Assembly: GCA_016209605.1 (NCBI GenBank) | Contig: JACQVS010000146.1 | Location: 1 to 64,000, forward strand | Source of the DNA: Planctomycetota bacterium | GTDB lineage: Bacteria > Planctomycetota > UBA8108 > JACQVS01 | Direction: 5' to 3' | Length of the DNA: 64,000 nucleotides | Shown: positions 1 to 64,000 of the stretch, piece by piece | How positions within the stretch are numbered: the first letter of the stretch is position 1 | Layout: each line of letters opens with the position of its first letter | Made by a program: the position numbers and the translations under genes | The notes under the pieces: generated by a model | What the model was told of the DNA's origin: nothing | What the model saw: only the letters and a program-made list of their open reading frames with translations | Databases searched by the model: none

Positions 1-381
1 CCTTCTTATTATGCACGGAGGTTGTTACGGCGATTCCTGCTTACCGGAAATGGAGTTCCGCCCGCGCGCCCTGTTCTTGGGACGTCTCACGTTACCCCCA
101 TGTTGGTTTTCTCCGGCTTTGTTCTCGCGGCGCGCGGTCCTTCCTCTCCTGGTCATGCCAGCTCTCCTTTCGTCCTCCCTTTGGCCCGGGTTGTATCGCT
201 TTCGTCTTTATATTTTTGCTGAAAAATTTATTTTAGCAACACCGCGTCGTTAAGTTCTTTGCGGCGTTGCGTTTGTCGCTCGCGGAAATCGTTTTTCACA
301 GCGACCCATCGGACCAACTTGAGAAGCAGCTTTCACTGTTTTCTCGGTTTTTTCGCTGGGTCGCTTTTTTTGGTTTTTTTT
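1..381. other. Upstream region of the ubiquitin-like operon, no confident gene
   Basis: I see no recognisable gene here. Short open frames exist but their translations are low-complexity and match nothing known. The + strand is strongly pyrimidine-rich, with long T runs near 360-380 just before the first likely start codon. I could not find a convincing -35/-10 pair. A frame-compatible TTG at 259 would extend the first gene by 41 residues into a hydrophobic leader. The operon may also begin to the left of the window. Confidence 0.5.
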
Positions 382-1044
382 ATGGCGGATCAGCTTGCAC
401 TTACTTCATTGTGTCCCCTCGGCTCGCAGCCCACCGCGGCGGTTTCGGTCCGATGGTCGTCCGTGGCGCTGGCTGCGGCCGAGGGTACGTTTTCTTCCTT
501 GTTCGTCGACAGCGCTGGTGTGCCCCGTCTCGCGCCGGTCGATGCTTCCCTCGGGGCTGGATCCTGCGCTCTGGCCCGGATCCGGGTTTTGCTTCCTGAG
601 AATCCGGCCTTGCCGCGCTCGCTGCTGGTCCTTCCTGTTAGCCAACAGCTGCTGATCAATGGTGTCCGCCCCGCCCTTCTGAAGGTGGCGGCGCCGGGCG
701 ATATTTTGACGCTTGCCGGCCAGCACTGGCTTCTGGTCCGCCATTTTCGTCCCGAGCCCGAGGCCGTGCCGGCCGCGCTCGCCGAGGAAAACTGCCCCGT
801 GTGCGGTATGGCGCTCCTGCTTACAAAAACCATACTGCGCTGCGTGAACGGCTGCGCCTATCATTGTGAGGATCCCTCTCAGCCGGTCAATCGCTCGGGC
901 TTGCTCAACTGTTTCTTCGAATCCCCCAGTTGTGTCATCTGCGACACGGAAAAGCGTCTCGCAGACCAGCTCATTCCGGATCCGTCAAGCCTGCACTGGG
1001 TCGACTGCTTTAAAAATTTCGTGAACGGAAAGGTGGCGTCATGA
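382..1044 (+). CDS. RING/treble-clef-like zinc protein of the Ub-like operon (candidate E3 or adaptor)
   Basis: The protein has 220 residues from the ATG at 382. Residues about 80-125 form a beta-rich stretch (LLING..., PGDILTLAG, WLLVRHF) that resembles an FHA-like or similar all-beta module. Then comes a cysteine cluster: C138-x2-C141, C154-x3-C158, H161/C162, C177, and C184-x2-C187. This ligand spacing is close to, but not the same as, a canonical RING. Small RING-like proteins are known beside bacterial and archaeal Ub-like genes. The stop overlaps the next start as ATGA, so it is translationally coupled to the E1-like gene. The start is uncertain: no Shine-Dalgarno precedes 382, and a TTG at 259 is in frame. 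An E3 role is inference; it could be a structural zinc adaptor. Confidence 0.6.
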   Translation: MADQLALTSLCPLGSQPTAAVSVRWSSVALAAAEGTFSSLFVDSAGVPRLAPVDASLGAGSCALARIRVLLPENPALPRSLLVLPVSQQLLINGVRPALLKVAAPGDILTLAGQHWLLVRHFRPEPEAVPAALAEENCPVCGMALLLTKTILRCVNGCAYHCEDPSQPVNRSGLLNCFFESPSCVICDTEKRLADQLIPDPSSLHWVDCFKNFVNGKVAS

Positions 1045-2234
1045 TCGAGGCAGCGGCGCAATTATCAAATTTCCATGCTAGTCCAATCCTGAATGGGTTG
1101 ATCCAGAGCGAGCCGATCCAGCAGGGGCCGATCCAGCCCGCGGTGTCGGGCTGGGCTTGGGCGGCTCTAAACGCGCTGACGGCGGTCATGGTGGGGGTCG
1201 GCGCGATTGGCCGCGTTCTCAGCCAGCACTTATTTTGGCTTGGCATCAGGAATTTCGTTCTGGTCGATTATAAAAAATACCGCGACGTTTCCGTCTCCAC
1301 CCAGTGCCATGCGGCCGAGATCGGCCGCTACAAGGCCGCCGTCGTCGCCCAGCAGCTCCGCCGGCAGGGGGCCCGCGTGGCGGGGCTGCCCATTCCCGCC
1401 GAAGAGCTCGATCCCGGCTGGCTGCGTCCGCCCTGCATCGTGGTGGCATCGGCCGACCGGCACTCCGCCGATCTGGCCGCGCACAAGCTGGCCCTGGCTC
1501 AAAATGTGAGGTTTTACAAAGTCAATCTGGAGCCCGCGTTGATACTTTCCAGCTTTCGCTTTTATGACTACACCATGGATCCCTTGGACCGGTGCCTGGA
1601 GTGCGGCTGGGATGACTCCACTTACCTCCGGCAGCGGTCCATCCACTCCTGCGAAGACGTGAGCGAGCGCTCCACCGGCAGCCCGCGGCCCCTCAGCGAG
1701 TTGACCGCCGGTTGGGCGGCGCTGTTGATCGTTTCGTCTCTCGTCGATGCCGCCGCGGCCGAGCGGTTGCGCGGCCGGGAGTTCCTCCTCTCTCCCCTCG
1801 GGCCGGTGCTCTCGGAATCCATCTTGCCGGAGAAGACTGATTGTCTGGGCTGCCACCGGCGCTCCGGCTCGCTGGTTTATCTTGTCCAGTCTCCCGGCGA
1901 GATCCGTTTTCACGATCTCGCTCTTCAGGCCGGCTTTCAACCCGGCGAGGAGCTGTGGGTGGGCAGCTCCGGCCTCTTCGCCAGACGGTGCCGCTGCTCG
2001 AAGTGCTGCAAGGAGGTAGCCGGGCTCTGGTGGGTCAAGTTCGTGCACCAGGCCGCCGGCTGGTGCTCGTGCGGCGGCCGCCTGCTCCCTGTGCCTTTTC
2101 ATGCCTCCAGCGGCCTCTCGCGGCAGGAACTCCACGGGGTGTGGTCATCCCCGCTTTCCTCGCTCCGCGTGGGCAGGCGGGCCGCCGTGTCTCTCAAGGG
2201 GTCGGGGCGGGAAGTCACTTTCATTTTGCGTTGA
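1041..2234 (+). CDS. E1-like ThiF/MoeB-family activating enzyme with cysteine-rich C-terminal extension (E1-A)
   Basis: The protein has 397 residues. A Rossmann nucleotide-binding loop G52-V-G54-A-I-G57 is followed by the ribose-binding Asp at D76 (VLVDYKKY), as expected for adenylating E1/ThiF enzymes that activate a ubiquitin-like C-terminus. Two CxxC pairs, C185/C188 and C268/C271, match the structural zinc site of the family. C204 (IHSCEDV) lies where the thioester cysteine would be expected. Beyond about residue 290 is an unusual extension with C317, C319, C322, C323, C342 and C344, probably a second zinc site. The gene overlaps the RING-like gene by 4 nt and precedes the E2. E1 identity is well supported; which of the two modifiers it activates is inference from proximity. 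Confidence 0.86.
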   Translation: MIEAAAQLSNFHASPILNGLIQSEPIQQGPIQPAVSGWAWAALNALTAVMVGVGAIGRVLSQHLFWLGIRNFVLVDYKKYRDVSVSTQCHAAEIGRYKAAVVAQQLRRQGARVAGLPIPAEELDPGWLRPPCIVVASADRHSADLAAHKLALAQNVRFYKVNLEPALILSSFRFYDYTMDPLDRCLECGWDDSTYLRQRSIHSCEDVSERSTGSPRPLSELTAGWAALLIVSSLVDAAAAERLRGREFLLSPLGPVLSESILPEKTDCLGCHRRSGSLVYLVQSPGEIRFHDLALQAGFQPGEELWVGSSGLFARRCRCSKCCKEVAGLWWVKFVHQAAGWCSCGGRLLPVPFHASSGLSRQELHGVWSSPLSSLRVGRRAAVSLKGSGREVTFILR

Positions 2235-2267
2235 CTGGAATAACTCGTGCTCTCATGGAGGAAGTTC

Positions 2268-2891
2268 ATGCAATTTCAGCAATCCTTGGTCGGTAGTAAG
2301 GTCTGGCAATTGAAGAAGTCATCCATCCGCCGGGACCTGGAGGCGCTGGCCGGCCGCAGCCCGGTCCTGGAGATCGTCGATTACCTTGACTCGGGCCCGG
2401 AAGTCCGCGCCGTGGCCTGCTTTCAAGTTCCGACGCTCGTCCAGCCCGTGAACGGCCAGGTCTGGGTCGCGGGTCCGGTCCTGGTCGGCCTCCGCTACCA
2501 CGAAAATTTTCTTTCCAGCCCTCCCATCGCCTGGGAAGTGGCGACCCTTCTGGGGCCGCCCGAGGCCATGCATCCGAATCTTTCGCAAGCCGGAGGGCTA
2601 TGTTTAGGAGCGCCGGTGGCCGGTTTTTCGATGGAGATCCTGCATCTCATCTTCGCGGCCATCAGCCTGCAGTCCTATAACTGCATCGAATGGCAGAGTC
2701 TTGACCTCGAGGCCTCCGCTTTCGTGCGCTCCCATGCCCATTTCTTTCCCATCGTCTCCACCGGGCTTTTCGAGGAACCGGACCTCGAGCCGCGCTATCG
2801 CCGGCATAAAGGGGACTTTTCGCCGTTCGCCTTTCCGCTCTCGCCCCGGTCAGCCCGGCGTGGGACGCCGGTAGGGGGGGTCCCCGCATGA
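2268..2891 (+). CDS. E2/UBC-fold conjugating enzyme with HPN motif
   Basis: The protein has 207 residues. The start at 2268 is fixed by GGAGG at 2257-2261, six bases upstream; an in-frame GTG at 2247 has no such site. The core reads M-H102-P103-N104-L-S-Q-A-G-G-L-C112-L-G. The HPN motif and the cysteine eight residues after its Asn match the catalytic arrangement of eukaryotic E2 enzymes. A hydrophobic helical segment follows (MEILHLIFAAISLQ), then a helix around residues 134-148, as in the UBC fold. Many bacterial E2-like proteins lack the HPN, so this one is notably eukaryote-like. The expected role is to take the modifier from E1-A on C112 and pass it to a substrate. The C-terminal 40 residues are basic and probably disordered. 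Confidence 0.87.
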   Translation: MQFQQSLVGSKVWQLKKSSIRRDLEALAGRSPVLEIVDYLDSGPEVRAVACFQVPTLVQPVNGQVWVAGPVLVGLRYHENFLSSPPIAWEVATLLGPPEAMHPNLSQAGGLCLGAPVAGFSMEILHLIFAAISLQSYNCIEWQSLDLEASAFVRSHAHFFPIVSTGLFEEPDLEPRYRRHKGDFSPFAFPLSPRSARRGTPVGGVPA

Positions 2892-3832
2892 GCGACTTCT
2901 TCATCTCCAAGCCCCAGGTTGAAGAGGCTCTCCTCAAGGTCGGCTGCGCGCGGCGGTCTCCGGGCGTGTTCGCGCTTGCCGCCAAACCTCCCCTCGCCCT
3001 CTACCCTCTGCGGCTGGCCGGCGGCTGGTGGCGCTGGCTCTCATCTCCCGTCAAGGCGGGCCATGTGGCCCCGGCAGCCGTCCTGGATGCGCCGGCGCCG
3101 TCCGGCCCGTTCAAGTGGCTTGCCGCCAAGGGGAAAAAGGGGTTGCGGCTGGCGGCCGATCTTCCGGAATGCTTTGAAGACGACGCGGCCGCCATGGGCA
3201 TCCTGGAGGACGGTCTTGCGGAAGCTCTGCCAGATGGATCGTCCGGCGGACAGGCGCCGGGCCATCTCGAGGTCTGGGCCGAAGATCTGGTGTCGGCCCT
3301 GCGCCGGTTCTCTCGGGGCGATGGTTGCTCTCCTTCCATTGCCAAGCCGCAGTCCCCAGGCGCCGATCTGGTCGATTGGCTCGCGCGGCGCGGCTGGCTC
3401 GGCTCGCTCGATGGCGATGAAATCCGCATCCAGATGACCGGCCCCCAGTACTGCAATACGGTTCACCTGCAGGCCTCCGCTCCGGCCGGCGGCCTCGCCC
3501 TGGATATGGAGCTCGCCGAGGTGAACGGATGGGGCGAAGAGTCTCTGGCGGCGGCGGCGCTCCTCGCCCAGGAGGCCGGCGAACGGCTGCGGCTGGTCCG
3601 TCTGGCTCTCGTTCAACAATCGGAGCGGCGGTACCTCTCGGCCCAGGTCCATCTCGGCCGCCTCCCCGCCCGGTCGCCATGGCTTCCATTGGCCCTCGAT
3701 GCCTTGCGCGCCGCCGCATGCGTGTTAGCGAAGGAAGCGCCGGCTCTGGCGGATCCAGATCTGGCTCGGTGGATTCTTTTCAGGACTTTTGGAACCAGCA
3801 GAAAGGAGGTTAACCATGGTCGCGACGCTTGA
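2888..3832 (+). CDS. Unknown 314-residue protein conserved by position in the Ub-like operon
   Basis: I do not recognise this family. The gene is clearly real: it overlaps the E2 by 4 nt (ATGA), keeps the operon's codon bias, and its last 17 nt overlap the next gene. Residues about 1-75 look globular with a Trp-rich patch (GGWWRW). Residues about 150-300 form an alpha/beta unit with TVHLQAS, LDMELAEV and YLSAQVHLG strands and a helix LAAAALLAQEAG. This weakly recalls the YbjN/type III chaperone-like fold, which is a low-confidence guess. There is no signal peptide or membrane segment, so it is probably cytosolic. From its position between the E2 and the modifier gene it may be a substrate adaptor, E3-like factor or E2 cofactor. 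Confidence 0.8.
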   Translation: MSDFFISKPQVEEALLKVGCARRSPGVFALAAKPPLALYPLRLAGGWWRWLSSPVKAGHVAPAAVLDAPAPSGPFKWLAAKGKKGLRLAADLPECFEDDAAAMGILEDGLAEALPDGSSGGQAPGHLEVWAEDLVSALRRFSRGDGCSPSIAKPQSPGADLVDWLARRGWLGSLDGDEIRIQMTGPQYCNTVHLQASAPAGGLALDMELAEVNGWGEESLAAAALLAQEAGERLRLVRLALVQQSERRYLSAQVHLGRLPARSPWLPLALDALRAAACVLAKEAPALADPDLARWILFRTFGTSRKEVNHGRDA

Positions 3833-4109
3833 GCGCGAGATCGCCGAACCGCCTTCGGAGTTCATCGATGTGCAGGTGAAGGACCTTTCCGGCCACCAGC
3901 GCATGCGCATCAACCGGCTGAAGGCGTCAACGCGCGTCCGCGAGCTCATCGGCATGTCGCAAGCTTCCATGAGCGTCCCGCCCGGGATTGACTGGTTGCT
4001 CAGGGACTCGAAGACCTCGAGACTCCTGCGCCACGATCAATCCGTGGGCGAGGCCGCGCATGAAGGCTTCGCCGATTTGACCCTGCAGCCGGATGCCCGG
4101 CTCGGGTGA
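3816..4109 (+). CDS. Ubiquitin-like modifier A with exposed C-terminal Gly
   Basis: The protein has 97 residues. AAAGGAGGT at 3802-3810, five bases before the ATG, is the strongest ribosome binding site of the operon and fixes the start. Residues about 16-97 follow the beta-grasp pattern: a strand FIDVQVKDL, a second strand RMRINRL, a helix with TRVRELIGM, and a late strand FADLTLQPD. The chain ends in PDARLG, a single Gly at the very C-terminus, so no processing would be needed before E1 activation. Lysines K22, K36 and K66 could allow chains. The length is typical of a short N-terminal tail plus one Ub fold. The gene starts inside the preceding one and is followed by a hairpin before the JAMM gene, consistent with high expression. 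The fold is inferred by pattern, not measured. Confidence 0.74.
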   Translation: MVATLEREIAEPPSEFIDVQVKDLSGHQRMRINRLKASTRVRELIGMSQASMSVPPGIDWLLRDSKTSRLLRHDQSVGEAAHEGFADLTLQPDARLG

Positions 4110-4121
4110 TTTTTTTTCTCT

Positions 4122-4163
4122 CCGGCTGGCTTCGGGGGAGCCTTGCTCTCCGAAGCCGGCCGG
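4122..4163 (+). terminator. GC-rich hairpin between modifier A and the JAMM gene
   Basis: The arms at 4122-4135 and 4150-4163 pair over 14 bp with a single G:T pair and a 14-nt loop. The + strand has only a short T tract after it (ATTTTG), so it would be a weak terminator at best. More likely it attenuates transcription or protects the 3' end of the short modifier message, giving more modifier than downstream enzymes. It sits in the only gap of over 90 bp inside the operon. Confidence 0.5.
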
Positions 4164-4202
4164 GATTTTGATGCTCGGTTTTGTTAGTGAGGCCGGTCGA
4201 TC

Positions 4203-5294
4203 ATGTTTCACGATCCTTATGTATACGCGGTCTCGGTTGGGCGCCCTGGGGCGGCTGGGCCGCCGGCCCGACGGCCGGTAGACAAGAACTATCTCTTGCC
4301 GATCATCGATGACGGGCTGTGGTTCGCTCAGCGCCGCGGCGTCATTGGCATGGACAGGTCGCGCGCCCGCTGGGAGCTGCTGCCGGTGTTCGTGAACGGG
4401 AGCGGCGGCCAGGTCCGGAGCTTGCGCATGCGCGTTTCAGAAAGCGGCCCGGCCCTTTCGCGGGATTACTCGCTGGGCGTTTTTCAGGAACCGGCGCAGG
4501 AGCTGCTGCGGGAGCTCATGAAAGATGGCAAGTTGGGCCTCGAGGATGAAATCGTGACCCAGGTGCTTGCCTTCAGGCCCCAGCCGGCGGCTCGATCGCC
4601 GATCGCGGCTGCCGGGCCGCGCGCCGCGGCGTCGCCAGCCGTGACGCCGGTGGTGGAGGAGCGGCCGCTGCCGGTCTTGCCCGGCCGCCTGGAGGAATGG
4701 CAAGGGCGGGCAGCGGCGGTCAATCCCCAGTCTGGACAGGAGGGGGACACCCCCGTCTTCATCCTCCGCTCGGTTTTCGAGCGGGCGCGGGCCTCCTGCC
4801 GCCGGCCCGGCGAGCTGGAGGGCGGCGCGTTCCTCACCGGCCGCCTCTACCGGCAGGCGGAGCCGGTGCCGGAAATTTTTCTGGCGGTGGAAGGATCGTT
4901 CGAGGCCAGCCACGCGCTTCAGGAACGGTTCAGCTTGACGTTCACCGCCGGGACGTATGGCGCCTTCGAGGAGCAGCTCGAGCGCCGGCGCCGGCGCCTC
5001 AATCGCCCAGAGGAAATTCTCGCCGGCGTGGCCCACGGCCACGGCTTCTTGCCGGGTCTGGGCGAGGACCGACAGCCGCTTTGCCCCGCCTGTCCCAAAA
5101 GGGCGGAATGCGGCTTGCACTCGGCCTTCTATAGCAGCGATGACCTGGCTTATCATCGCGCTCTTTTCAGCCGGCTGCCGTTCGCCCTGGGTCTGGTGTT
5201 CGGCCTCGATCCACGCGAGCACGATGTGGTGCGGGCCTACGGTTACCGCGATGGCTCCATTCAGGAAAGGAGCTTTTGGCTGGTCTCGGATTGA
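4203..5294 (+). CDS. JAMM/MPN+ isopeptidase with zinc-knuckle-like insertion (JAB-A)
   Basis: The protein has 363 residues. The C-terminal half carries a JAMM metalloprotease signature: Glu in E206-G-G, H278-G-H280, and S311-x2-D314 in FYSSDD, with downstream family-like text (LAYHRALF, ALGLVFGLD). Between H280 and S311 there are 30 residues instead of the usual seven. The insert contains C294-x2-C297, C303 and H306, a likely zinc knuckle. Residues about 30-130 form a separate alpha/beta domain of unknown type, joined by a Pro/Ala-rich linker (about 125-165). The predicted role is removal of modifier A from substrates or chains, coupled to the ATPase encoded next. The start ATG at 4203 has only a weak ribosome site, so expression may depend on read-through past the hairpin. 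Confidence 0.86.
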   Translation: MFHDPYVYAVSVGRPGAAGPPARRPVDKNYLLPIIDDGLWFAQRRGVIGMDRSRARWELLPVFVNGSGGQVRSLRMRVSESGPALSRDYSLGVFQEPAQELLRELMKDGKLGLEDEIVTQVLAFRPQPAARSPIAAAGPRAAASPAVTPVVEERPLPVLPGRLEEWQGRAAAVNPQSGQEGDTPVFILRSVFERARASCRRPGELEGGAFLTGRLYRQAEPVPEIFLAVEGSFEASHALQERFSLTFTAGTYGAFEEQLERRRRRLNRPEEILAGVAHGHGFLPGLGEDRQPLCPACPKRAECGLHSAFYSSDDLAYHRALFSRLPFALGLVFGLDPREHDVVRAYGYRDGSIQERSFWLVSD

Positions 5295-5323
5295 AACAAA
5301 GAGAAAACCAAAGGAGCATGCTC

Positions 5324-7072
5324 ATGAAAATAAACCTGCCGCCGGGGGCTGACGACCCGGTCAAGAACGCCTTGTCCATCCTGGAGGACTCCTCCATGCC
5401 CCCGAAGGCACGGGCGGAGTTTCTTCTCCACAGCGCCCAGGCGCTCGGCTACGACTTGATGAATCCGCTTGCCAGGCTGCTCGACCGCTGCGACAAGGGG
5501 CGCGAGCTGGAGAAGCTCAACGCCCAGCTCGCCGCCAAGCTGGCGCAGCTCGAGGAGGAGAAGCGCCAGCCGCTCGTGCCGGAGATCTTTTTGCGCTCAG
5601 TCGATAGGGGCGATGGCGCCTGCTGGGGCCTGATCGAGTCCCAAGCCGGCCCGCTGCTCTGCCCCATGGACGGCGGCCTCACCGGCCTGAGACGGGGGGT
5701 TTACGTGCTTCTCGAGCGCTCTTCCGGGAAGATCGTCGACCGCGATGGGGTGATCGTCCCCACCGGCGAGATCGCCAAGGTCGAGGAAGTCCTCGATGGG
5801 GATCCCGTGCAGGTGATCGTCAGCCTGCACGACCGCCGTTTCAAGGCCCAGGTGTCGGAGGCGGTGCAAAGCTCCGGCGAGCTGCGTCCCGGCGCCGAGG
5901 TGCTGTTCGATGCGTCCCGGCGCTTTGTCCACGACATCCTCCACCCGCGGCTCGAGGGGGAAGATCTCCTCACGCCGGCGTCGGAGCTGTCGGGATTTTC
6001 CTTGCAAAACCTGGGCGCCCCCCATCCCGTCATCTTCGAGATCGTGAACAGCGTCAAGCGGCGCCTCCTCCATCCGGAGTGGGAAAGCCTCCTGCAGGCG
6101 CGCCAGCGCCGCAGCTACCTCTTCCACGGCATCACCGGCTCGGGAAAATCTTCCTCGATCAAAGTGATCGCCAATCTCATCGCCGATTTCATCGAGGAGC
6201 TGACCGGCGTCCGGGAGCCCAGGATGGTGGTGGCCTCGTGCGCCGATTTTTATTCTCCGTTCTTCGGCGAGTCCGAGCTCAAAGTGGCGCGCTGGTTCAA
6301 GAAGCTGGGCGCCATTGCCCGGAAGGCGGTCCTCGCCAAGGATGGGCGGCGCATCGTCCTGCCTCTTCTCGTGGTCTTCGAGGAGCTCGAAGGATTGATT
6401 CGCGGCCGCGGCGAGTTCGGCGGCTCCAGCCATCTCTTCGACCGCATCTTGTCGCTCATCCTGCACAAGATGGATTCGGTGACCAACGAGCTCGAGGCGC
6501 CGATCATCTTCATCAGCACTACCAACATGATGATGCTCTTGGATGCAGCCGGCCTCCGTCGCTTTGGCCAGCGTCAGATTATGTTCTCCGCTCTTGATGC
6601 CCTGTCGGCTTATCAGGTGCTCGAGAAGAAACTGCCGGCGGACATGCCTTACAGCACCCCTCCGGGGATCCCGTCTTCTTCGGCGCGCCGGCAGTTGCTC
6701 GAGTCGCTGATCCACTACCTCTTCGGCCGCCATGATGAACAGGCGATCGCCGAGGTCACGCTGCGTGATACATCAAAAAAAATCGTCTCTAGAAAGGATG
6801 TCATCACGGGCAGTTTTCTGGAAACCGCCTTGTGCGTAGCGATCGATGAGGTCCTCGACCGCTCCACTGCAGAGGGGGAGCTTCGGGGGATCGATGCGGA
6901 TACCATCACCCGGGCTCTCGCCCGCCAGTTCGATGCCCTGGCGGCGAACTTGCATCCCCACAATTTGCGGGATCTCGTCCCCCATCTCTTCCCCGAAGAG
7001 GCCGTTCAAATTGCCAGCGTCCGGCCGGTGAAGCGCTACGGCCGCCGGCCGGTGGATTACTACTTCCAGTAA
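5324..7072 (+). CDS. Mpa/ARC-like proteasomal AAA+ ATPase
   Basis: The protein has 582 residues. AAGGAG at 5311-5316 fits the ATG at 5324 (seven-base spacer) better than the one at 5318. Residues about 55-82 are a charged coiled coil (KGRELEKLNAQLAAKLAQL). Residues about 85-210 are beta-rich and fit OB-type domains. The AAA+ module has Walker A G269-I-T-G-S-G-K275-S, a pore-loop-like FYSPFFGESE, Walker B LLVVF-E353-E354 (Glu replaces the usual Asp), sensor Asn N401 and Arg-finger candidates R412/R413. Coiled coil, OB, then AAA+ is the order of Mpa/ARC, the unfoldase of actinobacterial proteasomes. The chain ends VDYYFQ; YFQ resembles the HbYX tail that docks ATPases on 20S cores. No core subunit is in the window. 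The gene sits between the two Ub-like modules. Confidence 0.88.
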   Translation: MKINLPPGADDPVKNALSILEDSSMPPKARAEFLLHSAQALGYDLMNPLARLLDRCDKGRELEKLNAQLAAKLAQLEEEKRQPLVPEIFLRSVDRGDGACWGLIESQAGPLLCPMDGGLTGLRRGVYVLLERSSGKIVDRDGVIVPTGEIAKVEEVLDGDPVQVIVSLHDRRFKAQVSEAVQSSGELRPGAEVLFDASRRFVHDILHPRLEGEDLLTPASELSGFSLQNLGAPHPVIFEIVNSVKRRLLHPEWESLLQARQRRSYLFHGITGSGKSSSIKVIANLIADFIEELTGVREPRMVVASCADFYSPFFGESELKVARWFKKLGAIARKAVLAKDGRRIVLPLLVVFEELEGLIRGRGEFGGSSHLFDRILSLILHKMDSVTNELEAPIIFISTTNMMMLLDAAGLRRFGQRQIMFSALDALSAYQVLEKKLPADMPYSTPPGIPSSSARRQLLESLIHYLFGRHDEQAIAEVTLRDTSKKIVSRKDVITGSFLETALCVAIDEVLDRSTAEGELRGIDADTITRALARQFDALAANLHPHNLRDLVPHLFPEEAVQIASVRPVKRYGRRPVDYYFQ

Positions 7073-7096
7073 TTTTACCAGTCAAGGAGGATTGCC

Positions 7097-7444
7097 ATGA
7101 TGTTCAAGGAACCCCAACAGGTTGCTGCAACCGCCCCCGTTTCCCGGCTCACCGCCCCGCCCCAGAGAGAGCCGGCCGGCGCCGCCGAGGGCTGCGCCGC
7201 CGCCGGGGCCAACGGCGCGTCGGTCCTGGTCCAGCACGGGATTCACTTCAAGTCCTATCCGGTGGCCGGCATGACCGTCGCCCAGGTCCGCGGGACGCTC
7301 TCCGCGCAGCTCCACATCGACCCCGCGTCGGTGGCGGTGATTGGCGGCGTGATCGTCGACGATGAAAACGCCCGCGTCGTGACCGGCAAGGACCAGCTGT
7401 TGACCTTCACCAAGAGAAGCTCGGTGCGCGGCTGCGGCCGCTGA
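7097..7444 (+). CDS. Ubiquitin-like modifier B (Prok_Ub/ThiS-like beta-grasp)
   Basis: The protein has 115 residues. AAGGAGG at 7084-7090 sets the start. Residues 1-40 are a Pro/Ala-rich tail. Residues about 42-108 look like a compact beta-grasp: strand ASVLVQHGIHF, turn and helix TVAQVRGTLSAQL, strand SVAVIGGVIV, and strand QLLTFTKRS. The C-terminus is SSVRGCGR: Gly residues occur at positions 112 and 114, but one Arg follows, so activation may need trimming unless the Arg is tolerated. This contrasts with modifier A, which ends in a bare Gly. Its place directly before E2-like, JAMM and ThiF genes matches the Ub-like protein C of PRTRC cassettes, as I remember them. Homology is by pattern only. 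Confidence 0.66.
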   Translation: MMFKEPQQVAATAPVSRLTAPPQREPAGAAEGCAAAGANGASVLVQHGIHFKSYPVAGMTVAQVRGTLSAQLHIDPASVAVIGGVIVDDENARVVTGKDQLLTFTKRSSVRGCGR

Positions 7445-7459
7445 ACGGGGAGTGTAAAC

Positions 7460-8317
7460 ATGACTCTAAAAAATCGTCAGCCCCGGTTGGCCGTGGAGCA
7501 GGTGGTGATCCGAGAGGACAGCGTCGAGTTGCATCTTCCCGGCTCTGCCGTGCAGACCCTGCCGGCCAGCGCCCTGATCGAGGCCGTCCAGGCGTACAGC
7601 ATCCGCGGCCTCGGCCGCGATGCGCTCCCCGACAACATCAAGTGGAAGGTCGAGTGCGGCAAGATGACGATCTACATCGTCGAGCTCAAGCCGGAAGTGC
7701 GCTCGGTCCTGTGGATCAGCTCGAACAGCGTGGCCCCCTACGGGCCGGAAGCCAAGTACGAGAGCTACCGGCTGGCCTTCCCCTTCGTGGTCTTGAAGGT
7801 CCCGTTCGTCAATGGGCAGTTGATCGAGGCCGCCGAGCTTTTTTACCGCAACGCCCCGTTGAGCTCTCTCGACGATGAGCTTTTCTGGTCGAACCTCCTG
7901 AACGTCAGCCCCCGTTCCCACGGGTGCACCGCCTGGGTATGCACGCAGTACCTGGCTGATGAAATGAACCAGCTCGCAGCCAAGCTGCGCCGGCCGCTCA
8001 CGGAGGTGGAGGCGCTGCACTGCTTCATCCTCCATCTTTTCGGGGGCGGCCTCAACCGGAGCAGCGAGGCGCATGAGGGCATGAGCTGCTTCGGCAAGGC
8101 GGCCATGGACAAGGTCGATCCGCGAGTCACCGACGTGACCCGTTGGCAAGCCGCCTCGGAGAAGCCGGAGTTCATCCTCGGCGTGGCGTGGAAGCCGGCC
8201 GGCCACACCATCCGCAGCTTGATCCTCGACCAGCTCGACCGCTCCGGGGCGCGCCGGGATCTCGGCGATGCGGCCGAGCTGGTCAGCTTGCTCCTGGCGC
8301 CTCGAAAGGCGGGCTGA
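7460..8317 (+). CDS. E2-like protein (Prok-E2_D / PRTRC protein B type)
   Basis: The protein has 285 residues, preceded by GGGGAG at a seven-base spacing. The central part (about 60-165) has alternating strands (MTIYIVELK, VLWISSNS, AFPFVVLKVPFVNG) and then NVSPRSHG-C156-TAWV-C161. This resembles the divergent E2-fold proteins that accompany PRTRC ThiF and JAMM proteins, in which a cysteine follows a buried strand. There is no HPN motif, so it differs from the E2 of module A. The C-terminal region (about 170-285) is alpha/beta and unassigned. Order and spacing (modifier B, this gene, JAMM-B with a 2-nt gap, ThiF-B) argue for a role with those proteins. Whether it is a catalytic E2 or only an E2-fold adaptor cannot be told from sequence. 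Confidence 0.6.
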   Translation: MTLKNRQPRLAVEQVVIREDSVELHLPGSAVQTLPASALIEAVQAYSIRGLGRDALPDNIKWKVECGKMTIYIVELKPEVRSVLWISSNSVAPYGPEAKYESYRLAFPFVVLKVPFVNGQLIEAAELFYRNAPLSSLDDELFWSNLLNVSPRSHGCTAWVCTQYLADEMNQLAAKLRRPLTEVEALHCFILHLFGGGLNRSSEAHEGMSCFGKAAMDKVDPRVTDVTRWQAASEKPEFILGVAWKPAGHTIRSLILDQLDRSGARRDLGDAAELVSLLLAPRKAG

Positions 8318-8319
8318 TC

Positions 8320-9051
8320 ATGGAGGCGGATATGGTGGCTGGAGCCATCGAAGTCATCGAAGTCCTCGCCAAGCGCCCGGGCCAGGAGCTGCCGCCGCTG
8401 GCCGAAGGCCAGCTTCGCTACGTCATGGCCGAAAACGGCCTCTTCCTCGAGCGGCGTACGGCCATGTTCACCACCTGCTGCCGCGTCGAGCGCTGCGCCG
8501 CCGGCTTGTCGCAGCATGAAGAGGCTTGCGAGTTGCTCTGCGGGCCCATCCCGAGAACGCTGGTCCGCGCCATGGTGGCCTTCTTCCGGGCCGCCTACGA
8601 GCACCACGGCGGGGAGGCCGTCCTCCTGCTTCTTTTCCACCCTTTGGAGCGGCGCTTCCGCTGGCTGTGCCCTAGCCAGACGGTGCGGGTTTACGAGGAC
8701 TGGAAGGGCCGGTGGCAAGCCGGCATGGACATCGAGTATGACGTGCCCCTGGAGCTGCCATCCGGCTTCGTCCTCTTCGGCGACGCTCACAGCCACGCCG
8801 ACCTTCCCGCCTACGCGAGCTACCTCGACAAGCAAGAGGAGCATTTCAAGGATGGGCTCCACATCGTCCTGGGCCGCCTGCAGGCGGCGCACCTGGCATG
8901 GCATATCGACTTCGTCATCGATGGAAAGCGCTTCCCCCTCGATCCTGAGCGGGTCTTCGCCGCTGGCGACTGGCCCCCCTTCGGCTCCGTGCCGCCGGCC
9001 TGGATCGAGCAAATCAACATCAAGAGCTACACGAGCAAGAAATACTGGTGA
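8320..9051 (+). CDS. JAMM/MPN+ metalloprotease (JAB-B, PRTRC protein A-like)
   Basis: The protein has 243 residues. The zinc site is textbook: H157-S-H159, seven residues, S167-x2-D170 (HSHADLPAYASYLD), with E99 in HHGGEAVLLL as the likely catalytic Glu. The N-terminal 75 residues contain five Cys (TTCCRVERC, EACELLC), possibly a further metal site. The start lies 2 nt after the upstream stop, with AAAGGCGG as ribosome site, and its stop overlaps the ThiF-B start (TGATG). The expected function is cleavage of the modifier from conjugates or trimming of a modifier precursor. That would fit modifier B, which has an Arg after its last Gly. Unlike JAB-A it has no long insert between His and Ser. 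Confidence 0.9.
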   Translation: MEADMVAGAIEVIEVLAKRPGQELPPLAEGQLRYVMAENGLFLERRTAMFTTCCRVERCAAGLSQHEEACELLCGPIPRTLVRAMVAFFRAAYEHHGGEAVLLLLFHPLERRFRWLCPSQTVRVYEDWKGRWQAGMDIEYDVPLELPSGFVLFGDAHSHADLPAYASYLDKQEEHFKDGLHIVLGRLQAAHLAWHIDFVIDGKRFPLDPERVFAAGDWPPFGSVPPAWIEQINIKSYTSKKYW

Positions 9052-9839
9052 TGGATATGGACAGCGAGATTTCTTCCCCGGAAACCGCCGCGAGCGATAA
9101 AATCCCGCTCCTCCCGCTGAAAACGGAGCTGCTCACCCGCGGCCGCGTCATCGTGGCTGGCCTGGGCGGCATCGGCTCGATCCTGGCGCCCAACCTGACT
9201 CTTTTTTTAGCGTCGCTGCGCCGCCTGCCGATCCGCATCCAGCTCATCGATGGGGACAAGTATGAAGAGCGCAATCGAGAACGCATGGAGGTGCCGGCTT
9301 TCGAAAACAAGGCGGTGGCGCTGTGCCGTCAGCTCACCGAGAAATTCGGGCGTCCGAAGCTTTACATCCGGCCGGTGGCTCAGTATGTCAACGTCGAGAA
9401 CGCCAGCGATCTCATCCAAGAGCACGATGTGGTGTTCGCGTGCTTTGACCGGCACTCCAGCCGCAAGGTGCTGAGCGACCGCTGCGCGGAGCTGGAGAAC
9501 ATCATCCTGATTTCCGGCGGCAACGACGGCGTCGAGGAGGGCTGGCGCGGCACTTACGGCAACATCCAGATCTTCCGCCGACATGTTGGCGCCGAGCTGA
9601 ATCCGCCCCTCACCCGGTTCCACCCCGAGATCCAGAAGCCCGCCGACCAGGTGCCGGTGGAGTCCTGCGCTGACCTCGCGGGCAGCTCCGCCCCGCAAAT
9701 CCTCTTCGCCAACCTCGCCGCCGCCTGCGCCATGTGCTGCGCCTTTTACCGCATCCTGAGCGATGAGGGGAAGGAGAGGATCTTCGACGAAATCTGCTTC
9801 GACATCTACGAGGGAAGGTTCGTGCCGCAGGTTTTTTAA
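9051..9839 (+). CDS. ThiF-family E1-like enzyme (E1-B, PRTRC ThiF-like)
   Basis: The protein has 262 residues, with its start overlapping the JAMM-B stop. The nucleotide loop is G37-L-G39-G40-I-G42; D67 (LIDGDK) and N75-R76 (ERNRERM) with K87 complete the adenylation site of ThiF/E1 enzymes. C206 (VESCADLAG) is the candidate thioester cysteine, followed by SSAPQIL and a helix, as in the family. There is no CxxC zinc pair, unlike E1-A, and no C-terminal extension, so it is a minimal E1. It ends the operon; transcription then meets converging genes from the - strand about 40 bp later. By position it should serve modifier B. Confidence 0.9.
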   Translation: MDMDSEISSPETAASDKIPLLPLKTELLTRGRVIVAGLGGIGSILAPNLTLFLASLRRLPIRIQLIDGDKYEERNRERMEVPAFENKAVALCRQLTEKFGRPKLYIRPVAQYVNVENASDLIQEHDVVFACFDRHSSRKVLSDRCAELENIILISGGNDGVEEGWRGTYGNIQIFRRHVGAELNPPLTRFHPEIQKPADQVPVESCADLAGSSAPQILFANLAAACAMCCAFYRILSDEGKERIFDEICFDIYEGRFVPQVF

Positions 9840-9882
9840 GAAAATAATGGTTAAAGGCCGAAGGAAAAAAACCTATGGTATA

Positions 9883-11405
9883 CTAAATTTCGATAAACTG
9901 CCGGATCGGCCACTTGCAGGTCTCCGGCCTGGCATCGACCGGGCAAGCGCTGAAGCCGTTGGAGCTCTCGAAAGAGCAACCCATGTCCCACCATCCCGGA
10001 TCCCGCGTGTAGTCCCCGTTCGGCTCGGGGTAGGGATAAGGCGGGCTGGGGCCGCCCAGATAGAGGTGCTGGAGGAGGTAGATGGGATCGGTGAGATCGA
10101 AGCGGCCGGAGTCATCGGCATCGTCGGCATCGCCGCAGGTCACCGGCCTCCCCATGAAGAGCTGCTCCAGCATGGCGATGGCATCGGCGAGCTCCACCGC
10201 CCCATCGCGATTGGCGTCGCCGCGGACGAAGGACCAATCGAAACCGGTCTGGACCTCGAGCCGGGTCGGGTCACCAGCCCGATGCCGAGCAAGAGCGGGT
10301 TCTCGAAATCGTAGCCCCCCTCCGGGAGCCCCCAGTTGATCGACGTGGGGTTGGCCCTGTAGCCGATCACCAGGTCCTGAAGCCCGTCCAGGTCAAAATC
10401 GTGGAGCAGCACCGCCGTGGGATTGTCGCCGAGCGGATTGGGGGGTATGGGAAGCTCGTAATCGAACTTCTCCTCGAAGCTGCCGTCCCCCCGCCCGAGG
10501 AAGACGGCCAGGCGCCGGGGCCAGCTCCCGGCGATGAGGTCGAGATGCCCATCGCGGTCAAAATCGCCGACCGCCACGCCATCCGGGTGGGAGACCGCCC
10601 CATCAACCACCTGGTACTTGACCACCGGCAAAACCAAGGCTTTATCGAAACGGCCGTGGCCCAGGCATCTGTAGACGTGGATCGTCAAATAAAGCTCCCC
10701 ATCTTCAGGGTTGCGGAAATTGCCGACGGTGACGATGTCCTTGAAACCGTCGCCGTTCAGGTCGGCCACCCTGGCATTTCCAGCATGGAAGAAATCCGGC
10801 ACATCGACCTTTTGAAACTTCCTCCCCCCCTCGCCAAAGGCGATGAGGTTTTTTCCGGGCCCGCCGCCAAAGAGATCCTCCTCGCCATCCCCATCCAGGT
10901 CGACCACGGTGAGGCCGATATCGTATTCCGCGCCCTGGACAAACGGCACGACCCCCCCTTGCGGGGTGAGCGTGCCATCGGCCTTCCCCCAGAAGAGCAG
11001 CACCTCGGGGCTGCGCCCCCCGAGGACAAAGAGATCCCGGAAGCCGTCCTTGTTGATGTCGCCGCTGGCGAAGTGGGCCCCTCTGGAAAAGGCCACGGTC
11101 ATGATGCCGAACTTCCCATCGCCGTGGCCGAGGTAAATGCCTTGATCCTTGATCAGATCGAGCTTCCCGTCCCCGTTCACATCCCCGAAAACGGCGTTCG
11201 GCCAATAGCTGTCCGAAAAGCTCAAGTACTTGGAATCATCAAACCACCTCGTGCCGATGAGCCGGTTTCCATGGTTGAAGAAAATGTCCCTATAGCCCGC
11301 CGTCACCAGGAGGTGGGGCAAGGGCTTCCGGCCTTGAGCTGCCAGGGGCAAGGAGAGGAGGCCGAGGAACCCTAAAGCGGCCCCGAGCAGCCCGCGGCGC
11401 GCTCT
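9883..11405 (-). pseudogene. Secreted FG-GAP/VCBS-repeat protein with dockerin-like tail, frameshifted and lacking a start
   Basis: From about 11405 to 10270 the frame encodes FG-GAP repeats (DVNGDGKLDLI, DLNGDGFKDIV, DFDRDGHLDLI, DFDLDGLQDLV), a seven-blade propeller typical of secreted planctomycete proteins. A signal-peptide-like stretch (RRGLLGAALGFLGLLSLPL) precedes it, but no ATG, GTG or TTG lies between the upstream in-frame stop and that stretch. Near 10263-10270, in GGGTCGGG, the frame shifts by one base; the other frame continues smoothly as EVQTGFDWSF and two dockerin-like repeats (ELADAIAMLEQLF, DLTDPIYLLQHLYLGG) to a stop at 9883. Either it is a decayed gene or the consensus has an indel. 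Its 3' end faces the Ub-like operon. Confidence 0.72.
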
Positions 11406-12301
11406 TGGGCGCTGGAGGTGTTCTGGAGATCATTCACCAGGAAATTGACCTGTTCGGAGAAGAACAGCGTGGACTCGAACTTTATGTCTGGTAAATGAAA
11501 TGTCGTGCTCCTCAAGACGGTGAAGTGGGCGTTGCCGTGATCGAAGGAGTACCACTGCTCGGTGGTCTCAATATCCCCTATGGAGCTCTCCCGCGCCACG
11601 TAGGCGGCATCGTAGTCGCCAACGTCTTGGATCGTCGGCGCTGCTGCAGGAATGAAGGTCTCCAGGTCCTCATCCCCGGGGGCGACATAGAAGACCGAGC
11701 GGCTCAAGGCCTCGGAGTAGACGTTATAGAAAAGATGGTCCGCCGATTCCTGGCCCCGGGAGGGCTCGACCACGAGGTTTGTACCGGGAGGATCGTTAGG
11801 CGGGACAGAGTAATTGTTGTTCCGGATCACCCGGTCCCCGGCCGAGATGAAGAAATCCACGTCCAGGCCGTTCAAGAGGCCGGCCAGGGCCGCCTGGTTC
11901 GCGGTGGCGAGGCCGCTGTTCCCGAAGGCCACGAAGCGGAAGCTCTCCGCCGCCGGGCTGGGAACCTTGAAGGAGGGGGTGCAGTCGAGGTAAGGGAGAT
12001 CGTTGACAAAAACATCATAGCTGATCAGGGAGCCTGGAGTCAGGGGCGGATTGGCGACCCCGCCGTTTTCCCCCGGCACCAGGATGCGATACATGGTGCT
12101 GTCCAGGAACGCTCCCTCATCCTCGCAGGAGGGCTCGCAGAAGAGCACTTCATCGCTCGTCCACTGGATGGGCCCCCCGTCGGAATACACCACCTTAATG
12201 TCCTGGTCCAGGCCCATTTTAGCCCGGATGACCACCTCCACGTCGCTTGAGGTGTCATCCACTGAGGCCCGGGAAAGGAAGGGGGCGCGCTTCCGGACCA
12301 C
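11372..12301 (-). pseudogene. Metallophosphoesterase domain, continuation of the upstream gene after an in-frame TAG, truncated at its C-terminus
   Basis: The frame is identical to that of the gene at 12311-13780, and translation would continue directly if the TAG at 12311-12313 were a sense codon. It starts with a Fn3/purple-acid-phosphatase-like beta domain, then a calcineurin-type fold: FRFVAFGNSG (the usual first-motif Asp of GD is Asn), FFISAGD, WYSFDHGNAHFTVL. It breaks off at EQVNFLVNDLQ, exactly where the family would continue to the metal-binding His motifs, and a stop follows within 12 codons. It has no signal peptide of its own. A GTG at 12301 could start it, but without a visible ribosome site. 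The piece is unlikely to be active. Confidence 0.68.
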
Positions 12302-12310
12302 GATCCTGGG

Positions 12311-13780
12311 CTAAAAGATGCAGTCGATGTCATTTCTGTCAATGTTTACGACCTGCACCGCCAGCACATTGGGGCCGTTATGCAGCTCCGGGCCCCTCAA
12401 GGCCGAGATCCGGCCATCGAGCTCTTCATTGGGATTATTCGGGGGGTTGCGGAGATCGGCGTAGCCGGAGAACCTCTGGGTGACCGGGTTGGGGCTCCTT
12501 GCCAGCGAATCGTGGTCAAGAACTTGCTGGTCCCCGAAAGTGTCGGGAGGAAACGGCATGCGGATGTTCAGCCGCCGGATTTCCCGGCTCTTTTCCTCGT
12601 TACCTTCCCGGGTGCTGAGATAGGCGATGAACCCATCATCCACCCCCAGATCGGCCTCGAGGGCGCTGAAGATCTCGCCGTTAAAGCCTGGGAGAAGCGC
12701 GAGGTCGAAGGTGATGCGGACATAGAAGCTGGTGTAGCCCTGCAGTGGATCCGCCGATCTCATGTCGTCCAGCAGGTGCCCGATCGGGCTCGGAGGATTG
12801 GAGGCATCGTAGCCGATCGGGGTCGCATCGCTCACCAGCTCCCACTCCGAGTCATCGTAATTCAAGGTCGTCCAGGCCAGCGCGGCCCCGGGAGGCTCCG
12901 AGGCCCCCCGCCAGAGGCGGATCTCGGTCACCGCCGGGAAATTGGCCACCGGCCCCGCATCGAGGACCAGGAGCGTGTCGTCGATGGCGCAACCGTTTAG
13001 CGCTTGCCTCCCGGCCGGCCCCTCGGCCGCCACCGGCTCGGATCCCGCGGGAGCCGGCGGCGGCCCCCCTGAAAAATCGCAGCCGCCGGGCGACGGGGTG
13101 GTGTAGGGACTGACGTAAAGGGCGAACTGGAAGTTCCTGGCGCAGGGAACATGGCTCTGGCCGCCCTGGGTGATCACCGTCCGGATTTTGGGATCGCCGA
13201 TATTGTGCGTGAACTTGACATAGGCTGAATAATACCCCGAGGCCATGGGCATGGTGACCGTGTAGCAGGCCTTCGAGGTGATGAAGCCCGACACCGGCCC
13301 GAGGGTGGTCTGCTGGGTCGTGTCGATGGTCACGCCTTGCGTGTAGCCGTTATAGCCGGAGCGGATGGAGGTGTTTTCAAAATCGGGCGGACCGCCGTTC
13401 TGGACGGCCGGGGTGTCCGTGCCGCTGGTGGTGACCGAGTTGAGGGTGATGCTGCCTCCGTAGTAGGGGTGAAAGCGGGTCGGGCTGTGCTCGAGGCCGA
13501 AGGACCAGCCTTGGGTTTGTCCGGAGGTGACGGTCATCGCGGTCCTCACCATGACGTTGATTTGCTGGTAGGGGCGGCCTTGAAGCCAGACGTAGTTCGA
13601 GCTCCAGTTCAACCCGCCGTTGACGCTTCCTTGAACTTCAAATTTAAAGGTCTCGCCGCCCAGGCAGGAAGGGGGAGGGTCTTCGGAGCGGAGCGGCGCT
13701 GGAAGGAGAAGGGTCAAGAGAAAGGTCCCCAGGCATGCGGTACGAGAGGTCAGGATCGAAACAATCGTCGAGCGCTTCAT
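12311..13780 (-). CDS. Secreted beta-sandwich protein, N-terminal part of a broken metallophosphoesterase gene
   Basis: The protein has 489 residues, with a signal peptide at 1-32 (CLGTFLLTLLLPAPLRSE) and GGGGAG upstream of the ATG. Residues about 45-230 describe a cohesin-like secreted domain (GWSFGLEHSPTRF, YYSAYVKFTHNIGDP). Residues about 265-485 are a galactose-binding-like sandwich (LNYDDSEW, SFYVRITFDL, VDDGFIAYLS, GPNVLAVQVVN) that in related proteins precedes a phosphoesterase domain. The stop after NDIDCIF is a TAG; the same frame carries on into that phosphoesterase. The protein is therefore probably the N-terminal half of a longer ancestor, though the half could fold and be secreted. 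Confidence 0.72.
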   Translation of the reverse strand: MKRSTIVSILTSRTACLGTFLLTLLLPAPLRSEDPPPSCLGGETFKFEVQGSVNGGLNWSSNYVWLQGRPYQQINVMVRTAMTVTSGQTQGWSFGLEHSPTRFHPYYGGSITLNSVTTSGTDTPAVQNGGPPDFENTSIRSGYNGYTQGVTIDTTQQTTLGPVSGFITSKACYTVTMPMASGYYSAYVKFTHNIGDPKIRTVITQGGQSHVPCARNFQFALYVSPYTTPSPGGCDFSGGPPPAPAGSEPVAAEGPAGRQALNGCAIDDTLLVLDAGPVANFPAVTEIRLWRGASEPPGAALAWTTLNYDDSEWELVSDATPIGYDASNPPSPIGHLLDDMRSADPLQGYTSFYVRITFDLALLPGFNGEIFSALEADLGVDDGFIAYLSTREGNEEKSREIRRLNIRMPFPPDTFGDQQVLDHDSLARSPNPVTQRFSGYADLRNPPNNPNEELDGRISALRGPELHNGPNVLAVQVVNIDRNDIDCIF

Positions 13781-14244
13781 GGTCTCATCTCCCCAGAGCA
13801 GGTCCCCACAAATTCAATCCGCGCCGGGAGCCTGGCTGGGGAAGCCACCTGCCCGAACTTCCCCACTCGGCTCTCGAGGCGATCCTCTGCCCAGGCGCTC
13901 TCCTGATCCCCGAAGAAAGGGCCCTCCTTCGATCTTTTCAGCCAAAGCTCAGTATTGAGACGAGTCCCAAAACTGTTTTCCTGCATAAAATCTCCACTTT
14001 TATTAAACTGGCTGAGCGGCTCGCTCCGCACCGTAGCGGGCTGCCGATCTTCCCCTGAAACTTAACTTGTCGGCTGTCCGGTTCCCGGACAGGCTCTACA
14101 TAACTTCCCCAGCCCTTCCCCCTTTCCATCCCCTGCCCTACCGCCACTTAAAAAATCTGCCGCTTTGGCACGGTTTGTGAAATAGGGAAAGCCTGTCGTC
14201 ATTGGAAGACGTTTTAGCAACCTGATTTCTTAAAGGGGGCACTC
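13781..14244. other. Intergenic region between divergent genes, nothing assigned
   Basis: This is the 5' region of the - strand gene at 13780 and of the small + strand remnant at 14245. Open frames in it have no recognisable content. It is pyrimidine-rich on the + strand near 14100-14140. No clear promoter, repeat or RNA was seen. Confidence 0.4.
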
Positions 14245-14463
14245 ATGAAACCTGCATCCATCCTGGGCCTTGCCGGCGCCCTGCTCTGCGGCGCGGCGCT
14301 TTTCGCTCAAAGCACTACCGTCGGTTCGCCGGCGCATTTGAAGGAAAACCTCGACTTGCCTTTTGTCGCTGCCCCTGCATTGCCATCGGTTCCCAGGTGG
14401 ATGCGGAGTTCCTCCTGAAGCTCGCTCACGCGAACAACGGCACCTTCCGGAGCATTTCGAGGT
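14245..14463 (+). pseudogene. Remnant of a secreted VWA-type protein with an internal deletion
   Basis: AAAGGGGG lies before the ATG at 14245. The first 22 residues are a clear signal peptide (ILGLAGALLCGAALFAQ). After about 50 codons the frame ends at a TGA near 14417. A neighbouring frame over the same stretch reads AIGSQVDAEFLLKLAHANNG and TFRSIS before a stop at 14461-14463, which is the end of a von Willebrand A domain in secreted planctomycete proteins. So the start and the extreme end survive, and the body of the gene (several hundred codons) is missing. No function is expected. Confidence 0.55.
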
Positions 14464-14474
14464 GACCATCCCGG

Positions 14475-15728
14475 TCACCTTCCAGTCACCAGCGAAGAGT
14501 AAACCAGGAAGATGGTCGGCACGCCGGCGAGGAGGACGAGGATGGTGGAGACGAGGCCGAACTTCATGTACTCGACGAAGCCGAGGGCGTATTCCTTCTT
14601 GGCGCGCTCGGCGACGATGATGTTGGCGACCGAGCCGAGGATGGTCAAGTTGCCGGCGATTGTGGTGCTGAAGGCGAGGAGCACCCAGCCCAGATTTCCG
14701 TAGCCAAGCTTGTGGAGGTAAGGGCCGGAGAGCAGCACCATGGGGACGTTGGAGAGCAGGTTCGAGCCCAGGGTCAGGAAGGCGGTGAAGAGGCCGATGC
14801 CGACCGGGCGAGTGAGCGACATGACGGGCGAGAGGTCGTTCCACATCTTCTCCACCAGGCCGGTCTTGGCGAACCCCTTCATGACAATGAAAAGGCAGCA
14901 GAAGAAGACGAGCAGCGGCCAGTCGACCTGGCCGTAAACCTCCTTGGGCTCCTCGCGATAGGCCAGGACCAGCACCATGGCCCCGGCGAGGGCGGTGTAT
15001 CCGAGGTTGTACCCCGCGAAAAAGCCCGCGATCACACTCAAGGTCACCAGGGCGACGAAGGACAGACGGCCATAGTGGACATCTCGAGAAACGGCGCCAC
15101 TCAGCCTCATGCCTTGGGGCAGGCTCTGGTGGTAGTAGAGCCAGAGGAGGCCGAGGTTGAGGAGCAGGCCCACCGCCGCGGCCGGCCCGGAACAAAGCAG
15201 GAACTCGGAGAAACCCTGCTTGCTCAAGTTGCCGATGATCATGTTTTGCGGGTTGCCGACGAGGGTAGCGGCGCTGCCGATGTTGGCCGAAGTCCCCAGG
15301 GCGATGAGGTAGGGACCCATGGGCAGGCCAGACAGCCGGCAGGCGGAGACCACCACCGGCGTCATGAAGATGCAGACGGTGTCGTTGACGAGCAGGGCCG
15401 AGAGCACTCCCGAAGACAGCGCCACCGCCGCCAGGAGCTGCCACGGCGTCCGGCAGCGGGCGAGGATGGCGGCGGCGATCCACTCGAAGAAGCTGGCGCG
15501 CTGCAAGTACGCGGTGATGAGCATGGTGGCGAAGAGGAGGACGATGGTGTCATCGTTGATGGCTTGATAACTCTCCTCCGGCGTCATCCAGCCGATCGCC
15601 ACCATGAGCACGGCGCCGAGCAAGGCTCCGGCCGGCCGGCCGATCGGCAGGAAGCCGAGGCGCCGGCTGGCGATCAAAAGGTACGTCAGGCAGAAAATGA
15701 TGATGACGGCGATGACTTGGGCGGACAC
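14475..15728 (-). CDS. ArsB/SLC13-type anion or Na+/H+ permease
   Basis: The protein has 417 residues with about ten to eleven hydrophobic helices. The two internal repeats of the ion-transporter superfamily show as [16 protein letters not shown] plus [20 protein letters not shown] in the first half and [14 protein letters not shown] plus [20 protein letters not shown] in the second. These N-D/N-P and GNLT patterns are those of ArsB, NhaD and SLC13 carriers. The substrate cannot be told: arsenite, dicarboxylate and sodium/proton members share them. The start is a GTG at 15728 with [11 protein letters not shown] forming helix 1. The neighbouring NIPSNAP gene lies 25 bp upstream on the same strand; I see no functional link. 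Confidence 0.88.
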
Positions 15729-15753
15729 GCGGTCGGTTTCTTGGCGCTTCCGG

Positions 15754-16185
15754 TCAACGGATGGGGGAGTAGTCGGTCGGGGTCATGAAGCGCGCCTCCA
15801 CCTTGTTGACGATCGGCCCGTCCTTGTGGGACTCCTCGTAAGCCCGCTTCCACTCCGGATCTTCCATGAAGGCTTTCCAGGACTTCTCCCGCGCTTCCAT
15901 GCTGGGGTATCCGAGGATGTAAATGAGGGTGTCCTTGGCGTCGGCGGGCGTCCAGTAGCCGATCAAGGTCATGCCGTGCTTGACGAACAAGTAATTGGTG
16001 TGGTTGCGGAAGCGGTTGTGAAGCGCCTCCAGCCGGCCGGGATGGGTGATGTAGGTGCGCATTTCGAAAATCCGCGCCTTGAGCTCGGGGGTCTTCGCGT
16101 CTTCAGCCAGGCTTCCCCGCCAAGCGAGCCATACGGTGAACAAGGCCAAGGCCGCTGCTCCAGAGTGCAGGAGAGACTTTTTCAT
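15754..16185 (-). CDS. Secreted NIPSNAP-family protein
   Basis: The protein has 143 residues, with GGAAGG before the ATG. Residues 1-27 are a signal peptide ([19 protein letters not shown]). The mature part is one ferredoxin-like alpha/beta barrel unit of the NIPSNAP family: [60 protein letters not shown]. Such secreted NIPSNAP proteins are common in planctomycetes and their function is unknown. The gene is probably co-transcribed with the permease 25 bp downstream. Confidence 0.9.
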
Positions 16186-16290
16186 GGACTACCTTCCTTT
16201 CTTCACAGGGCTTGAATTGAGAGAAAACGAAAAGCACGAATTCTCCATCACGCCGGCTCGGGATTTCAAACGATTTTTAGCGATATCCGC

Positions 16291-17373
16291 TCAGCATTTC
16301 TTGGCATCGTAAGCGCAGGTCGGGAGGGGATCAGGGGTTGGATCGGGACCGCAGGACCTGGGACCAGGCGCCGGCGGCGGGCTGCCGCTCAAGAAAAGGT
16401 ACTCGAAGGCCAGGATGGCATCGGAGATGTCGGCCACGCCGTTGTCATCAAAGTCGGCGGCATCGCTGCAGAGGAGGATTGGGGGGTCGCTCAGGAAAAG
16501 ATGGTGAAGGAGAAAGATGGCGTCGTTCAAGTTCACTTCGCCGTCGCGGTCGGCGTCGCCGCGCCGGAAGCCCGCCAACCCCTCGACGGTGAAGTTGCAG
16601 TCGCCGAGGACGGGAAGGAACACTTCGCCGCGGTGGATGATGCGGTTCTTCAGCGTTGGCCCGAGGCCTTTTTTTCCATCCACGAAGAACAAGCGGCAGA
16701 GAAGCGGCGGCTCGCCGGCTGCCGGCACGGCCACTTCGATGCGCAGCTTGAGAAGGCGCACCGTCCCCTCCTGGTGCAAGGTTTCCTCGAAGTCGACGGG
16801 ATTGAGCTGCACCGTTTCGACCACGCCTTCCCCCTGCGGCCTGCCTGCCAGCGGACCTTCCAGGGGCACCTTGCCGGGGTCGACGATCTTCCCCTGCCCG
16901 GGCCTGGTGGCGTAAACCGGGTTGCCGAAGTTGTCGAGGGGGACGGGGAATTCCGGAGCGAGCAGGTCGGAGGGCAGGAAGGAGTTGTATACCGGGTGAT
17001 GGCCATCGAGGATTTCGCACGTCCTGGCCGCGACGTAAGTCCGTAATTTGCCATCGGCCTGGTACCAGCCGGCGGCGGGGATGCTGAGCGAGCCGTCGTC
17101 GTTGAAGCCGCAGTTCGAGGCCTTGACGAAGCGGAGGTTGTCGCCGCCGAGGCTGAGGGTCCAGGCCTTGGCGCCGGCGCCGGTGTCGTTGTTCGAGGTG
17201 GTCAAGGTGACATAAGCGTCCAGAAAACGCCGGGCCCCCGGCTGGCCAGCGACTTTAGCTCCGCAGCCCAGGCCTTCCAGCTCCAGATTCAAGAGGAAGC
17301 GGGGCGCGCCCAGGGCTGGCCTGGCGAGCGCTGATAAGGTGAGCAGAATGTAGGCTTTATGAAGCTTTTTCAT
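16291..17373 (-). CDS. Secreted protein with two dockerin-like repeats
   Basis: The protein has 360 residues. The ATG at 17373 starts a proper signal peptide (KAYILLTLSALARPALG); the frame is open further upstream but that text is low-complexity. Residues about 25-265 are a cohesin-like or other beta-sandwich (FLDAYVTLTTSNNDTG, AWTLSLGGDNLRFV). Residues about 270-350 are two EF-hand-like dockerin repeats, GDADRDGEVNLNDAIFLLHH and DFDDNGVADISDAILAFEY, each followed by a Pro-rich LFLSG segment, ending GPDPTPDPLPTC. Five proteins in this window share this tail, so it is a genus-wide sorting or assembly tag rather than a cellulosome dockerin. The function of the N-terminal part is unknown. Confidence 0.85.
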   Translation of the reverse strand: MKKLHKAYILLTLSALARPALGAPRFLLNLELEGLGCGAKVAGQPGARRFLDAYVTLTTSNNDTGAGAKAWTLSLGGDNLRFVKASNCGFNDDGSLSIPAAGWYQADGKLRTYVAARTCEILDGHHPVYNSFLPSDLLAPEFPVPLDNFGNPVYATRPGQGKIVDPGKVPLEGPLAGRPQGEGVVETVQLNPVDFEETLHQEGTVRLLKLRIEVAVPAAGEPPLLCRLFFVDGKKGLGPTLKNRIIHRGEVFLPVLGDCNFTVEGLAGFRRGDADRDGEVNLNDAIFLLHHLFLSDPPILLCSDAADFDDNGVADISDAILAFEYLFLSGSPPPAPGPRSCGPDPTPDPLPTCAYDAKKC

Positions 17374-17443
17374 GACGCAATTTTCAGCTGGGAATCGCGG
17401 CTTGACTCCATTATACACCCCTGCGGCCGGAACGGCGCCCCCT

Positions 17444-18049
17444 TCACCTCTTCTCATCAGGGGATGTAAGGGCCAGCGGCGGCGCCGGAAAGTCGGGGAG
17501 GGGCCGGACGAGGTCGCTGATCGGGTAAATCCGCAGCACTTTCCTGGGGCGGTGCTCCTCCTTGTGTACGAACAGGATGGCCCCGTAGCCGATGGTGAAG
17601 CGGTAATCTTCCAGATTCAAGGCGATCAGGTTGAGGGCGTTTTCCAAAGGTAAATCCCGCACCGTGAGCTGGACCTTGGGGGGCTCTTCCGCCATGGCCT
17701 GGCGCGCTTTGGCGCTGATCACGAAATTGAGCCCGGAAATCTGGCGCAGGAGCTCCAGAGCGTCCTCGACCTTTTGACCCTCGAGGGTGAGGTCGACCTT
17801 GGTCGAGCGCAGGACCGCGGCGATCTTTCGCACCTCCGGCGAAGCGCTCCGCGGGTCCACGCCGCCCAGCACCGCGGGGCGGTCAGCGTGGCTTTTCTCG
17901 ACTTCTTGAACGAGCTGCACGATGTCTTCCGGGCTGACCGCCAGGCGCTGGGAGTCTTCCTGAGCCGGCAGGGGAAACGTGCAGAAAATCAAGGCGCTGG
18001 CCAAGCCTCCAGCCGTACACCCAAACCATTTGTTCAATAGAGCCTTCAT
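17444..18049 (-). CDS. Secreted STN/secretin-N-like protein
   Basis: The protein has 201 residues; GGAGG precedes the ATG at 18049, which is preferred over an upstream in-frame start that adds nine poorly fitting residues. There is a signal peptide (ASALIFCTFPLPAQ) and a short helical region (EDIVQLVQEVEKSHAD). Residues about 85-170 then show the STN fold: VDLTLEGQKVEDALELL, GLNFVIS, VQLTVRDLPLENALNLIA. STN domains occur at the start of type II/III secretins and TonB receptors, but no secretin or barrel domain follows, so it is a free-standing periplasmic STN protein. Role unknown. Confidence 0.78.
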   Translation of the reverse strand: MKALLNKWFGCTAGGLASALIFCTFPLPAQEDSQRLAVSPEDIVQLVQEVEKSHADRPAVLGGVDPRSASPEVRKIAAVLRSTKVDLTLEGQKVEDALELLRQISGLNFVISAKARQAMAEEPPKVQLTVRDLPLENALNLIALNLEDYRFTIGYGAILFVHKEEHRPRKVLRIYPISDLVRPLPDFPAPPLALTSPDEKR

Positions 18050-18173
18050 GGCACCTCCTCTCTCTAGTTCGGGCATTATAACCGCCGGATATCATTTTTG
18101 AAATGGAGGAATACGAATTGCATTTCCATAGGATCCCATTGACTTCGTATTTAAAAAGCCAGGAAGTAGAGGT

Positions 18174-18179
18174 TATAAT
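18174..18179 (+). promoter_or_regulatory. Candidate -10 box for the bacilliredoxin gene
   Basis: TATAAT lies at 18174-18179, about 60 bp upstream of the start codon at 18242, with a poor -35-like TTTAAA 18 bases upstream. The hexamer is perfect but the -35 is weak. Confidence 0.35.
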
Positions 18180-18241
18180 GGCAATTTTGTGGAAACTTGT
18201 GAGGTATGGATTTTCGGGTTTCTAGCTTTGGAGCGTAAACG

Positions 18242-18772
18242 ATGGAGTCCTCTGGATCGATGCAGTCCCTTTATGATCTCGATGCGGTGAAGCCGTTGCG
18301 CGAAGAACTCCCCAAAGTGGGGGTGCGGGAACTTTTAACTCCTGCCGCCGTGGATGCGGTGCTGGGCAAGAAGACCGGCACGGTTCTCGTGGTGGTGAAC
18401 TCCGTTTGCGGCTGCGCGGCCGGCAGCGCCCGGCCGGCGGTCATGCTGGCGCTGCAGTACCAGGTCATTCCGGACGAGCTGACCACCGTCTTCGCCGGCG
18501 TCGATCGGGAGGCGACCGAGCGGGCGCGAGGCTACTTCGCCCCCTATCCGCCCTCCTCCCCCAGCATCGCGCTCCTCAAGGATGGCAAGGTGGCGGCCAT
18601 GGTGCAGCGCCAGGACATCGAAGGGCGCAGTCCGGAGCAGGTCGCCAGGGAACTCATGGACGCCTTCAACCAGCACTGCACCCGGCCGGGTCCCTCCATC
18701 CCCAAAGAGGAGTTCGAAAAAATCGCCCCCGTGCGCATGTGCGGCTCGTCGATTCCGAATTTTAGAGGTTGA
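18242..18772 (+). CDS. BrxA/BrxB-family bacilliredoxin
   Basis: The protein has 176 residues. Residues 51-60 read VVNSVCGCAA, the C56-G57-C58 active site of bacilliredoxins (DUF1094), which remove bacillithiol or similar thiols from oxidised proteins. GSARP, VFAGVDREATERARGYF and PYPPSSPSIALLKDGK follow as in the family, and a late Cys occurs in VRMCGSS. The length is slightly above the usual 140-150 because of about 25 extra residues at the C-terminal end. Its TGA stop is directly followed, in the same frame, by an N-terminally truncated glycosidase. The protein itself looks complete and functional. Confidence 0.92.
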   Translation: MESSGSMQSLYDLDAVKPLREELPKVGVRELLTPAAVDAVLGKKTGTVLVVVNSVCGCAAGSARPAVMLALQYQVIPDELTTVFAGVDREATERARGYFAPYPPSSPSIALLKDGKVAAMVQRQDIEGRSPEQVARELMDAFNQHCTRPGPSIPKEEFEKIAPVRMCGSSIPNFRG

Positions 18773-20611
18773 GAGATCGAGTCTCTGGCGCTCCTCCACC
18801 GCGCGGCCGGAGAACAGAGATACCTCGACCAGGCCCGCCGCATGGCCGAGCTCTTCTTCAGGTTCGACGCCTTGCCCATCGACCACAGCCACGGCAACCT
18901 CTGCGCCTGGCGCGGCGTTCTCGAGCTCTACGAGATCACCAGCGAGCGAGCGTATCTCGAGCGCGCCGCGGCCAAGTGGTCTCAGGCCATGGCCGGCGGC
19001 TACGTCTGGAGCCTGGGGGGGATCGGCGAGCACTGGGCGATCTTTTTTGAGGGGGACGAGGGCTGCAGCGAGTCCGACTGGCTGCGCTTCAACCTCGAGC
19101 TCTGGCGCTTCACCGGCGAGGCGCGCTATCTCGACCTCGCCGAGCGCCTCCTCCACAACCAGTACCTCGCCAACCAGGCCCCCAACGGCGGCTTCGGCAT
19201 GCGACACTTTGACGGCGACGCCGCTGGCCCGGCGGCGACGCGCGGCTCGGTCGACGAGTGGCCCTTTTGCTGCAGCTTCCACGGGCCGCTCGGCCTCCAC
19301 TTCCTCAAGGCTTACCTCGCCGCCGGCTCGGAGAGCGGCATCTTCATCAACTTCCCCGTCACCTTCGCCTCGAAAATACGGAGCGCGGGGCGTGATTGGA
19401 AGCTGTCGGCGCGCGCGCGGTCTGAGGATGCGCCGTCGCGCAGCTTGACGCTGGAGATCGAACTCGCCCCGGCGGGGGAAGCGGGGCCGGCCCGCGCCGC
19501 CCTCCGCGTTCGCAGGCCGGGATGGGCCCGCGAGGCGAGCGCGGAGGCCGCCGGCCTGGCGCTCCCGGCGCAGGAGGCGGGGGGCTACCTGGCGATCGAG
19601 CGCGCCTTCCACGCCGGCGAGACGGTGCGGGTACGTTTCGCCGCCCCGCTCCGCGCCGAGGACCGGAGGTTTCGAGAGGTGAAGATTTCCGGGGGAGCCC
19701 TCACGCGCCTTCGGGATGCGTGCCTGGCCCTCGGCCCCGACCTCCTCGCCTGCCTGCCGAGCCCGCCGGCGGGTCGGCCGGCGATTCTCGCCCGGATCGA
19801 TGCGGCCGGCCGCCTCGACCTCCTCGGCCGCTCGGCCGGCGGCCTGGCCACCGTGCTGCTCCCGTCGGTGGAAGCCTCCGAGGTGGAGGCTCTCGCCGCC
19901 CTCGAGTCGGGCCGCCCCGCCGTGCTGCGGCCGCTCGCCGATGCGCATACCCGCCGCCGCGCCGCCTTCGTCCACGATCTGGTAGTGCTGCCGGCGGAAA
20001 AGACCCCCCCTGACGCGCTCGAGCGCCTCGCCGCCCGCGCCGCCGCGGCCGCGCCGCCCCCCGGGCCCTGTTTCGGCGAGGATCTCGAGAAGCTCCCCGA
20101 GCGCTGGATCGGGGCCATGGGCTGGGAGTTCACGCCGGAGGGGCTCCGGGTCGCCGGCGGCGACGTCGGCCTCCTCGACGGCGAGGGCTACGAGGACTAC
20201 CGCTTCGAGTTCGAGATGGTGCTACCGCCGCGGGGGCAGGGCATCACCGGCTTTGCCGTGCGCGCGCAGGGCGAGGGGACGGGAGAATGCCTGATGTTCC
20301 AGATTCAGAGCGCCGACTCGACTTTCGAGGCGAAGGAGTTCAAGACCCGGCCGAACACCCTCCGCCCGCACGTGCGCCGCGGCGGCGCCTGGGAGATCGC
20401 CGACCCGGTGCCGCTCCCCAGGGAGGTCCATCGCGGCGAGGCGCACCGCATCGCCATCGAGTGCCGCGGCGACCGCGTCGCCGTCTTCCTCGATGGCGCC
20501 CTCATCTACACCGGCTCCGCCGCCGGCCTGCGCTCCGGCCCCCCCGGCTTCCGCGCCGCCGGCCCGGCCGAGGAGGGGATCTTCCGGAAGATCAGCCTGC
20601 GGCGGCTTTGA
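18773..20611 (+). pseudogene. 5'-truncated GH127-like glycosidase with DUF1080-like C-terminal domain
   Basis: The reading frame opens right after the bacilliredoxin stop, in the same frame, and starts in the middle of a helical toroid domain (ESLALLHRAAGEQRYLDQAR, LCAWRGVLELYEIT, YVWSLGGIGEHWA, EWPFCCSFHGPLGLHFLKAY), the pattern of the beta-L-arabinofuranosidase (GH127) group. Perhaps 150-250 N-terminal residues and the signal peptide are missing. The first ATG is at 18842. A beta-sandwich follows (LEIELAP, ALRVRRPGW). Residues 420-589 of that product resemble a DUF1080/LamG-like domain (YRFEFEMVLPP, FKTRPNTLRP, IAIECRGDRVAVFLDG). The long clean frame suggests a recent break or a deletion that fused two loci. 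Export is not possible without a leader. Confidence 0.7.
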
Positions 20612-20628
20612 GCGGTCAAGCGGAGCCC

Positions 20629-22167
20629 TCAAAGAAATCCCCTCCACCGCCATGGGAAAATCGGCAGCCGCGCGGGGCGTCGGTTTTTTCTTCCTCCAAG
20701 CTTCCCAACCTTGCAAGCTGACCAGCCTCGCCGGAATGCCGGCAAAACCTTCCCGGCCGGCAGGGCCGCGATTGGACTATTGAGGTCCCATCCTTCCCCC
20801 GCTCGTTCAAAGGCATTCTCAGGGCGGAGGATCTCGAGCTCCCGGCCTTCCATACCCAGAGCCAGAAGGCCTGCGGCCGAACTCGCCATTTCCGGAAGGC
20901 GCGCTTCTTTGGGGCTCACGGGAAGGACGAGCCCTTCAAAAACGGGCGGGTGCTCGGTGGCGATCTGCCTTTCCCGGCGCTTTACGGGATCGGCGAGGAT
21001 CGCCTCGATCTCGCTCCGGCGGCTGAGGTCGTGAAGGTCCAGGCGCGGTTCATCGAACGACTGGGAGCTGAGCCGCCACTGGAAGACGACGAGGACCTCC
21101 TGGGTCTCGGCGCCCTGGGAGGTGAGGTCCGGCCAGACGGTGAAGGGTATGGGGATGCCGCGCCGGCGGTCGGGATTCTCGGCGAATGACTTGACATCGA
21201 TCTCGACTTTGGGCAGCTCGTCGTTGTCGACGCGAAACTGAGTCTTCACCCCTACGCCCTTTTTCAAATCATCCGAGGGGGTGAACCGCAGCTTGACCAC
21301 TTCCTCGGTCCTCCCCAGGTCCTCGATCACGTCCCAGAAGAAGCTCACCGGCTTTCCGGTCTTCGAGGCCTTGATCGCTTCGGTGGTGGGCTGGCCAGCG
21401 GGGGTGGCCGGACTCCAGGGACCGCCTTCGCCCCGGGAATATTCCACCGCGATGGAGACCAGGTCCTCGGAAGAGTCGGAGACTTGAAGGTCCAGGGCGG
21501 CGATCCTGACCGCCTCATCCCCAGGGAAAGGAGTCACCTTGATCTCAGGAGGGTCGTTCCCCAGACTGGCAAGAACGAAGGTGCTGCTCTCCCCCGCCCG
21601 GACCATGACCGTGAAGCCCTCGGCATAGCCGGCCCCGGAGCTCACCTGGTCTTGAAAAGGCCAATCGAACTCATAGGGCCTGCTGGCGTTCAATTCCATG
21701 GGATTGTTCGCCCCCCCAGCCAATTTGACCAGGGACTCCACCTCCGAACGGGGCTCGGAGTAATAAATTCCGACCGCCACTCGTTCCTGCTCGCGGCCGG
21801 TGAGCCGGAAGGAGATCCTGGCCGGAGAAGCCCTGACGAGGTTTTCCGAGCTCTTGTTCGAGCCGCTCCCGCAGTCGATCGGCATCACCTTCAGCTCGAC
21901 GACCTCAGGTAGTGAAAAGACAACGGCATCTTGGCCTTTCGGGGATGTCGCCGCCAGAGCGATCAAAAAAGCCAGCCCAGCGGCGCCAGCATAACAGCCG
22001 TTGAGAAAAAGGAGCAGCGGGAAAAAGGAAGCGCAAAGGAACGCTTTTTTTAAAATGAAAGAGCCCCACGCCAGCTTTTTCCTGGCGCTGCCAGCCGGCT
22101 TTTGCGAGCCGTTCAAATTGTTCGGACGAGGACCCTTGTTTTTCACCGTAGCGCCCCATGTTCCCAT
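20629..22167 (-). pseudogene. Lipoprotein with Ig-like domains, C-terminus lost
   Basis: The frame gives 512 residues. A lipobox LFLNGC at about 54-59 follows a hydrophobic stretch, so it is predicted to be an outer-membrane or surface lipoprotein; the 40-residue basic N-terminus before it suggests that the true start is further in. Residues about 90-400 are repeated beta-sandwiches (ISFRLTGREQERVAVGIYYS, IAVEYSRGEGGPW, LRFTPSDDLKKG, EVLVVFQWRLSSQSF). After about residue 480 the text becomes Arg/Gly-rich and featureless up to the stop 17 bp from the convergent glycosidase remnant. The gene was probably cut by the same rearrangement. Function unknown. Confidence 0.6.
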
Positions 22168-22353
22168 ACCGCTATAGTTATATATCTTAACTGATTACAT
22201 ATTATTCAGGGCTGGTTTTAATTTCAATCTTAAATTCCCCGCCTCTTGACAAGGTCAAGCTCCATGGCGACACTTACTATCTATATAACTTCAACGCCGG
22301 CGACAGTAGTTTAGGAGCTATGCTCCGCTCGTGTCCGCACCTAGAGTCAACCT

Positions 22354-24081
22354 ATGCTGAGTCCATCCCTCATTTGTCTTTCGTTGTTCCTCGGCGCTTC
22401 GCCGGTCACTGGTGGCGATGCCCCACTGCAGATCAGCGTCTATGCCACGGCAGGCGATGTGCAGCGGCATCTGGCGACGCCCGAAGACCGAGAGATCGTC
22501 GCGCGTATTCTACAGCCGCTCAGGATCTCGCGCCTCTTTCTCGAAGGCCGCCGTGGCGATGAGCATGTCGCGCCGGAACTGCTGCGGATAGTCCGGGATT
22601 TTTTCGCCGCGCGCGGACTTCGCTGTGCCGGAGGCATCGCCACAGTTCCGGGACGCAACTTCGGCGCCCGGCAAAGCGGCGGGCTGAGCTGGCTGAATTG
22701 GGAAAGCGCCAAAACCCAGCGCGACGTGGCCGGATTCTTCTCGGAAAATGCCCCGGTCTTCGATGAGCTGATCGTCGATGACTTTTATTGCACCGCCGAC
22801 ACGTCGCCGGAGTCGGAGCGCGCCCGGGCCGAACGTTCGTGGGGCGAATACCGCCGCGACCTGCTCATTTCGCTGATCGATCCGGTCATTGTGCAACCGT
22901 CGCGGACGGCGCATCCCAGCGTTCGCCTGATCCTGAAGTATCCTCAGTGGTACGATCGCTTCCACAAGTTCGGCTACGACCCGCTGCGGATGTCGGCTCG
23001 GTTCGACCAGATTTGGGGGGGCACGGAAGTGCGCGATCCGAAGACGCGGCGGATGGGTTTTGTGCAACCCACTGAAGGCTACCTTAACTTCCGGTGGCTG
23101 GCTTCCGTCGGCGGTGAGAAGGTGCGCGGAGCGTGGTTCGACCACATCGAGTGCAGCGCGCAGCATTTCATCGATCAAGCTTACCAGAGTGTGCTGGCTG
23201 GCGCGCGCGAGTTGACCTTGTTTCACTTGGGCGATCTGGTGGAGGCCCACCCCGGCGATGCGCTGCTCGCGACGCGGCTACCCGATTTGTTCGACTTGGC
23301 CGCCAGGGTTCGTGGACGAAAAATCGGCGGCGTTGCCTTTTACAAGCCGCCGGACAGCGAGTCGGACGACAATCAGTATCTCATGGATTATCTCGCCATG
23401 ATCGGCCTTCCCATCGTGCCGGTGGCACGTTATCCGGAAACGGCCCGCGTCGCTTTCATCGCCGCTCAAGCAGCGGCGGACTCAGATATCCTCGACAAAA
23501 TGCGGCGACACCTCGATCGTGGCGCGGCCCTGGTGTTGACTCCGGCCTTCGTTCGGGCGATGGGACGACGCACTGGGGAAATGGCAGGTGTGGAGGTGGC
23601 AGCCGCCGGCGTGCTTGCTGAAGCCACGGCGGTGCAAGCCGGCGCCGGAGAGTTCGCGCTCGCTGCGCCGATCCATCTCGACGCGAGCCTTACGACAAAT
23701 GGGAGCATCGTTCGGATTAGCGCTCGAGTTCAAGGGCAGTCGGTTCCGTGGCTGACGGATTTTGCCGCGGGCAACGGACGCGTGCATGTCCTGAACGTCC
23801 GCACTTTCTCAGAGACGGATTTCCTTGACGCCGGGGAGTGGCTGCTGGCTCCCAAGCCGCTCGGCGTTGCGGAAATTCCAGAGAAACTTGCCGATGAATT
23901 GCGCGCGGCGCTCCTAGCTCCAATCGGAGTGGACTTCAAGGCGCCACCAGGCATAGCGTTGTACCTGTTTGAGCAGGCCCGATGCGCTTACAACTTCCAC
24001 GACGAACCGGTGACCATCCGGCTCGAGGGCGAGGCCATTGAGATGGCAGCGCACGGCTGGGTCTGGCGAGAGCGCCGTTGA
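22354..24081 (+). CDS. Secreted glycosidase-like TIM-barrel protein of unknown specificity
   Basis: The protein has 575 residues with a signal peptide at 1-20 (LICLSLFLGASPVTG). Residues about 25-330 look like a (beta/alpha)8 barrel: ISRLFLEGRRGDEHVAPELL, FDELIVDDFYCTAD (an Asp-Asp pair at a strand end), VRLILKYPQWYDRFH, GAWFDHIECSAQHFIDQAY. Residues about 350-450 resemble a class I glutamine-amidotransferase-like or beta-galactosidase trimerisation domain (IGLPIVPVARYPETARVAFI, LDRGAALVLTPAFVRAMG). A short C-terminal sandwich ends it. This layout is found in planctomycete and verrucomicrobial carbohydrate enzymes; the exact family was not identified. No clear Shine-Dalgarno is seen. Confidence 0.75.
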   Translation: MLSPSLICLSLFLGASPVTGGDAPLQISVYATAGDVQRHLATPEDREIVARILQPLRISRLFLEGRRGDEHVAPELLRIVRDFFAARGLRCAGGIATVPGRNFGARQSGGLSWLNWESAKTQRDVAGFFSENAPVFDELIVDDFYCTADTSPESERARAERSWGEYRRDLLISLIDPVIVQPSRTAHPSVRLILKYPQWYDRFHKFGYDPLRMSARFDQIWGGTEVRDPKTRRMGFVQPTEGYLNFRWLASVGGEKVRGAWFDHIECSAQHFIDQAYQSVLAGARELTLFHLGDLVEAHPGDALLATRLPDLFDLAARVRGRKIGGVAFYKPPDSESDDNQYLMDYLAMIGLPIVPVARYPETARVAFIAAQAAADSDILDKMRRHLDRGAALVLTPAFVRAMGRRTGEMAGVEVAAAGVLAEATAVQAGAGEFALAAPIHLDASLTTNGSIVRISARVQGQSVPWLTDFAAGNGRVHVLNVRTFSETDFLDAGEWLLAPKPLGVAEIPEKLADELRAALLAPIGVDFKAPPGIALYLFEQARCAYNFHDEPVTIRLEGEAIEMAAHGWVWRERR

Positions 24082-24233
24082 GGACAATCGATTTCGGGCA
24101 TCGCCCTCGTCATTGTTCCCGGTAGGCCAACGACGAGCACGAGGACGAATCCCCGCCCAGGAAATCTATTTCTCCCCGCTTGTAAAAATCTTCCAAGAGC
24201 TGACTTTCAAAATGATGCTCAAGGAAGCGGCGA

Positions 24234-25439
24234 TCACCGCTTTTGGATGCGGTAAAGGTGGGTGTCGGTGCGCAGGTAAATCGCCTTGCCTGAGACTGCC
24301 ATGGAAGCCAGCGTGCGGCCAGGAAGCTGGTTCGCGGCCAGCTTCTTGAATTCCTTGCCGGGGGCGATCACCGTGGTTTCCCCCTCCTCGTTGAGGAAGT
24401 AAATGCGGCCGTCGGCATAAACGGGAGAGGCAGAGAAGTTGCCGCCAAGGCGGCTCTGCCAGTGCGGTTTTCCAGTTCTGGCATCGAGGGAAGTGGCGAC
24501 GCCGCTGTCGCTGACGATATACAGCTCATCGCCAACAATGAGCGGGGATGGCGTCAGCGGCACTCCTCTGCTCAAGCTCCATTCCACATGGGTCCGCGTG
24601 ACATCGCCCTTGCCTTCGGGCCGAATGGCAAACAGGGAAGGGTTGTTGAATCCGGAGCAAATGAATAACAGTCCATGGCCAAAGACCGGCCTTGGCACCA
24701 GCGAATAGCCATCATAATCGGACCACCAGAGCTCTTTCCCGTTGCGCGGATCGTACGCCAGGACACGGTTTCCTCCGGTGCTGATCAGCTGCTCGGCGCC
24801 ATTGCCCCGCAGGATGAGGGGGGTGGAATAGGCCATCGGCCCATGGCGGTTCGATTTCCATCGCACCTTGCCGGTTTCTTTTTCCAGGGCAACTACAAAC
24901 TGCACATCGGTGCCATCGCAGCTGATGATCAAGAGCTCTTCAAAGAGAACCGGCGAGCCGGCGGGCCCGTGCCGGTGATTGTAGCGGAGTTCCGCCGTCC
25001 AGAGGATCTTTCCATCGGTTGAGAGCGCGGCGGTGCCATACGCTCCAAAATGGACATAAACCCGGTTTTTTTCGATGATCGGCGTGGGGGAGGCATGGCT
25101 GTTCTTGGAATGAATGGGCCCGAGATCCTCGTTCTTGAAAACCTCGATGCCCTGGAACAGCTTGCCGGTGTCGCGGTGGAGCGATAAGGCCCGCAGCGAG
25201 CCTCCATCAAGGGCGGCCGTCAACCAGATCTGCTCGCCATGAATGACCGGTGACGACCAGCCCAGCCCTGGAATCGCCGCTTTCCAGGCGATGTTTTCGG
25301 TTTCGCTCCAGATGAGGGGCAAGTCTTTCTCGGAGGAATGCCCCTCGCCCCCCGGACCGCGAAATTGCGGCCAGTCTTCTGCCAGTCCACTGGTGAAAGT
25401 GAAAAACAACATGAGCGATAGAAAGGTCGAATGGCGCAT
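24234..25439 (-). CDS. Secreted PQQ-type beta-propeller protein (BamB-like fold)
   Basis: The protein has 401 residues. After the signal peptide (LSLMLFFTFTSGLAED) come repeated propeller motifs: WPQFRGPGGEGHS, NIAWKAAIPGLGWSSPVIHG, LWTAELRYNHRHGPAGSPVL, LDARTGKPHWQSRLGG. The WPQFRGP opening is typical of planctomycete PQQ-binding-like proteins, which serve as putative periplasmic dehydrogenases or scaffolds. The gene has no Shine-Dalgarno. The sequence GATAAT lies six bases before the ATG, which would suit a leaderless transcript. Its 5' end shares a near-identical 58-nt block with the gene at 49559. Confidence 0.88.
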   Translation of the reverse strand: MRHSTFLSLMLFFTFTSGLAEDWPQFRGPGGEGHSSEKDLPLIWSETENIAWKAAIPGLGWSSPVIHGEQIWLTAALDGGSLRALSLHRDTGKLFQGIEVFKNEDLGPIHSKNSHASPTPIIEKNRVYVHFGAYGTAALSTDGKILWTAELRYNHRHGPAGSPVLFEELLIISCDGTDVQFVVALEKETGKVRWKSNRHGPMAYSTPLILRGNGAEQLISTGGNRVLAYDPRNGKELWWSDYDGYSLVPRPVFGHGLLFICSGFNNPSLFAIRPEGKGDVTRTHVEWSLSRGVPLTPSPLIVGDELYIVSDSGVATSLDARTGKPHWQSRLGGNFSASPVYADGRIYFLNEEGETTVIAPGKEFKKLAANQLPGRTLASMAVSGKAIYLRTDTHLYRIQKR

Positions 25440-25456
25440 GTCGCAATTATCGGTAA
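25399..25456 (-). repeat. Shared 58-nt leader/signal-peptide block, copy 1
   Basis: This block spans the promoter-like GATAAT, the start codon at 25439 and the first 13 codons of the PQQ protein. It matches 49519-49576 at 50 of 58 positions, although the two downstream genes are unrelated. See the matching entry for copy 2. Confidence 0.7.
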
Positions 25457-25477
25457 ATAAGGATCGGACCTACAACC

Positions 25478-26929
25478 TCATACCAGCAATTTGTGAACGA
25501 GCCGGCCGGAAACGTCGGTGAGCCGGAAATCGCGGCCCTGATGGCGGTAGGTCAGGCGGGTGTGGTCAATGCCGAGACAGTGAAGGATGGTCGCCTGCAG
25601 GTCATGCACGTGGATCCGATCTTCCACGGTGTTGTAACCGAGCTCATCCGTCTGACCGACAATCTGGCCGCCGCGAATGCCGCCGCCGGCCAGGAGCATC
25701 GTGAACCCAAAAGGATGGTGGTCGCGTCCAGCCTTCTCGGGATCCATGCCGGGGCCGCGGCGGATTTCATACATCGGCGTCCTGCCGAACTCGCCACCCC
25801 AGATCACCAGCGTTTCGTCGAGGAGCCCGCGGCTTTTCAAGTCCTGGATAAGCGCCGCCGCGGGCTGATCGGTCATGGCGGTGTTGATCCGCAAATGCTT
25901 GTTAAGTTCCGAGTGATCGTCCCACGTCGAATGATAAAGCTGCACGAACCGGACGCCGCGCTCCACCATGCGCCGCGCCAGCAGGCAATTGGTTCCGAAC
26001 CAGCGCGTCGTGTCGTTGTGAATCCCGTAGCTTTCAAGCGTCGCCGTCGATTCCTTCGAGAAATCGAGCAGCTCCGGCGCAGCAGCTTGCATGCGATACG
26101 CCAGCTCGTAGGCGGCAATTCGCGAGGCGATTTCGCTGTCCCCCGTCGTTTCTTCGTGAATCCGGTTCAGGTCCTGGATCGCTGCAAGGCGGGCTCGCTG
26201 CGTTGCGGTATGGACCCCTTTCGGGCTTGTGAGGTGCAAGATCGGATCGCCGCTGGAGCGGAAGGTGACGCCGCGATAAGCGGAAGGCAAGAAACCGTTG
26301 CTCCAAAGAGCCGATCCGCCATCGACGCCTTTCCCCGAATTGGACAGGAGCACCACAAAGCCTGGCAAGTCCTCCGATTCGCTCCCCAGACCGTAAGTGA
26401 CCCAGGAACCCATCGACGGATGGCCGTACAGGGGCGTGCCGCAGTTCATCAGTAATTGCGCGGGGTCATGATTGCTCAAGTGGCTCACCAGCGACCGCAC
26501 CATGCACAGGTCATCGGCACAGGTGGCGAGGCGCGGCAGGAAATCCGAAAAATCCATGCCGCACTGGCCGTATTTTTTAAAAGTGCGCGGACTGGCCATC
26601 ACCCGCGCGCTTCCCCGGATGAGCGCGTCATCCAGCGTTTTCAGGAACGACTCCGGAACCGGCTCGCCGTGGAGCTTTTTCATCACCGGCTTCGGGTCGA
26701 AGAGGTCGAGCTGGCTTGGGCCACCGGCCATGAAGAGGAAGATGACGTTTTTCGCCGGGCTTGGGAAATGCGGCGGCTTTGGCCGCGCGGGGTCGCTCCG
26801 CGGCGCGGCCTCCCCGGTTCGCCCTTCTCGATGCAAGAGTTCGGCGAGCGCGATCATGCCGAGGCCGCAAGCCGTGCGCTTGAGGAAGCGCCGGCGTCCT
26901 TGAATGGCAAAAAAATCAGCAGGATTCAT
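25478..26929 (-). CDS. DUF1501 secreted protein (Tat-type leader)
   Basis: The protein has 483 residues. The ATG at 26929 begins MNPADFFAIQGRRRFLKR, giving a twin-arginine leader and a hydrophobic segment (GLGMIALAEL); an upstream in-frame extension is less likely. The body is the sulfatase/alkaline-phosphatase-like fold of DUF1501: NVIFLFMAGGPSQLDLFDPK, LVIWGGEFGRTPM, RDHHPFGFTMLLAGGGIRGG, LQATILHCLGIDHTRLTY. In planctomycetes such genes follow DUF1549/DUF1553 genes, as here (8-bp gap). The biochemical role is unknown; an extracytoplasmic hydrolase acting on polysaccharide-derived material is a common guess. Confidence 0.93.
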   Translation of the reverse strand: MNPADFFAIQGRRRFLKRTACGLGMIALAELLHREGRTGEAAPRSDPARPKPPHFPSPAKNVIFLFMAGGPSQLDLFDPKPVMKKLHGEPVPESFLKTLDDALIRGSARVMASPRTFKKYGQCGMDFSDFLPRLATCADDLCMVRSLVSHLSNHDPAQLLMNCGTPLYGHPSMGSWVTYGLGSESEDLPGFVVLLSNSGKGVDGGSALWSNGFLPSAYRGVTFRSSGDPILHLTSPKGVHTATQRARLAAIQDLNRIHEETTGDSEIASRIAAYELAYRMQAAAPELLDFSKESTATLESYGIHNDTTRWFGTNCLLARRMVERGVRFVQLYHSTWDDHSELNKHLRINTAMTDQPAAALIQDLKSRGLLDETLVIWGGEFGRTPMYEIRRGPGMDPEKAGRDHHPFGFTMLLAGGGIRGGQIVGQTDELGYNTVEDRIHVHDLQATILHCLGIDHTRLTYRHQGRDFRLTDVSGRLVHKLLV

Positions 26930-26937
26930 GGGTCGCT

Positions 26938-29241
<2,304 letters not shown>

Positions 29242-29562
29242 GCACGTTATTATAGCCGTGACGATCTTAAATCGCTGACATTAAACAGAGGAAAGCTGGC
29301 CGGTGGCGATCATGATCCGGATTTCAACGGGGATTCAAAACCCAGCGAATCGCTCGAAAAACCATTCAACTTACATTTTGCCAAGCATACCTCTCGGTCG
29401 ACATTTCTTATCATCTTTACGTGTTGACTTGACGATAGAGGGCCAAGTAGACTGGGGTTTAAAGGATAGATGTCGATGAGTTGGCACCTCCAAAATCGGT
29501 TCCCCTTTCCTGTACGCCGCACCTCGCCGTATGTTGGTTGAGCGCAGGTGCCTGAGGCTCCC
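29242..29562. promoter_or_regulatory. Divergent promoter region between the two PSD1-type clusters
   Basis: This 321-bp gap separates two oppositely directed PSD1 gene clusters. On the + strand, TTGACT at 29424-29429 and TAGACT at 29448-29453 are 18 bp apart and could drive the cluster starting at 29563. I found no convincing counterpart for the - strand. The region is AT-richer than its surroundings. No gene was seen. Confidence 0.35.
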
Positions 29563-32067
29563 ATGGTTTCAAGGCTTTCCGCGCTCCTGTTTTTGTTCCT
29601 GGCCCTGAGGTTGGCCGCGGCGGGACAAGCTGCCATCCGGGCCGGCGATTCCGGGGACATGGGGGAAAACGCCGCCGGGGCGCCGCGGGTGACCCAGCAC
29701 CAGGTCCTTCCGATCCTGCTGCGCCGGTGCACGGTCTGCCACGGATCGCACCGGCAAGAAGGAGGGCTGGACCTGCGCGCCAAGGCGGCCATGCTTCGCG
29801 GGGGGAAGTTGGGACCGGTGATCGTTCCGGGCAAGCCGGAGGAGAGCTTGATCATCGAGAAGCTCCGCTCGGGCCAGATGCCGCCCCGGGATCGGCTCGT
29901 GGAAGCGAGCGTCAAGCCGATCGAGCCGGCCGAGATCGAATTGATTGCCAGGTGGATCGCCGCGGGGGCTCCCGAGGTCGTCCTCGAGCCGGACGTTGCG
30001 ACCGCGACCCCCGATCCTCTGGTCACGGACAAGGAACGGGAATTCTGGGCCTTCCGGCCTCCATTGCCCGCCGCAGTTCCTAGCGCCCGCGACGCCGGAC
30101 GGGCCCGCAATCCCATCGATGCTTTCATCCTGGAGAAGCTGGAGCAAGTCGGGCTCAGCCTCTCGCCGGAAGCCGACCGGTCGACCTTGATGCGGAGGGC
30201 TTATTTTGACCTGACCGGGCTTCCCCCCGAACCGGCTGAGGTCCAGGCCTTCCTGGCCAACCGTGACCCGGACGCCTACGAAAACATGATCGACCGCCTG
30301 CTCTCCTCCCCTCGCCTCGGCGAGCGCTGGGGCCGATACTGGCTGGACCTGGCCGGCTACGCCGACTCGGAGGGAAAGCGGGAGCAGGACCTGCCCCGTC
30401 CCCACGCCTGGCGCTACCGCGATTATGTCATCCAGTCCCTCAACGCCGACAAGCCATACGACCGCTTCCTCCTGGAACAGGTCGCCGGCGATGAGCTGGC
30501 TGACTACGAGTCCGCTCCGGAGATCCATCAGGAGACCTACGATAACCTGGTGGCAACCGGTTTCCTGCGCATGGCCCCGGACGCCACCTGGGCGAACATC
30601 ACCGGTTACGTTCCGGACCGCCTCGAAGTGATCGCCGATGAGATCGACGTGCTGGGCTCGGCGGTGCTGGGCTTGACCTTGAAATGCGCTCGCTGCCACG
30701 ATCACAAGTTCGACCCGCTCCCGCAACGGGACTACTACCGGTTGGCGGACATCTTCAAGGGAGCCTACGACGAGTACGACTGGCTCAAGCCCGACGTCCG
30801 GCCCGGGCTTGGACCCGTCAGCCAGGACGCGCTCGGGGGGCGGCACCTGCCCTACGTCACGACCGCGGAAAGGCGGGCGTGGGAGGCGCGGGACGCCAAG
30901 GTCCGGCAGGAACTCGACGCCCTGAAGGCGATGAAACCTGCGGACAAGAAGGAGTCCGAGGAAATCGAGGGCCGGATGAGGGCGCTCGAGGCCCAGCGGC
31001 TGCCGGAACCGAGAATTCAGGCGCTGTGGGACCGCGGGGAGCCGTCGCCGACGTACATCTACCGCCGCGGCGATCCCCTGAGTCCCGGCCTCTTGGTCGG
31101 GCCGGGCGTGCCTGCCGTGCTGACCGACGGCAAGACGCCGTTTGCAGTGAAGCCTCCCTGGCCGGGGGCGAAGAAGACCGGACGGAGACTGGCGCTGGCG
31201 CGGTGGCTCACCAGGCCAGAACACCCGCTGACGGCGCGGGTGGCGGTGAACCGGCTCTGGAGGCATCACTTCGGGACGGGGATCGTCAAGACCCTCGACA
31301 ACTTCGGCAAGGCCGGCGCGCCTCCCACCCATCCCGAACTGCTGGACTGGCTGGCTCGGGAGTTCGTGAGCCAAGGCTGGAGTCTCAAGGCGATGCACCG
31401 CCTGATGATGACCAGTTCCACCTACCGGCAGAGTTCGGCCGTGACGGCTGATGGGGAAAAACTCGATCCGGACAACGCCCTCTATTCCCGCCGGCCGCTG
31501 GCCCGCCTGGATGCCGAAGCGCTCTACGACTCGCTGCTCCTCATCGCTGGCCGCCTGGATGAGAACCGGTTCGGCAGGGCCGATCCGGTTCAGGTACGCC
31601 CGGACGGCCTGGTGACGCCCGCCGGGACGGCGCGCGGCTGGCGCCGGCTCATTTACGTGCAGCAGTCGCGGAAGCAAATCCCCACGCACCTTGAGACCTT
31701 CGACTTCCCGCCAATGAATCCGAACTGTGTCGAGCGGCGCGACTCGACCGTGGTCCCGCAGGCGCTCCACCTGATGAATAACGGCATGGTTTACAGCCTG
31801 GCCGAGCAATTCGCCGCTCGTGTGAGCCGCGCGGTCGGAACCGACCCGGCGAAGCGGCTCGAGATGGTTTACTGGATCGCCTTGAGCCGCCCACCCAGCG
31901 CTGAGGAGGAGCGGCTCGGAATGGAAGCTTTGGACCATCTGGCGGACCGGTGGAACGAGCACTTTGCCGCCGCCGGGAAGCCGGACCATGACGCGGCCGG
32001 CCTGAGCGCGCTGGCGGCTTTCTGTCACGCCATCATGAACTCGGCCGGCTTCCTTTACGTGGATTGA
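29563..32067 (+). CDS. PSD1 protein: cytochrome C-like PSC1, DUF1549 and DUF1553
   Basis: The protein has 834 residues with a signal peptide (LSALLFLFLALRLAAAGQA). Residues about 45-120 are the planctomycete cytochrome C (PSC1) domain with C56-T-V-C59-H60 and RSGQMPPRD. DUF1549 runs from about 180 to 390 (RNPIDAFILEKLEQVGLS, WLDLAGYADSEGK, KCARCHDHKFDPLPQRDYY). DUF1553 runs from about 540 to 790 (RLALARWLTRPEHPLTARV, HPELLDWLAREFVSQGWSLK, NCVERRDSTVVPQALHLMNN). This is the full-length planctomycete architecture. It is followed after 11 bp by a DUF1501 gene, the usual partner. An extracytoplasmic, possibly redox-linked role is expected, with details unknown. Confidence 0.95.
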   Translation: MVSRLSALLFLFLALRLAAAGQAAIRAGDSGDMGENAAGAPRVTQHQVLPILLRRCTVCHGSHRQEGGLDLRAKAAMLRGGKLGPVIVPGKPEESLIIEKLRSGQMPPRDRLVEASVKPIEPAEIELIARWIAAGAPEVVLEPDVATATPDPLVTDKEREFWAFRPPLPAAVPSARDAGRARNPIDAFILEKLEQVGLSLSPEADRSTLMRRAYFDLTGLPPEPAEVQAFLANRDPDAYENMIDRLLSSPRLGERWGRYWLDLAGYADSEGKREQDLPRPHAWRYRDYVIQSLNADKPYDRFLLEQVAGDELADYESAPEIHQETYDNLVATGFLRMAPDATWANITGYVPDRLEVIADEIDVLGSAVLGLTLKCARCHDHKFDPLPQRDYYRLADIFKGAYDEYDWLKPDVRPGLGPVSQDALGGRHLPYVTTAERRAWEARDAKVRQELDALKAMKPADKKESEEIEGRMRALEAQRLPEPRIQALWDRGEPSPTYIYRRGDPLSPGLLVGPGVPAVLTDGKTPFAVKPPWPGAKKTGRRLALARWLTRPEHPLTARVAVNRLWRHHFGTGIVKTLDNFGKAGAPPTHPELLDWLAREFVSQGWSLKAMHRLMMTSSTYRQSSAVTADGEKLDPDNALYSRRPLARLDAEALYDSLLLIAGRLDENRFGRADPVQVRPDGLVTPAGTARGWRRLIYVQQSRKQIPTHLETFDFPPMNPNCVERRDSTVVPQALHLMNNGMVYSLAEQFAARVSRAVGTDPAKRLEMVYWIALSRPPSAEEERLGMEALDHLADRWNEHFAAAGKPDHDAAGLSALAAFCHAIMNSAGFLYVD

Positions 32068-32078
32068 AAGGTGAGGCG

Positions 32079-33563
32079 ATGTCAAGACCAGATGATCGAG
32101 AATCGGCCGGAGCAGAGCCCATGAGCCGCCGGAGTTTTTTCCAGCAAGTGTCCGGCGGCATCTACGGGGCGGCGTTGACCTGCCTCCTGGCCCAGGACTT
32201 CCGGAGCGGCCCTGGCCTCCTGGCGGCGGAAGGGCCGGGGAATCGCCCTTCCGACCTCAAGCCGCGCCAGCCTCATTTCACGCCGAGGGCCAGATCGGTC
32301 ATCCACTTGTTCATGAACGGCGGCCCCAGCCAGATGGACCTGTTCGACCCCAAACCCATCCTCGACCAGGAACACGGCCGACAGTACTTCGACAAGATCG
32401 CGGGCGAGGTCGAGAATCCTCAGAGCGCGGGCGCTCTGATGCGAAGCCCCTTCAAATTCAAACAGCACAGCCAGTGCGGCATGTGGGTCTCCGAAGCGTT
32501 GCCGCACCTCAGCAAGCAGGTGGATGACATCGCGCTGATCCGCTCGATGCACACCACCAACCTCACCCACGAGCCCGCGGTTTACCTGATCCAATCGGGC
32601 AAGATGGGACCGGGCAGGCCGACGCTGGGCGCGTGGGTGGTGTACGGATTGGGGAGCGAATGCCAGAACCTGCCCGCCTACGTCGTGCTCGATGATCCGC
32701 GGGGATTGCCGGTGAACGGCGTGGAGAACTGGCAGGCGGGTTTCCTCCCGCCGATTTTTCAGGGGACTCGCTTCCGCTCCACCGGCTCGCCGGTGCTGAA
32801 TCTCCGCCCCGACATGGACCGGCCTGCCGAGGTGGCGCGGGTGGAACGAGAACTGCTGGCCCGCCTCGACCGGCTCCACCAGCGCCAGCGCCCCGGCCAG
32901 CCCAACCTCGAGGCCCGCATCGCCAGCTATGAACTGGCCGCTCGCATGCAGTTGGCGGCGACCGATGCCCTGGACATCTCCAAGGAGAGCGCGGCGATCC
33001 AGGAGATGTACGGCGTGGGGCGCGAGCCGACCGACTCCTACGGCCGCCGGTGTCTCATCGCCCGCCGGCTGGTCGAGCGCGGCGTGCGCTTCGTGCAGCT
33101 CTACATCAACGGCCAGATCTGGGACAACCACGCCGCGCTCGCGACCGACCTCAGGGCCGCTTGCGAACGCACCGACCAGCCGATCGCCGCTCTCTTGCGG
33201 GACCTCAAGGAGCGCGGGCTGTTCGCCAGCACCCTGGTGGTTTGGGGCGGGGAGTTCGGCCGGCTACCCATCGCCCAGCTCCCCCCGGACAAGGACGAGC
33301 GCAAGGCCGGGCGCGACCACAACAAGAACGCCTTCTCCTCCTGGATGGCGGGCGCCGGAATCAAGGGCGGAACCACCTACGGAGCCACCGACGAACTTGG
33401 CCTGGCGGCGGTCGAAAACCGGGTGAGCGTGCCCGACTGGCACGCCACCATCCTGCACCTGCTCGGCCTTCACCACGATCAACTCTTCTTCGAGCAGAAC
33501 GGCCTCAAGGAGAAACTGACCGGCGTGAACGAAGCTCAAGTCGTGAGGGGGATACTGGCATGA
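32079..33563 (+). CDS. DUF1501 secreted protein, partner of the PSD1 gene
   Basis: The protein has 494 residues. GGTGAGG precedes the ATG at 32079. The N-terminus has a Tat-like SRRSFFQQVSGGIYGAALT. Core motifs match the family and the paralogue at 25478: SVIHLFMNGGPSQMDLFDPK, LIRSMHTTNLTHEPAVYLI, TLVVWGGEFGRLPIAQLP, RDHNKNAFSSWMAGAGIKGG, WHATILHLLGLHHDQLF. The stop overlaps the start of the NHL gene (ATGA), so the four genes from 29563 to 35770 look like one operon. Confidence 0.95.
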   Translation: MSRPDDRESAGAEPMSRRSFFQQVSGGIYGAALTCLLAQDFRSGPGLLAAEGPGNRPSDLKPRQPHFTPRARSVIHLFMNGGPSQMDLFDPKPILDQEHGRQYFDKIAGEVENPQSAGALMRSPFKFKQHSQCGMWVSEALPHLSKQVDDIALIRSMHTTNLTHEPAVYLIQSGKMGPGRPTLGAWVVYGLGSECQNLPAYVVLDDPRGLPVNGVENWQAGFLPPIFQGTRFRSTGSPVLNLRPDMDRPAEVARVERELLARLDRLHQRQRPGQPNLEARIASYELAARMQLAATDALDISKESAAIQEMYGVGREPTDSYGRRCLIARRLVERGVRFVQLYINGQIWDNHAALATDLRAACERTDQPIAALLRDLKERGLFASTLVVWGGEFGRLPIAQLPPDKDERKAGRDHNKNAFSSWMAGAGIKGGTTYGATDELGLAAVENRVSVPDWHATILHLLGLHHDQLFFEQNGLKEKLTGVNEAQVVRGILA

Positions 33564-34663
33564 AGAAATCGGCCCGCATCGCGCGATGGATCGAGAAAGG
33601 ACCAGCCGTGCTCTTGAGAAAACCAACTGGCCGTCTAGCGGCCATCGGGGGGAACTGCCGGGAGTTTGGCTATGAAGCCAATGACCGCTGGGCGAAGCTG
33701 CCCCGTGGTTGGGCCTGGACGGAAGTCGCCGCCGTGGCCGCCGGCGCTCAAGACCTGGTTTATGTTTTCAACCGCGGCGAGCACCCGGTCATGGTCTTTG
33801 ACCGGAACGGCGCGTTCTTGCGCTCCTGGGGGGAGGGATGGTTCGCCCGGCCCCACGGCATCTTCATCGGGCCGGATGAGGCCGTTTACTGCACCGACGA
33901 CCTGGACCACACCGTCCGCAAGTTCACTCCCGACGGCCGGCTGTTGATGACCCTGGGCGCGAGCGGCAAGCCCTCGGACACCGGGGCCACCAGCGTTGAC
34001 TACCGCACCATCCTCCATGCCGGGCCCCCGTTCCATCACCCGACCAACCTGGCGCTCTCCCCCGAAGGGGAAATGTACGTGAGCGATGGATACGGCAACG
34101 CCAGGGTCCACAAGTTCTCCCCGGACGGCCGGCTGCTCTTCTCCTGGGGAGAGCCCGGAAACGGCCCCGGCCAGTTTCGGGTGCCCCATGGCATCGCCGT
34201 GGACCCCCAGGGAACGGTGTACGTCGCCGACCGCGAGAACAGCCGCATCCAGCTCTTCACGCCGGACGGCCGGTACCTCTCGGAATGGACCGATGTGGCC
34301 CGGCCGTGCCAGGTCTTCATCGATGGCGCGGGGGACGCCTACGTGGCCGAGCTGGGTTTTCGCGCGGGGATGTGGCCCGGCGCCACCGCTCCCGCGGCCA
34401 GCGGCGGGAGTCCGGGCGGTGAGATCGCGGGCGGGCGGGTGAGCATCTTCGACCGCAGCGGCGGGCTCCGGGCGCGCTGGGGCGGCGGCGAGAATCCGTG
34501 CGCTCCGGGAGACTTTTTCGCCCCCCACGGCATCTGGGTCGATGGGCGGGGCGACCTCTACGTGGCGGAGGTGGTGAGGTCGGCCGGAGGCAACCGCGGC
34601 CTGGTCTCACCCGACTGCCACGCGCTGCAGAAATTCAGCCGTCAAAAAGACCATGGCGTATAG
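33560..34663 (+). CDS. NHL-repeat beta-propeller protein
   Basis: The protein has 367 residues, with a start that overlaps the DUF1501 stop. It carries about six NHL repeats: ARPHGIFIGPDEAVYCTD, HPTNLALSPEGEMYVSDGYG, VPHGIAVDPQGTVYVADREN, RPCQVFIDGAGDAYVAELG, APHGIWVDGRGDLYVAEV. This matches the peptidyl-alpha-hydroxyglycine lyase-like group of propellers often annotated in planctomycetes. No signal peptide is evident (MKKSARIARWIEKGPAVLL is basic and only mildly hydrophobic), so its location is uncertain. It could be a sugar-acid lactonase-like enzyme serving the operon; this is inference from fold and context. Confidence 0.88.
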   Translation: MKKSARIARWIEKGPAVLLRKPTGRLAAIGGNCREFGYEANDRWAKLPRGWAWTEVAAVAAGAQDLVYVFNRGEHPVMVFDRNGAFLRSWGEGWFARPHGIFIGPDEAVYCTDDLDHTVRKFTPDGRLLMTLGASGKPSDTGATSVDYRTILHAGPPFHHPTNLALSPEGEMYVSDGYGNARVHKFSPDGRLLFSWGEPGNGPGQFRVPHGIAVDPQGTVYVADRENSRIQLFTPDGRYLSEWTDVARPCQVFIDGAGDAYVAELGFRAGMWPGATAPAASGGSPGGEIAGGRVSIFDRSGGLRARWGGGENPCAPGDFFAPHGIWVDGRGDLYVAEVVRSAGGNRGLVSPDCHALQKFSRQKDHGV

Positions 34664-34678
34664 ACGGAGGATCGGGCC

Positions 34679-35770
34679 ATGAAAGCCTGGCGATTTTATG
34701 GATTCAACGACCTGCGGCTCGACGAGGTGCCCGAACCCGTCCGCTCTCCCGGCCACGTTCTGGTGGAGCCCCTCTGCGTTCAGCCGAGCGTCACCGAGGC
34801 GCAGCTGGCACAAGGAATCCCGACCCTGGCCTTTGACCGGATCAAGCGGCGCCTGGAAACCGAGGCGCCGGTCCAGCTCTTCGGGCACGAGTTCTGCGCC
34901 CGCGTCCTCGAAACCGATCGGGGCTCCAGCCGTTTCCGCCCCGGCGACCGGGTCGCGGCGCGGGCCAAGCTGCCTTGTGGGAAGTGCCCGCTCTGCCGCT
35001 CGGAGCGGAGCGACCTCTGCCGCCAGGGGCCGGTCATCGGGTTCGACCTCCCCGGCTGTTTCTCCGAATTGGCCGTCCTGCCGGAGATCGCCCTCGTGAA
35101 GGTGGACGATCGGATCTCCGACAGCGAGGCGGCCTGCCTCCAGTCCCTCAGCGACAGCGTGGCGGCGGTGGAGACCGCCGGGCTCCGGATGGGAGACGCG
35201 GTGGTCATCCTCGGCCAGGGGAGCATGGGGCTGGAGTGCCTGCAGATCGCCCGCCTCAGCGGCGCCGGCCTGATCATCACCGTGGAGGTGCGCGACGAGG
35301 CCTGCCGGATCTCCCGCGAGCTCGGGGCGGACCACGTCCTCAACGCCCGCTCCGGCGATGTCCTCTCGGCGATCCGCGATCTGACCGGAGGCAACGGCGC
35401 GGATGTGGTGTTCGAGTGCGCGGGCGGCAGCCCGAAACAAGGCCTGGCCGGCCACCAGACGCTCCTCCAGGCCCTGGAGGCGGCGCGCTCGGGAGGGAAG
35501 ATCGTGGGCGTCTCCTGGTTCGGCGGCCCCGTCCAGTTGAACGTCGATTTCCTGCGCGAGCGCAGCCTCCGTTACCTCTTCCCGGACATCAGCACCCGGG
35601 CGCACCTCGAGCATACCGTCCGGCTGGCCGCCACCGGCCGGGTCCGCTTGAAAGCGGCCATCACGCATGTCCTTTCCGGAATCGAGTCCGTCCCCCAGGC
35701 CTTCGAGATCACCGCCAATAAAGCCCTGCACCAGGCGATCAATCCAGCCCAGGTCCTCATGCGCCCCTGA
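34679..35770 (+). CDS. Zinc-dependent medium-chain alcohol/polyol dehydrogenase
   Basis: The protein has 363 residues, 15 bp downstream of the NHL gene with GGAGG ahead. It has the medium-chain dehydrogenase layout: catalytic domain with LFGHEFCARVLE, a structural zinc lobe C-G-K-C-P-L-C-R...C (CGKCPLC then DLC), and a Rossmann domain with VVILGQGSMGLECLQIARL and a VVFECAGG strand. The pattern resembles threonine/sorbitol dehydrogenases, which oxidise secondary alcohols with NAD(P). The N-terminal part has QPSVTEAQ where catalytic Cys is usual (typically CGTD), so the catalytic zinc Cys may be absent, an oddity worth testing. It is the last gene of the PSD1 operon and probably cytosolic. Confidence 0.9.
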   Translation: MKAWRFYGFNDLRLDEVPEPVRSPGHVLVEPLCVQPSVTEAQLAQGIPTLAFDRIKRRLETEAPVQLFGHEFCARVLETDRGSSRFRPGDRVAARAKLPCGKCPLCRSERSDLCRQGPVIGFDLPGCFSELAVLPEIALVKVDDRISDSEAACLQSLSDSVAAVETAGLRMGDAVVILGQGSMGLECLQIARLSGAGLIITVEVRDEACRISRELGADHVLNARSGDVLSAIRDLTGGNGADVVFECAGGSPKQGLAGHQTLLQALEAARSGGKIVGVSWFGGPVQLNVDFLRERSLRYLFPDISTRAHLEHTVRLAATGRVRLKAAITHVLSGIESVPQAFEITANKALHQAINPAQVLMRP

Positions 35771-36948
35771 GCGCTCCATCCGGTTGGACATCCCCCCTCC
35801 CCGATGCTCTCCTCGAAGCCGCCGGTGACATCGCGCCGCACGCGCCCCGCGATGCTTCCGGCGCCGGCGCTCGCCGCGGCGCGGAAAACTCGCACCCACT
35901 GGGTCGAGCGGAAGATGAGGTCTTCCGAAGGCGCGCTGTACACCCCGTCCCACGAAGGCAGATTATCCAGCGGAAGGTTTACGATTCCATACGCCGCTCG
36001 AGCCCCACCCGAGACCGGGTTCATCTCCCCCTTGAGTACGGCCTCCACGCCATTGGCAAGTTGGCTGCCGTACTTCTGGCAGAGTTCGACCGTCCGCCGC
36101 GGCAGCGGGTTTGCATCGCCGCCACAGCCCATGAAAAACAGGGCCATCGCCTCCGGGTGCGCCTGCTCCAGGTATTCTTGAGCGTAGCCCGCGTAATCGC
36201 CGCACCAGAGATAATCCGCCAGCGTCGTGTTGTGGCAAGCGTAACCGAACGCCAGCGCGCGGAGCTTGCCTTCGGGCGACTCGACGCGCAGCACGGGCAC
36301 GTCGTGGTCCACAGGGCCTTTCGGGTTGGTGCCGTTGATAACCCCCTGCGGCGTCGGTTCGCGCCGGTTCACGGCGAAACCGGCCGTGCCGACGGCCCAC
36401 GACAGCCGGGCTGGTTTCAAGTCGGCGATCGCTTTACCCACCAGTTCGATAAGCTGGCCGCGCAATCGTTCGGTGTATCGGCGAACACCCTCGTCCTGCT
36501 CGGGCGTGACCGGATACCACACTGAGCTGTCAAGCGAATCGACCAGCAGCGGCCCGCAGTGCGTGTGCGACGACGTGAACAGGACCTGCTCGCGGGCCAG
36601 GCCATGCTGCTTCTTCAAGTCCTCGGCGATGCCGTCGGTGAAGTTCGCTCGCAGGCCCACGAGGTCGGTCGTGATCAGCACGAGTCGCTTCCCGTGCGGA
36701 TCTTCCACGGCCAGTGCCTTGGCATACAGCTCTTGCAGCTTCCCCTCTGCCGGCTTGATTCTCGCCCCGTAGCCGGCCATCCAGATGAACTCGTTCGGTG
36801 TAATGACCGCGCGAGCCACACCGGCCCTCCAGCCCGCTTCGCCATCCGCCGGTCCTGGGTCAGGCCGCGCAGCCGCAGCCTCGTCAGCGAAAACGTTGAG
36901 CAGGACTACGACAATAGTCTGCACGTAAATCGGTGGCAACCACTTCAT
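35572..36948 (-). pseudogene. Neutral ceramidase-like gene, 3' part replaced
   Basis: The frame gives 458 residues. Residues 1-26 are a signal peptide. Residues about 40-325 match the N-terminal metal-binding domain of neutral/alkaline ceramidases: WRAGVARAVITPNEFIWMAGYG, LVLITTDLVG, VLFTSSHTHCGP (zinc His), FGYACHNTTLADYL, LFFMGCGGDANP. The gene continues to AYGIVNLPLDNLPS near 35968 and then enters the duplicated foreign fragment (35795-35953) and antisense sequence of the dehydrogenase gene. The family's remaining 120-150 residues, needed for the C-terminal sandwich, are gone from this position; a matching tail lies just upstream at 36955-37275. Probably not functional. Confidence 0.78.
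35795..35953 (-). repeat. Chimeric duplicated fragment of the large dockerin protein gene
   Basis: 35816-35953 matches 44117-44254 at 126 of 138 positions. 35795-35820 matches 43550-43575 at 25 of 26. In the large gene these two pieces are about 540 bp apart; here they are joined in frame at the shared bases around 35816-35820. On the - strand it reads WDGVYSAPSEDLIFRSTQWV then FEESIGEG. It now forms the tail of the truncated ceramidase gene. It is an internal-deletion copy, moved by recombination or gene conversion. Confidence 0.85.
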
Positions 36949-36954
36949 GGGAAG

Positions 36955-37275
36955 CTACTCCTTAGTCTCTTGCGGCCTCGCCCACAATGAATCGATCAGT
37001 TCCACTGTCCGGTCCACGAGCACTTGTCCACCTTCGGGTCCGACCAGGCTGCTATGGACACCCGCACTGCAACCACCCCCGCGGACAGCCTTTTCCGTGG
37101 GCAGATACCAACCTCCGCCCGCACCTGCCAACTGCACGACGAACGTCTGAACCGCCTTACTGCGCACCTGGATGCACATGCCGTAATCCGTGAACAAATC
37201 GAACGGGTTCGTGCACATCACACCGTCGCCGATCCGCAACACATGGATCTCCGTTTCGAACGTTGGTTTCGGGTC
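36955..37275 (-). pseudogene. Detached C-terminal fragment of a ceramidase gene
   Basis: From about 37275 the frame reads PKPTFETEIHVLRIGDG, NPFDLFTDYGMCIQVRS, QTFVVQLAG, WYLPTEKAVRGGG and VGPEGGQVLVDRTVELIDSL, the C-terminal end of neutral ceramidases. It begins inside the stop region of the DUF4091 gene and ends 7 bp before the start of the N-terminal ceramidase piece. The two pieces are in reversed order relative to one gene. A tandem duplication followed by loss of one 5' and one 3' half would explain it. The first ATG (37242) has no ribosome site. Confidence 0.72.
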
Positions 37276-39025
37276 AGTAGCTGATCCTCTTTCTGAGAAG
37301 ATACACTTCGGGGCCGTCGCGCTTCAGTTCTACAATGGTCTCGGCCAGCACTTTTCGAGCCTCGATGTAGTCGGCAGGGTCCGTCAAATGATGGTCCCTC
37401 AAGTTTTTGCCCAATCGTTGCGAAACGTCCGCCAGCACCTTGGCCCCAGATTCGGCGAGATCCTTGGCCTCCTGGTCTCTTGCCCTCGCCACTAACTTAT
37501 CCAGGATCCACAGATAGCAGTAGTCTTCGATGCCATCGCGGATAGCTTCGAAGCGTAGGCTGGAGAGAAACGGGTTTGTGAGGTCCTTCCTCGGATTGGG
37601 ATAGATTAGCGCATCGGTGCCGCCGCCGTACCCGCCGCCGACCACCATGCTAAACGGATCGAGGCCCTTCTTGCGCCAGGTCACGTCCAACGCCCAGAAC
37701 TCGCATAACGTCAGCCCATGATGCCACAGGTAGTAGTGCAGGCGGCGCATCTCGGTCAGAGAAAATGGAATGTAGTGTCGCGGCTCCTGGCCAGTGCCGG
37801 AACCGGTCAGGTAGAATCCAATGATGTCGCCGGCCTTCCTTCGTTTCTGGAGGAAGTCGTAGTAGATGCGGTCGAAGTAACTGAACTGGGGGCACCAGAC
37901 ATTCACATACGACTCCATCAGTTCCGTGGCCGTTTGGCATCGCCAAGTCATCTCTGCTTGCCGCTTCGGGAGGCCCGCTTCCTTGAGGACACTGATGTGC
38001 TGCTTCCACTTGGCGCGGTTCGCTTCCTGATCCGGTCTCAGGTCCGGCTCATCCCAGGTGACGAAAAAAGTCGAGTCGAGCAGTCCCTTTTGCTTCATGT
38101 AGTCAAGAGCGTGCTTCGCCATTCTCTCCTGGTTCGCCCGGTCCGCATCGACGTAGTCGGATCCCCACAACCAGGTCACCCACCAGTACTCCACTCCTTC
38201 CTCGCTCAGGATCTCCATGATCTCTTCAAAGCCTCGTGCGTCGTACTTCAGAGGAAGGGTGATGCTGCCTCGGTGCCTGGCTATCTCGCGCACGTAATGG
38301 CGAAAGGCAGTCTTATAAGCATCCCACTCGACGGGTGTCACATCGAGCCAGTTCTTGGCAAAAGCGTTGAAGTCGCTGTAATACCAAACAAACAGGGGCG
38401 TCGATTCGGGCAGAGAAAAATCCCAGACGTGTACTTTCAGGGCGATCTTGGCGATAACCTGCTCCCCAGCCTTGACGTTGACCGTGCAGGCGTAGTTTCC
38501 GGCGGGTGTCTGGGCCGGGACATATACCGTGACCCAGACGGGCTGCACCGTGTTCGCCTTCAGGTCCACAAGGCTGTCGGCAAGCAAGGGGTCTGGGTAC
38601 TTCCTCTCCTTGTTATCCGTAATCTTGCGCGCGGTGAGGATCTCCGCGGAAGTAATGCGGGTTGGGGCCGTGTAGCCGACGAATCGGTAGTTGAGATGGT
38701 GCCGAGTGATGGTTGCTTTTTGATTGTCGTGGACGAGGTCGGAGAGTTCGAGGCTAATCGTGTCGAAGCCTTTGGTTCCGGTGATCAACACAATCTGCCC
38801 GGCTTCGTATTCGTTCCTAGCCGCCGACAACTCCAGCATGTCGGCCGCCTTGCCGCCGGACGGTTCGTCAGCGAAGACCTTCGTCAGGGAGTTGGCGGTG
38901 ATGATGGTCAGCCCTTTTTCCGGTAATTCCGCCCCAAGCGGTTGGGGCGATTCAACACGAATGGTGATCAGGGCCAAGGCAGCGAGACAGACAGTGGCTA
39001 AAAAGCGGTGGGCCAGCGATCCCAT
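37274..39025 (-). CDS. DUF4091 glycoside-hydrolase-like secreted protein
   Basis: The protein has 583 residues; AGGAG precedes the ATG. It has a signal peptide (FLATVCLAALALITIRVES). Residues about 50-200 are a beta-sandwich (LELSAARNEYEAGQIVLI, PVWVTVYVPAQTPAGNY). Residues about 210-560 form a barrel with VWYYSDFNAFAKNW, STFFVTWDEPD (candidate acid pair) and NVWCPQFSYFDRIYYDF. DUF4091 closes it (CEFWALDVTWRKKG, LIYPNPRKDL, LSSLRFEAIRDGIEDYCYL). These are secreted carbohydrate enzymes of planctomycetes and Bacteroidetes. Its stop abuts the ceramidase tail fragment. The substrate is unknown. Confidence 0.92.
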   Translation of the reverse strand: MGSLAHRFLATVCLAALALITIRVESPQPLGAELPEKGLTIITANSLTKVFADEPSGGKAADMLELSAARNEYEAGQIVLITGTKGFDTISLELSDLVHDNQKATITRHHLNYRFVGYTAPTRITSAEILTARKITDNKERKYPDPLLADSLVDLKANTVQPVWVTVYVPAQTPAGNYACTVNVKAGEQVIAKIALKVHVWDFSLPESTPLFVWYYSDFNAFAKNWLDVTPVEWDAYKTAFRHYVREIARHRGSITLPLKYDARGFEEIMEILSEEGVEYWWVTWLWGSDYVDADRANQERMAKHALDYMKQKGLLDSTFFVTWDEPDLRPDQEANRAKWKQHISVLKEAGLPKRQAEMTWRCQTATELMESYVNVWCPQFSYFDRIYYDFLQKRRKAGDIIGFYLTGSGTGQEPRHYIPFSLTEMRRLHYYLWHHGLTLCEFWALDVTWRKKGLDPFSMVVGGGYGGGTDALIYPNPRKDLTNPFLSSLRFEAIRDGIEDYCYLWILDKLVARARDQEAKDLAESGAKVLADVSQRLGKNLRDHHLTDPADYIEARKVLAETIVELKRDGPEVYLLRKRISY

Positions 39026-39035
39026 GACCTTGCTC

Positions 39036-41702
39036 CTATCTTACCGCCACCTTCCCGGCCCCCTTGGGGCATTCTATGACCAGGACGTCCGCCCTCCTTT
39101 CCCACCGGAGCGGGCGGGGCGCATGGCGGGCTCTCAAGGCTTCCGTCCACACCCAGATCCAATCGTCGGGATCCGGCTGATACGTGACCGTGTTCGGACC
39201 GAAATAGCATCGAATCGTCATCTGGGCAGGCTTTTCCAGGTTCACGTGCCCCAGGATTTCCTTCTCCAGGAAGTGGAAGGCGGCGTGAGCGACCGTCCCC
39301 TCCGCGGATATCACCGGTTGGCCGTTATGGGCAAGACTCCAGCCCCGGAGGATCATGGCCGTTTCGAGCTTGTCCGCCTTCTGTCGGACCAGGCAGAGTT
39401 CCGCATCGGTGCATACCTTCTCGAACTCCAGGTTGCCCTTGCTGACTCCTACGAGGTCCGTGACCCTATCGAATCCCACCTTCATGGCGCAGCCTTCCCC
39501 GGTGACGGTGGCCGCCGCCGCCTGGCGTTCCTGTTCCTCGTCGGGATACCGCGGGAGCAGGGCGACCATCGAGAATGCATCTTTGGCCTCCTTCTGGAAC
39601 CGAAAGAGGGGATGGTCCACCTCATAGTTCCACGGATCCCTCATATGGTGGATCCCCCAGGTGCGCTGGACGGAGATTTTCTTCGGGGTCGGAGCGAAGA
39701 CCATCTTCAGTTCGACGTCACGCTTGCCTATTCTCGCCTCGACGTTCTTCCTGGTCGCCGGATCGAAGGTGGAGCAGCTGTCGGGCACGCATTGTCCTTT
39801 CGAGTAATACGGAAACGTATCGATCGCCCACGTGGGGATGCTTTTCGTGCGCCAACGTATCGCAGCGCCCAGATATTCGCCTTCGGAGACGACCGGCGAC
39901 ATCCAGTGCGGCTTTTCCTCCGAACCCTTCTCGTAGACGACTCGCGCGGCGACATCCTTCGACCACGGGATGTCCTGTTCGCCGATCGCCAGATCGCCGA
40001 TCACGTGCCCAGGCTTCTTGTCGGTCGGGACGAGATTAAGGCTCGAAAGGTGGAAGAGCCACTCGTAACGGTGCGGCTTCTCGCTGGCGAGGGCGTCCGC
40101 CACAACAAAGTACTCCTTGCCGGGGTAGAGTATTGAGCGTCTCCAGCGCACCGGCGGATTCACGGGCACAAGGTTCTCGTAGTTCTTGTTCGGATCCTCG
40201 CGGAACTTGACGTCGATCTCGGCATCCGCCATCTCCCGCCAAGGCTCCGTCATGCTGTTCATGAGGACGGCGGGGGTGACGAAGCTCCTGATGCCTTTCG
40301 CGGGGCCCGTGCCGTCGATGAGGACAAGATTATGGCCGCCGCCGCCGGTAGGTCCATAGCCCGGGCTCCCGCGCCCTCGCACCTCGCCCCCGTCGGACAG
40401 CAGGTAGTCGCCGCGGGCGTAGAGTTCGAAGCTCATGTTGTCGTGGTGGACGGCTTCCCTCGCACGCGGGATGCAGTAGTCCTCACAGATGAACATCAGC
40501 CAGTCGGAATCCGGTTCCCACGACTTTCTGAACACGACATGCTCGGCCTGGGCTGAAACGAATGTCGTCCAGGAAGGAGGCCTGCCCTTCCCGTCGAAGG
40601 AAGGGCGCGCGAGACCCGCTCCCTCCTTGAGAACGCTGATCCCCATGTTGTCGCATCTGCCGTTACGGAAGCTTCTCAAATACCACAGGTGGCTCTGGCG
40701 CTCTTCCTCGGTCATGAGATGGAGGACGCCCTCTGCATAGCTCCAGCGCCTTCCGTCCCCGATGCCGGCGCATGAACCCCCGCCGTTCGGCATCGAAGAC
40801 CAGAGGTGGTGGTGCATGTATTTCCTGACCAGCGGGTAGTCATCCAGCATGTTTCGTCCGAAGACGCGGCTGTAGACGGCCGCCCATTCCGCGAGCGCAA
40901 CGGCCCATTGGAAACGGTATCCGCCCCTGCGATCGTATCCGCCCGGGTTCGCCGTCCGGTTCAAACCCGCCCTTTTCCCGTGTTCCGCCATCCAAAAGGG
41001 ACCCATGGTTTTCTCGCACTTCATCGTCGCCGTCGTCTCATCGAGCTGGTGGGGGTTGGATTCGAACATCCAGGTCGTGGCCGCCGACAACCAATCGACG
41101 GGCTTGCTCCTGGTGTTGCCATCGTGGTCTGGGGCGACGCACGCCGCCATCCCCAGGGCCATGCCGCCGACGATGTGATGCCAGGCGTTGTCCCAACGAG
41201 GCGCCGCTTGATACAGTTCGTCGGCATACCGGGCCAACGCATCTTCGACTTGCTTCCTGCCCTCCGAGTCCAGGGCTTCGGCGACCCAGTCGTACGCGAG
41301 CGCGGAGGAGGCAAGCGCCTCGCCGTGTTGAGCGCCCCACTGAAGGTCCAAGTCCGGCTTCCGCATGGACTTCAGGTATCCCAGGCACATCTCGAGAAAC
41401 TTTCGATCTTTCGTGACCAGCCAGCACAGCGCCACGTCGCTGACGGCGCCGCCCTTCAGCCGGTCCACCGTGGACACCACGGAACGAACAAGCCATTCGC
41501 GGCTGGAGCCGTTCCTCGAGGCCGTTGTCTCCTGGAAATCCGAAAAGACCAGGTATGGATGTTTTCTGCCCTTCAACGTCTTGAGGAGTTCGATGGGAGC
41601 CGGCAGCTCTTCCCGCGTCCCGTTCGCTCCATCGGCGGCGGAAGCCGACGCCGCCGAAAAGACCACGATCGTTCCAATCCGGAGGGCTTTTTCAAAGGCC
41701 AT
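39036..41702 (-). CDS. Heparinase II/III-like polysaccharide lyase
   Basis: The protein has 888 residues from the ATG at 41702, with a leader (ALRIGTIVVFSAASASA). Residues about 40-390 are an alpha/alpha toroid (VDRLKGGAVSDVALCWLVTK, HGEALASSALAYDWVAEAL, WHHIVGGMALGMAACV). Residues about 400-880 are the beta-sandwich layers of the family (HHDNMSFELYARGDYLLSDG, GGGGHNLVLIDGTG, RRSILYPGKEYFVVADALAS). The HHDN and YDW residues fit the usual catalytic region of heparinase/alginate-type lyases. It lies 11 bp upstream of the DUF4091 gene and probably shares its transcript, suggesting joint breakdown of an acidic polysaccharide. Confidence 0.87.
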   Translation of the reverse strand: MAFEKALRIGTIVVFSAASASAADGANGTREELPAPIELLKTLKGRKHPYLVFSDFQETTASRNGSSREWLVRSVVSTVDRLKGGAVSDVALCWLVTKDRKFLEMCLGYLKSMRKPDLDLQWGAQHGEALASSALAYDWVAEALDSEGRKQVEDALARYADELYQAAPRWDNAWHHIVGGMALGMAACVAPDHDGNTRSKPVDWLSAATTWMFESNPHQLDETTATMKCEKTMGPFWMAEHGKRAGLNRTANPGGYDRRGGYRFQWAVALAEWAAVYSRVFGRNMLDDYPLVRKYMHHHLWSSMPNGGGSCAGIGDGRRWSYAEGVLHLMTEEERQSHLWYLRSFRNGRCDNMGISVLKEGAGLARPSFDGKGRPPSWTTFVSAQAEHVVFRKSWEPDSDWLMFICEDYCIPRAREAVHHDNMSFELYARGDYLLSDGGEVRGRGSPGYGPTGGGGHNLVLIDGTGPAKGIRSFVTPAVLMNSMTEPWREMADAEIDVKFREDPNKNYENLVPVNPPVRWRRSILYPGKEYFVVADALASEKPHRYEWLFHLSSLNLVPTDKKPGHVIGDLAIGEQDIPWSKDVAARVVYEKGSEEKPHWMSPVVSEGEYLGAAIRWRTKSIPTWAIDTFPYYSKGQCVPDSCSTFDPATRKNVEARIGKRDVELKMVFAPTPKKISVQRTWGIHHMRDPWNYEVDHPLFRFQKEAKDAFSMVALLPRYPDEEQERQAAAATVTGEGCAMKVGFDRVTDLVGVSKGNLEFEKVCTDAELCLVRQKADKLETAMILRGWSLAHNGQPVISAEGTVAHAAFHFLEKEILGHVNLEKPAQMTIRCYFGPNTVTYQPDPDDWIWVWTEALRARHAPRPLRWERRADVLVIECPKGAGKVAVR

Positions 41703-41716
41703 GGCTTCACTCCTCC

Positions 41717-42193
41717 TCACCCGTGTGCCGGGCGGTCTTCTTCATGCCACACGAGGGTGGCCGTGATCCTGGCCGCGCCGGCCCCCGAATGACGGAAGCT
41801 CACGAAGGGATGATCGACCTCGCCGTCCCCTTGGGGGGGAGAATGTGTTTCCGGAATCCGGCCCCAGGTCCGGCCTGCGGTCACCTTCTCGCAAGCCGGT
41901 GACGAAACCAGCTTCAACTCGACGGGTTTCCCTTTCCGGTTCGTGGTCCTCCAGATGATCTCGGAGTCTCCCGGGTGGCTGCCCTGGATCAGGGCCGGCC
42001 TTTCCCCCTTGAGGATGTCCGTCTTGACGTCCCTGGCGGTAGCCTCGCTGCTGCCGCGCGACTTCCCCGGGCCCACGACCACCTTGAGCGGATCTATTTC
42101 GAAGTGGGAGATGTCCATCTCGCCCTCGACGAGCTCAAGCCAGCCCTCCAACGAATGGTTGGTAAAAGGGCGGGATTGACGAAGGAATAGCAC
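41717..42193 (-). pseudogene. C-terminal fragment of a secreted polysaccharide-lyase-like gene
   Basis: The open stretch (158 codons) has a beta-rich character: MDISHFEIDPLKVVVGPG, VKTDILKGERPALIQG, PVELKLVSSPACEKV, FVSFRHSGAGAARITATLVW. It has no signal peptide or ribosome site, and its beginning near 42190 is featureless. It resembles the final sandwich of heparinase/alginate-lyase-like proteins and ends 15 bp before the start of the intact lyase. Most likely it is the tail of a second lyase whose catalytic part was lost when the BrnTA cassette region formed. The family assignment is weak. Confidence 0.45.
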
Positions 42194-42230
42194 TCCTTGG
42201 CGATGTCCTTTTTGACCGGAAGATTGGTAT

Positions 42231-42281
42231 TTTCGACTAGGAGGCTGCGGTTGTCAAAGGTAAAAAACACCAAGATTCTGG
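42231..42281 (+). repeat. 51-bp direct repeat, left copy, flanking BrnTA
   Basis: The 51 bases starting TTTCGACTAGGAGG are repeated at 43256-43306 with three mismatches (48/51). The pair encloses the toxin-antitoxin cassette and about 1 kb of AT-richer DNA. It could be the target duplication, attachment site or recombination scar of an inserted unit. Confidence 0.8.
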
Positions 42282-42398
42282 GAGAGTGCAGCAATGATAT
42301 CCGAAAGTGATGTGAATGAGACTCAGCTCCGGATCGAACCTTCGATGAGTTCTCGCGGTTCCGGCTGCGAAAGACTGCACTCAATCCAAAATCTCAGC

Positions 42399-42433
42399 TT
42401 GAAAAATACATATTTTTATGCTAATATATGTAT
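42399..42433 (+). promoter_or_regulatory. BrnTA promoter with overlapping inverted-repeat operator
   Basis: TTGAAA (42399-42404), a 17-bp spacer and TAATAT (42422-42427) form a near-consensus sigma-70 promoter. An inverted repeat ATACATAT (42406-42413) and ATATGTAT (42426-42433), with 12 bp between, covers the spacer and the -10 to +1 region. BrnA antitoxins are ribbon-helix-helix repressors that bind their own promoter, so this is the probable operator. The start point would fall near 42434, at a GTG in frame with BrnT, giving an almost leaderless message. Confidence 0.75.
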
Positions 42434-42757
42434 GTGCCCAAGAAAGAGCGCTTTCAGCTTGGTGAACTTGAGTTTATCTGGGATTGGAATAAAGCTCAGT
42501 TGAATGCAAAAAAACATGGAGTGTCCTTTGAAGAGGCAGCTACTTCCTGGCTTGATCCTAGAGCGATTGAAAGATTTGATAAAGAGCATGCCGGCCCAGA
42601 GGATCGCTGGATTCGGCTAGGCATGAGTTTACGAGGAGCTCTGGTGGTCTGCTGGTGGACAGTCCGCGTTTCTAGGGGAAAAGAAGTTTTGCGAATCATC
42701 GGAGCCAGGAGGGCGGCAAAAAGTGAAAGGAGTTTGTATGAAAAAGAAAATCCGTGA
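42428..42757 (+). CDS. brnT: BrnT-family toxin (ribonuclease-like)
   Basis: The frame gives 109 residues from the ATG at 42428; because of the promoter position an in-frame GTG at 42434 (107 residues) may be the true start. The BrnT pattern is clear: LEFIWDWNKAQLNAKKHGVS, FEEAATSWLDP, EDRWIRLGMSLRGALVVCWW, LRIIGARRAAKSERSLYE. BrnT is a RelE-fold RNase that inhibits translation until bound by BrnA. The stop overlaps the antitoxin start by 20 bp. Base composition is AT-richer than the surrounding genes, a sign of transfer. Confidence 0.93.
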   Translation: MYVPKKERFQLGELEFIWDWNKAQLNAKKHGVSFEEAATSWLDPRAIERFDKEHAGPEDRWIRLGMSLRGALVVCWWTVRVSRGKEVLRIIGARRAAKSERSLYEKENP

Positions 42758-43076
42758 AAAGCTTGAGGATCTTCCGGTGGATGTTTCAAAGTTGCCTGGT
42801 TGGGCGAAAGCCCAAACGAGGGTGGATCCAACGGACATCAAAATACCGACGCGCCGGATAACGATTAATATTGACAGCGATATCATTGCCATTTTCAAAA
42901 CCGAGGCTCTTCGCGGGGGGCCGCCTTATCAAGTCGCCATCAACCAGGCGCTCCGAGCTTACTTGCGCGAGCGGGAAACCAAGCGCCAGGCTGAAACGAA
43001 AGAAGCCATCCTTCTAGCCTTGAACGATCCAAAGGTGCGCAGTAAGATCCGATCGATCAGCGCCCGGGCCAGATAA
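42738..43076 (+). CDS. brnA: BrnA-family antitoxin
   Basis: The protein has 112 residues, with AAAGGAG at 42726-42732 before the ATG. The family's ribbon-helix-helix C-terminal region is present: TRRITINIDSDIIAIFKTEA, then YQVAINQALRAYLRERE. The N-terminal part (EDLPVDVSKLPGWAKAQ) is the usual toxin-binding segment, somewhat diverged. The C-terminal 30 residues (KEAILLALNDPKVRSKI) are longer than in many homologues. It follows and overlaps BrnT, as is normal for this module, and should repress the promoter at 42399-42427. Confidence 0.9.
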   Translation: MKKKIREKLEDLPVDVSKLPGWAKAQTRVDPTDIKIPTRRITINIDSDIIAIFKTEALRGGPPYQVAINQALRAYLRERETKRQAETKEAILLALNDPKVRSKIRSISARAR

Positions 43077-43255
43077 ATAGATTCTTCCATCAAATCTTCT
43101 TCGGTGGCAGCAGAGAAGTTTTGGCATGCGAGGACGGCTCTTTCATTCGTCTTGCGTCTTATCTTGGCGTCCTTTGTGTCTTTGCGGTTCAATCCTCTTC
43201 ATCTTTTTCTTATTCGGTCTCGACCTTTGGTTGCGGCCTTGGCTGCTTTAGTTAA

Positions 43256-43306
43256 TTTCGACCAGGAGGCTGCGGTTGTCAAAGGTAAAACACACCAAGA
43301 TTCTAG
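43256..43306 (+). repeat. 51-bp direct repeat, right copy, flanking BrnTA
   Basis: This matches 42231-42281 at 48 of 51 positions, in the same orientation, 1025 bp away. See the left copy. Confidence 0.8.
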
Positions 43307-43398
43307 GTGTAATTTGTTTCTGGTGGGGTCCTGTTAGTTGTTTGGTCTGCTCATAAGCTTGGATGGTGAGGCGGCGAGGCGCTCTAGGCGTTAGAAAC

Positions 43399-43438
43399 TG
43401 AGCGCGTCTCCCCCGCCTGAAGGCGGGAGATGCGCTCA
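43399..43438 (-). terminator. Hairpin downstream of the large dockerin gene
   Basis: The arms at 43399-43417 and 43422-43438 pair over about 16 bp (TGAGCGC...GGCGGGAGA type) with a two-base bulge and a GAA-containing loop. It starts 12 bp beyond the stop of the - strand gene at 43450. The - strand sequence after it (GTTTCTA) has few T residues, so termination may be inefficient. Confidence 0.5.
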
Positions 43439-43449
43439 GAATTTCTGCA

Positions 43450-46400
43450 TCACGGAGCCTGGAAGTTGCCGATGTCGAGAATGTAAAACGCCTCATCGCC
43501 CCCGCCGGCGCCTCGGTTGAGGAGACTCACGGAAAGCACATGGATCTCGCCCTCCCCGATGCTCTCCTCAAAGCCATTGGTGTCCTCCAGGTCGTCGGTG
43601 TCGCAGCCGGTTCCCTCATAGAGCCTGGCATCCGCCTCGACATTGACGGTGACATTGTCATCCAGCAGCGTCACATGGAAATCGATCTCGAAGGCGACCT
43701 CGCCGCCGACGCACTTCCGTGGAACGCTGATATCGGCCTCCCGCTCGAGAGGGCTCACCTGCGCCTCCACGTTGAAATTGCGCTCGCCGACCTCGTTGCT
43801 GACGATATCCTCGTCGTCGGTGAGCGTCCCTTGGCCCAGAATGGTCACCAGCCTGCGATTCCTCGCGGGAGGGCCGAGGCGCAGCTCCGCGGAGGCCGCC
43901 TGCCGGGCCCGGACCTCCACCAGCCCGCAGTCTGCTTCCGGCTCCGCCGGGCCGGCGACCGCGCAGTTCTCATAGAGCAGCCCTCCGATCAGTTTCGTCG
44001 CCCGCAGCGCATGCATGCCGCTCGGGATGGCGTCGAAGCGGAACTCGCCGGCGGCGTTCGTCCGCGCCGCCGCCACGCCCGGAAGGCTGACCAGCTCCAC
44101 CAGCGCATCCTCGACGAGGCCGCCGGTGTCATCGCGCCGCACGTGTCCCGCGATGCTTCCGGTGCCGGCGCTTGCCGCCACGCGAAAAACCCGCACCCAC
44201 TGGGTCGAGCGGAAGATGAGGTCTTCGGAAGGCGCGCCGTACACCCCGTCCCACCGCAGCATGTCGTCGGGACTCACGGTCCTGCCGATCCCCGGATTTT
44301 CCCAGGCGGTCGAGTCGAGCGCCGCCTGGCCGCAGTCATCGGAAGCCAGGCAGTTGCAGATCTGGTTGGCGAGGTCGTCGGGCGCGTCGGCGAAAAGCGC
44401 TCCGTACCACTCGGCTTCCCCATAGGCGATGTCGTAAACCTGGTTGTACATGTAGTTGGCGGCGGCGCGGCGCTCTTCCTCGGTGTAGCAGTAAAGCCCG
44501 TCCTCCACGCCGCAGTCCACGTCGTCTCCCTCCTCAGGATCGCCCTCGAGCGCCACGCCGCCGACCCCCTGAAACGCCTCCCAGACGAAGGTGGAGCAGC
44601 ACGTCGCGTCCCGGCGGTCCGGGTCGGGGCCGTCGAAGGCGTTGTCAACGGCGATATCGCCGTCGGTGTAAGAGAAGAAGCGGTAATGCGCTCCCTGTCC
44701 GCCGGCGATGGCAAGCGCCTCATCGGCGGCGGCGTGCAAGGTCGCCGTGAGTTCGGCTTCCCTCTCCGGAAGCGGCTTGACGACTTGAGGGAAGACGAGG
44801 TTCTGGTCCTCATCGCAAAGCTGCGGGTGCCACGCGAAGTTGCCGACCCGGTAAGTACGACCGCCGGGGTCGGCGAGAAAACTCCCGCGGAAGGCGTCAT
44901 CGACGGGTTGGGTCACCGCCCCCGGCCACCCGAAGCGGAGCACGTTGGCCGCGATCCCGTCGGTGACCAGGTCTTCGGGATCGTCTTCCGCCGGGTAATC
45001 CTTGTACCGCTCATCGCTCGTGGTCGAGTGAGTGATCTCCACGTTGTGCCGGGTCATGATGCCGACGTGCGCGAAGAGCTGCGGCGGATTCACCCGCTGC
45101 AGCATGGCGCGGATGAGGCCGCAACTGGGCGAGAGGATCAGCTCTCCCTTGCGGGCGTTCGCCGCGAAGCCGCGCAGGAGCTTCCACTCGCTCGTCGCCT
45201 GGCAGGTGAGGCCCTCCCGGAGGGCTTCGCCGGGCGTGCACTCATCGCCCACGCCATCCCCCTGGCCTCCAAACCCTACCGGGATTCTCCCCCGCAACGG
45301 GAGCTCGATCTCCCCTTCTCGCGCCAACCGGTGGAAATCCTCATCGCCGATGCGGTTGGGATCTGCAACCAGCCCGGAGCTGGCCACGGTATTCAAGGCG
45401 CGGAGCATGTCGTAGTCCCGCTCAGGCTCGATGAGGAAAGGATTTTGCCGCGCCGTGAAGTAAAGGCTCGCGGAGGCGGGGAGGCCCGAAGCGGTCTGCC
45501 CGCTCATGTGCACGGCCACGCCGCAGATATCTCCGGGGACGGCGTTTGCAGGAATGACCACCGCCGATTCGATGGTCTCTCCAGGGCCGAGGTAGAGCGA
45601 GAAATCTTGGGCCGCAAATGCCGCCGGCCGCGGGTCCTGGCGCGCGTCGCAGGGCCGCGCCTCGAGCCGCCGGCTGGTAAAGGTGACCGGCTCGTCCTCC
45701 AGGTTGGTCAGCGTGTAATCGCCGATAAGATTCTGTCCGAACGGCTTCAGGTTTTCCTCCCATTCGACCGGCGGCCGGATGAAGCCCCGGCGCTTGTTCC
45801 AGGCGTAGAGGTTGACCAGGGCGACGGTCTTCTGCGCCAGCATCTCCGGCGCGCCGGCGGGCTTCACGGTGACCTTGGCCTGGAAGGTGGTGTACAGCTC
45901 GTCTCGCCGGATGTTGCGGAGATCGTAACGGTGGGAAGCGGCCGGCACCGAGGTCTCTGCAATCTGGCCATCGTCGAATTCCCAGACAAAACGCGCCGCC
46001 CCTTGGACCAGCTCCGAGGCGTTTGAGACCACGAACTCCACCACGCGGGGACGAAACAAATTCGGCTGGACGTGGAGGATCGGAAAGCGATCTTGCCCCC
46101 CGCAGCTGGTCATGTTCACCACGACCTCCCGAGTGTCGAGGTGGCCTTCCCCGGTGCCCGCCACCACGAAAAGCCGGCGCGGGCCCGGCCGGCCCCGGAA
46201 CTGAACCTGCTGGTCGTTACCGGAGACGCCGTTGATGGAAACCTCCACGGGCCTCCCGGGGCCGTCGGGATGGGCCGCGAGGACAGTGACGTGGATGTTT
46301 TCGCCGGGACAAACGCTGCTCTTATCGACCGTGACGCTGCGAATGAGGCCGGAGCCTGGACAATGCGAAAAGGTCGAGCAATCCAAAGCATCCGGCGTCG

Positions 46401-47862
46401 GGTCCATTCCACACGATGCGAAAGGGGGGGCGGGCTCCTTGCTTCCGAGGAAGAGATAGCCGAGAAGGACGATGGGATCGCTGACATCCGCATTGTCGTC
46501 GTCATTCACATCGGCGGCCTTCAAGCAAGAGGGCTTGGTCGCGCTGAGGAAAAGAAAGGTGAGGATTTCAATGGCATCGGTGATGTCGATGCCCCCGTCG
46601 TCGTTGAAGTCGCCGCGGCGGTAAAAAAACAGGTTCGTTTCCTCGACCTTGAAGATGAGCGTCAACTCGTCGTCCACTAGGTACTCTTCGGAGACGAAAG
46701 CCGGCTCCGGAGCGGGAGGACAGAAAGGAGGGCAGGCCGGCCAGGGGCGCGGGATCAGCCGCGCTTTGATCCGGTCCCCGTTTTGAAGCGCCAGGCTCAG
46801 CGAAATTTCACTCACGAAGGCGGGGGACCGGCAGACGCACTCACCGGCGGCAGGGTCCGGATGGCGGCCGCAATTCCCCGGCCCCTTGCCGCCATCGAAA
46901 GCCCAAAGCCCGGCGCAGGCGCCGCCGCAGGCGGGGTAGGAGTCTTGACAGCCCGGGCTGCCGCCCGGGCCGCCGGTCGGATAATAGTAGAGGGCTCGCC
47001 GCAATTTCTCTTGAACGGCCCCGTTGACTTCGACCTCGATCTCCAGGCTGAGGTCCCGGACGACGCTGGGCTGAAGTTGAGGCTCGGCAGCTTCCCCGTG
47101 CCAGACGACCTTGACCGCCTGGAGGCCCGCGGCGTTCTTGACCACCTCCACGGCTTCGATCGCCCGGTTGCCGCGGACGGGAGGCGGCGGGGTCCGGTAG
47201 ACGAGGCGGAGCTGCGGGCGGTCCGCCGTCGCTTCGCGGCTGCGGAAGCCCCATCCCCCCACCGTGGTGTCGCTCGCGCCGCGCAGACTGAAGCCGTGGT
47301 TCGGCCTCATGCCCGCAAGCCACTCCTTGACGATCGGCGTGACCAGCCATTCCTTGTATCCATCCGAGGCTCCGGGGGATGATTTCACCGTCGGGGTGGC
47401 AGCGATGATCGGCTGGTTGTTCCAGGTAGCGGTTTTTTCATCCCAAGCTGCCGCGATCGGCGCGATGACTACCGGCGCCGTGGCCGGATCGCCCGTCGAC
47501 GTCCGGGTGAATTCGTAGAGTCGCAAGACCGCGCTCTCGAGCTCGGCGCCGGTCGGCAAGACGCCGCCGAGGTTGAATCCGATCAGGCTGCGATAGACCT
47601 GCGGCCCGTTCTTGGGATCGATATTGACGCCGACGAAAAGCTGCGGCTGCGCGTTGGCATTGGCGGCCGGATCTGCCGTGCTGACGAACACGTCACGGGC
47701 CGCCGGCAGGTCAACGGTCGTTTGCCCTTGAGAGCGCACCGAAAAAACCAGGACCAGGAGGACCAGCCTGGCCTTCAGGACGAGGAAAGCCTTGCCTGGG
47801 AGTTGAGCCGGCAAACGAGCACCGGCCGGCGCTTTCGCGTTGTTCGAGCCATTCGACACCAT
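43450..47862 (-). CDS. 1470-residue secreted dockerin protein with permuted NlpC/P60-like domain
   Basis: GGAGGTG precedes the ATG at 47862; an upstream in-frame start adds 29 poorly fitting residues. A signal segment lies around 28-46. Residues about 47-220 are a DNRLRE-like domain (ESAVLRLYEFTR, ATWNNQP, VKEWLAGMRPNHGFSLRG). Two dockerin-like repeats lie near 415-490 (DFNDDGGIDITDAIEILTF). Ig/PKD-like sandwiches follow. Residues about 900-1110 resemble the YiiX-type permuted papain fold, with His in FAHVGIM (about 929) and Cys in TCCSTFVWEAF (about 1087). Residues about 1225-1300 are a carboxypeptidase-regulatory-like unit (GSIAGHVRRDDTGGLVEDAL). The protein is exported and may be a surface peptidase or amidase. 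Part of its 3' region is duplicated at 35795-35953. Confidence 0.82.
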   Translation of the reverse strand: MVSNGSNNAKAPAGARLPAQLPGKAFLVLKARLVLLVLVFSVRSQGQTTVDLPAARDVFVSTADPAANANAQPQLFVGVNIDPKNGPQVYRSLIGFNLGGVLPTGAELESAVLRLYEFTRTSTGDPATAPVVIAPIAAAWDEKTATWNNQPIIAATPTVKSSPGASDGYKEWLVTPIVKEWLAGMRPNHGFSLRGASDTTVGGWGFRSREATADRPQLRLVYRTPPPPVRGNRAIEAVEVVKNAAGLQAVKVVWHGEAAEPQLQPSVVRDLSLEIEVEVNGAVQEKLRRALYYYPTGGPGGSPGCQDSYPACGGACAGLWAFDGGKGPGNCGRHPDPAAGECVCRSPAFVSEISLSLALQNGDRIKARLIPRPWPACPPFCPPAPEPAFVSEEYLVDDELTLIFKVEETNLFFYRRGDFNDDGGIDITDAIEILTFLFLSATKPSCLKAADVNDDDNADVSDPIVLLGYLFLGSKEPAPPFASCGMDPTPDALDCSTFSHCPGSGLIRSVTVDKSSVCPGENIHVTVLAAHPDGPGRPVEVSINGVSGNDQQVQFRGRPGPRRLFVVAGTGEGHLDTREVVVNMTSCGGQDRFPILHVQPNLFRPRVVEFVVSNASELVQGAARFVWEFDDGQIAETSVPAASHRYDLRNIRRDELYTTFQAKVTVKPAGAPEMLAQKTVALVNLYAWNKRRGFIRPPVEWEENLKPFGQNLIGDYTLTNLEDEPVTFTSRRLEARPCDARQDPRPAAFAAQDFSLYLGPGETIESAVVIPANAVPGDICGVAVHMSGQTASGLPASASLYFTARQNPFLIEPERDYDMLRALNTVASSGLVADPNRIGDEDFHRLAREGEIELPLRGRIPVGFGGQGDGVGDECTPGEALREGLTCQATSEWKLLRGFAANARKGELILSPSCGLIRAMLQRVNPPQLFAHVGIMTRHNVEITHSTTSDERYKDYPAEDDPEDLVTDGIAANVLRFGWPGAVTQPVDDAFRGSFLADPGGRTYRVGNFAWHPQLCDEDQNLVFPQVVKPLPEREAELTATLHAAADEALAIAGGQGAHYRFFSYTDGDIAVDNAFDGPDPDRRDATCCSTFVWEAFQGVGGVALEGDPEEGDDVDCGVEDGLYCYTEEERRAAANYMYNQVYDIAYGEAEWYGALFADAPDDLANQICNCLASDDCGQAALDSTAWENPGIGRTVSPDDMLRWDGVYGAPSEDLIFRSTQWVRVFRVAASAGTGSIAGHVRRDDTGGLVEDALVELVSLPGVAAARTNAAGEFRFDAIPSGMHALRATKLIGGLLYENCAVAGPAEPEADCGLVEVRARQAASAELRLGPPARNRRLVTILGQGTLTDDEDIVSNEVGERNFNVEAQVSPLEREADISVPRKCVGGEVAFEIDFHVTLLDDNVTVNVEADARLYEGTGCDTDDLEDTNGFEESIGEGEIHVLSVSLLNRGAGGGDEAFYILDIGNFQAP

Positions 47863-48051
47863 CGAGCACCTCCGAAGATATTCCATTTTACCCATCGAGT
47901 TCCATCGATGATAGACCTCCCTGGCGGCGCGATGTACCAGCGTTCCCACAAAACGGATTCCCCTTCCTGGACCGCTTGGGCCTCGGCATCCCGACCTATC
48001 GTCCAGGACGCGGATACGCTAACTACCATATCGTGGTGGTAGCCGCAAAGA

Positions 48052-49559
48052 TCACGGCGCGGTGTTGTAGAGGAGGTAGTGGCCCCACGGCACGGGGATC
48101 TGAGGGCTGCCCGGAGAGACGCTGAAGGCGATCTCATGGCCGTTCGTGTCATCACCGTCCGTGTTCCCGCCGGCGAGGCTGTTGATGACGAGGTCCTTCT
48201 CCTGGTAGAGCATGCGGCGGGTATAGTCATGCAACGGAACCTTGTTATCGGGCCGATAGCCCACCTCGGCCCGTCGGTAGGCGAAGATGCGGCCCCGATT
48301 TGTCGATGCGATGATTTCGGCTGCTCCGTCGGCGTTGTAGTCGTCAATGAGGGCGTCCATGAAGGCCTCGCCGGGCCTGAGGATATCCACCACCTCGAAA
48401 TCCCAGGCCCCCTTACCGTCCGTGGAGACGGTGGGCCCATAGGCGCGGCGCTGATAGGAGACCAGGATGCCCCGATCTCCCGCGCGAACGGCGAGCAGAA
48501 GCTCGTTCTTCCCATCGCGCGAAGGGCCACCGATGGTTAGCCGGCCGCTGGGATGCCCGAAAACGGTCTTGGCTGGGGTGGGTGTCAAGCGATCGAAGGG
48601 GTCCAAGGGCGGGCCCGAGTCGGACCTGAGAGTCTCCACCGGGAACACGGCCTCGGGGGAGCGACCGCCCAGAGCGCTCCGGACGAGGATCGCGCCCTTA
48701 TCCCCGAGCGCGGCGACTTCCGCCTTGCCGTCGCCCGTCAGGTCGCCGAGGGCGCAGGAGGATATGTCCGTCTGGAGCCCCACGTCCGCGCTGTTCCAGG
48801 ACCCTTGTCCGCCAGGGGCCTCCGCGCCCGCGTTCCGGCCGAGAAGCAGGACGCTCCGGCTGCCAAGGGCGACAACGGCCCGCTCGTCGGAGGTTATCAG
48901 GTTCGCGGCATTGGAATAGCCGACGGAGCCCACCACTGCCGGTTCCAAGATCCAGGTTTCCAGCGTCCACGCGGGCGACATCCAGGGCCGCGTGTTCGTC
49001 CAGGCGTCCACGAAGTCGCCCCGCGTCGGAAAGGGCTTCGCCGGATCTCGGAAATAGACGGCAAGTGGTCCGGCCTGGGCGCGGTAAAAGCTGCGCGTCC
49101 ACCACTCGGAGCGCTTGAGGGCCTCGAGCCGCTTCGGGAGCGATCCGGGCCACTCTCCGCCCTCTTCGCCATAGGGGCGGTCGACCGGGATGCTGTAGAG
49201 GGCGAGCGCCTCGTCGATGCGGTCTCCATTGAAGTCCCCCCCGACGACCCAGAGGGCGCCGAATCCCCCGATGGAGGGGAAAAGATCACCTCCGGCTGGG
49301 TCGCTGCCACCGCGCGGCCGATCCTCTGGATGCCGAAGACCTGGAGGATGCATGAGGGGGCGTCGCCGCCCTTGCTCGCGGTGATGATCTCCATCCTCCC
49401 GTCCCCGTTCACGTCGGCCATCGCGCCCCCGTTCGTCTCCGTGCCGCGGTTTTGGTAGAGGAGGAGGGAGGAGGGCATCCCTCCCCAGGCGCTCGACGCG
49501 GGCCAGGCGAGGGCGAGCGTGAAAAACCAAACCAGCGATAGAAAGGTCGAAAGGCACAT
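48052..49559 (-). pseudogene. Secreted FG-GAP-repeat protein with a single frameshift
   Basis: The ATG at 49559 opens a signal peptide (FLSLVWFFTLALAWPASS) and a first repeat (MADVNGDGRMEIITA). At a C5 run (49265-49269) this frame loses sense. A neighbouring frame takes over with GFGALWVVGGDFNGDRIDEA and continues through CALGDLTGDGKAEVAALG, LIDDYNADGAAEIIAS and GGNTDGDDTNGHEIAF to the stop at 48052. One extra G in the run would restore a protein of about 500 residues. Because the break lies in a homopolymer, a sequencing error is as likely as a true mutation. The 5' end shares a 58-nt block with the gene at 25439. Confidence 0.75.
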
Positions 49560-49576
49560 GTCGCGATTATTGGTAA
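49519..49576 (-). repeat. Shared 58-nt leader/signal-peptide block, copy 2
   Basis: It matches 25399-25456 at 50 of 58 positions. It covers AATAAT six bases before the ATG, the start codon, and the codons for STFLSL. No Shine-Dalgarno is present in either copy, so both genes may be read from leaderless messages. Confidence 0.7.
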
Positions 49577-49600
49577 GAAAATGTTCGCATCCAATCTGTA

Positions 49601-49643
49601 CTTTTGCATATTTTTAACCGTCTGCGGGCAAAATATGCAAAAG
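49601..49643 (-). terminator. AT-rich perfect inverted repeat between two - strand genes
   Basis: CTTTTGCATATTTT (49601-49614) and its exact complement (49630-49643) are separated by 15 bases. It lies 14 bp after the stop of the cohesin/dockerin-like gene and 42 bp before the start of the FG-GAP gene. The T-rich arm would follow the loop on the - strand, so it could act as terminator, or as an operator for the FG-GAP gene. Confidence 0.5.
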
Positions 49644-49656
49644 CCAAGCTTAGCTC

Positions 49657-50775
49657 TCAGCCGCACGGCGGGTAGTAGTCGCAGCCGAGGTCTCCCGGCG
49701 AGCCGGGGGGATCGGGGTCGAGACCGCAGTCGGCCGGCGGGATGCCCGGGGCCGGAGGGGCGTCGCCCCCGAGGAACAGATGGGTGAGGAGGAAGATGGC
49801 GTCGGTGATGTCCAGCTCGCCGGTATTGTCGGCGTCGGCGGCTTCCTTGCATGTCACCGTCTGAGCGTCCCCGAGGAAGAGAAAGCTCAGGATGGCGATG
49901 CCATCGCTGATGTCCGCCTGGCCGTCATTATTGGGATCGCCGCGGTGGAACGGGCGCCGCGGCAGGACTTGCAGGTTGAATTCGCCGGAGCCGCAGCGGG
50001 GGCCGCGGCTGCAGGAGTCGCAGGCTTGCGCGATGAAAGGATAAGCTCCGGTGCTGCCTGGGACCGGCGTTCCCGAGATGGCGCCGGTGGAGGGATCGAG
50101 CGCCAGGCCCGGGGGAAGGCCTTGAGGGCCGAAGATGGACCACTGATAAGGCGGCGTTCCCCCCGTCGCCGCCAGCGACGCCGAGTAAGGCGCCCCCTCC
50201 ACGGCTTTGGGCAGACTGGCGGCCGCGATTTGAATGTCGCTTTCGCAGACGCAGACCTCGCCGTTCTGCGTCTCCGCGAGGTAAGTGACTTTGCCATCGT
50301 CCGTGACCGCGTTCTTCTGGACATCGTTGGTGGGAGTGGCGCGCAATCCGGGGACGAACTCGACGGCGGCGCAGTTCTTGGGGTCGTTCCCGACCGGAGG
50401 CGCCGGCGTCAGCTCGAAGACCAGGACCTCGCGCTCGCCGCTCGCAATCAGGGCGTCGGGATCCGAGGAGCTGGTGATCCAGGCGAGCAGCACGCCGCCA
50501 GGCAGCGGATCGCCGTTGACATCGAAGGGCTGGAGGTTCGGAAAAATCTGCGGGCTGGGAAACTGCTGGAGCGCCTGGCCGGGAAGGACGCTCTTGACCG
50601 TGAACACCTCCGGATCGAGGCGCAAGGCCATGGAGCCGGCACGCATGCCCACCGCGCTGTTGATCCAGATGGAAACCGAGTGGGAGTCCGGCCCCGGCCC
50701 GGTGAAGAAGGTGACGGTGGACTGGGCGAAGGCAGTAGACCCCAAAAACATCAGCGCGAACGGAAGGATCACCAT
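49657..50775 (-). CDS. Secreted cohesin-like plus Ig plus dockerin-like protein
   Basis: The protein has 372 residues from the ATG at 50775 (signal VILPFALMFLGSTAFAQ); an in-frame ATG at 50856 would add 27 residues and place a perfect hairpin inside the gene. Residues about 18-165 resemble a cohesin-type sandwich (VGMRAGSMALRLDPEVFTVK, SVLPGQAL, VLVFELTP). Residues about 180-270 are a putative Ig domain (LPKAVEGAPYSASLAATGG, GLPPGLALDPSTGAISG). Residues about 280-365 are two dockerin-like repeats (DPNNDGQADISDGIAILSF, DADNTGELDITDAIFLLTH). Having cohesin-like and dockerin-like parts in one chain suggests self-association or chain assembly at the cell surface; this is inference. Confidence 0.83.
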   Translation of the reverse strand: MVILPFALMFLGSTAFAQSTVTFFTGPGPDSHSVSIWINSAVGMRAGSMALRLDPEVFTVKSVLPGQALQQFPSPQIFPNLQPFDVNGDPLPGGVLLAWITSSSDPDALIASGEREVLVFELTPAPPVGNDPKNCAAVEFVPGLRATPTNDVQKNAVTDDGKVTYLAETQNGEVCVCESDIQIAAASLPKAVEGAPYSASLAATGGTPPYQWSIFGPQGLPPGLALDPSTGAISGTPVPGSTGAYPFIAQACDSCSRGPRCGSGEFNLQVLPRRPFHRGDPNNDGQADISDGIAILSFLFLGDAQTVTCKEAADADNTGELDITDAIFLLTHLFLGGDAPPAPGIPPADCGLDPDPPGSPGDLGCDYYPPCG

Positions 50776-50803
50776 AATGCGGGCTCCGCCCGCAACCGAG
50801 CTA

Positions 50804-50840
50804 TCCGCAACTTCTCCGCAATCTGCGGAGAAGTTGCGGA
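50804..50840 (-). promoter_or_regulatory. Perfect 17-bp hairpin just upstream of the cohesin/dockerin-like gene
   Basis: TCCGCAACTTCTCCGCA (50804-50820), loop ATC, and its exact complement (50824-50840) form a stable stem 29 bp upstream of the ATG at 50775. There is no T tract, so it is not a standard terminator. It could block or set translation, or be a protein-binding palindrome. If the upstream ATG at 50856 is used, it is inside the coding region. Confidence 0.6.
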
Positions 50841-50935
50841 GGAAGAATCTATTCATGGTCCGGTTGCCTCGTTTAATTGGAGACCACTATACCACAGCGG
50901 CCCCCCTCGTGCGAGCCCATCCTGGAAATCTACTG

Positions 50936-53425
50936 CTACTGCGCCCCGTACTCGGCGATCTCCCGCCCCATGACGAGAAGGAGGTAGATCTTGGCGCCGA
51001 AGATGCTCCCGATCTCCCGGCCGGAGTTGGCGGCATCCCTGCCAGCCTGGACGCCCTCGCCGACGCCGGGAAGGTTTCCCGCCGGATCTTCGGCGAATTC
51101 CTGAGCACTCTGGTAGCGCTCGTAGGCTTCCTTGGCCTTCTGGTAGAGCGCCTCGTAGTCTTCTCCGAGCATGCCCGCGCGGGCTTCGTCGAGCTTCTCG
51201 TTGAGAGGGTCTTTGATGAAGTGATCGATCGCCTTGTCCAGGCTGTCCTTGACGATGTCTCGGATGGCCCCCCCGAGGCACTCCGCGCCGGCCTGGTTGA
51301 GGGAGCCGCCGCCGGCCACCGCCTTGTTGAGGCAGGCGACGAACTTCATGCAGCGCTTGACCATGGGAATGGAAATCTCCTTGAGGACGAAGAGCCCTTC
51401 GCTGGCCGCCTGGCCCTGCCCGTTTTCGCCCACGGCCAGGACATCCCCCGAGGGCTCGAGGCGCCACCAGGCGATCCTGGGAGCGCCGGCGATCTCCACC
51501 GGCCGCGCCGGGACGAGGAGAGCCGCTCCTCCGGCGAGGTGAGACGCCATGACCGCTTTGGCATCCGGGCTGGCCTCGACCTTCGAGAGCTCCTCGGGCT
51601 TGTCCACCCGGACCATCTCCATCTCAAGCCGGCGCGCGGAGCGGAGTATCTGGGCGGCCCAGAGGGCCGGATCCGCCCCCTCCACGAGACCCTCCAGCTC
51701 GCTGGCGAGGAGGCCGTGGAGGCGCCTGGCCCGGGCGCAGGCGGCCGGATCGCCCAGGGCCTCGAGATGGCAGAGGGCGATGTCGATCCCGGCGCGCAGG
51801 CGGACCAGGCCATCTCCATCGACCTCCAGAGACTCGCTTCGCAGGTAAAGGTTGGGGGCGGGGAGAAAACAGATCCCCTGGCCGGCGGCAGAGGCGCCGG
51901 CCAGGCTGAACGCGTGGTTGTGGAGAGCGATGAGGCTCGCTGGCAGCTCCGGAAGCCCGCCCAGGGCCTCCTCCATCTTCCCCCCGTAAACGCCCTGGTC
52001 CAGGGCGAGCGCTCGCTCGAGGAGAGGCTGATGGACCAGGCGGTCCAGGGATTCAAGGGCAAGGCCCTGCCAGCCCAGGGGCCCCGCGGGCGCGATCGCC
52101 TGGCAGCGCCGGAGGAGCGCGAGCTTCACCTTTTCGGCCTTCCGCCATGCGGGGGCAATGGAGGGCTTCGAGGCGGCGCGAGCGGCCGGGCCGATCCGGT
52201 CGAGCAGCGCCCGCTCGACCGTTTCAGGAGCGCGGCCCGGCCCCTTCAGGGTGAAAGACAGCCAGACTCCCGCCAGCTCGGTCTTCCCTTCCCCCTCCTT
52301 CAAGCGCCTGGCGCGGCCAAAAGGATCCACGGCGCCGCCGTCCAGGAGCCCGGGAGCGGGGGCGGATCCCAGGTTCCCCTCGAGGTCGAATCTCCGGCCC
52401 GGAACGAGGGGATCGCCGGTGAGGCCCGCCAGGACGCCGAACCACTTGAAGCTCCGGGCTTGCTCGAGGATCGGATTTCCCTTCGAGTTCTGCTTGAGCA
52501 AGCGGTCGAGGGACAAGCCCTCCGGGGCCAGGGCGAGGTCGAGGGCGCGCCCCTGCAGGTCCTCGACCGGCCACTCTTTCTCGAAGAGCGCTTGCCGGTG
52601 GAGCCCTTCCTTGTCGAGGCGCTCGAGCTCCACTTTGAAGCCGAGGGCATGCCGCCAGGAGGCCGGCAGCTCGTCGAGGATCTCCGCTTCCGCCGGAACG
52701 GGCCAGGCGGCCGCCGGATCGTAGGCTTCCCATTTACCGCCCCGCTCGAGCTCGAGCCACACGTGCTCGCCGGCGGCCAGGAGAATTTCTTCCTCACGCG
52801 CCGGAACCGCCGCGCTTCCGCCCAGCAGCTTCTCGATCTGAGCGAGGTCCTCCTTCACCTCAGCGAGGAGCCGCCGGGTCTCCTCGGCCCCTTTGGCGAA
52901 GACTTCCTGCTCTTTGCCGGCCGCGGGCTTCTCTTCCGCCGGCCGCGGCTGGCCCGCGGAGCCCGGCAGCAGGGCGGGCCGGGAGAGGGGGGCGGACCGC
53001 GCCGCTTGAAGGAGGGCTCTCGCCTTTTCTCCCGGGAGCGCCGCGACCCGGAAACGCGCGCGCGGCTTCGGCTCGCCGGCCCCGACCATCTGCCGCATCA
53101 GCAGGCAGAGGTCGGCGCTGTTTCCGGCGCCGGCCTGGAGAGTCCCCTGGGGCCCCCGCAAGATCCCCCGGTAAGGCTCGAAGCGAAGGGCGCGCCGCAA
53201 GTAAGCCTCGATGGCCCGAGGATCGCCGCCGAGGCGCCTGGCGATCTCCTCGGGAGTCCGGGCGGGCCAGTCCACGGCATCATAAACCGTCTTCAACCGT
53301 CCCAGGCGCTTCTCCAGCTCCGCCTTCTTCGCCGCGTAGCTTTCATCGGACCACACGGGGGCCGGGGCCGAGATGAAGAGGGAAGGGATCGATACCACAA
53401 GAAATATATACTTGGTGAAATTCAT
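50936..53425 (-). CDS. Large secreted protein with inactive-looking transglutaminase-type domain
   Basis: The protein has 829 residues; GAGGA precedes the ATG and a signal peptide covers 1-26 (YIFLVVSIPSLFISAPA). Residues about 85-240 show the transglutaminase/protease-like fold: GAGNSADLCLLMRQMVGAGE then HVWLELERGGKWEAYDP. The position of the catalytic Cys is Ser (S103), while H221 and D236 are kept, so it may bind rather than catalyse. The middle (about 250-600) is helical and unassigned. The last 200 residues contain amphipathic helices (ECLGGAIRDIVKDSLDKAID, YEALYQKAKEAYERYQ). Such long secreted TG-like proteins occur in planctomycetes with unknown roles. Cysteines are few. Confidence 0.75.
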   Translation of the reverse strand: MNFTKYIFLVVSIPSLFISAPAPVWSDESYAAKKAELEKRLGRLKTVYDAVDWPARTPEEIARRLGGDPRAIEAYLRRALRFEPYRGILRGPQGTLQAGAGNSADLCLLMRQMVGAGEPKPRARFRVAALPGEKARALLQAARSAPLSRPALLPGSAGQPRPAEEKPAAGKEQEVFAKGAEETRRLLAEVKEDLAQIEKLLGGSAAVPAREEEILLAAGEHVWLELERGGKWEAYDPAAAWPVPAEAEILDELPASWRHALGFKVELERLDKEGLHRQALFEKEWPVEDLQGRALDLALAPEGLSLDRLLKQNSKGNPILEQARSFKWFGVLAGLTGDPLVPGRRFDLEGNLGSAPAPGLLDGGAVDPFGRARRLKEGEGKTELAGVWLSFTLKGPGRAPETVERALLDRIGPAARAASKPSIAPAWRKAEKVKLALLRRCQAIAPAGPLGWQGLALESLDRLVHQPLLERALALDQGVYGGKMEEALGGLPELPASLIALHNHAFSLAGASAAGQGICFLPAPNLYLRSESLEVDGDGLVRLRAGIDIALCHLEALGDPAACARARRLHGLLASELEGLVEGADPALWAAQILRSARRLEMEMVRVDKPEELSKVEASPDAKAVMASHLAGGAALLVPARPVEIAGAPRIAWWRLEPSGDVLAVGENGQGQAASEGLFVLKEISIPMVKRCMKFVACLNKAVAGGGSLNQAGAECLGGAIRDIVKDSLDKAIDHFIKDPLNEKLDEARAGMLGEDYEALYQKAKEAYERYQSAQEFAEDPAGNLPGVGEGVQAGRDAANSGREIGSIFGAKIYLLLVMGREIAEYGAQ

Positions 53426-53568
53426 GGGAGTCCTCTACACGTTTCCGAACCTGGTTCTGAGCTCTTCGACTCGCCAAATTTTCGTGCCTTTGACCCACCC
53501 CCGTCAAGAAACTTTTCCTGGATTGCAATTTGGCATGAGGCGATGGGATTCTTGGGTAAAATGGACCT

Positions 53569-55920
53569 ATGTGCACCAAGGCGCTTTACCCGCTCTTATT
53601 TTTTATGGCCAACCTCGTTGGCATATCCAGGGCGCTGGGACAGGACCTGCCGCCGCACCGGCAGGTGTCATTGAAGCTGCTTTCCTACAACGTGCACATC
53701 GGAGGAGATGCCGGCACGGCAGCCATGGGCCAGTTCGTCGCCAGACAGGGGGCCGACCTCGTTTCCCTCCAGGAAGTTCCCAACACCTTTTACCGCGACA
53801 CCGTGGCGCGAATCGCCGGTTATCCTCACAAAAGCCGCCTCGAGCTGGGGAAAACCATCCTCTCGCGAACCCCCATCGAAGAAGAACAGGTGATCCCGCT
53901 CATCGACAACCGCAGTTTATTGCGCATCTCCACCACCTTTGAAGGCATTCGGCTGTCGATTTACGATGTCCACATCTCCTGGGATGCCGAGGGGGACGCC
54001 CAGGCCAAGCAAATCATCAATACCTATCTCCCGCGGGACCTCAATCCCAGGAAGATTTTCATCGGAGATTTCAACGATGAACACTTCGCCACTCAAAACA
54101 TCATCCTCGAGTCGGCCCTTTGCGATGCCTGGACCGACCTGGGGATCCGGCCCGGCGCGCGCACCTCCTGGCCGGCGACCGGCTGGTCGGGAAGCGAAGG
54201 CCACCAGCTCATCGACCTCCTGCTCTACGATCCTGCCGGAGGCCTCTTCCCTCTCAGCGGAGAGATCCTCAACCTCGCCCCGCCGCTCTCGGACCACCGG
54301 CCGGTGATGTTCCGGGTGCAACTCACCGACCCCATCACCATCCATCCTCCCGCTTCTTTTTCAGTGGAAGCGATGTTGGATGCCAGGATGCTGGAAGTGC
54401 GCTTCGACCGCGAAATCGAATCCGAAGCCGCGGCCGATTCAAGCCATTACGCCATCACCCGGGCCGATGGGGCGCCCGGGCCGGCCGTCGAAACGGCCAC
54501 GGTCGACCGCCATCGCCGCAGCGTGCGCCTGGCGACCGCGCCCCATGAAGCGGGCCAAGAATACCGGCTGGCCATCGCCGGCATCCCCGCCCGCCAGGGC
54601 AGTATCGGCATGGCGGCGCCGCCTCAGGCTTACCGCTACCTGGAAAACCTGGTGGCCAACGCCGGAGCCGAAGAGGGCATGAGCGGCTGGGAGGTTCTGG
54701 GCGGCATGGAGGCTCACAGTGAGCTCCGGCAGGTGCGGCCTTTTTTGGGGGAACGGTTTTTTGGCGGCGGGAAAAGCGATGAGCGCTCGCGGGCCTCGCA
54801 GGCCATTTCGCTGGAGCGGTTTTCGCAGGCGATCGATGGCGGATATGCCACCTTGATCCTCGGAGCGTATCTTTCCACGGGCTATCTCTCGTTTCCCGGC
54901 GGCGAGAGCCGCGCCGAGCCGTACGATGACGCTGAAATGCGCGCTCAGGCGCTCGATGCCGCCGGCGCGGTGCTGGCAGAAACCTCCTCAGGAAAATATG
55001 ACACCCTTTACTGGTATCCCTATCGCGAAGAGCTGCTGCTCCCTCCCGGAAGCCGCCTGTTAAAAATCACCCTCGCCGCCGACCGGAAGCTCCTCCTCGG
55101 CGGCCCGCAAAATGACGCCGCCATCGATGCGGTGTTTGCCGCCGTCTCGATCGGCGAAACGCCTCACGGCTACCGGAGCGGCAACTTGCTCGCCAATCCC
55201 GGCGCGGAGGAGGAAACCCTGGCTCCCTGGGAAGGGACGCCGAACTTGAGGCGCCTCAAAAATTACCAGCCCTTCTCCGGCACCATCGCCGTCGCGGCTT
55301 CAGGGGACGGGATGTTCCTTGCGCTCAGCGCGCGGGACGGCGGCCGGCTCTCCCAGACCATCGCCCTGCCGGCCTTCACGCGCTTCGATTACCTGCGCTG
55401 GGGCGGCACCCTGCGCACTTTCGCAAGCCGCATGAGCGCGGCGATCCGCCTCGAGTTCCTCGACGCCGCCGGCGCTGTCCTGCGGTCCTCCTCCACCGGT
55501 CCCGAGCGGAGGGCGGAGTGGACGATTCATGAGGTTTTCACCCCCATCCCCGAGGGAGCGGTCCAGGCGCTCTTACGGCTCGAGACGGCGGGGACCGGCC
55601 AGGGAGCCTTCGCCGACGATTTTTTCGCCCAGGTGGCCGGCGGGCCGCCGGAAAATCCGTGGTTCGCCCGCGGCGATGCCAACCGGGACGGCGATTTGAC
55701 GGTGGCGGATGCGGTGGCGAGCTTCCGGCGCCTGTTCGGGCCGCAGAGCGGAGCCGTGATCTGCGACGATGCCGCCGACTTCGATGACAGCGGCGAGCTG
55801 GATTTGACCGACGGCATCCGCCTGCTGGCCTATCTTTTCCTGGGAGATCCGGCCCCGCCGCCGCCCGGGATGGAAAAGCCCGGCCCGGATCCGACGCCGG
55901 ACGCGCTCTGGTGCAGATAA
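53569..55920 (+). CDS. Secreted endonuclease/exonuclease/phosphatase-family protein with dockerin-like tail
   Basis: The protein has 783 residues. It starts at the ATG at 53569, with TAAAAT six bases upstream and no ribosome site (possibly leaderless). A signal peptide covers 1-24. Residues about 33-250 hold all EEP motifs: LSYN41-VH, LQE69-V, IGD167-FN169-D, SD242-H243-RP. Residues about 260-330 are an Ig-like domain (EVRFDREIESEAAADSSHYA). Two related sandwiches follow (LVANAGAEEGMSGWEV and LLANPGAEEETLAPWEG), carbohydrate-binding-like. Dockerin-like repeats end it (DANRDGDLTVADAVASFRR, DFDDSGELDLTDGIRLLAY). It could hydrolyse nucleic acid or a phosphoester outside the cell; the substrate is unknown. 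Confidence 0.9.
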   Translation: MCTKALYPLLFFMANLVGISRALGQDLPPHRQVSLKLLSYNVHIGGDAGTAAMGQFVARQGADLVSLQEVPNTFYRDTVARIAGYPHKSRLELGKTILSRTPIEEEQVIPLIDNRSLLRISTTFEGIRLSIYDVHISWDAEGDAQAKQIINTYLPRDLNPRKIFIGDFNDEHFATQNIILESALCDAWTDLGIRPGARTSWPATGWSGSEGHQLIDLLLYDPAGGLFPLSGEILNLAPPLSDHRPVMFRVQLTDPITIHPPASFSVEAMLDARMLEVRFDREIESEAAADSSHYAITRADGAPGPAVETATVDRHRRSVRLATAPHEAGQEYRLAIAGIPARQGSIGMAAPPQAYRYLENLVANAGAEEGMSGWEVLGGMEAHSELRQVRPFLGERFFGGGKSDERSRASQAISLERFSQAIDGGYATLILGAYLSTGYLSFPGGESRAEPYDDAEMRAQALDAAGAVLAETSSGKYDTLYWYPYREELLLPPGSRLLKITLAADRKLLLGGPQNDAAIDAVFAAVSIGETPHGYRSGNLLANPGAEEETLAPWEGTPNLRRLKNYQPFSGTIAVAASGDGMFLALSARDGGRLSQTIALPAFTRFDYLRWGGTLRTFASRMSAAIRLEFLDAAGAVLRSSSTGPERRAEWTIHEVFTPIPEGAVQALLRLETAGTGQGAFADDFFAQVAGGPPENPWFARGDANRDGDLTVADAVASFRRLFGPQSGAVICDDAADFDDSGELDLTDGIRLLAYLFLGDPAPPPPGMEKPGPDPTPDALWCR

Positions 55921-56000
55921 GATCGTTCATGAATCCAATTCGTATTGACTCGTTTCACCTGTTTGCGAAAGACGGAACTGTAGATACGGTGGAGAAAACT

Positions 56001-58469
56001 ATGAAGACTCTCGCCTGCCGGATTCTTTTCCTGTCCTTGACGCTTTTTTCGATGGTCTTCGCTGCCGAGGAGACGCCGCCCATCGGCTTCGGCGCCCTCC
56101 TGGGCTTCGACCAGCTCCCCCTCCTCGTGGATTGGCCCGCGTTCCAGGATTCCAGCTACTCCCGGGAAAACGTGAACCAGGACGCGGGGAACTTCCTCCG
56201 GATCGAGCCGAACGGCGAGCAGGTCCTCACGGATGCCGATGGCCCCGGCGTCGTCTACAGGCTCTGGTCGACCGGCGTCGTGGGCGCCCAGATGTCCGAG
56301 AACTGCCGGATGCGGTTCACCTTCGACGGCGAGGAGAAGCCCCGGCTGGACCTCTCGATCCCGGAACTCTTCGGGGCCAAGGGAAGCCGGTGGCCCTTCG
56401 TCCCGCCGCTGTCGGTGACCTTCGAAAGCGGCGCCGGGGGCGGCGAGGGCCCCTGCAACCTCTCCTACGTCCCCATCCCCTTCGCGAAGCACCTCAAGAT
56501 CACCGGCAAGAACGTCATGTTTTACCATGTCGACTACCACAAGCTCCCCCCGGGGACGCCGGTGGAGAGCTTCAGCCTGGAGCTGGCCGAGAAGAACCGC
56601 CCGGTCCTAGAGAAGGCCGCCGCCCTCCTCGAGGCGATCCCGGCGAGACCCGCGAGCCCCGGATCTGGCGAGGCCGGGAAGTTCGTGGACTCCAAGGGCA
56701 TCGAGCTCGCCCCGTCCGAGGTGCGCTCTGTCCCCATCCGGGGGGAAGGGGCGATCGAGACCATCCTGGTGAAGCTCACCCAGCCCTCGGGGAAGGTCCT
56801 GAGGGGGGTGGTCATCGAGGTCGCCTTCGAGGAGGAGGGGAACCTCTGCGTCCGCGCGCCCGTGGGGGACTTCTTCGGGAGCGGCTGCGGGGACCGGAGG
56901 TTCAAGAGCCTGCCCTGCGGCATGACCGACGAGGGGTACTACGCCCACTGGCTCATGCCCTTCCGGAAGCTCGCCGTGGTGAACCTCCGCAATGAGACCG
57001 GCGAGCCGGTGAAGCTCGAACGTTGGAGGATCGTCTGGTCGCTCCGGCCCCTCCCCTCGAACGCGGGCACCTTCCACGCCCGCTACGTCGAGAACCCGGA
57101 CATCCCGCTGCGCGAGGACTACCGCATCCTCGAGGTCCAGGGGCGGGGGAAGCTGGTGGGGGCGAACGTCACCATGCAGAACGCCCACGGGTCCCAGGGG
57201 ATCTTTTATCTCGAGGGGGATGAGAAGATCTACGCCGACGGGGAGAAGTGGCCGAGCCGATGGCTCGGGACCGGGACCGAGGACTACTTCGACGGCGCCT
57301 ACTTCTGGAACCACCCCCAGAAGGAAGCCATGGCCAGGCCCTACGGGGGGCTGACGTACCTCGACTGGGGGATCGGCCGGGTCTGCGCGTACCGGTGGCA
57401 TATCCTCGACTTCGTCAGCTTCAAGCAAAGCCTCCGGCTGGACCTCGAGCACGGCGGCGTGAGCGATTGGCCCTCCCATTACGCCTCGGTCGCCTACTAC
57501 TACCTCGAGAGCCCGACCCGGCAGCCTGACCTGCCAGCCCTCGCGCTCCGGCTCCCGAAGACTCCCCTTCCCGAGGCCCCGAGGTTCCTCTGCACCGTGC
57601 TCGCGGCGGAGCCCGAGATCGATGGCCGGAGGCTCCAGAGGCGTTCCTTCGGCGAGCTGGATTCCGAGTACGAGAGCAAGGACACGGCCTTCATCGGGAG
57701 CGGAAGGCCAGGGGACAAGGTCCAGGTGCCCCTCATGGTCCCCGGCGATGAGGAGTTCGACCTGGCGCTCTTCCTCGTGGGGGGGCCGGAGTACGGCAAC
57801 GCCGCGGTCTCGGTGGACGGGAAGCTCCTGGGGGAAGCCGCCGCCTTCATGGCGGTCTTCAAGCCCTGGTTCTCGACCCAGTTCGGGCCCCTGCGCCTCG
57901 CGGGGGGGCCCCACCAGGTCACCCTCGAGCTGAAGGGGAAGGGGCCAACCGGCGGCGACCTCCAGGTGGGAGTGGTGGCGGTGCAGTTGAAGCCCCGCTC
58001 GGCCTTCATCGACCAGTGGTCGCTGGTGGGAAACTGGCCTTGCCCGAAGGAGGGGGGCTGGGAGAAGGCTTACCCACCGGAGCGGAACCAGGCTCTCGAG
58101 GCCGAGTATCCGCTACCCGGCGGCACCAAGGTCCGCTGGCGGGAGCACCAGGGGGCTCACGTCGGCCTCGCCGGCGGGGACTGGCTCGTGGCCTACGGCC
58201 TGACCACCATCCACAGCCCGGGAGACCGCACCGTGGCGTGTTTCATCGGAAAGGACGATGGCCTGAAGATCTGGCTGAACGACGAGGTGGCCTTCGACCA
58301 GAACACCTGGAGCCACGGCTGGCCCGATCAGTTCTACACCGTCCTCAAGCTGAAGGCCGGCTGGAACAAGGTCCTGGTGCGCTCCTACAACTGGAGCGGC
58401 GCCTGGGCCTTCAGCCTCAGGCCCGGCGACCCGGACCGGAAACTGAAGTTCGCCCGGAAGCCGGAGTAG
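56001..58469 (+). CDS. DUF2961 (GH172-type) secreted glycosidase
   Basis: The protein has 822 residues. GGAG before the ATG at 56001 and a signal peptide (LACRILFLSLTLFSMVFA) choose this start over an upstream in-frame one. DUF2961 covers about 45-500: SSYSRENVNQDAGNFLRIEP, GPGVVYRLWSTGVVG, RWLGTGTEDYFDGAYFW, YRWHILDFVSFKQSLRLDLE, DWPSHYASVAYYYL. Members act on fructose- or arabinose-type furanosides (GH172). The C-terminal 320 residues add beta-sandwiches, the last resembling a PA14/galactose-binding unit (DDGLKIWLNDEVAFDQNTW). It is unusually long for the family because of these additions. It is the only intact glycosidase on the + strand here. Confidence 0.92.
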   Translation: MKTLACRILFLSLTLFSMVFAAEETPPIGFGALLGFDQLPLLVDWPAFQDSSYSRENVNQDAGNFLRIEPNGEQVLTDADGPGVVYRLWSTGVVGAQMSENCRMRFTFDGEEKPRLDLSIPELFGAKGSRWPFVPPLSVTFESGAGGGEGPCNLSYVPIPFAKHLKITGKNVMFYHVDYHKLPPGTPVESFSLELAEKNRPVLEKAAALLEAIPARPASPGSGEAGKFVDSKGIELAPSEVRSVPIRGEGAIETILVKLTQPSGKVLRGVVIEVAFEEEGNLCVRAPVGDFFGSGCGDRRFKSLPCGMTDEGYYAHWLMPFRKLAVVNLRNETGEPVKLERWRIVWSLRPLPSNAGTFHARYVENPDIPLREDYRILEVQGRGKLVGANVTMQNAHGSQGIFYLEGDEKIYADGEKWPSRWLGTGTEDYFDGAYFWNHPQKEAMARPYGGLTYLDWGIGRVCAYRWHILDFVSFKQSLRLDLEHGGVSDWPSHYASVAYYYLESPTRQPDLPALALRLPKTPLPEAPRFLCTVLAAEPEIDGRRLQRRSFGELDSEYESKDTAFIGSGRPGDKVQVPLMVPGDEEFDLALFLVGGPEYGNAAVSVDGKLLGEAAAFMAVFKPWFSTQFGPLRLAGGPHQVTLELKGKGPTGGDLQVGVVAVQLKPRSAFIDQWSLVGNWPCPKEGGWEKAYPPERNQALEAEYPLPGGTKVRWREHQGAHVGLAGGDWLVAYGLTTIHSPGDRTVACFIGKDDGLKIWLNDEVAFDQNTWSHGWPDQFYTVLKLKAGWNKVLVRSYNWSGAWAFSLRPGDPDRKLKFARKPE

Positions 58470-58475
58470 GAAGGA

Positions 58476-59753
58476 TCACTTCTTTCGCCGGATGAAGAAC
58501 TCCATTTCCACGGAGGCCGGCTCCGGCTGCTCGAAGGGGAGCGAGTCCTCGACGTACGACAGCCGGTAGCGGCTTTCCGTCCCCTCGGCGACCAGCCGCA
58601 GCGTCGCCGCGCCGTCCGATTCAGTGCTCACATCGACCGTGGCGCTCGTCCCAGTGAGCCTTCCCCCACAAGTGGTTCGTCCAGTCCACCACCAGGAAGT
58701 CTGCTCCCGACTCGGCGAGCCAGATCATGTGCTGGCGCGTCACGTCGGGATTCCAGGACCAGTAAAAGCCCAGGAGCGGGACGGCCTGGGCGGTGTTCCA
58801 GGAGGCGTTCCGGGGCGTGAACCAAGGCTCCCACTGCATGCCGACGAGATGTTCCGGATCATTCTTCACGGCCGCAAGCCGCCGCCACTCGACCTCGACG
58901 CGCGCGGGCCTCGAGGCCGGCGCCGCGCCGCTGGAGCGGTGCTCCGCCATCAGCTCGGCGCGGTCGCGCAGGGTCGGCCAGTTCTCCATGGCGGGCGCCC
59001 ACGGCCCGAACTGGGCGGGGCCGAGCGATCGCGCCGCCTCGCCTCCCGCGGCGGCGCCGGGCCAGCCCTCCGGCTTTTCCCGAAAGGAGCGGAAGGACGG
59101 ATCGGAGTTGAATACCCCCCGCCGCTCGCCAGCCTCCCACTCGAGGTGGACGAGAATTCCGGCCGGCCCGCTTGCGTTCCTCGCCTCGAGGGAGAGGACG
59201 TTTTCCCCCCGACCAGTTGAGCCGCCGCCTCCCGGAACGGCTCGGCGCGAGCCCAGCCGCTCGCGCTCCCCACCCGGCGGCCATTGAGGAAGATCTCGAC
59301 GGCGTCATCGGCGGCCGCCCAGAGCGCCGCCGACCGGGGCGCCTCCGGCAGCCGGAACTGGCCTTGCAGGTAAACCACCTGGTTTTCCTCCGCCCGATCC
59401 CCCCAGATCCACTCCTCCCTGGCGACGCGGTGCGGCGGGCGCGCCTCGACGTGAATATCGGCCGCCCCCGGGTTGGGAAGGGGGAGGTAGAAAGTAGCCT
59501 GGCCATGCTCGTCGGCCAGCTCGGGTGCGCCCCAGCGCTTCCCGTTCACGTACGGGAGGAGCCGGGTGCCGGCGGGCGAGAAGCCGCCCAGCGAGGTTAC
59601 CAAGGCGCGCACCGCCACCGCGCGTCCCATGCCGATCCGCGTCTTGTCGACCTGGATGTGAATCAGCGCCTTCCAGTCCTCGGCGAACTCGAGATCCGGC
59701 GCCAGGAGAACCGCCATGACAACCAGACATGCCATACCGCTGGATCTTTTCAT
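58476..59753 (-). pseudogene. GH99-like secreted glycosidase gene, frameshifted and internally deleted
   Basis: The ATG at 59753 (with AAAGGTG ahead) opens a signal peptide and a beta-sandwich (TRIGMGRAVAVRALVTSLGG, DAVEIFLNGRRVGSASGW). At a C6 run (59205-59210) the frame slips; the next frame reads ENVLSLEARNASGPAGI and goes on to a GH99/GH71-like barrel start (LVGMQWEPWFTPRNASW, LLGFYWSWNPDVTRQHMIWL, ADFLVVDWTNHLWG). About 12 codons later it jumps again, without the remaining barrel, into a C-terminal strand region (SRYRLSYVEDSLPF, ASVEMEFFIRRKK) ending at 58476. Several hundred codons of the catalytic domain are missing. Not functional. Confidence 0.75.
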
Positions 59754-59763
59754 GAAACACCTT

Positions 59764-62700
59764 TCACGGCAGCGAGCCGGGGTCCTTGACGGCGCGCTCG
59801 ATCGCCTCGCGCCAGCGCGGCGCCGCGCTTTCCTCGCAGACCAGGATGAGGCTCAAGGCCTGGTCGCCCGAGACCTCGATCCGCAGCTCCGCTCCTTGCC
59901 ACGTGGCGGCGGAACGCTCGAAGGCGCGCCACCGGCCGTTCTCGAGCTCGCCGGTTTCGGCCGCAGCGCCGCTCCAGGCCCGCTCCTGCGCCAGGCGGAC
60001 CGCTCCCGCCTGGAGCGGCAGGAGGAGCAGGGCCCGCGAGCGGCGCAGATCGCCGCCATCGAGGGAAAGGATGATGCCATCGGTTCCATCTTGCGCAAAC
60101 CCTTCATCGCCGAGCTTGCAAGCTCCTTGAACCTCCACCGCCCGGAGCGCTCCGCCGCCATCGAGCCAGAGGAGCGCCGGCCGCCGGCTCTTGACCATCA
60201 GGGAGGCCGGCGGCTTCAGGTCCGTGAGCGTGACCTCCCGCGCGGCCTCGCCGGCGTTGAAGAGCACGTACGCCCGGCCGCCGTCCCGGAGCGGCACGCG
60301 GAAGGCGTGGATCAGCGGATCATCCGGCTCGAGGCCGATGGGCTTCAAGCCCGCGGCCGCGAGGACGCGGCGGTAAAGCGCCAGGCTGTCGGGGTGGCGC
60401 GCTCTCTTCTCGATCAGCTCGAGGGGCTCCGGGGTGAAAAAAACCCGGCCCCGGCCCACCTCGTTCTCGACCACGAGCGGCTCGCCGCCGGCGGCAAACT
60501 TCAAGACCTTGGCGCCGGCCGGCTCGACGCGGATGCAGGGCCGCTCGACGGCGCTGTCCGCGCCCTCAGCCGGAACCTGTATATTCGGATAGTTCTCGGC
60601 GACGAAGCGCACGCCGCACAGCACCTCGAGGCGCCGCGCGCGCGCACGCCGCCGCAGCTCGTCGTAGGAGAGGTCGCCGGAGAGGTAGAGGACGCCGCCC
60701 CGCCGCACCCAGTCGAGGAGCTTCTCGTAAGCCTCGTCGGGCGGGCAGTAGGGGAGCGGATAGAAGATCGCCTTCGCGGCCGGAGGGATCTCGAGGCCAT
60801 CTTCGTTGAGCGTCCCCAAGTTGTCGGCGTGAACAGAAAGGGCGAGGCCGATCCCCCGCAGGATCCCCTCGATCACCTGCCACTTGCCGCCGCCCATGCG
60901 GTGGCCGTCGGCGGTGAGGAGATAAACCGCCGGCTCCTCGTAAAGCGGCGCGAGGTGGCGGAAGAGCAGGCTCTGGTTGCGATGGACGTAGGCCGTATCC
61001 TTGGGGACGCCGTCGCAGGCATGGACCATGCCCCAGGGGAAGACCCGGTGGGCGTCGTCCTTCCAGCACCAGTTGTGAATTCTCGAGGCCCCCAGCCCCA
61101 GCGCGTAGTGCGCGACCCCGAGGAAAAGCTCGATCGCCTCCTCGCGGCTCCGGGCGGTGTGGTAGCCGTGATCCTTGCCGTCCCCCCAGGCGGGGTGCAT
61201 CTTGACACCGTACTCGCCCGGGCCGAAGGATTTGCCGCGGGCGCGCTGGTCGTTGTACTTGGAGAGGAGCGGAAAGCGCTCGAGGTCCTTCCCCCGGCGC
61301 TCGAAGAAGCCGAAGTTGGCAAGGTCCAGTCCATCGATGCCGGCGGGGAGGTCGACCCCTTGATGCGGCAATTGGTAGAACTCGGCGGTGGCGGGATGCT
61401 CGCGGTCGTGCTCGCGGATGCCGGCCATGAGCGCTCCGCACCAGCGCCGGATGAGCGCGGCGCGGAAGCGGTTCAAATCGTAAACCTGGACGTCGCCCCA
61501 GTCGCGCTCCCAGTCGTTGAAGTCCTCCGCCGGTATGCCGCCGAGCATATCCTTTGGCGCCCGATCGCCCCAGGCCTGCCGCAGCTTCTCATCGGCGCCG
61601 TAGCGCGCCTTGAGGAACTCGTTCCACTGCGGCGCCGTCGCCGGGGAGAGCTGGCAGCGCAGGTCGCCGTTCAGGTAGTAGATCAGGCCCGGCACGCGGG
61701 CGTAGCGCTCGGCGTAGCGCCGGCAGAACTCCTTCTCCCGCGCCAGCTCCTCATCGCCCGCGGCGACGTTGTATCCGACGAGCAGGCAGGGGAAGTAGAC
61801 CTGCTGGTATTTCTGCGCGAGCTGGACGATCCCATCGACCTTGCGGAGCAGCTCCTCCGCCCTTGCCGGCGGCTCCGGGAGCCCGAACTGCAGGTTCTCG
61901 TAGATCTGCACCCCGAAATCCCGGCGCCGGCGCATATCGAAAAGCCACTGGAGCGGCGTCTCGCGCTGAGTAGTGAAGACGTAGCTCCAGTCGTCGGTGC
62001 CGAAGAGGAACATCGGCCGTTCGCCGAGACAGAGGTAATTGCCGCGGTAGCGCAGCCTCGGGCCGCTCGCGACGGCGCGCTCATCCCACGCCATGAAGCC
62101 GCTCTCGAGGCGGTCGATTTCTTCGGACCCATCGTAAAGATGGCCGGCCAGGTAGTAGAAATCGCTCTCGAAGCGCTCGGGCTTCCACTCGAGGCGGGCG
62201 AGCTGGGATTTTCCGGACGGAAGGACTGCCTCGGCGGCAAGCACGGCAAGAGGCGGGCGGGCGGCGGATGCCGGATCGTCTGGAGTGATCGCAGGCTCTC
62301 CCTCGAAAATCTCGATGCTCAGCCGCAATTTTCTCTCCTCCCGCCCGCCGTTGAAGATCGCCGCCAGAAGCCGGACGCCCTCCCCCTGGCGGCAGCAGGC
62401 GGGCTCGGGGATGAGCGAGGCGAGGTAGACGTCCTTCACCAGCGAGCGCGCCAGGCCCGCGAGCGCTCCCGCCATGCCAGGATTTTCTTCGGCAAAGAGG
62501 TCGCGGCTGGTGACGCCGAAGAAGGCCCAGCTCGAGCCGGCGTAGGGCCCGTCGTAGTGGCGCAGCATGGCCCCCGCCGCGCCGCGCAGTCGGCCGTAGC
62601 GGTCGTGTGCGTCGAGGAGCGGGAGCCAGCGCGCCTCGTCGAAGCCGGCGACGCCGCTCGCCGCCCAGCCTTCGAGGGGGCCGCCGAGCTCGATCCTGAA

Positions 62701-64000
62701 GTCAAGGATGCACTGACCGGGAGCGGCCCGGGCGGAGCGCGCCCGCTCGAGCGGGTAGCCGGGGTCGAAAACCCCGAGCTGATCCGGCTCGGTCCGCAGG
62801 CCATCCTCGGGAATGCCGTGGCGGGTGTTGAGCCGAACGGGGCGCGGCGGCTCGAAGTCGAGCTTGGTTTTCAAGGCGCGCCGGCCGGAGCGCCGGACGC
62901 GCGTCTCGATGGAACACAGCTCCGGGCTCGAGCGGCTCCAGCGCTTGAGATCTTTACTTTCCGGGTCGAACTCCTCCTCGAAGCCGGCCTCGACCAGGAG
63001 ATGGCCCGAGCCGTCGATGAGCTTGAGGTCATCAAAGCACGCGGCGCCGCGGCAGCGGTAGAGCCCAGCGCGCAACTCGACGGTCTCCGCTTGCGGGTGC
63101 ACGTTGAACTCGTGGCGGAACTCCTTCCAGTCCTGGGTGCCGCGCACCTGGCAGAGGTCCTTCCACTCCGGCAGGCTGCCATCCGGGGCGATCTGATAGA
63201 CCGCGAAGTAAGCCATGCCGGGCCCCGCAACCTTGGCAGCCTTGAGCCAGCCCGAGAACTCGAGCCGGCCGCGGCCGCGCAGCTCGCCCGCGGGGATGGG
63301 AAAGCGCCAGACGGCGTGTTCGGCCGCCGGCGAACGCGGCGGCGGGACATCGCCGGCCGGCCGCCAGCCCGCGGGCGTCCGCTCGAGCAGGTGGTCGAAA
63401 GCGTAGCCGCCCATGGAGATGAACTTCCCCCCCTGGCGCAGGAAGCGGCGGAAGTTCTCCGCCGCCGCCACCGGAAAGCTGGCGCCGTAGGGCAAGACCA
63501 CGAGGTCGAAGACCTCTCGGTCGAGCAGCTCGCGGCTGGCAAGCTGCTCGGCGTTCAAGAAGGCGGCACCGAAGCCGGCTTGCCGGAGGACCTTGGCAAG
63601 GTGCTCCGGCGAGGAGGGGGCGCCGCCGGGCGGGAAGTCGTCCTTCAGGATGGCGATGTTTCCCGCCGCGCCCGCCTCGAGGCCCATGTCCTTCGCCGCG
63701 GCGAGTCGCGCGGCGGCCAGCGCTTCGCTGGACACGGCCTTATCGCCGGGGACGAGCGTGAAGGCATCGAACCAGGCCGTCCCCCGAGCTTGAAAGAGGC
63801 CGCAGCGGATGGACACGGCGGCGCAGCCCGCGGCCACTTGAAAGGTGTGGCGGTACTCCCGCCAGCCGGCGGTGCCGTCAAGCTGCGCGAAATCCTGGGC
63901 GGCGATGAGCTCATCGAAGTCGCCGAGCTGATAGACCGCCAGGTAAGCGTAGCCGGCGCCGGCGGTTTTCTCGACCTTCTCGACCTTGAGGGCGGCGGCG
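59764..64000 (-). CDS. Giant glycosidase-like protein with tandem carbohydrate-binding-like repeats (5' partial)
   Basis: The frame is open to the right edge, so at least 1412 residues are visible and the start lies outside. Two related sandwich repeats appear: GYAYLAVYQLGDFDELI...WREYRHTFQV...GLFQARGTAWFDAF at the start, and GMAYFAVYQIAPDGSLPEW...WKEFRHEFNV...GLYRCRGAACFDDL about 200 residues on, separated by an amidotransferase-like segment. A barrel resembling GH42/GH2-type enzymes follows (FLFGTDDWSYVFTTQRETPL, PGLIYYLNGDLRC, DVQVYDLNRFRAALIRRWCG, GPGEYGVKMHPAWGD), then a trimerisation-like domain (LDWVRRGGVLYLSGDLSYDE). It is co-directional with the broken GH99-like gene 10 bp away. The substrate is unknown. 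Confidence 0.85.
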   Translation of the reverse strand, partial: AAALKVEKVEKTAGAGYAYLAVYQLGDFDELIAAQDFAQLDGTAGWREYRHTFQVAAGCAAVSIRCGLFQARGTAWFDAFTLVPGDKAVSSEALAAARLAAAKDMGLEAGAAGNIAILKDDFPPGGAPSSPEHLAKVLRQAGFGAAFLNAEQLASRELLDREVFDLVVLPYGASFPVAAAENFRRFLRQGGKFISMGGYAFDHLLERTPAGWRPAGDVPPPRSPAAEHAVWRFPIPAGELRGRGRLEFSGWLKAAKVAGPGMAYFAVYQIAPDGSLPEWKDLCQVRGTQDWKEFRHEFNVHPQAETVELRAGLYRCRGAACFDDLKLIDGSGHLLVEAGFEEEFDPESKDLKRWSRSSPELCSIETRVRRSGRRALKTKLDFEPPRPVRLNTRHGIPEDGLRTEPDQLGVFDPGYPLERARSARAAPGQCILDFRIELGGPLEGWAASGVAGFDEARWLPLLDAHDRYGRLRGAAGAMLRHYDGPYAGSSWAFFGVTSRDLFAEENPGMAGALAGLARSLVKDVYLASLIPEPACCRQGEGVRLLAAIFNGGREERKLRLSIEIFEGEPAITPDDPASAARPPLAVLAAEAVLPSGKSQLARLEWKPERFESDFYYLAGHLYDGSEEIDRLESGFMAWDERAVASGPRLRYRGNYLCLGERPMFLFGTDDWSYVFTTQRETPLQWLFDMRRRRDFGVQIYENLQFGLPEPPARAEELLRKVDGIVQLAQKYQQVYFPCLLVGYNVAAGDEELAREKEFCRRYAERYARVPGLIYYLNGDLRCQLSPATAPQWNEFLKARYGADEKLRQAWGDRAPKDMLGGIPAEDFNDWERDWGDVQVYDLNRFRAALIRRWCGALMAGIREHDREHPATAEFYQLPHQGVDLPAGIDGLDLANFGFFERRGKDLERFPLLSKYNDQRARGKSFGPGEYGVKMHPAWGDGKDHGYHTARSREEAIELFLGVAHYALGLGASRIHNWCWKDDAHRVFPWGMVHACDGVPKDTAYVHRNQSLLFRHLAPLYEEPAVYLLTADGHRMGGGKWQVIEGILRGIGLALSVHADNLGTLNEDGLEIPPAAKAIFYPLPYCPPDEAYEKLLDWVRRGGVLYLSGDLSYDELRRRARARRLEVLCGVRFVAENYPNIQVPAEGADSAVERPCIRVEPAGAKVLKFAAGGEPLVVENEVGRGRVFFTPEPLELIEKRARHPDSLALYRRVLAAAGLKPIGLEPDDPLIHAFRVPLRDGGRAYVLFNAGEAAREVTLTDLKPPASLMVKSRRPALLWLDGGGALRAVEVQGACKLGDEGFAQDGTDGIILSLDGGDLRRSRALLLLPLQAGAVRLAQERAWSGAAAETGELENGRWRAFERSAATWQGAELRIEVSGDQALSLILVCEESAAPRWREAIERAVKDPGSLP

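Follow-up and report, generated by a model that had tools for sequence, protein, structure and literature searches.

The operon at positions 382-9839

Within the window (the 64,000-nucleotide stretch of planctomycete DNA analyzed here), positions 382-9839 are occupied by an operon of 11 packed genes, all on the + strand, with successive spacings of -4, 33, -4, -17, 93, 29, 27, 15, 2 and -1 bp. The first-pass annotation had placed eleven tightly packed genes of a double conjugation operon here; every open reading frame was recovered at the coordinates it had assigned, and its family assignments were largely borne out. The genes are listed below.

382-1044, + strand: putative E3 with an FHA-like N-terminus (pattern only) and a C-terminal RING-like zinc domain (Cys/His ligands aligned in 7 orthologues)
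1041-2234, + strand: E1a, ThiF/UBA-type E1 predicted to act on UbA; it has CxxC zinc pairs, and Cys204 is the candidate catalytic residue (Pfam ThiF, 1.1e-6)
2268-2891, + strand: E2a, ubiquitin-conjugating-enzyme family, with HPN and Cys112 (PDB profile search)
2888-3832, + strand: conserved accessory protein with a predicted duplicated type III secretion chaperone-like fold (AlphaFold model, pLDDT 69, and Foldseek)
3816-4109, + strand: UbA, beta-grasp-like modifier of 97 aa ending in ARLG-COOH (orthologue alignment, weak PDB matches)
4203-5294, + strand: JAMM1 peptidase with a Cys-rich insert (conserved catalytic residues)
5324-7072, + strand: Mpa/ARC-like AAA+ ATPase with a coiled coil, a proteasomal OB domain and a single AAA module (Pfam AAA, 1.6e-11; Prot_ATP_ID_OB_C, 2e-4)
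7100-7444, + strand: UbB, PRTRC C-like modifier in which a CGR tail comes after a conserved Gly (alignment and hhalign)
7460-8317, + strand: B protein, candidate second E2 of the prokaryotic E2 family D type, with Cys161 (Cys of a WxCT motif invariant)
8320-9051, + strand: JAMM2, PRTRC A-like peptidase (NCBIfam PRTRC_A, 1.7e-11; Pfam DUF2016, 7.7e-6)
9051-9839, + strand: E1b, PRTRC ThiF-like E1 with a candidate catalytic Cys (PRTRC_ThiF, 9.9e-5)

As can be seen, two conjugation sets flank the ATPase. The first consists of the FHA-like/RING protein, an E1, an E2, the chaperone-like protein, UbA with its terminal Gly and a JAMM protein; the second consists of a modifier, the B protein, a JAMM protein and an E1, in the C-B-A-ThiF order of PRTRC loci (operon type 6d of Iyer et al. 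2006, PMC1779556). Base 1 of the window is also the start of the contig. Since the operons of relatives likewise start at the RING gene, the window operon seems to have suffered no essential 5′ loss. Rfam and tRNA scans gave no matches.

The two conjugation sets

Catalytic residues are retained in the E1, E2a and JAMM parts of the operon. A profile built from eight E2a orthologues retrieved 56 matches in the PDB (best E 4.8e-4). All 56 are E2/UBC enzymes, and the HPN motif and the Cys line up with them, in keeping with the HPN/Cys E2 originally proposed; N, Cys and Gly are invariant in the eight orthologues. Both proteins annotated as E1-like were identified as ThiF/E1 by profile matches. In E1a, the first CxxC and the next Cys are invariant in nine orthologues, and the candidate Cys of E1b is conserved in seven, within one column. 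The two JAMM assignments also held. JAMM1 carries E-HxH-SxxD in 8/8 sequences (E206, H278, H280, S311 and D314, together with three Cys, are invariant in eight orthologues), and one orthologue matches Prok-JAB at 6.5e-5; in JAMM2, recognized by its PRTRC_A match, E, HxH and SxxD are kept in 6/6. The RING-like character of the 382-1044 product was recovered through orthologues matching Pfam Prok-RING_1 at 2.1e-4 and 2.5e-5, both short of the Pfam cut-off; with the window protein, Pfam gave no Prok-RING_1 match.

Two small modifiers are present, as annotated, and in each a conserved Gly lies at the C-terminus or close to it. For UbA, this Gly is invariant in 14/14 orthologues and is the very last residue in eight; the protein also has weak full-length PDB matches to SAMP1 (0.12). 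UbB aligns with PRTRC C and with phage homologues ending in [AS]Gx[KR]G. A beta-grasp fold is weakly suggested for both UbA and UbB.

The relation of the second set to PRTRC was evaluated by hhalign. Among ten plasmid protein families, PRTRC families were the best matches of UbB (PRTRC C, E 1.2e-4), JAMM2 (PRTRC A, 9e-15) and E1b (PRTRC ThiF, 9e-10), so that homology by profile is found for C, A and ThiF, with the window proteins scoring below NCBIfam cut-offs. The order C (Ubl), B (E2-like), A (JAMM with DUF2016), ThiF is likewise shared. Unlike canonical PRTRC loci (ParB-E-C-F-B-A-ThiF), the window operon lacks the ParB-related protein, E and F, and its set lies downstream of a proteasome-type ATPase and another conjugation set.

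Direct comparison of the B protein with PRTRC B was unsuccessful (0.16); via phage intermediates the value was 0.027 with Cys aligned, nine other families scoring 0.21 or worse. A phage homologue of B matches Prok-E2_D at 0.012, and its Cys aligns with that of the window protein, which itself has no direct family match in Pfam, NCBIfam or PADLOC. The same three collections gave no useful direct match for 2888-3832 or 4203-5294, and no match to B was found among plasmids or in INPHARED. The AlphaFold model of B is poor (pLDDT 64) and Foldseek returned no matches with it; thus, the E2 assignment is not fold-based. The B proteins of the phage and second-phylum members lack the His that lies downstream in type 6d E2s.

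The first-pass annotation had counted two E2s, the divergent one at 2888-3832, and one protein of unknown nature. A second E2 candidate does exist, but its gene is 7460-8317: the B protein is likely the better candidate, weakly supported by sequence and bridged only via phage relatives. The product of 2888-3832 was ruled out as an E2, since its AlphaFold model has a type III secretion chaperone-like fold (top Foldseek matches ExsC, VecA, SycE and SycT; prob 0.8-1.0, E 3e-3 to 0.2) and an invariant Cys is lacking.

The ATPase and its changing partners

The coiled-coil/OB/AAA+ architecture noted originally was corroborated by the proteasomal OB domains and by a family profile that matched ARC/Mpa structures over the full length (6e-96). 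Both the ATPase and E2a therefore fall into the families predicted for them. The family mostly retains an aromatic-hydrophobic-Gly pore loop (FFG in the window protein). In window-type ATPases, including that of the window, Walker B ends in EE rather than DE, and the Arg-finger loop is shortened, so ATPase activity may be altered. The GQYL/HbYX tail used for 20S docking is absent from window-type ATPases, whose C-termini are unlike one another. A search for PF00227 (20S proteasome) was negative for the window genome and for 8/9 other genomes, the sole match, in G166, reading as HslV-like. The window genome is only 80% complete, so a 20S proteasome may have been missed there; carriers that are 90-95% complete also lack it. 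Since neither a 20S proteasome nor a docking tail was found, the best reading is that the ATPase is probably a tag-directed unfoldase/segregase rather than a component of proteasomal turnover.

The gene order of the window operon recurs in four other genomes, from two phyla: G166 (two contigs with a 126 bp overlap at 100%), G628 and G612 (near-identical) and G084 (split over two contigs). This is far beyond chance and rules out an assembly artefact. Ten further loci contain the same core followed by PafA-Pup, often with Dop, and thus constitute ubiquitin/Pup hybrids in which the ATPase is also placed after JAMM1. Trees part the window-type from the Pup-type operons (support 100/100 for the ATPase and 95/92 for JAMM1), from which it follows that the two halves are co-inherited; as the first-pass annotation implied, they occur together, in five genomes. 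Neither of the outcomes that the first-pass annotation had named as refuting its reading was therefore obtained.

The ATPase architecture is that of the Pup-proteasome system (Mpa/ARC, PafA, Dop, Pup), known also from planctomycete Pup loci (PMC2588565), and the sister operons hold the Pup module in the very slot that the PRTRC-like module takes in the window, where no PafA-type ligase and Pup adjoin the ATPase. The first-pass annotation had missed both the PRTRC-like nature of the second half and the fact that the commoner downstream partner of the ATPase is the Pup-ligase module.

Distribution is sporadic: 8/392 Planctomycetota genomes and, in the second phylum, 6/297. Only 3/392 Planctomycetota genomes yielded the B gene, all three with the JAMM1 core. 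A phage contig (G392) carries the ATPase and C-B-A-ThiF with the first half absent, and 16 other viral contigs contain the B/JAMM/ThiF/Ubl-like unit, whole or partial, without the ATPase.

Possible function

That the operon specifies its own pathway for tagging, editing and unfolding proteins, as inferred in the first-pass annotation, is supported; this pathway would comprise two sets of conjugation genes plus an ATPase of the proteasome family. We consider it reasonably probable that the operon encodes two orthogonal ubiquitin-like conjugation/deconjugation cascades that share a single hexameric unfoldase of the Mpa/ARC type, and we infer its biochemical steps, the E2-tag pairing and the segregase role as follows. 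In cascade A, the C-terminal Gly of UbA would be adenylated by E1a and passed via Cys204 to E2a (Cys112); substrates would be chosen by the RING protein, and JAMM1 would remove UbA, as Rpn11 does beside its ATPase. In the PRTRC-like cascade B, JAMM2 may trim the C-terminal tail of UbB, which would be activated by E1b, the B protein (Cys161) acting as E2; this cascade would fill the slot taken by the Pup module in sister operons. Tagged proteins would be bound via the coiled-coil/OB collar of the ATPase and threaded through its pore, so that they are remodeled or extracted while JAMM1 and JAMM2 recycle the tags.

The kinship of the ATPase with Mpa/ARC, the Pup-type sister operons and the HslV-like protein of G166 would also suit a degradation system, in which a protease from some other locus, such as ClpP, HslV or a different chamber, would receive the unfolded proteins. 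We regard this as unlikely, as is the protein turnover proposed originally, because the operon has no protease gene, the ATPase C-termini are not conserved and lack GQYL/HbYX, and PF00227 is missing from nearly all genomes searched, several of them 90-95% complete. Equally, the halves might be independent neighbours, a RING/E1/E2/JAMM unit next to a PRTRC-like mobile cassette bringing its own ATPase, as the phage contig and the 16 viral contigs would suggest. This we find rather improbable: the ATPase follows JAMM1 in Pup-type operons too and so is also part of the first half, the genes overlap or nearly abut throughout, and both the JAMM1 and ATPase trees part the two types.

Bil, Bub and CBASS conjugation systems have defence roles or are putative immune pathways (PMC13373217, PMC10097602), and an anti-phage operon related to them, the other role proposed originally, would agree with the sporadic distribution. 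Nevertheless, PADLOC (2023, which may predate Bub models) gave no system match, only partial resemblances to E1-E2 and to IetA (the ATPase); the flanks of the inspected operons hold no defence genes, and a phage itself carries the second half, making defence quite improbable. That the locus is degenerate or an assembly chimera is hardly credible: identity to relatives is low (20-30%), the window ATPase is on a long branch and Walker B is changed, but the reading frames are intact, catalytic residues are conserved and recurrence of the order in four other genomes and two phyla already contradicts it.

Bil, Bub and type II CBASS operons share the E1, E2, JAMM and modifier logic; to our knowledge they have one cascade each, and, unlike the window operon, they are not known to contain a proteasome-type ATPase. 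Bacterial RING/E1/E2/JAB/Ubl operons (Pfam Prok-RING_1), reportedly described by Burroughs in 2011, resemble the first set in having RING, E1, E2, JAMM and a small Ubl with a conserved terminal Gly. Simple operons of this kind are common in the phylum and, in contrast to the window operon, have neither an ATPase nor a second cascade. No description of this combination was found in the literature consulted; a prior description is possible. In close relatives Pup tagging takes the place of the second pathway, and a phage has only the motor and that second pathway; the operon thus represents a genuine and mobile arrangement, apparently not described before, by which bacteria couple protein tagging to unfolding.

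It is usual to regard E1/E2/E3 ubiquitin-like conjugation and Pup tagging linked to a proteasomal ATPase as separate bacterial inventions. In the window operon and its sisters, the two are combined in one operon around one motor, apparently without a proteasome; these operons provide small testable systems for asking how AAA+ motors came to read tags before or apart from proteolysis, which bears on the origin of the ubiquitin-proteasome system. It is conceivable, though doubtful, that the ATPase is a hub reading two different protein tags at once, with an interchangeable second tag module (Ub-like here, Pup in the sisters). If so, one motor would handle both ubiquitin-like and Pup tags in the sister operons, and the motor plus second cascade would be a portable unit acquired by phages; a motor-plus-conjugation cassette is present in a phage.

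A scan of genome contigs with the window ATPase alone found no relatives, and one with the E2 alignment found three loci. One unlinked Pup/ligase pair is present in the window genome, on contig C186.

Operon layout and the first half

All eleven genes called at 382-9839 lie on the + strand, separated by distances of -4, 33, -4, -17, 93, 29, 27, 15, 2 and -1 bp. Position 1 of the window is also position 1 of its contig, which is 78 kb long and belongs to a 6.2-Mb, 80% complete MAG. Since the RING gene also comes first in related operons, the operon looks complete. The features discussed are:

382-9839, + strand, eleven-gene operon
2268-2891, + strand, E2a
2888-3832, + strand, 314-aa protein
7460-8317, + strand, B protein

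Syntenic homologues exist for the RING-like protein, E1a, E2a, the 314-aa protein, UbA, JAMM1 and the ATPase. Two identifications made in the first-pass annotation were upheld by PDB profile matches: E2a matched only E2 enzymes (best E-value 4.8e-4), its HPN and Cys aligning with theirs, and the family of the proteasome-type ATPase aligned to ARC/Mpa structures over its entire length. As can be seen from the homologue alignment, JAMM1 retains the E, HxH and SxxD residues and has three Cys in the loop after HxH. The UbA Gly is invariant in 14 homologues; in 8, among them the window copy, it ends the protein, and the others carry 1-7 further residues and would require trimming. The 314-aa protein had been called E2-like; a fold search with its predicted structure returned a duplicated type III secretion chaperone-like domain instead, an assignment that is suggestive given the best E-value of 3e-3.

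PRTRC-like second half and its viral relatives

Profile comparison matched genes 8-11 to PRTRC C, B, A and ThiF, in that order; the match is firm for A (JAMM2) and ThiF (E1b), moderate for C (UbB) and weak for the B protein. The four genes correspond to operon type 6d, which comprises a Ubl with C-terminal Gly, a JAB with an N-terminal domain, an E1 and an E2-like protein in which a His lies downstream of a Cys (Iyer 2006, PMC1779556). In the B protein, the Cys of WxCT is invariant among relatives; the window copy also has the downstream His, which some relatives lack. Phage homologues contain an E2-D-like N-I-S...ICxG motif and connect the B protein to Prok-E2_D (0.012) and PRTRC B (0.027). 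Because of this connection, the operon most likely encodes two full E1-E2-JAMM-Ubl sets, as first annotated, the candidate second E2 being their least certain member.

IMG/VR contig UViG_3300023281_001371 (L082/L085/L086), which encodes phage DNA polymerase (3e-121) and UvsX (3.5e-51), carries ATPase-C-B-A-ThiF at 28002-33299, i.e., a proteasome-type ATPase with PRTRC-like Ubl, B, JAMM and E1, and none of the first six operon genes. Sixteen further viral contigs (L104-L119) contain, without the ATPase, PRTRC-like genes for JAMM and ThiF, in most cases together with a B-like or Ubl gene. Their Ubls end in PAGxKG; many are N-terminally extended (Rho_N-like in one), and in many contigs the neighbours of the cassette include another ThiF-like gene and one resembling phage RNA polymerase beta'.

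Window-type and Pup-type loci

The JAMM1 core, counted at E below 1e-18, was present in 8 of 392 Planctomycetota genomes. In three (G000, the window genome, G084 and G166) core and ATPase are followed by C-B-A-ThiF (window-type); in five (G041, G043, G046, G076 and G209, the last split over two contigs) they are followed by PafA-Pup(-Dop) (Pup-type). A further 297 genomes, from the phylum to which L040 (recorded as Acidobacteriaceae) belongs, contributed two near-identical window-type loci (G628 and G612) and four Pup-type loci, including L040. With L038, a Pup-type locus of an unclassified MAG, the totals are five and ten.

In Pup-type operons the gene after the ATPase encodes a Pup ligase (E down to 1.6e-97) and is followed by one for a 61-73 aa protein, whose C-terminus, where read, is GGQ, GGE or [PS]GE; usually a second Pup-ligase homologue follows. 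Pup ligase is absent from G084 and G166; G000 has one Pup/ligase pair, unlinked to the operon (contig C186, L072:8478-10702). There, a Pup-like protein ending in RGAE adjoins a lone PafA/Dop-like ligase interrupted by a hydrophobic segment that is probably transmembrane. A similar pair occurs in G005 (L075), which also carries RING, a 64-aa ORF, PafA, Pup and Dop in that order (L074:718-3267); the ORF fuses the E1a start to the ATPase end in frame, as would result from an internal deletion spanning the conjugation genes or from misassembly. Simple Ub-E1-E2-JAMM operons without the ATPase are common in Planctomycetota (L047-L053), several with RING and membrane proteins.

The two halves are co-inherited. 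In G628 and G612 a single contig covers E1a or UbA through ThiF, and in G166 the join is made by a 126-base overlap at 100% identity between C802, which carries JAMM1 and the ATPase start, and C46, which runs from the ATPase through ThiF; in G084 a contig break falls between ATPase and C. The ATPase tree split six window-type rows, phage included, from ten Pup-type rows (support 100/100), and the JAMM1 tree split four from eight (95/92); since both trees are unrooted, these splits leave either side as the possible clade. Window-type ATPases share a Walker B ..EE and a shortened Arg-finger loop.

Proposed role

What the analysis shows is the gene content, the conservation of active residues and the co-inheritance of the halves; the scheme that follows is a proposed one. 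E1a, E2a and the RING protein would attach UbA to proteins; JAMM2 would trim the UbB tail, after which E1b and B may conjugate UbB. The ATPase would engage and unfold tagged proteins, with JAMM1 and JAMM2 recycling the tags. Since the genome search found no 20S proteasome in most carriers and the docking tail is not conserved in the alignment of ATPase C-termini, a putative segregase role is favored over the initially proposed turnover. Cascade B and the Pup module share one slot, which suggests that each supplies the same motor with a second tag.

The component families are each already known; no earlier description of their combination was found in the literature searched, key papers lying outside that search. 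Elsewhere in the window, GC content falls to 0.54 at 42001-44000 (0.59-0.70 in the remainder), next to a 1470-aa gene on the - strand.

Follow-up and report, generated by a model that had tools for sequence, protein, structure and literature searches.

An E2-like protein with a conserved HPN motif in a planctomycete operon that also encodes a proteasomal-type ATPase and a second candidate tagging module

Introduction

Does a bacterial reading frame that displays the catalytic residues of a ubiquitin-conjugating enzyme actually encode an E2, and what might such an enzyme serve in its host? The question is posed by a gene near the beginning of a 64,000-nucleotide stretch of DNA (here termed ‘the window’, with which a 78-kb contig from a Planctomycetota genome begins), for which an initial annotation had proposed a bacterial E2 with the eukaryotic HPN-to-Cys geometry and the probable ability to form isopeptide bonds to lysine. 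The gene forms part of an operon (positions 382-9839, all genes on the + strand, with intergenic gaps of at most 93 bases) in which RING, E1, E2, a protein termed X, Ubl1, JAMM1 and an Mpa/ARC-like AAA ATPase are encoded in that order, followed by a second tagging system (Table 1).

Table 1. Features of the operon and the evidence for each assignment
Feature	Position	Strand	Evidence
RING-like zinc protein (possible E3), N-terminal FHA-like region	382..1044	+	Cys/His zinc pattern common to 3 relatives
E1 (ThiF/MoeB-type), candidate thioester Cys204	1041..2234	+	Pfam ThiF 1.1e-6
E2-like protein, H102-P103-N104 and C112	2268-2891	+	207 aa ORF; family conservation; fold of relative
Protein X, fold unassigned	2888..3832	+	homologues at same position in L006, L007, L009
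Ubl1, candidate modifier, ends ...P-D-A-R-L-G	3816..4109	+	homologous to Ubls of L007, L009, L067, L055, L058, L062
JAMM peptidase 1	4203..5294	+	5 homologues keep the Glu of E-x-G-G, H278-x-H280 and S-x2-D
Mpa/ARC-like proteasomal AAA ATPase (OB + AAA)	5318..7072	+	closest to an Mpa-type proteasome-associated ATPase among solved structures
Ubl2, second small modifier candidate	7097..7444	+	homologues at same place in G058, G145
Second E2-like candidate, W-[IV]-C conserved, position of PRTRC protein B	7460..8317	+	homologues only in G058, G145
JAMM peptidase 2 (H-S-H-x7-S-x2-D)	8320..9051	+	NCBIfam PRTRC_A 1.6e-11, below cut-off
Second E1 (ThiF)	9048..9839	+	NCBIfam ThiF/MoeB models; PRTRC_ThiF 9.9e-5, below cut-off

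Identity of the E2-like protein

The start codon at 2268 is preceded by a GGAGG sequence, and both the translated reading frame and the family alignment agree with the residue numbering first given for the motif (HPN at 102-104, the cysteine at 112 and an Asn-to-Cys spacing of eight). When the sequence of the protein was shuffled, HPN-x6-9-C arose in 112 of 200,000 trials; a chance origin of the motif is ruled out by its conservation in the family, and not by the motif alone.

That family could be reached only through genome searches and profiles, while single-sequence searches with the window protein returned no match in Pfam, NCBIfam, PDB or the genome contigs database. Across 392 genomes of the phylum, four distant homologues were recovered, 22-30% identical to the window protein, in whose alignment the H, P, N and C are invariant, and a profile of the resulting five members found matches in 36 of the 392 genomes. 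Of the 30 planctomycete family members that were examined, 29 have HPN and 29 have the cysteine (the exceptions being LAN in genome G058 and a serine in G037), and the Asn-to-Cys spacing is seven in 21 members, eight in six and ten in one. Thus, the motif is a trait of the family and the spacing is not; the reading of a spacing of eight as a eukaryotic signature is therefore rejected, the value being incidental and less common than seven. The G058 protein with LAN (L067, contig C214, 4178-5158) retains its cysteine and belongs to the same operon type as the window, and the G037 homologue with serine (L066, contig C187, 2873-3424; HPNIRPPWISLQ) retains HPN and is found in a genome that also carries an AAA-Dop-PafA locus.

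The context of the cysteine (G-G-L-C-L-G) had likewise been described as that of eukaryotic UBC enzymes. This description holds for the HPN and for the C-L pair, but the W-S-P-A loop that follows in the eukaryotic proteins is absent, and the window protein reads A115-P-V-A-G, against W-[SA]-A, W-[VA]-P or WSPA in other planctomycete E2s. A literal W-S-P-A after HPN...C occurs in one planctomycete E2 subgroup (L061, which is G018:C236, and L041-L043). By its sequence, that subgroup is more eukaryote-like than the window protein, which ranks among the less eukaryote-like members.

Formal classification and fold were also considered. PF00179 (UQ_con) gave no match up to E=10 for the window protein or its four relatives, and none in the window genome as a whole, in a search in which no control genome matched; the protein is accordingly not filed as PF00179. 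Against the PDB, the five-member profile scored weakly (E 0.35 to 2), with E2s at the top and making up 15 of its 16 matches. A profile of eleven members reached 3.9e-10 against eukaryotic E2s, the alignment staying in register through the HPN, the cysteine and the next helices. The AlphaFold model of the window protein, built from four sequences, reached a pLDDT of 43, and only noise came back when it was compared with known folds. The model of a relative (29% identical) reached a pLDDT of 78.7 and a pTM of 0.79; Foldseek ranked E2s at the top, the leading two with a probability of 1.00, and with VIA 50 of 50 among the matches listed are E2-superfamily chains (Z 8.3-9.3 over 118-132 residues, rmsd 3.3-4.3), the aligned range 1-155 of the model covering its HPN at 96-98 and its C105. 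The E2 fold was obtained with a confident model of a relative, the model of the window protein itself being of low confidence. Taken together, the conserved HPN and cysteine, the in-register profile match and the fold of the relative argue that the window protein is a real E2-superfamily member, as had been claimed.

The first conjugation module

The E2 shares its operon with genes for an E1, a Ubl, a JAMM peptidase and a RING-like protein. Three genomes preserve the gene order with E2s that share only about 44-49% of their residues. Against Pfam Prok-RING_1, relatives of the RING-like protein score 3.7e-6 and 1.1e-5, narrowly missing the curated cut-off; its FHA-like region was judged by eye alone. 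Cys204 of the E1 is invariant in five aligned E1s and, in our own reading of the alignment, would correspond to the crossover-loop position of MoeB-type E1s; zinc-ribbon cysteines are present in the C-terminal region of the same protein. A relative of JAMM1 matches Prok-JAB at 6.5e-5.

Ubl1 has no Pfam match. Its C-terminus follows a conserved P-x3-[AL]-G pattern, beyond which relatives carry either no tail or a variable one (in L007, ...DAG-ARGPQD), and the window protein stops at the glycine; the variable tails of some Ubls suggest processing at that residue. Protein X corresponds to no Pfam family, and no X was found in the G058 piece.

The ATPase and the second module

The best solved match of the AAA protein (2.1e-16) is a proteasome-associated ATPase of the Mpa type, and the protein scores below cut-off against the NCBIfam model pup_AAA (TIGR03689, 5e-25, equivalog cut-off) and against the OB_C model (2e-4). 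Its Walker A motif lies at residue 271 and its Walker B motif reads EE instead of DE. From these features, the protein appears nearest to Mpa, yet divergent in its Walker B and Arg-finger regions. The proteasome core family PF00227, which includes HslV, is absent from the window genome (G000, 80% complete) and from G016, G050, G013 and G058, and is present in G145, the genomes checked being 80-94% complete. PADLOC returned weak, partial E1-E2 matches for both E1s and weak IetA matches for the ATPase, and no defence system is therefore claimed.

Behind the ATPase stands one of two alternative sets of genes: the PRTRC-like Ubl2, E2′, JAMM2 and E1′ (‘class A’) or Dop, Pup and PafA (‘class B’). 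One or the other set sits behind the ATPase without a contig break in the window, G145, G016, G050 and G013. Class A comprises the window, G058 and G145, each with Ubl2, the W-[IV]-C protein, JAMM2 and the second ThiF; the two operon halves of G058 fall on separate contigs, and in G145 the ATPase and the second module share a contig, with about 1 kb of unassigned sequence between them, and the E2 is on another. No Pup ligase was found in G058 or G145. Class B comprises G016, G050 and G013, which belong to different families and encode Dop, a Pup that ends in RQEGGQ or RQAGGE, and PafA. In the class A ATPases (window 5318-7072, L067 and L078), Walker B reads EE instead of DE, and the Arg-finger region is shorter than in those of class B.

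Ubl2 has no convincing family match in Pfam or NCBIfam. The W-[IV]-C protein has no match in either collection, and a role as an E2 is accordingly proposed from its neighbourhood. Pup, PafA and Dop are absent from the window operon and present in L006, L007 and L009. Elsewhere in the window genome, a lone divergent gene of the Pup-ligase family (L054, G000:C186:26000-45500, 8478-10364) has an open frame of 628 residues; a scan of its surroundings found no Pup-like gene end.

It might be argued that the window holds a standard planctomycete RING/E1/E2/JAMM system to which the ATPase and the second tagging genes are mere neighbours and not mechanistic partners, in keeping with the fact that most of the planctomycete HPN-E2 operons examined have no homologue of this ATPase, or of Pup genes, nearby. 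That account is nonetheless unlikely, given that the ATPase directly follows JAMM1 in five genomes and that the PRTRC-like set, as traced by its W-[IV]-C protein, is confined to three of 392 genomes, all within the six that possess this E2 subfamily (hypergeometric 2e-6).

A proposed mechanism

The reading preferred here, which is probably correct, is that the window protein serves a bacterial ubiquitin-like cascade as its E2 and that two tagging routes feed one unfoldase of the proteasome-ATPase type. In such a scheme, JAMM1 would trim the Ubl tail in those relatives that have one (the window Ubl1 already ending in glycine), after which the E1 would adenylate Ubl1, load it on Cys204 and pass it on to C112 of the E2. 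N104 would stabilise the transition state while Ubl1 is transferred, with the assistance of the RING-like protein, to an amine of the target, probably a lysine. JAMM1 might also take the tag off its targets. The Mpa/ARC-type ring would take in tagged proteins and unfold or extract them, possibly with JAMM1 removing the tag at the same time, on the model of Rpn11/Rpt. The same ring would receive another tag from the second system, which is the PRTRC-like Ubl2 set in the window and Pup in its relatives.

This explanation is argued for by the retention of HPN and of the cysteine, each in 29 of 30 family members, the E2 fold of the relative, the 3.9e-10 profile match, the conserved E1 cysteine, JAMM ligands and Ubl glycine, the conserved gene order, the closeness of the ATPase to Mpa and the position of a second set after it in five genomes. 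Counted against this explanation are the missing PF00179 match and W-S-P-A loop, the pLDDT of 43, the LAN of G058, the divergence of the ATPase and the lack of a proteasome core in the 80%-complete window genome. A broader proposal, advanced more tentatively, is that two chemically independent tagging systems may share one proteasome-ATPase-type unfoldase, that the second of them may be interchangeable in evolution (PRTRC-like in one lineage, pupylation in another), and that no 20S proteasome may be needed for the machine to operate.

Isopeptide formation on lysine by the window E2 is plausible. The HPN asparagine might, on the other hand, be no sign of isopeptide chemistry at all, with Ubl1 transferred to serine or threonine, to cysteine or to a small molecule. 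The window E2 has a glutamine aligned with a conserved acidic or serine position, which we take to be the conserved E2 Asp/Ser (CES/D) site, and the G058 protein lacks the H and P of its HPN; in addition, some eukaryotic E2s modify serine (PMC11649903). The asparagine is nevertheless retained by nearly every family member, and at the acidic site the class B relatives have aspartate, so that an acceptor other than lysine is distinctly unlikely. That the window E2 is degenerating and serves mainly as a scaffold is quite improbable, since for all its 22-30% identity to relatives, its lost W-S-P-A, the EE of the neighbouring ATPase and the serine of G037, the HPN, C112, E1 Cys204, JAMM ligands and terminal Ubl glycine are all intact in the window.

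Relation to known systems

Burroughs, Iyer and Aravind are said to have described in 2011 the oxyanion residues of such E2s, together with RING E3s, YukD-like Ubls and a UFD-like E1 C-terminal domain. Zuin et al. 2014 (PMC4197634) credit bacterial ubiquitylation operons with E2, RING and JAB genes in Actinobacteria, Planctomycetes and Acidobacteria to that work (doi 10.1039/c1mb05061c), which is also cited by Kaminskaya et al. 2024 (PMC11354881), who state that the active centre of putative bacterial E2s contains His and Asn. The novelty first attached to a bacterial HPN E2 was therefore overstated. The window operon resembles the 2011 operons, as these are reported to be built, in its RING-like gene, E1, E2 with an oxyanion Asn, JAMM and small Ubl with a C-terminal glycine, and in its phylum; it differs from them, as citing papers describe them, by the addition of the Mpa/ARC-type ATPase, protein X and the second tagging system.

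Comparable sets occur elsewhere. The compact Caldiarchaeum subterraneum operon (PMC5654768) combines a modifier, an E1, an HPN-loop E2, a small RING protein and a JAMM, but its E2 is close enough to the eukaryotic enzymes to match yeast Ubc1, whereas that of the window has no Pfam match. Pupylation and UBact (Mpa-Dop-Pup-PafA; PMC2588565) share the Mpa/ARC-like ATPase and, in the operons of three relatives, Dop, Pup (ending in GGQ or GGE) and PafA; unlike them, the window operon has no Pup gene. Iyer et al. 2008 (PMC2588565) report a planctomycete Pup locus without proteasome genes, and a search of that paper found no mention of JAB, E1-like or E2-like proteins. The second module is reminiscent of PRTRC and of operon type 6d of Iyer et al. 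2006 (PMC1779556), which we infer to be equivalent, in its small Ubl, Cys protein, JAB with an N-terminal domain and ThiF; it differs from PRTRC in that it scores below the PRTRC cut-offs and is embedded behind an ATPase and an HPN-E2 cascade. The BilABCD antiphage systems also unite a Ubl, an E1, an E2 and a JAB, but BilB is described (PMC11354881) by a CEHH motif that runs from the cysteine onward, whereas the window E2 has its HPN before the cysteine. CEHH is absent from the window E2 (C112-L-G-A-P-V-A-G-F), with no Glu at +6 and no His at +8. A partial literature search found no paper that joins a bacterial ubiquitylation operon with a Pup locus, which is weak evidence.

The window E2 is thus real, and ordinary for a known kind; because HPN E2s in bacterial RING/E1/E2/JAMM operons are already known, the catalytic motif alone changes little. 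What is less expected, and worth following, is that the operon appears to serve an unfolding machine and carries a second tagging system that is swapped in related bacteria. An operon in which a Ubl cascade and a JAMM are combined with a proteasome-type ATPase and followed by either Pup or a second Ubl would parallel Rpn11/Rpt in bacteria, and would make it possible to test directly whether a single unfoldase can accept Pup as well as ubiquitin-like tags. Convergent to the operon, the - strand of the window at 10140-13780 carries genes whose products resemble FG-GAP repeat, dockerin-type and phosphoesterase-like proteins, as judged from open reading frames alone.

Follow-up and report, generated by a model that had tools for sequence, protein, structure and literature searches.

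Whether a long, cysteine-bearing insert in the catalytic loop of a JAMM peptidase forms a second metal site, and what such a loop would do beside a proteasome-type ATPase, is the question raised by an open reading frame of a Planctomycetota bacterium (4203-5294, +, 363 aa). The frame lies in a stretch of 64,000 nucleotides, hereafter the window, which comprises positions 1 to 64,000 of contig JACQVS010000146.1 (assembly GCA_016209605.1). The original prediction, made from the letters alone, was that the insert is a small zinc domain of the C/C/C/H type that could read the modifier or gate the active site until the ATPase engages.

The JAMM protein and its relatives

The translated frame confirmed the unusual spacing from which the prediction had started. 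Exactly 30 residues separate H278-G-H280 (5034-5042, +) from S311-x2-D314 (5133-5144, +; S311 codon 5133-5135, D314 codon 5142-5144), and this insert (residues 281-310; 5043-5132, +) holds C294 (5082-5084), C297 (5091-5093), C303 (5109-5111) and H306 (5118-5120). The protein itself had no match in Pfam, NCBIfam or PADLOC; three of its relatives match Prok-JAB and JAB. An AlphaFold2 model built from a 19-sequence alignment (mean pLDDT 84, pTM 0.82) and the fold matches delimit an alpha/beta N-terminal domain (residues 1 to ~130), joined through a linker of low confidence to a JAMM domain (residues ~180-363). For residues 180-363, the leading Foldseek and VIA matches were MPN/JAMM proteins. The best was the Caldiarchaeum Rpn11 homologue (6fno, 6fnn; Z 16.4 over 144 residues, 2.4 A), and the others included BRCC36, Rpn11, CSN5, AMSH, Cap3 (9ild, Z 13.9) and Npl4 chains. 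In the model, strand 272-279 bears the HxH and the S/D pair opens helix 312-322, so the long loop between them is compatible with the fold. E206, the upstream glutamate of the active site (4818-4820, +), H278, H280, S311 and D314 were invariant across the relatives in two alignments. Both the fold match and the full set of catalytic residues bear out the JAMM assignment, and on this basis the product of 4203-5294 is a predicted member of the JAMM superfamily, as a spacing variant and not the canonical form.

A search of genome and viral contigs with the window JAMM as a single query returned no relatives, and a profile of relatives was needed. Profile searches revealed a family of three groups, A, B and C; weak tail matches (L007-L013, E 0.001-0.01) were dismissed as chance similarities. 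Group A, which includes the window protein, comprises L067 (G145) and L016 (G058), both from Planctomycetota, together with L068 (Verrucomicrobiia), L071 (Deltaproteobacteria/Myxococcota) and L116; L110 and L115 were assigned to it by sequence pattern. Its five members present in the tree were grouped with a support of 96/99. Group B (L052-L066, L111 and L114) spans Planctomycetota, Verrucomicrobiota, Acidobacteriota, Armatimonadota and Pseudomonadota. Group C is more distant (L025/L049, L028/L050 and L043/L051); its JAMM genes (L050:5717-6772, L051:8953-10005 and L049:3120-5267) have a similar gene context. In the 19-sequence full-length alignment, the other rows were 23-29% identical to the window protein.

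The long insert was common to relatives from six bacterial phyla. Where the canonical motif reads HxH-x7-SxxD, the gap was 30 residues in the window protein and 22-30 in groups A, B and C, whereas the loop in the canonical bacterial and archaeal JABs compared had 7-8 residues and no such cysteine cluster. The long insert is thus, by alignment, a real family trait.

Gene content of the operon

The operon (259-7072, +) runs in the order RING-like, ThiF/E1, E2, 314-aa protein, modifier, JAMM and AAA ATPase. Its first gene (259-1044) encodes a RING-like zinc protein, a candidate E3, whose pattern CxxC..C..C..H..C..CxxC was recognized in a by-eye comparison with relatives; the counterpart in relative L053 gave a weak Prok-RING_1 match (E 0.14). 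The second product (1041-2234) is a ThiF/E1-like enzyme (Pfam ThiF 1.1e-6; 4e-27 for the E1-like gene of L053). The E2-like protein (2247-2891) carries an HPN..CLG motif and had no Pfam match. A conserved protein of 314 aa without a family match (2888-3832) is encoded after the E2 gene and before that of the modifier, and a similar-sized gene occupies the equivalent position in the relatives.

The modifier (Ubl1; 3816-4109, +), identified by alignment and by a beta-grasp model, ends in ..PDARLG. AlphaFold2 predicted the beta-grasp fold with a pLDDT of 88 from 13 sequences, and the structural matches (Foldseek/VIA) were ubiquitin, NEDD8, SUMO, ISG15 and, as the top match, the bacterial Ubl-deubiquitinase complex 8tyx. 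Its relatives terminate in -LG or -AG. The modifiers of L053, L057, L062, L063, L068 and L071 carry tails of 1-15 residues beyond this -AG/-LG, and such tails past the glycine imply proteolytic trimming, that is, maturation. With E1, E2, a ubiquitin-fold modifier with a C-terminal Gly and a JAMM protein all found together, the operon is, as judged by sequence and models, a predicted ubiquitin-like conjugation cassette.

Directly behind it stands a second, complete-looking cassette of PRTRC-like type (7097-9839, +), consisting of Ubl2 (7097-7444), a PrtB/E2-like protein (7460-8317), a canonical JAB (JAB2; 8143-9051) and ThiF (9048-9839). The same order was found in L068, and all but Ubl2 were recovered in L071.

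The ATPase neighbour and Pup-ligase-like genes

Immediately downstream of the JAMM gene, 5276-7072 (+) encodes an AAA ATPase of the proteasomal (Mpa/ARC/PAN) type with an OB domain (Pfam AAA 1.7e-11; pup_AAA TIGR03689 5e-25, a match below the curated cut-off). The order modifier-JAMM-AAA, with the three genes immediately adjacent, was constant in all complete loci examined, across groups A, B and C. By eye, no conserved C-terminal docking motif of the HbYX type was seen in the AAA proteins.

In groups B and C, two genes of the Pup-ligase family lie downstream (PF03136 3e-82 and 3e-96 in group B members); they are absent from the window operon, and in group A the PRTRC-like cassette of the window, L068 and (bar Ubl2) L071 takes their place. 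Group B contains hybrid operons (L052-L065; for example, L053:4491-14607) in which E1, E2, RING-like, modifier, JAMM and AAA genes are joined by two Pup-ligase genes, with no recognisable Pup. Of a Pup-proteasome system, the Mpa-like AAA protein was present, and Pup (PF05639) was not found in 9 genomes. The genome of the window also has a solitary Pup-ligase-like gene on another contig (L108; C186:26000-44000, 8481-10364, -), which contains an inserted hydrophobic, membrane-like stretch and has no JAMM or AAA partner seen nearby.

In the window's genome (assembly 80% complete) and in G013, G016, G050 and G058, no match to a 20S/HslV-type protease (PF00227) was obtained. Matches to proteasome-fold proteases occurred in five of the seven other carrier genomes; these are single matches, and most of them are probably HslV, since the family also covers HslV (with matches in E. 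coli and B. subtilis). A strict role like that of Rpn11 at the proteasome would therefore be unavailable in the window's genome, unless the incomplete (80%) assembly lacks the protease.

These neighbours also suit an Npl4-like adaptor, in which the MPN protein would feed modified substrates to the AAA protein, the thiol loop would dock on the motor and catalysis would be secondary. The fold matches include Npl4, an MPN protein with zinc fingers that acts on Cdc48; the JAMM gene adjoins the AAA gene in all complete loci, and a proteasome-type protease was not found in the window's genome at 80% completeness. We nevertheless consider such an adaptor unlikely, as every relative retains E, HxH, S and D, residues that Npl4 has lost.

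Cysteines of the catalytic loop

Three of the four cysteines in the whole protein fall within the insert (P ~0.002 if they were randomly scattered). AlphaFold2 left the loop disordered, with block means of pLDDT 51-56 and stretches below 50. In the full-length alignment, C294, C297 and C303 were each invariant in 17 of 19 members, the window protein included. The same two members, L060 (Armatimonadetes) and L063 (Acidobacteria), lack all three cysteines but keep E, HxH, S and D, and both retain the operon. The triad also occurs in five further relatives (L016, L110, L111, L114 and L116), which brings the total to 22 of 24 relatives, window counted; L115, with a motif identical to that of L116, was left out of this count. 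Because the tree places L060 and L063, with modest support, among Acidobacteria sequences that bear the cysteines, their lack of cysteines suggests a secondary loss.

These results divide the claim that the C/C/C/H residues are conserved together. Across the alignments, the three cysteines are a unit, retained jointly or lost jointly, and appear to be under joint constraint, but H306 occurs in no relative. Homologues with the catalytic site and without the C/C/C/H set, which the original prediction had named as the observation that would tell against it, do exist in part, in the form of L060 and L063. Since these two dispense with the cysteines and keep the catalytic site, the cysteines are probably accessory and not needed for catalysis as such, and may serve as a loop stiffener or as a docking or regulatory element.

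In group A the cysteines are spaced CxxC-x5-C and in group B Cx2-4C-x7-C, whereas group C has four cysteines, CxxC-x5-9-C-x4-C, at the same loop position. Only group C carries four; the three-Cys members share three conserved candidate ligands. A column-by-column search of the alignment found no universal fourth ligand elsewhere in the protein among the three-Cys members, which tells against assuming a standard tetrahedral zinc site. A candidate fourth ligand is H318 (D314+4; 5154-5156, +). Most three-Cys members have H or C at this position; in group C, whose loop supplies a fourth Cys of its own, the residue is L or M. The pattern is suggestive of a ligand swap between the H318 position and the fourth Cys of group C, but it proves nothing, because H also stands at D+4 in both Cys-less members and in some canonical JABs. 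Taken together, a metal site, either zinc or iron-sulphur, is the best explanation of the thiol triad, with a fourth ligand that the sequence leaves unfixed.

An iron-sulphur reading can be made specific. Exactly three conserved thiols, spaced CxxC-x5-7-C and with no universal fourth protein ligand, would suit a three-Cys [4Fe-4S] cluster whose fourth site is open or variable and which acts as a redox or iron sensor switching the peptidase. The four-Cys form of group C, however, suits zinc equally, and we regard this cluster as improbable, to much the same degree as the adaptor.

The C3H zinc knuckle of the original prediction, in which C294, C297, C303 and H306 bind one zinc in a modifier-reading domain, fared worse. 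All four residues are present in the window protein at a plausible spacing, and three of them are conserved. At the position of H306, however, the other three-Cys relatives have T, N, A, S, Q, M or R, and a lineage-specific fourth ligand would be required in each. H306 was accordingly rejected as a conserved ligand, and the four conserved ligands in one short loop of a C3H/CCHC-type knuckle were not found. As a conserved unit, the small C3H zinc domain does not hold, with H306 unique to the window protein, and we now think this form of the site very unlikely. A metal-free thiol redox switch, in which reversible disulphides open and close the active site, would fit three cysteines beside that site with no fixed fourth ligand, but a CxxC and third Cys that are conserved and lost together are more typical of a metal site and group C has four cysteines, which makes the switch an equally poor candidate.

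Proposed mechanism

The explanation that we favor, with a probability of about 0.6, is that the gene encodes an active JAMM isopeptidase which acts beside an AAA unfoldase on the co-encoded modifier, and whose cysteine loop is most likely metal-binding. The JAMM protein would mature the ubiquitin-like modifier, strip it from substrates, or both. It would work beside the AAA unfoldase of the adjoining downstream gene, on which it probably docks. Its HxH-SxxD loop has grown from 7 to 22-30 residues and bears a conserved three-Cys cluster (four in the sister group), in which a second metal ion or cluster is most likely bound. This metal would fold and stiffen the loop at the entrance to the active site, and the stiffened loop could shape access for the tail of the modifier or for the motor. 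The data show the sequence, the predicted folds of the JAMM protein and the modifier, the catalytic residues, the joint retention and loss of the triad and the constant gene order; the metal binding, the isopeptidase activity and the docking on the ATPase we infer. As for the two functions originally suggested for the insert, reading of the modifier is possible, and gating of the active site by ATPase engagement is speculative.

A bolder version, which we hold to be doubtful, though less so than any of the alternatives above, is that a second metal centre in the catalytic loop senses the engaged AAA motor or the metal or redox state and switches tag removal on. The pathway, a bacterial one, would then combine a proteasome-type unfoldase with the conjugation of a ubiquitin-like modifier and, in relatives, with enzymes resembling Pup ligases.

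Comparison with known systems

The second half of the window operon resembles the PRTRC cassette, as its JAB2 matches PRTRC_A (3.4e-11); JAB2 has the canonical HSH-x7-SxxD and is a protein separate from the insert-bearing JAMM. Like the first half, the BilABCD, CBASS Cap2/Cap3, polyUbl and RING/E2/JAB/YukD-like operons bring together E1, E2, modifier and JAB. Compared with those bacterial cassettes, the window operon adds a proteasomal-type AAA protein beside the JAMM and the thiol insert, and many relatives add two Pup-ligase-like genes. Burroughs and others of the Aravind group reportedly described, in 2011, prokaryotic RING operons with E1, E2, RING, YukD-like modifiers and JAB. Parts of Iyer 2006 (PMC1779556) describe an earlier set of such bacterial operons, and the main text of Iyer 2008 (PMC2588565), on Pup ligases, makes no mention of JAB, E1-like or E2-like. 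Neither a thiol insert in the catalytic loop nor a fixed place beside a proteasomal-type ATPase was found in the literature searched, mostly non-subscription papers. As far as could be checked, these two features are new, with a possible overlap with the 2011 work.

Npl4, like the window JAMM, links an MPN domain with zinc-binding elements (here the putative metal loop) and an AAA unfoldase. Npl4 has lost the JAMM residues, lacks catalytic activity and carries its zinc fingers as separate modules; in the family of the window JAMM, in contrast, the catalytic residues are invariant. AMSH and AMSH-LP share the JAMM fold (Z ~14) and a second metal site, which is probable in the window JAMM. The accessory structural zinc of AMSH lies near the active site, with ligands after the catalytic Asp, in Ins-2, whereas the thiols of the window JAMM lie inside the HxH-SxxD loop.

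Rpn11 and its Caldiarchaeum homologue share with the window JAMM the fold, a ubiquitin-fold modifier encoded alongside and a proteasomal-type ATPase as neighbour. Rpn11 has the spacing HxH-x7-SxxD and its regulatory Ins-1 is located elsewhere; unlike the window JAMM, it has no thiol loop between HxH and SxxD. Eukaryotes commit a ubiquitinated protein to destruction at the step in which its tag is removed at an unfolding motor. It is possible that the JAMM protein described here is a bacterial counterpart of the tag-removing subunit of the eukaryotic proteasome. A simple operon with a single modifier, a single JAMM and a single proteasome-type ATPase would let this coupling be studied with few parts, and the relatives with three, four or no loop cysteines offer a ready-made natural experiment on the role of the loop.
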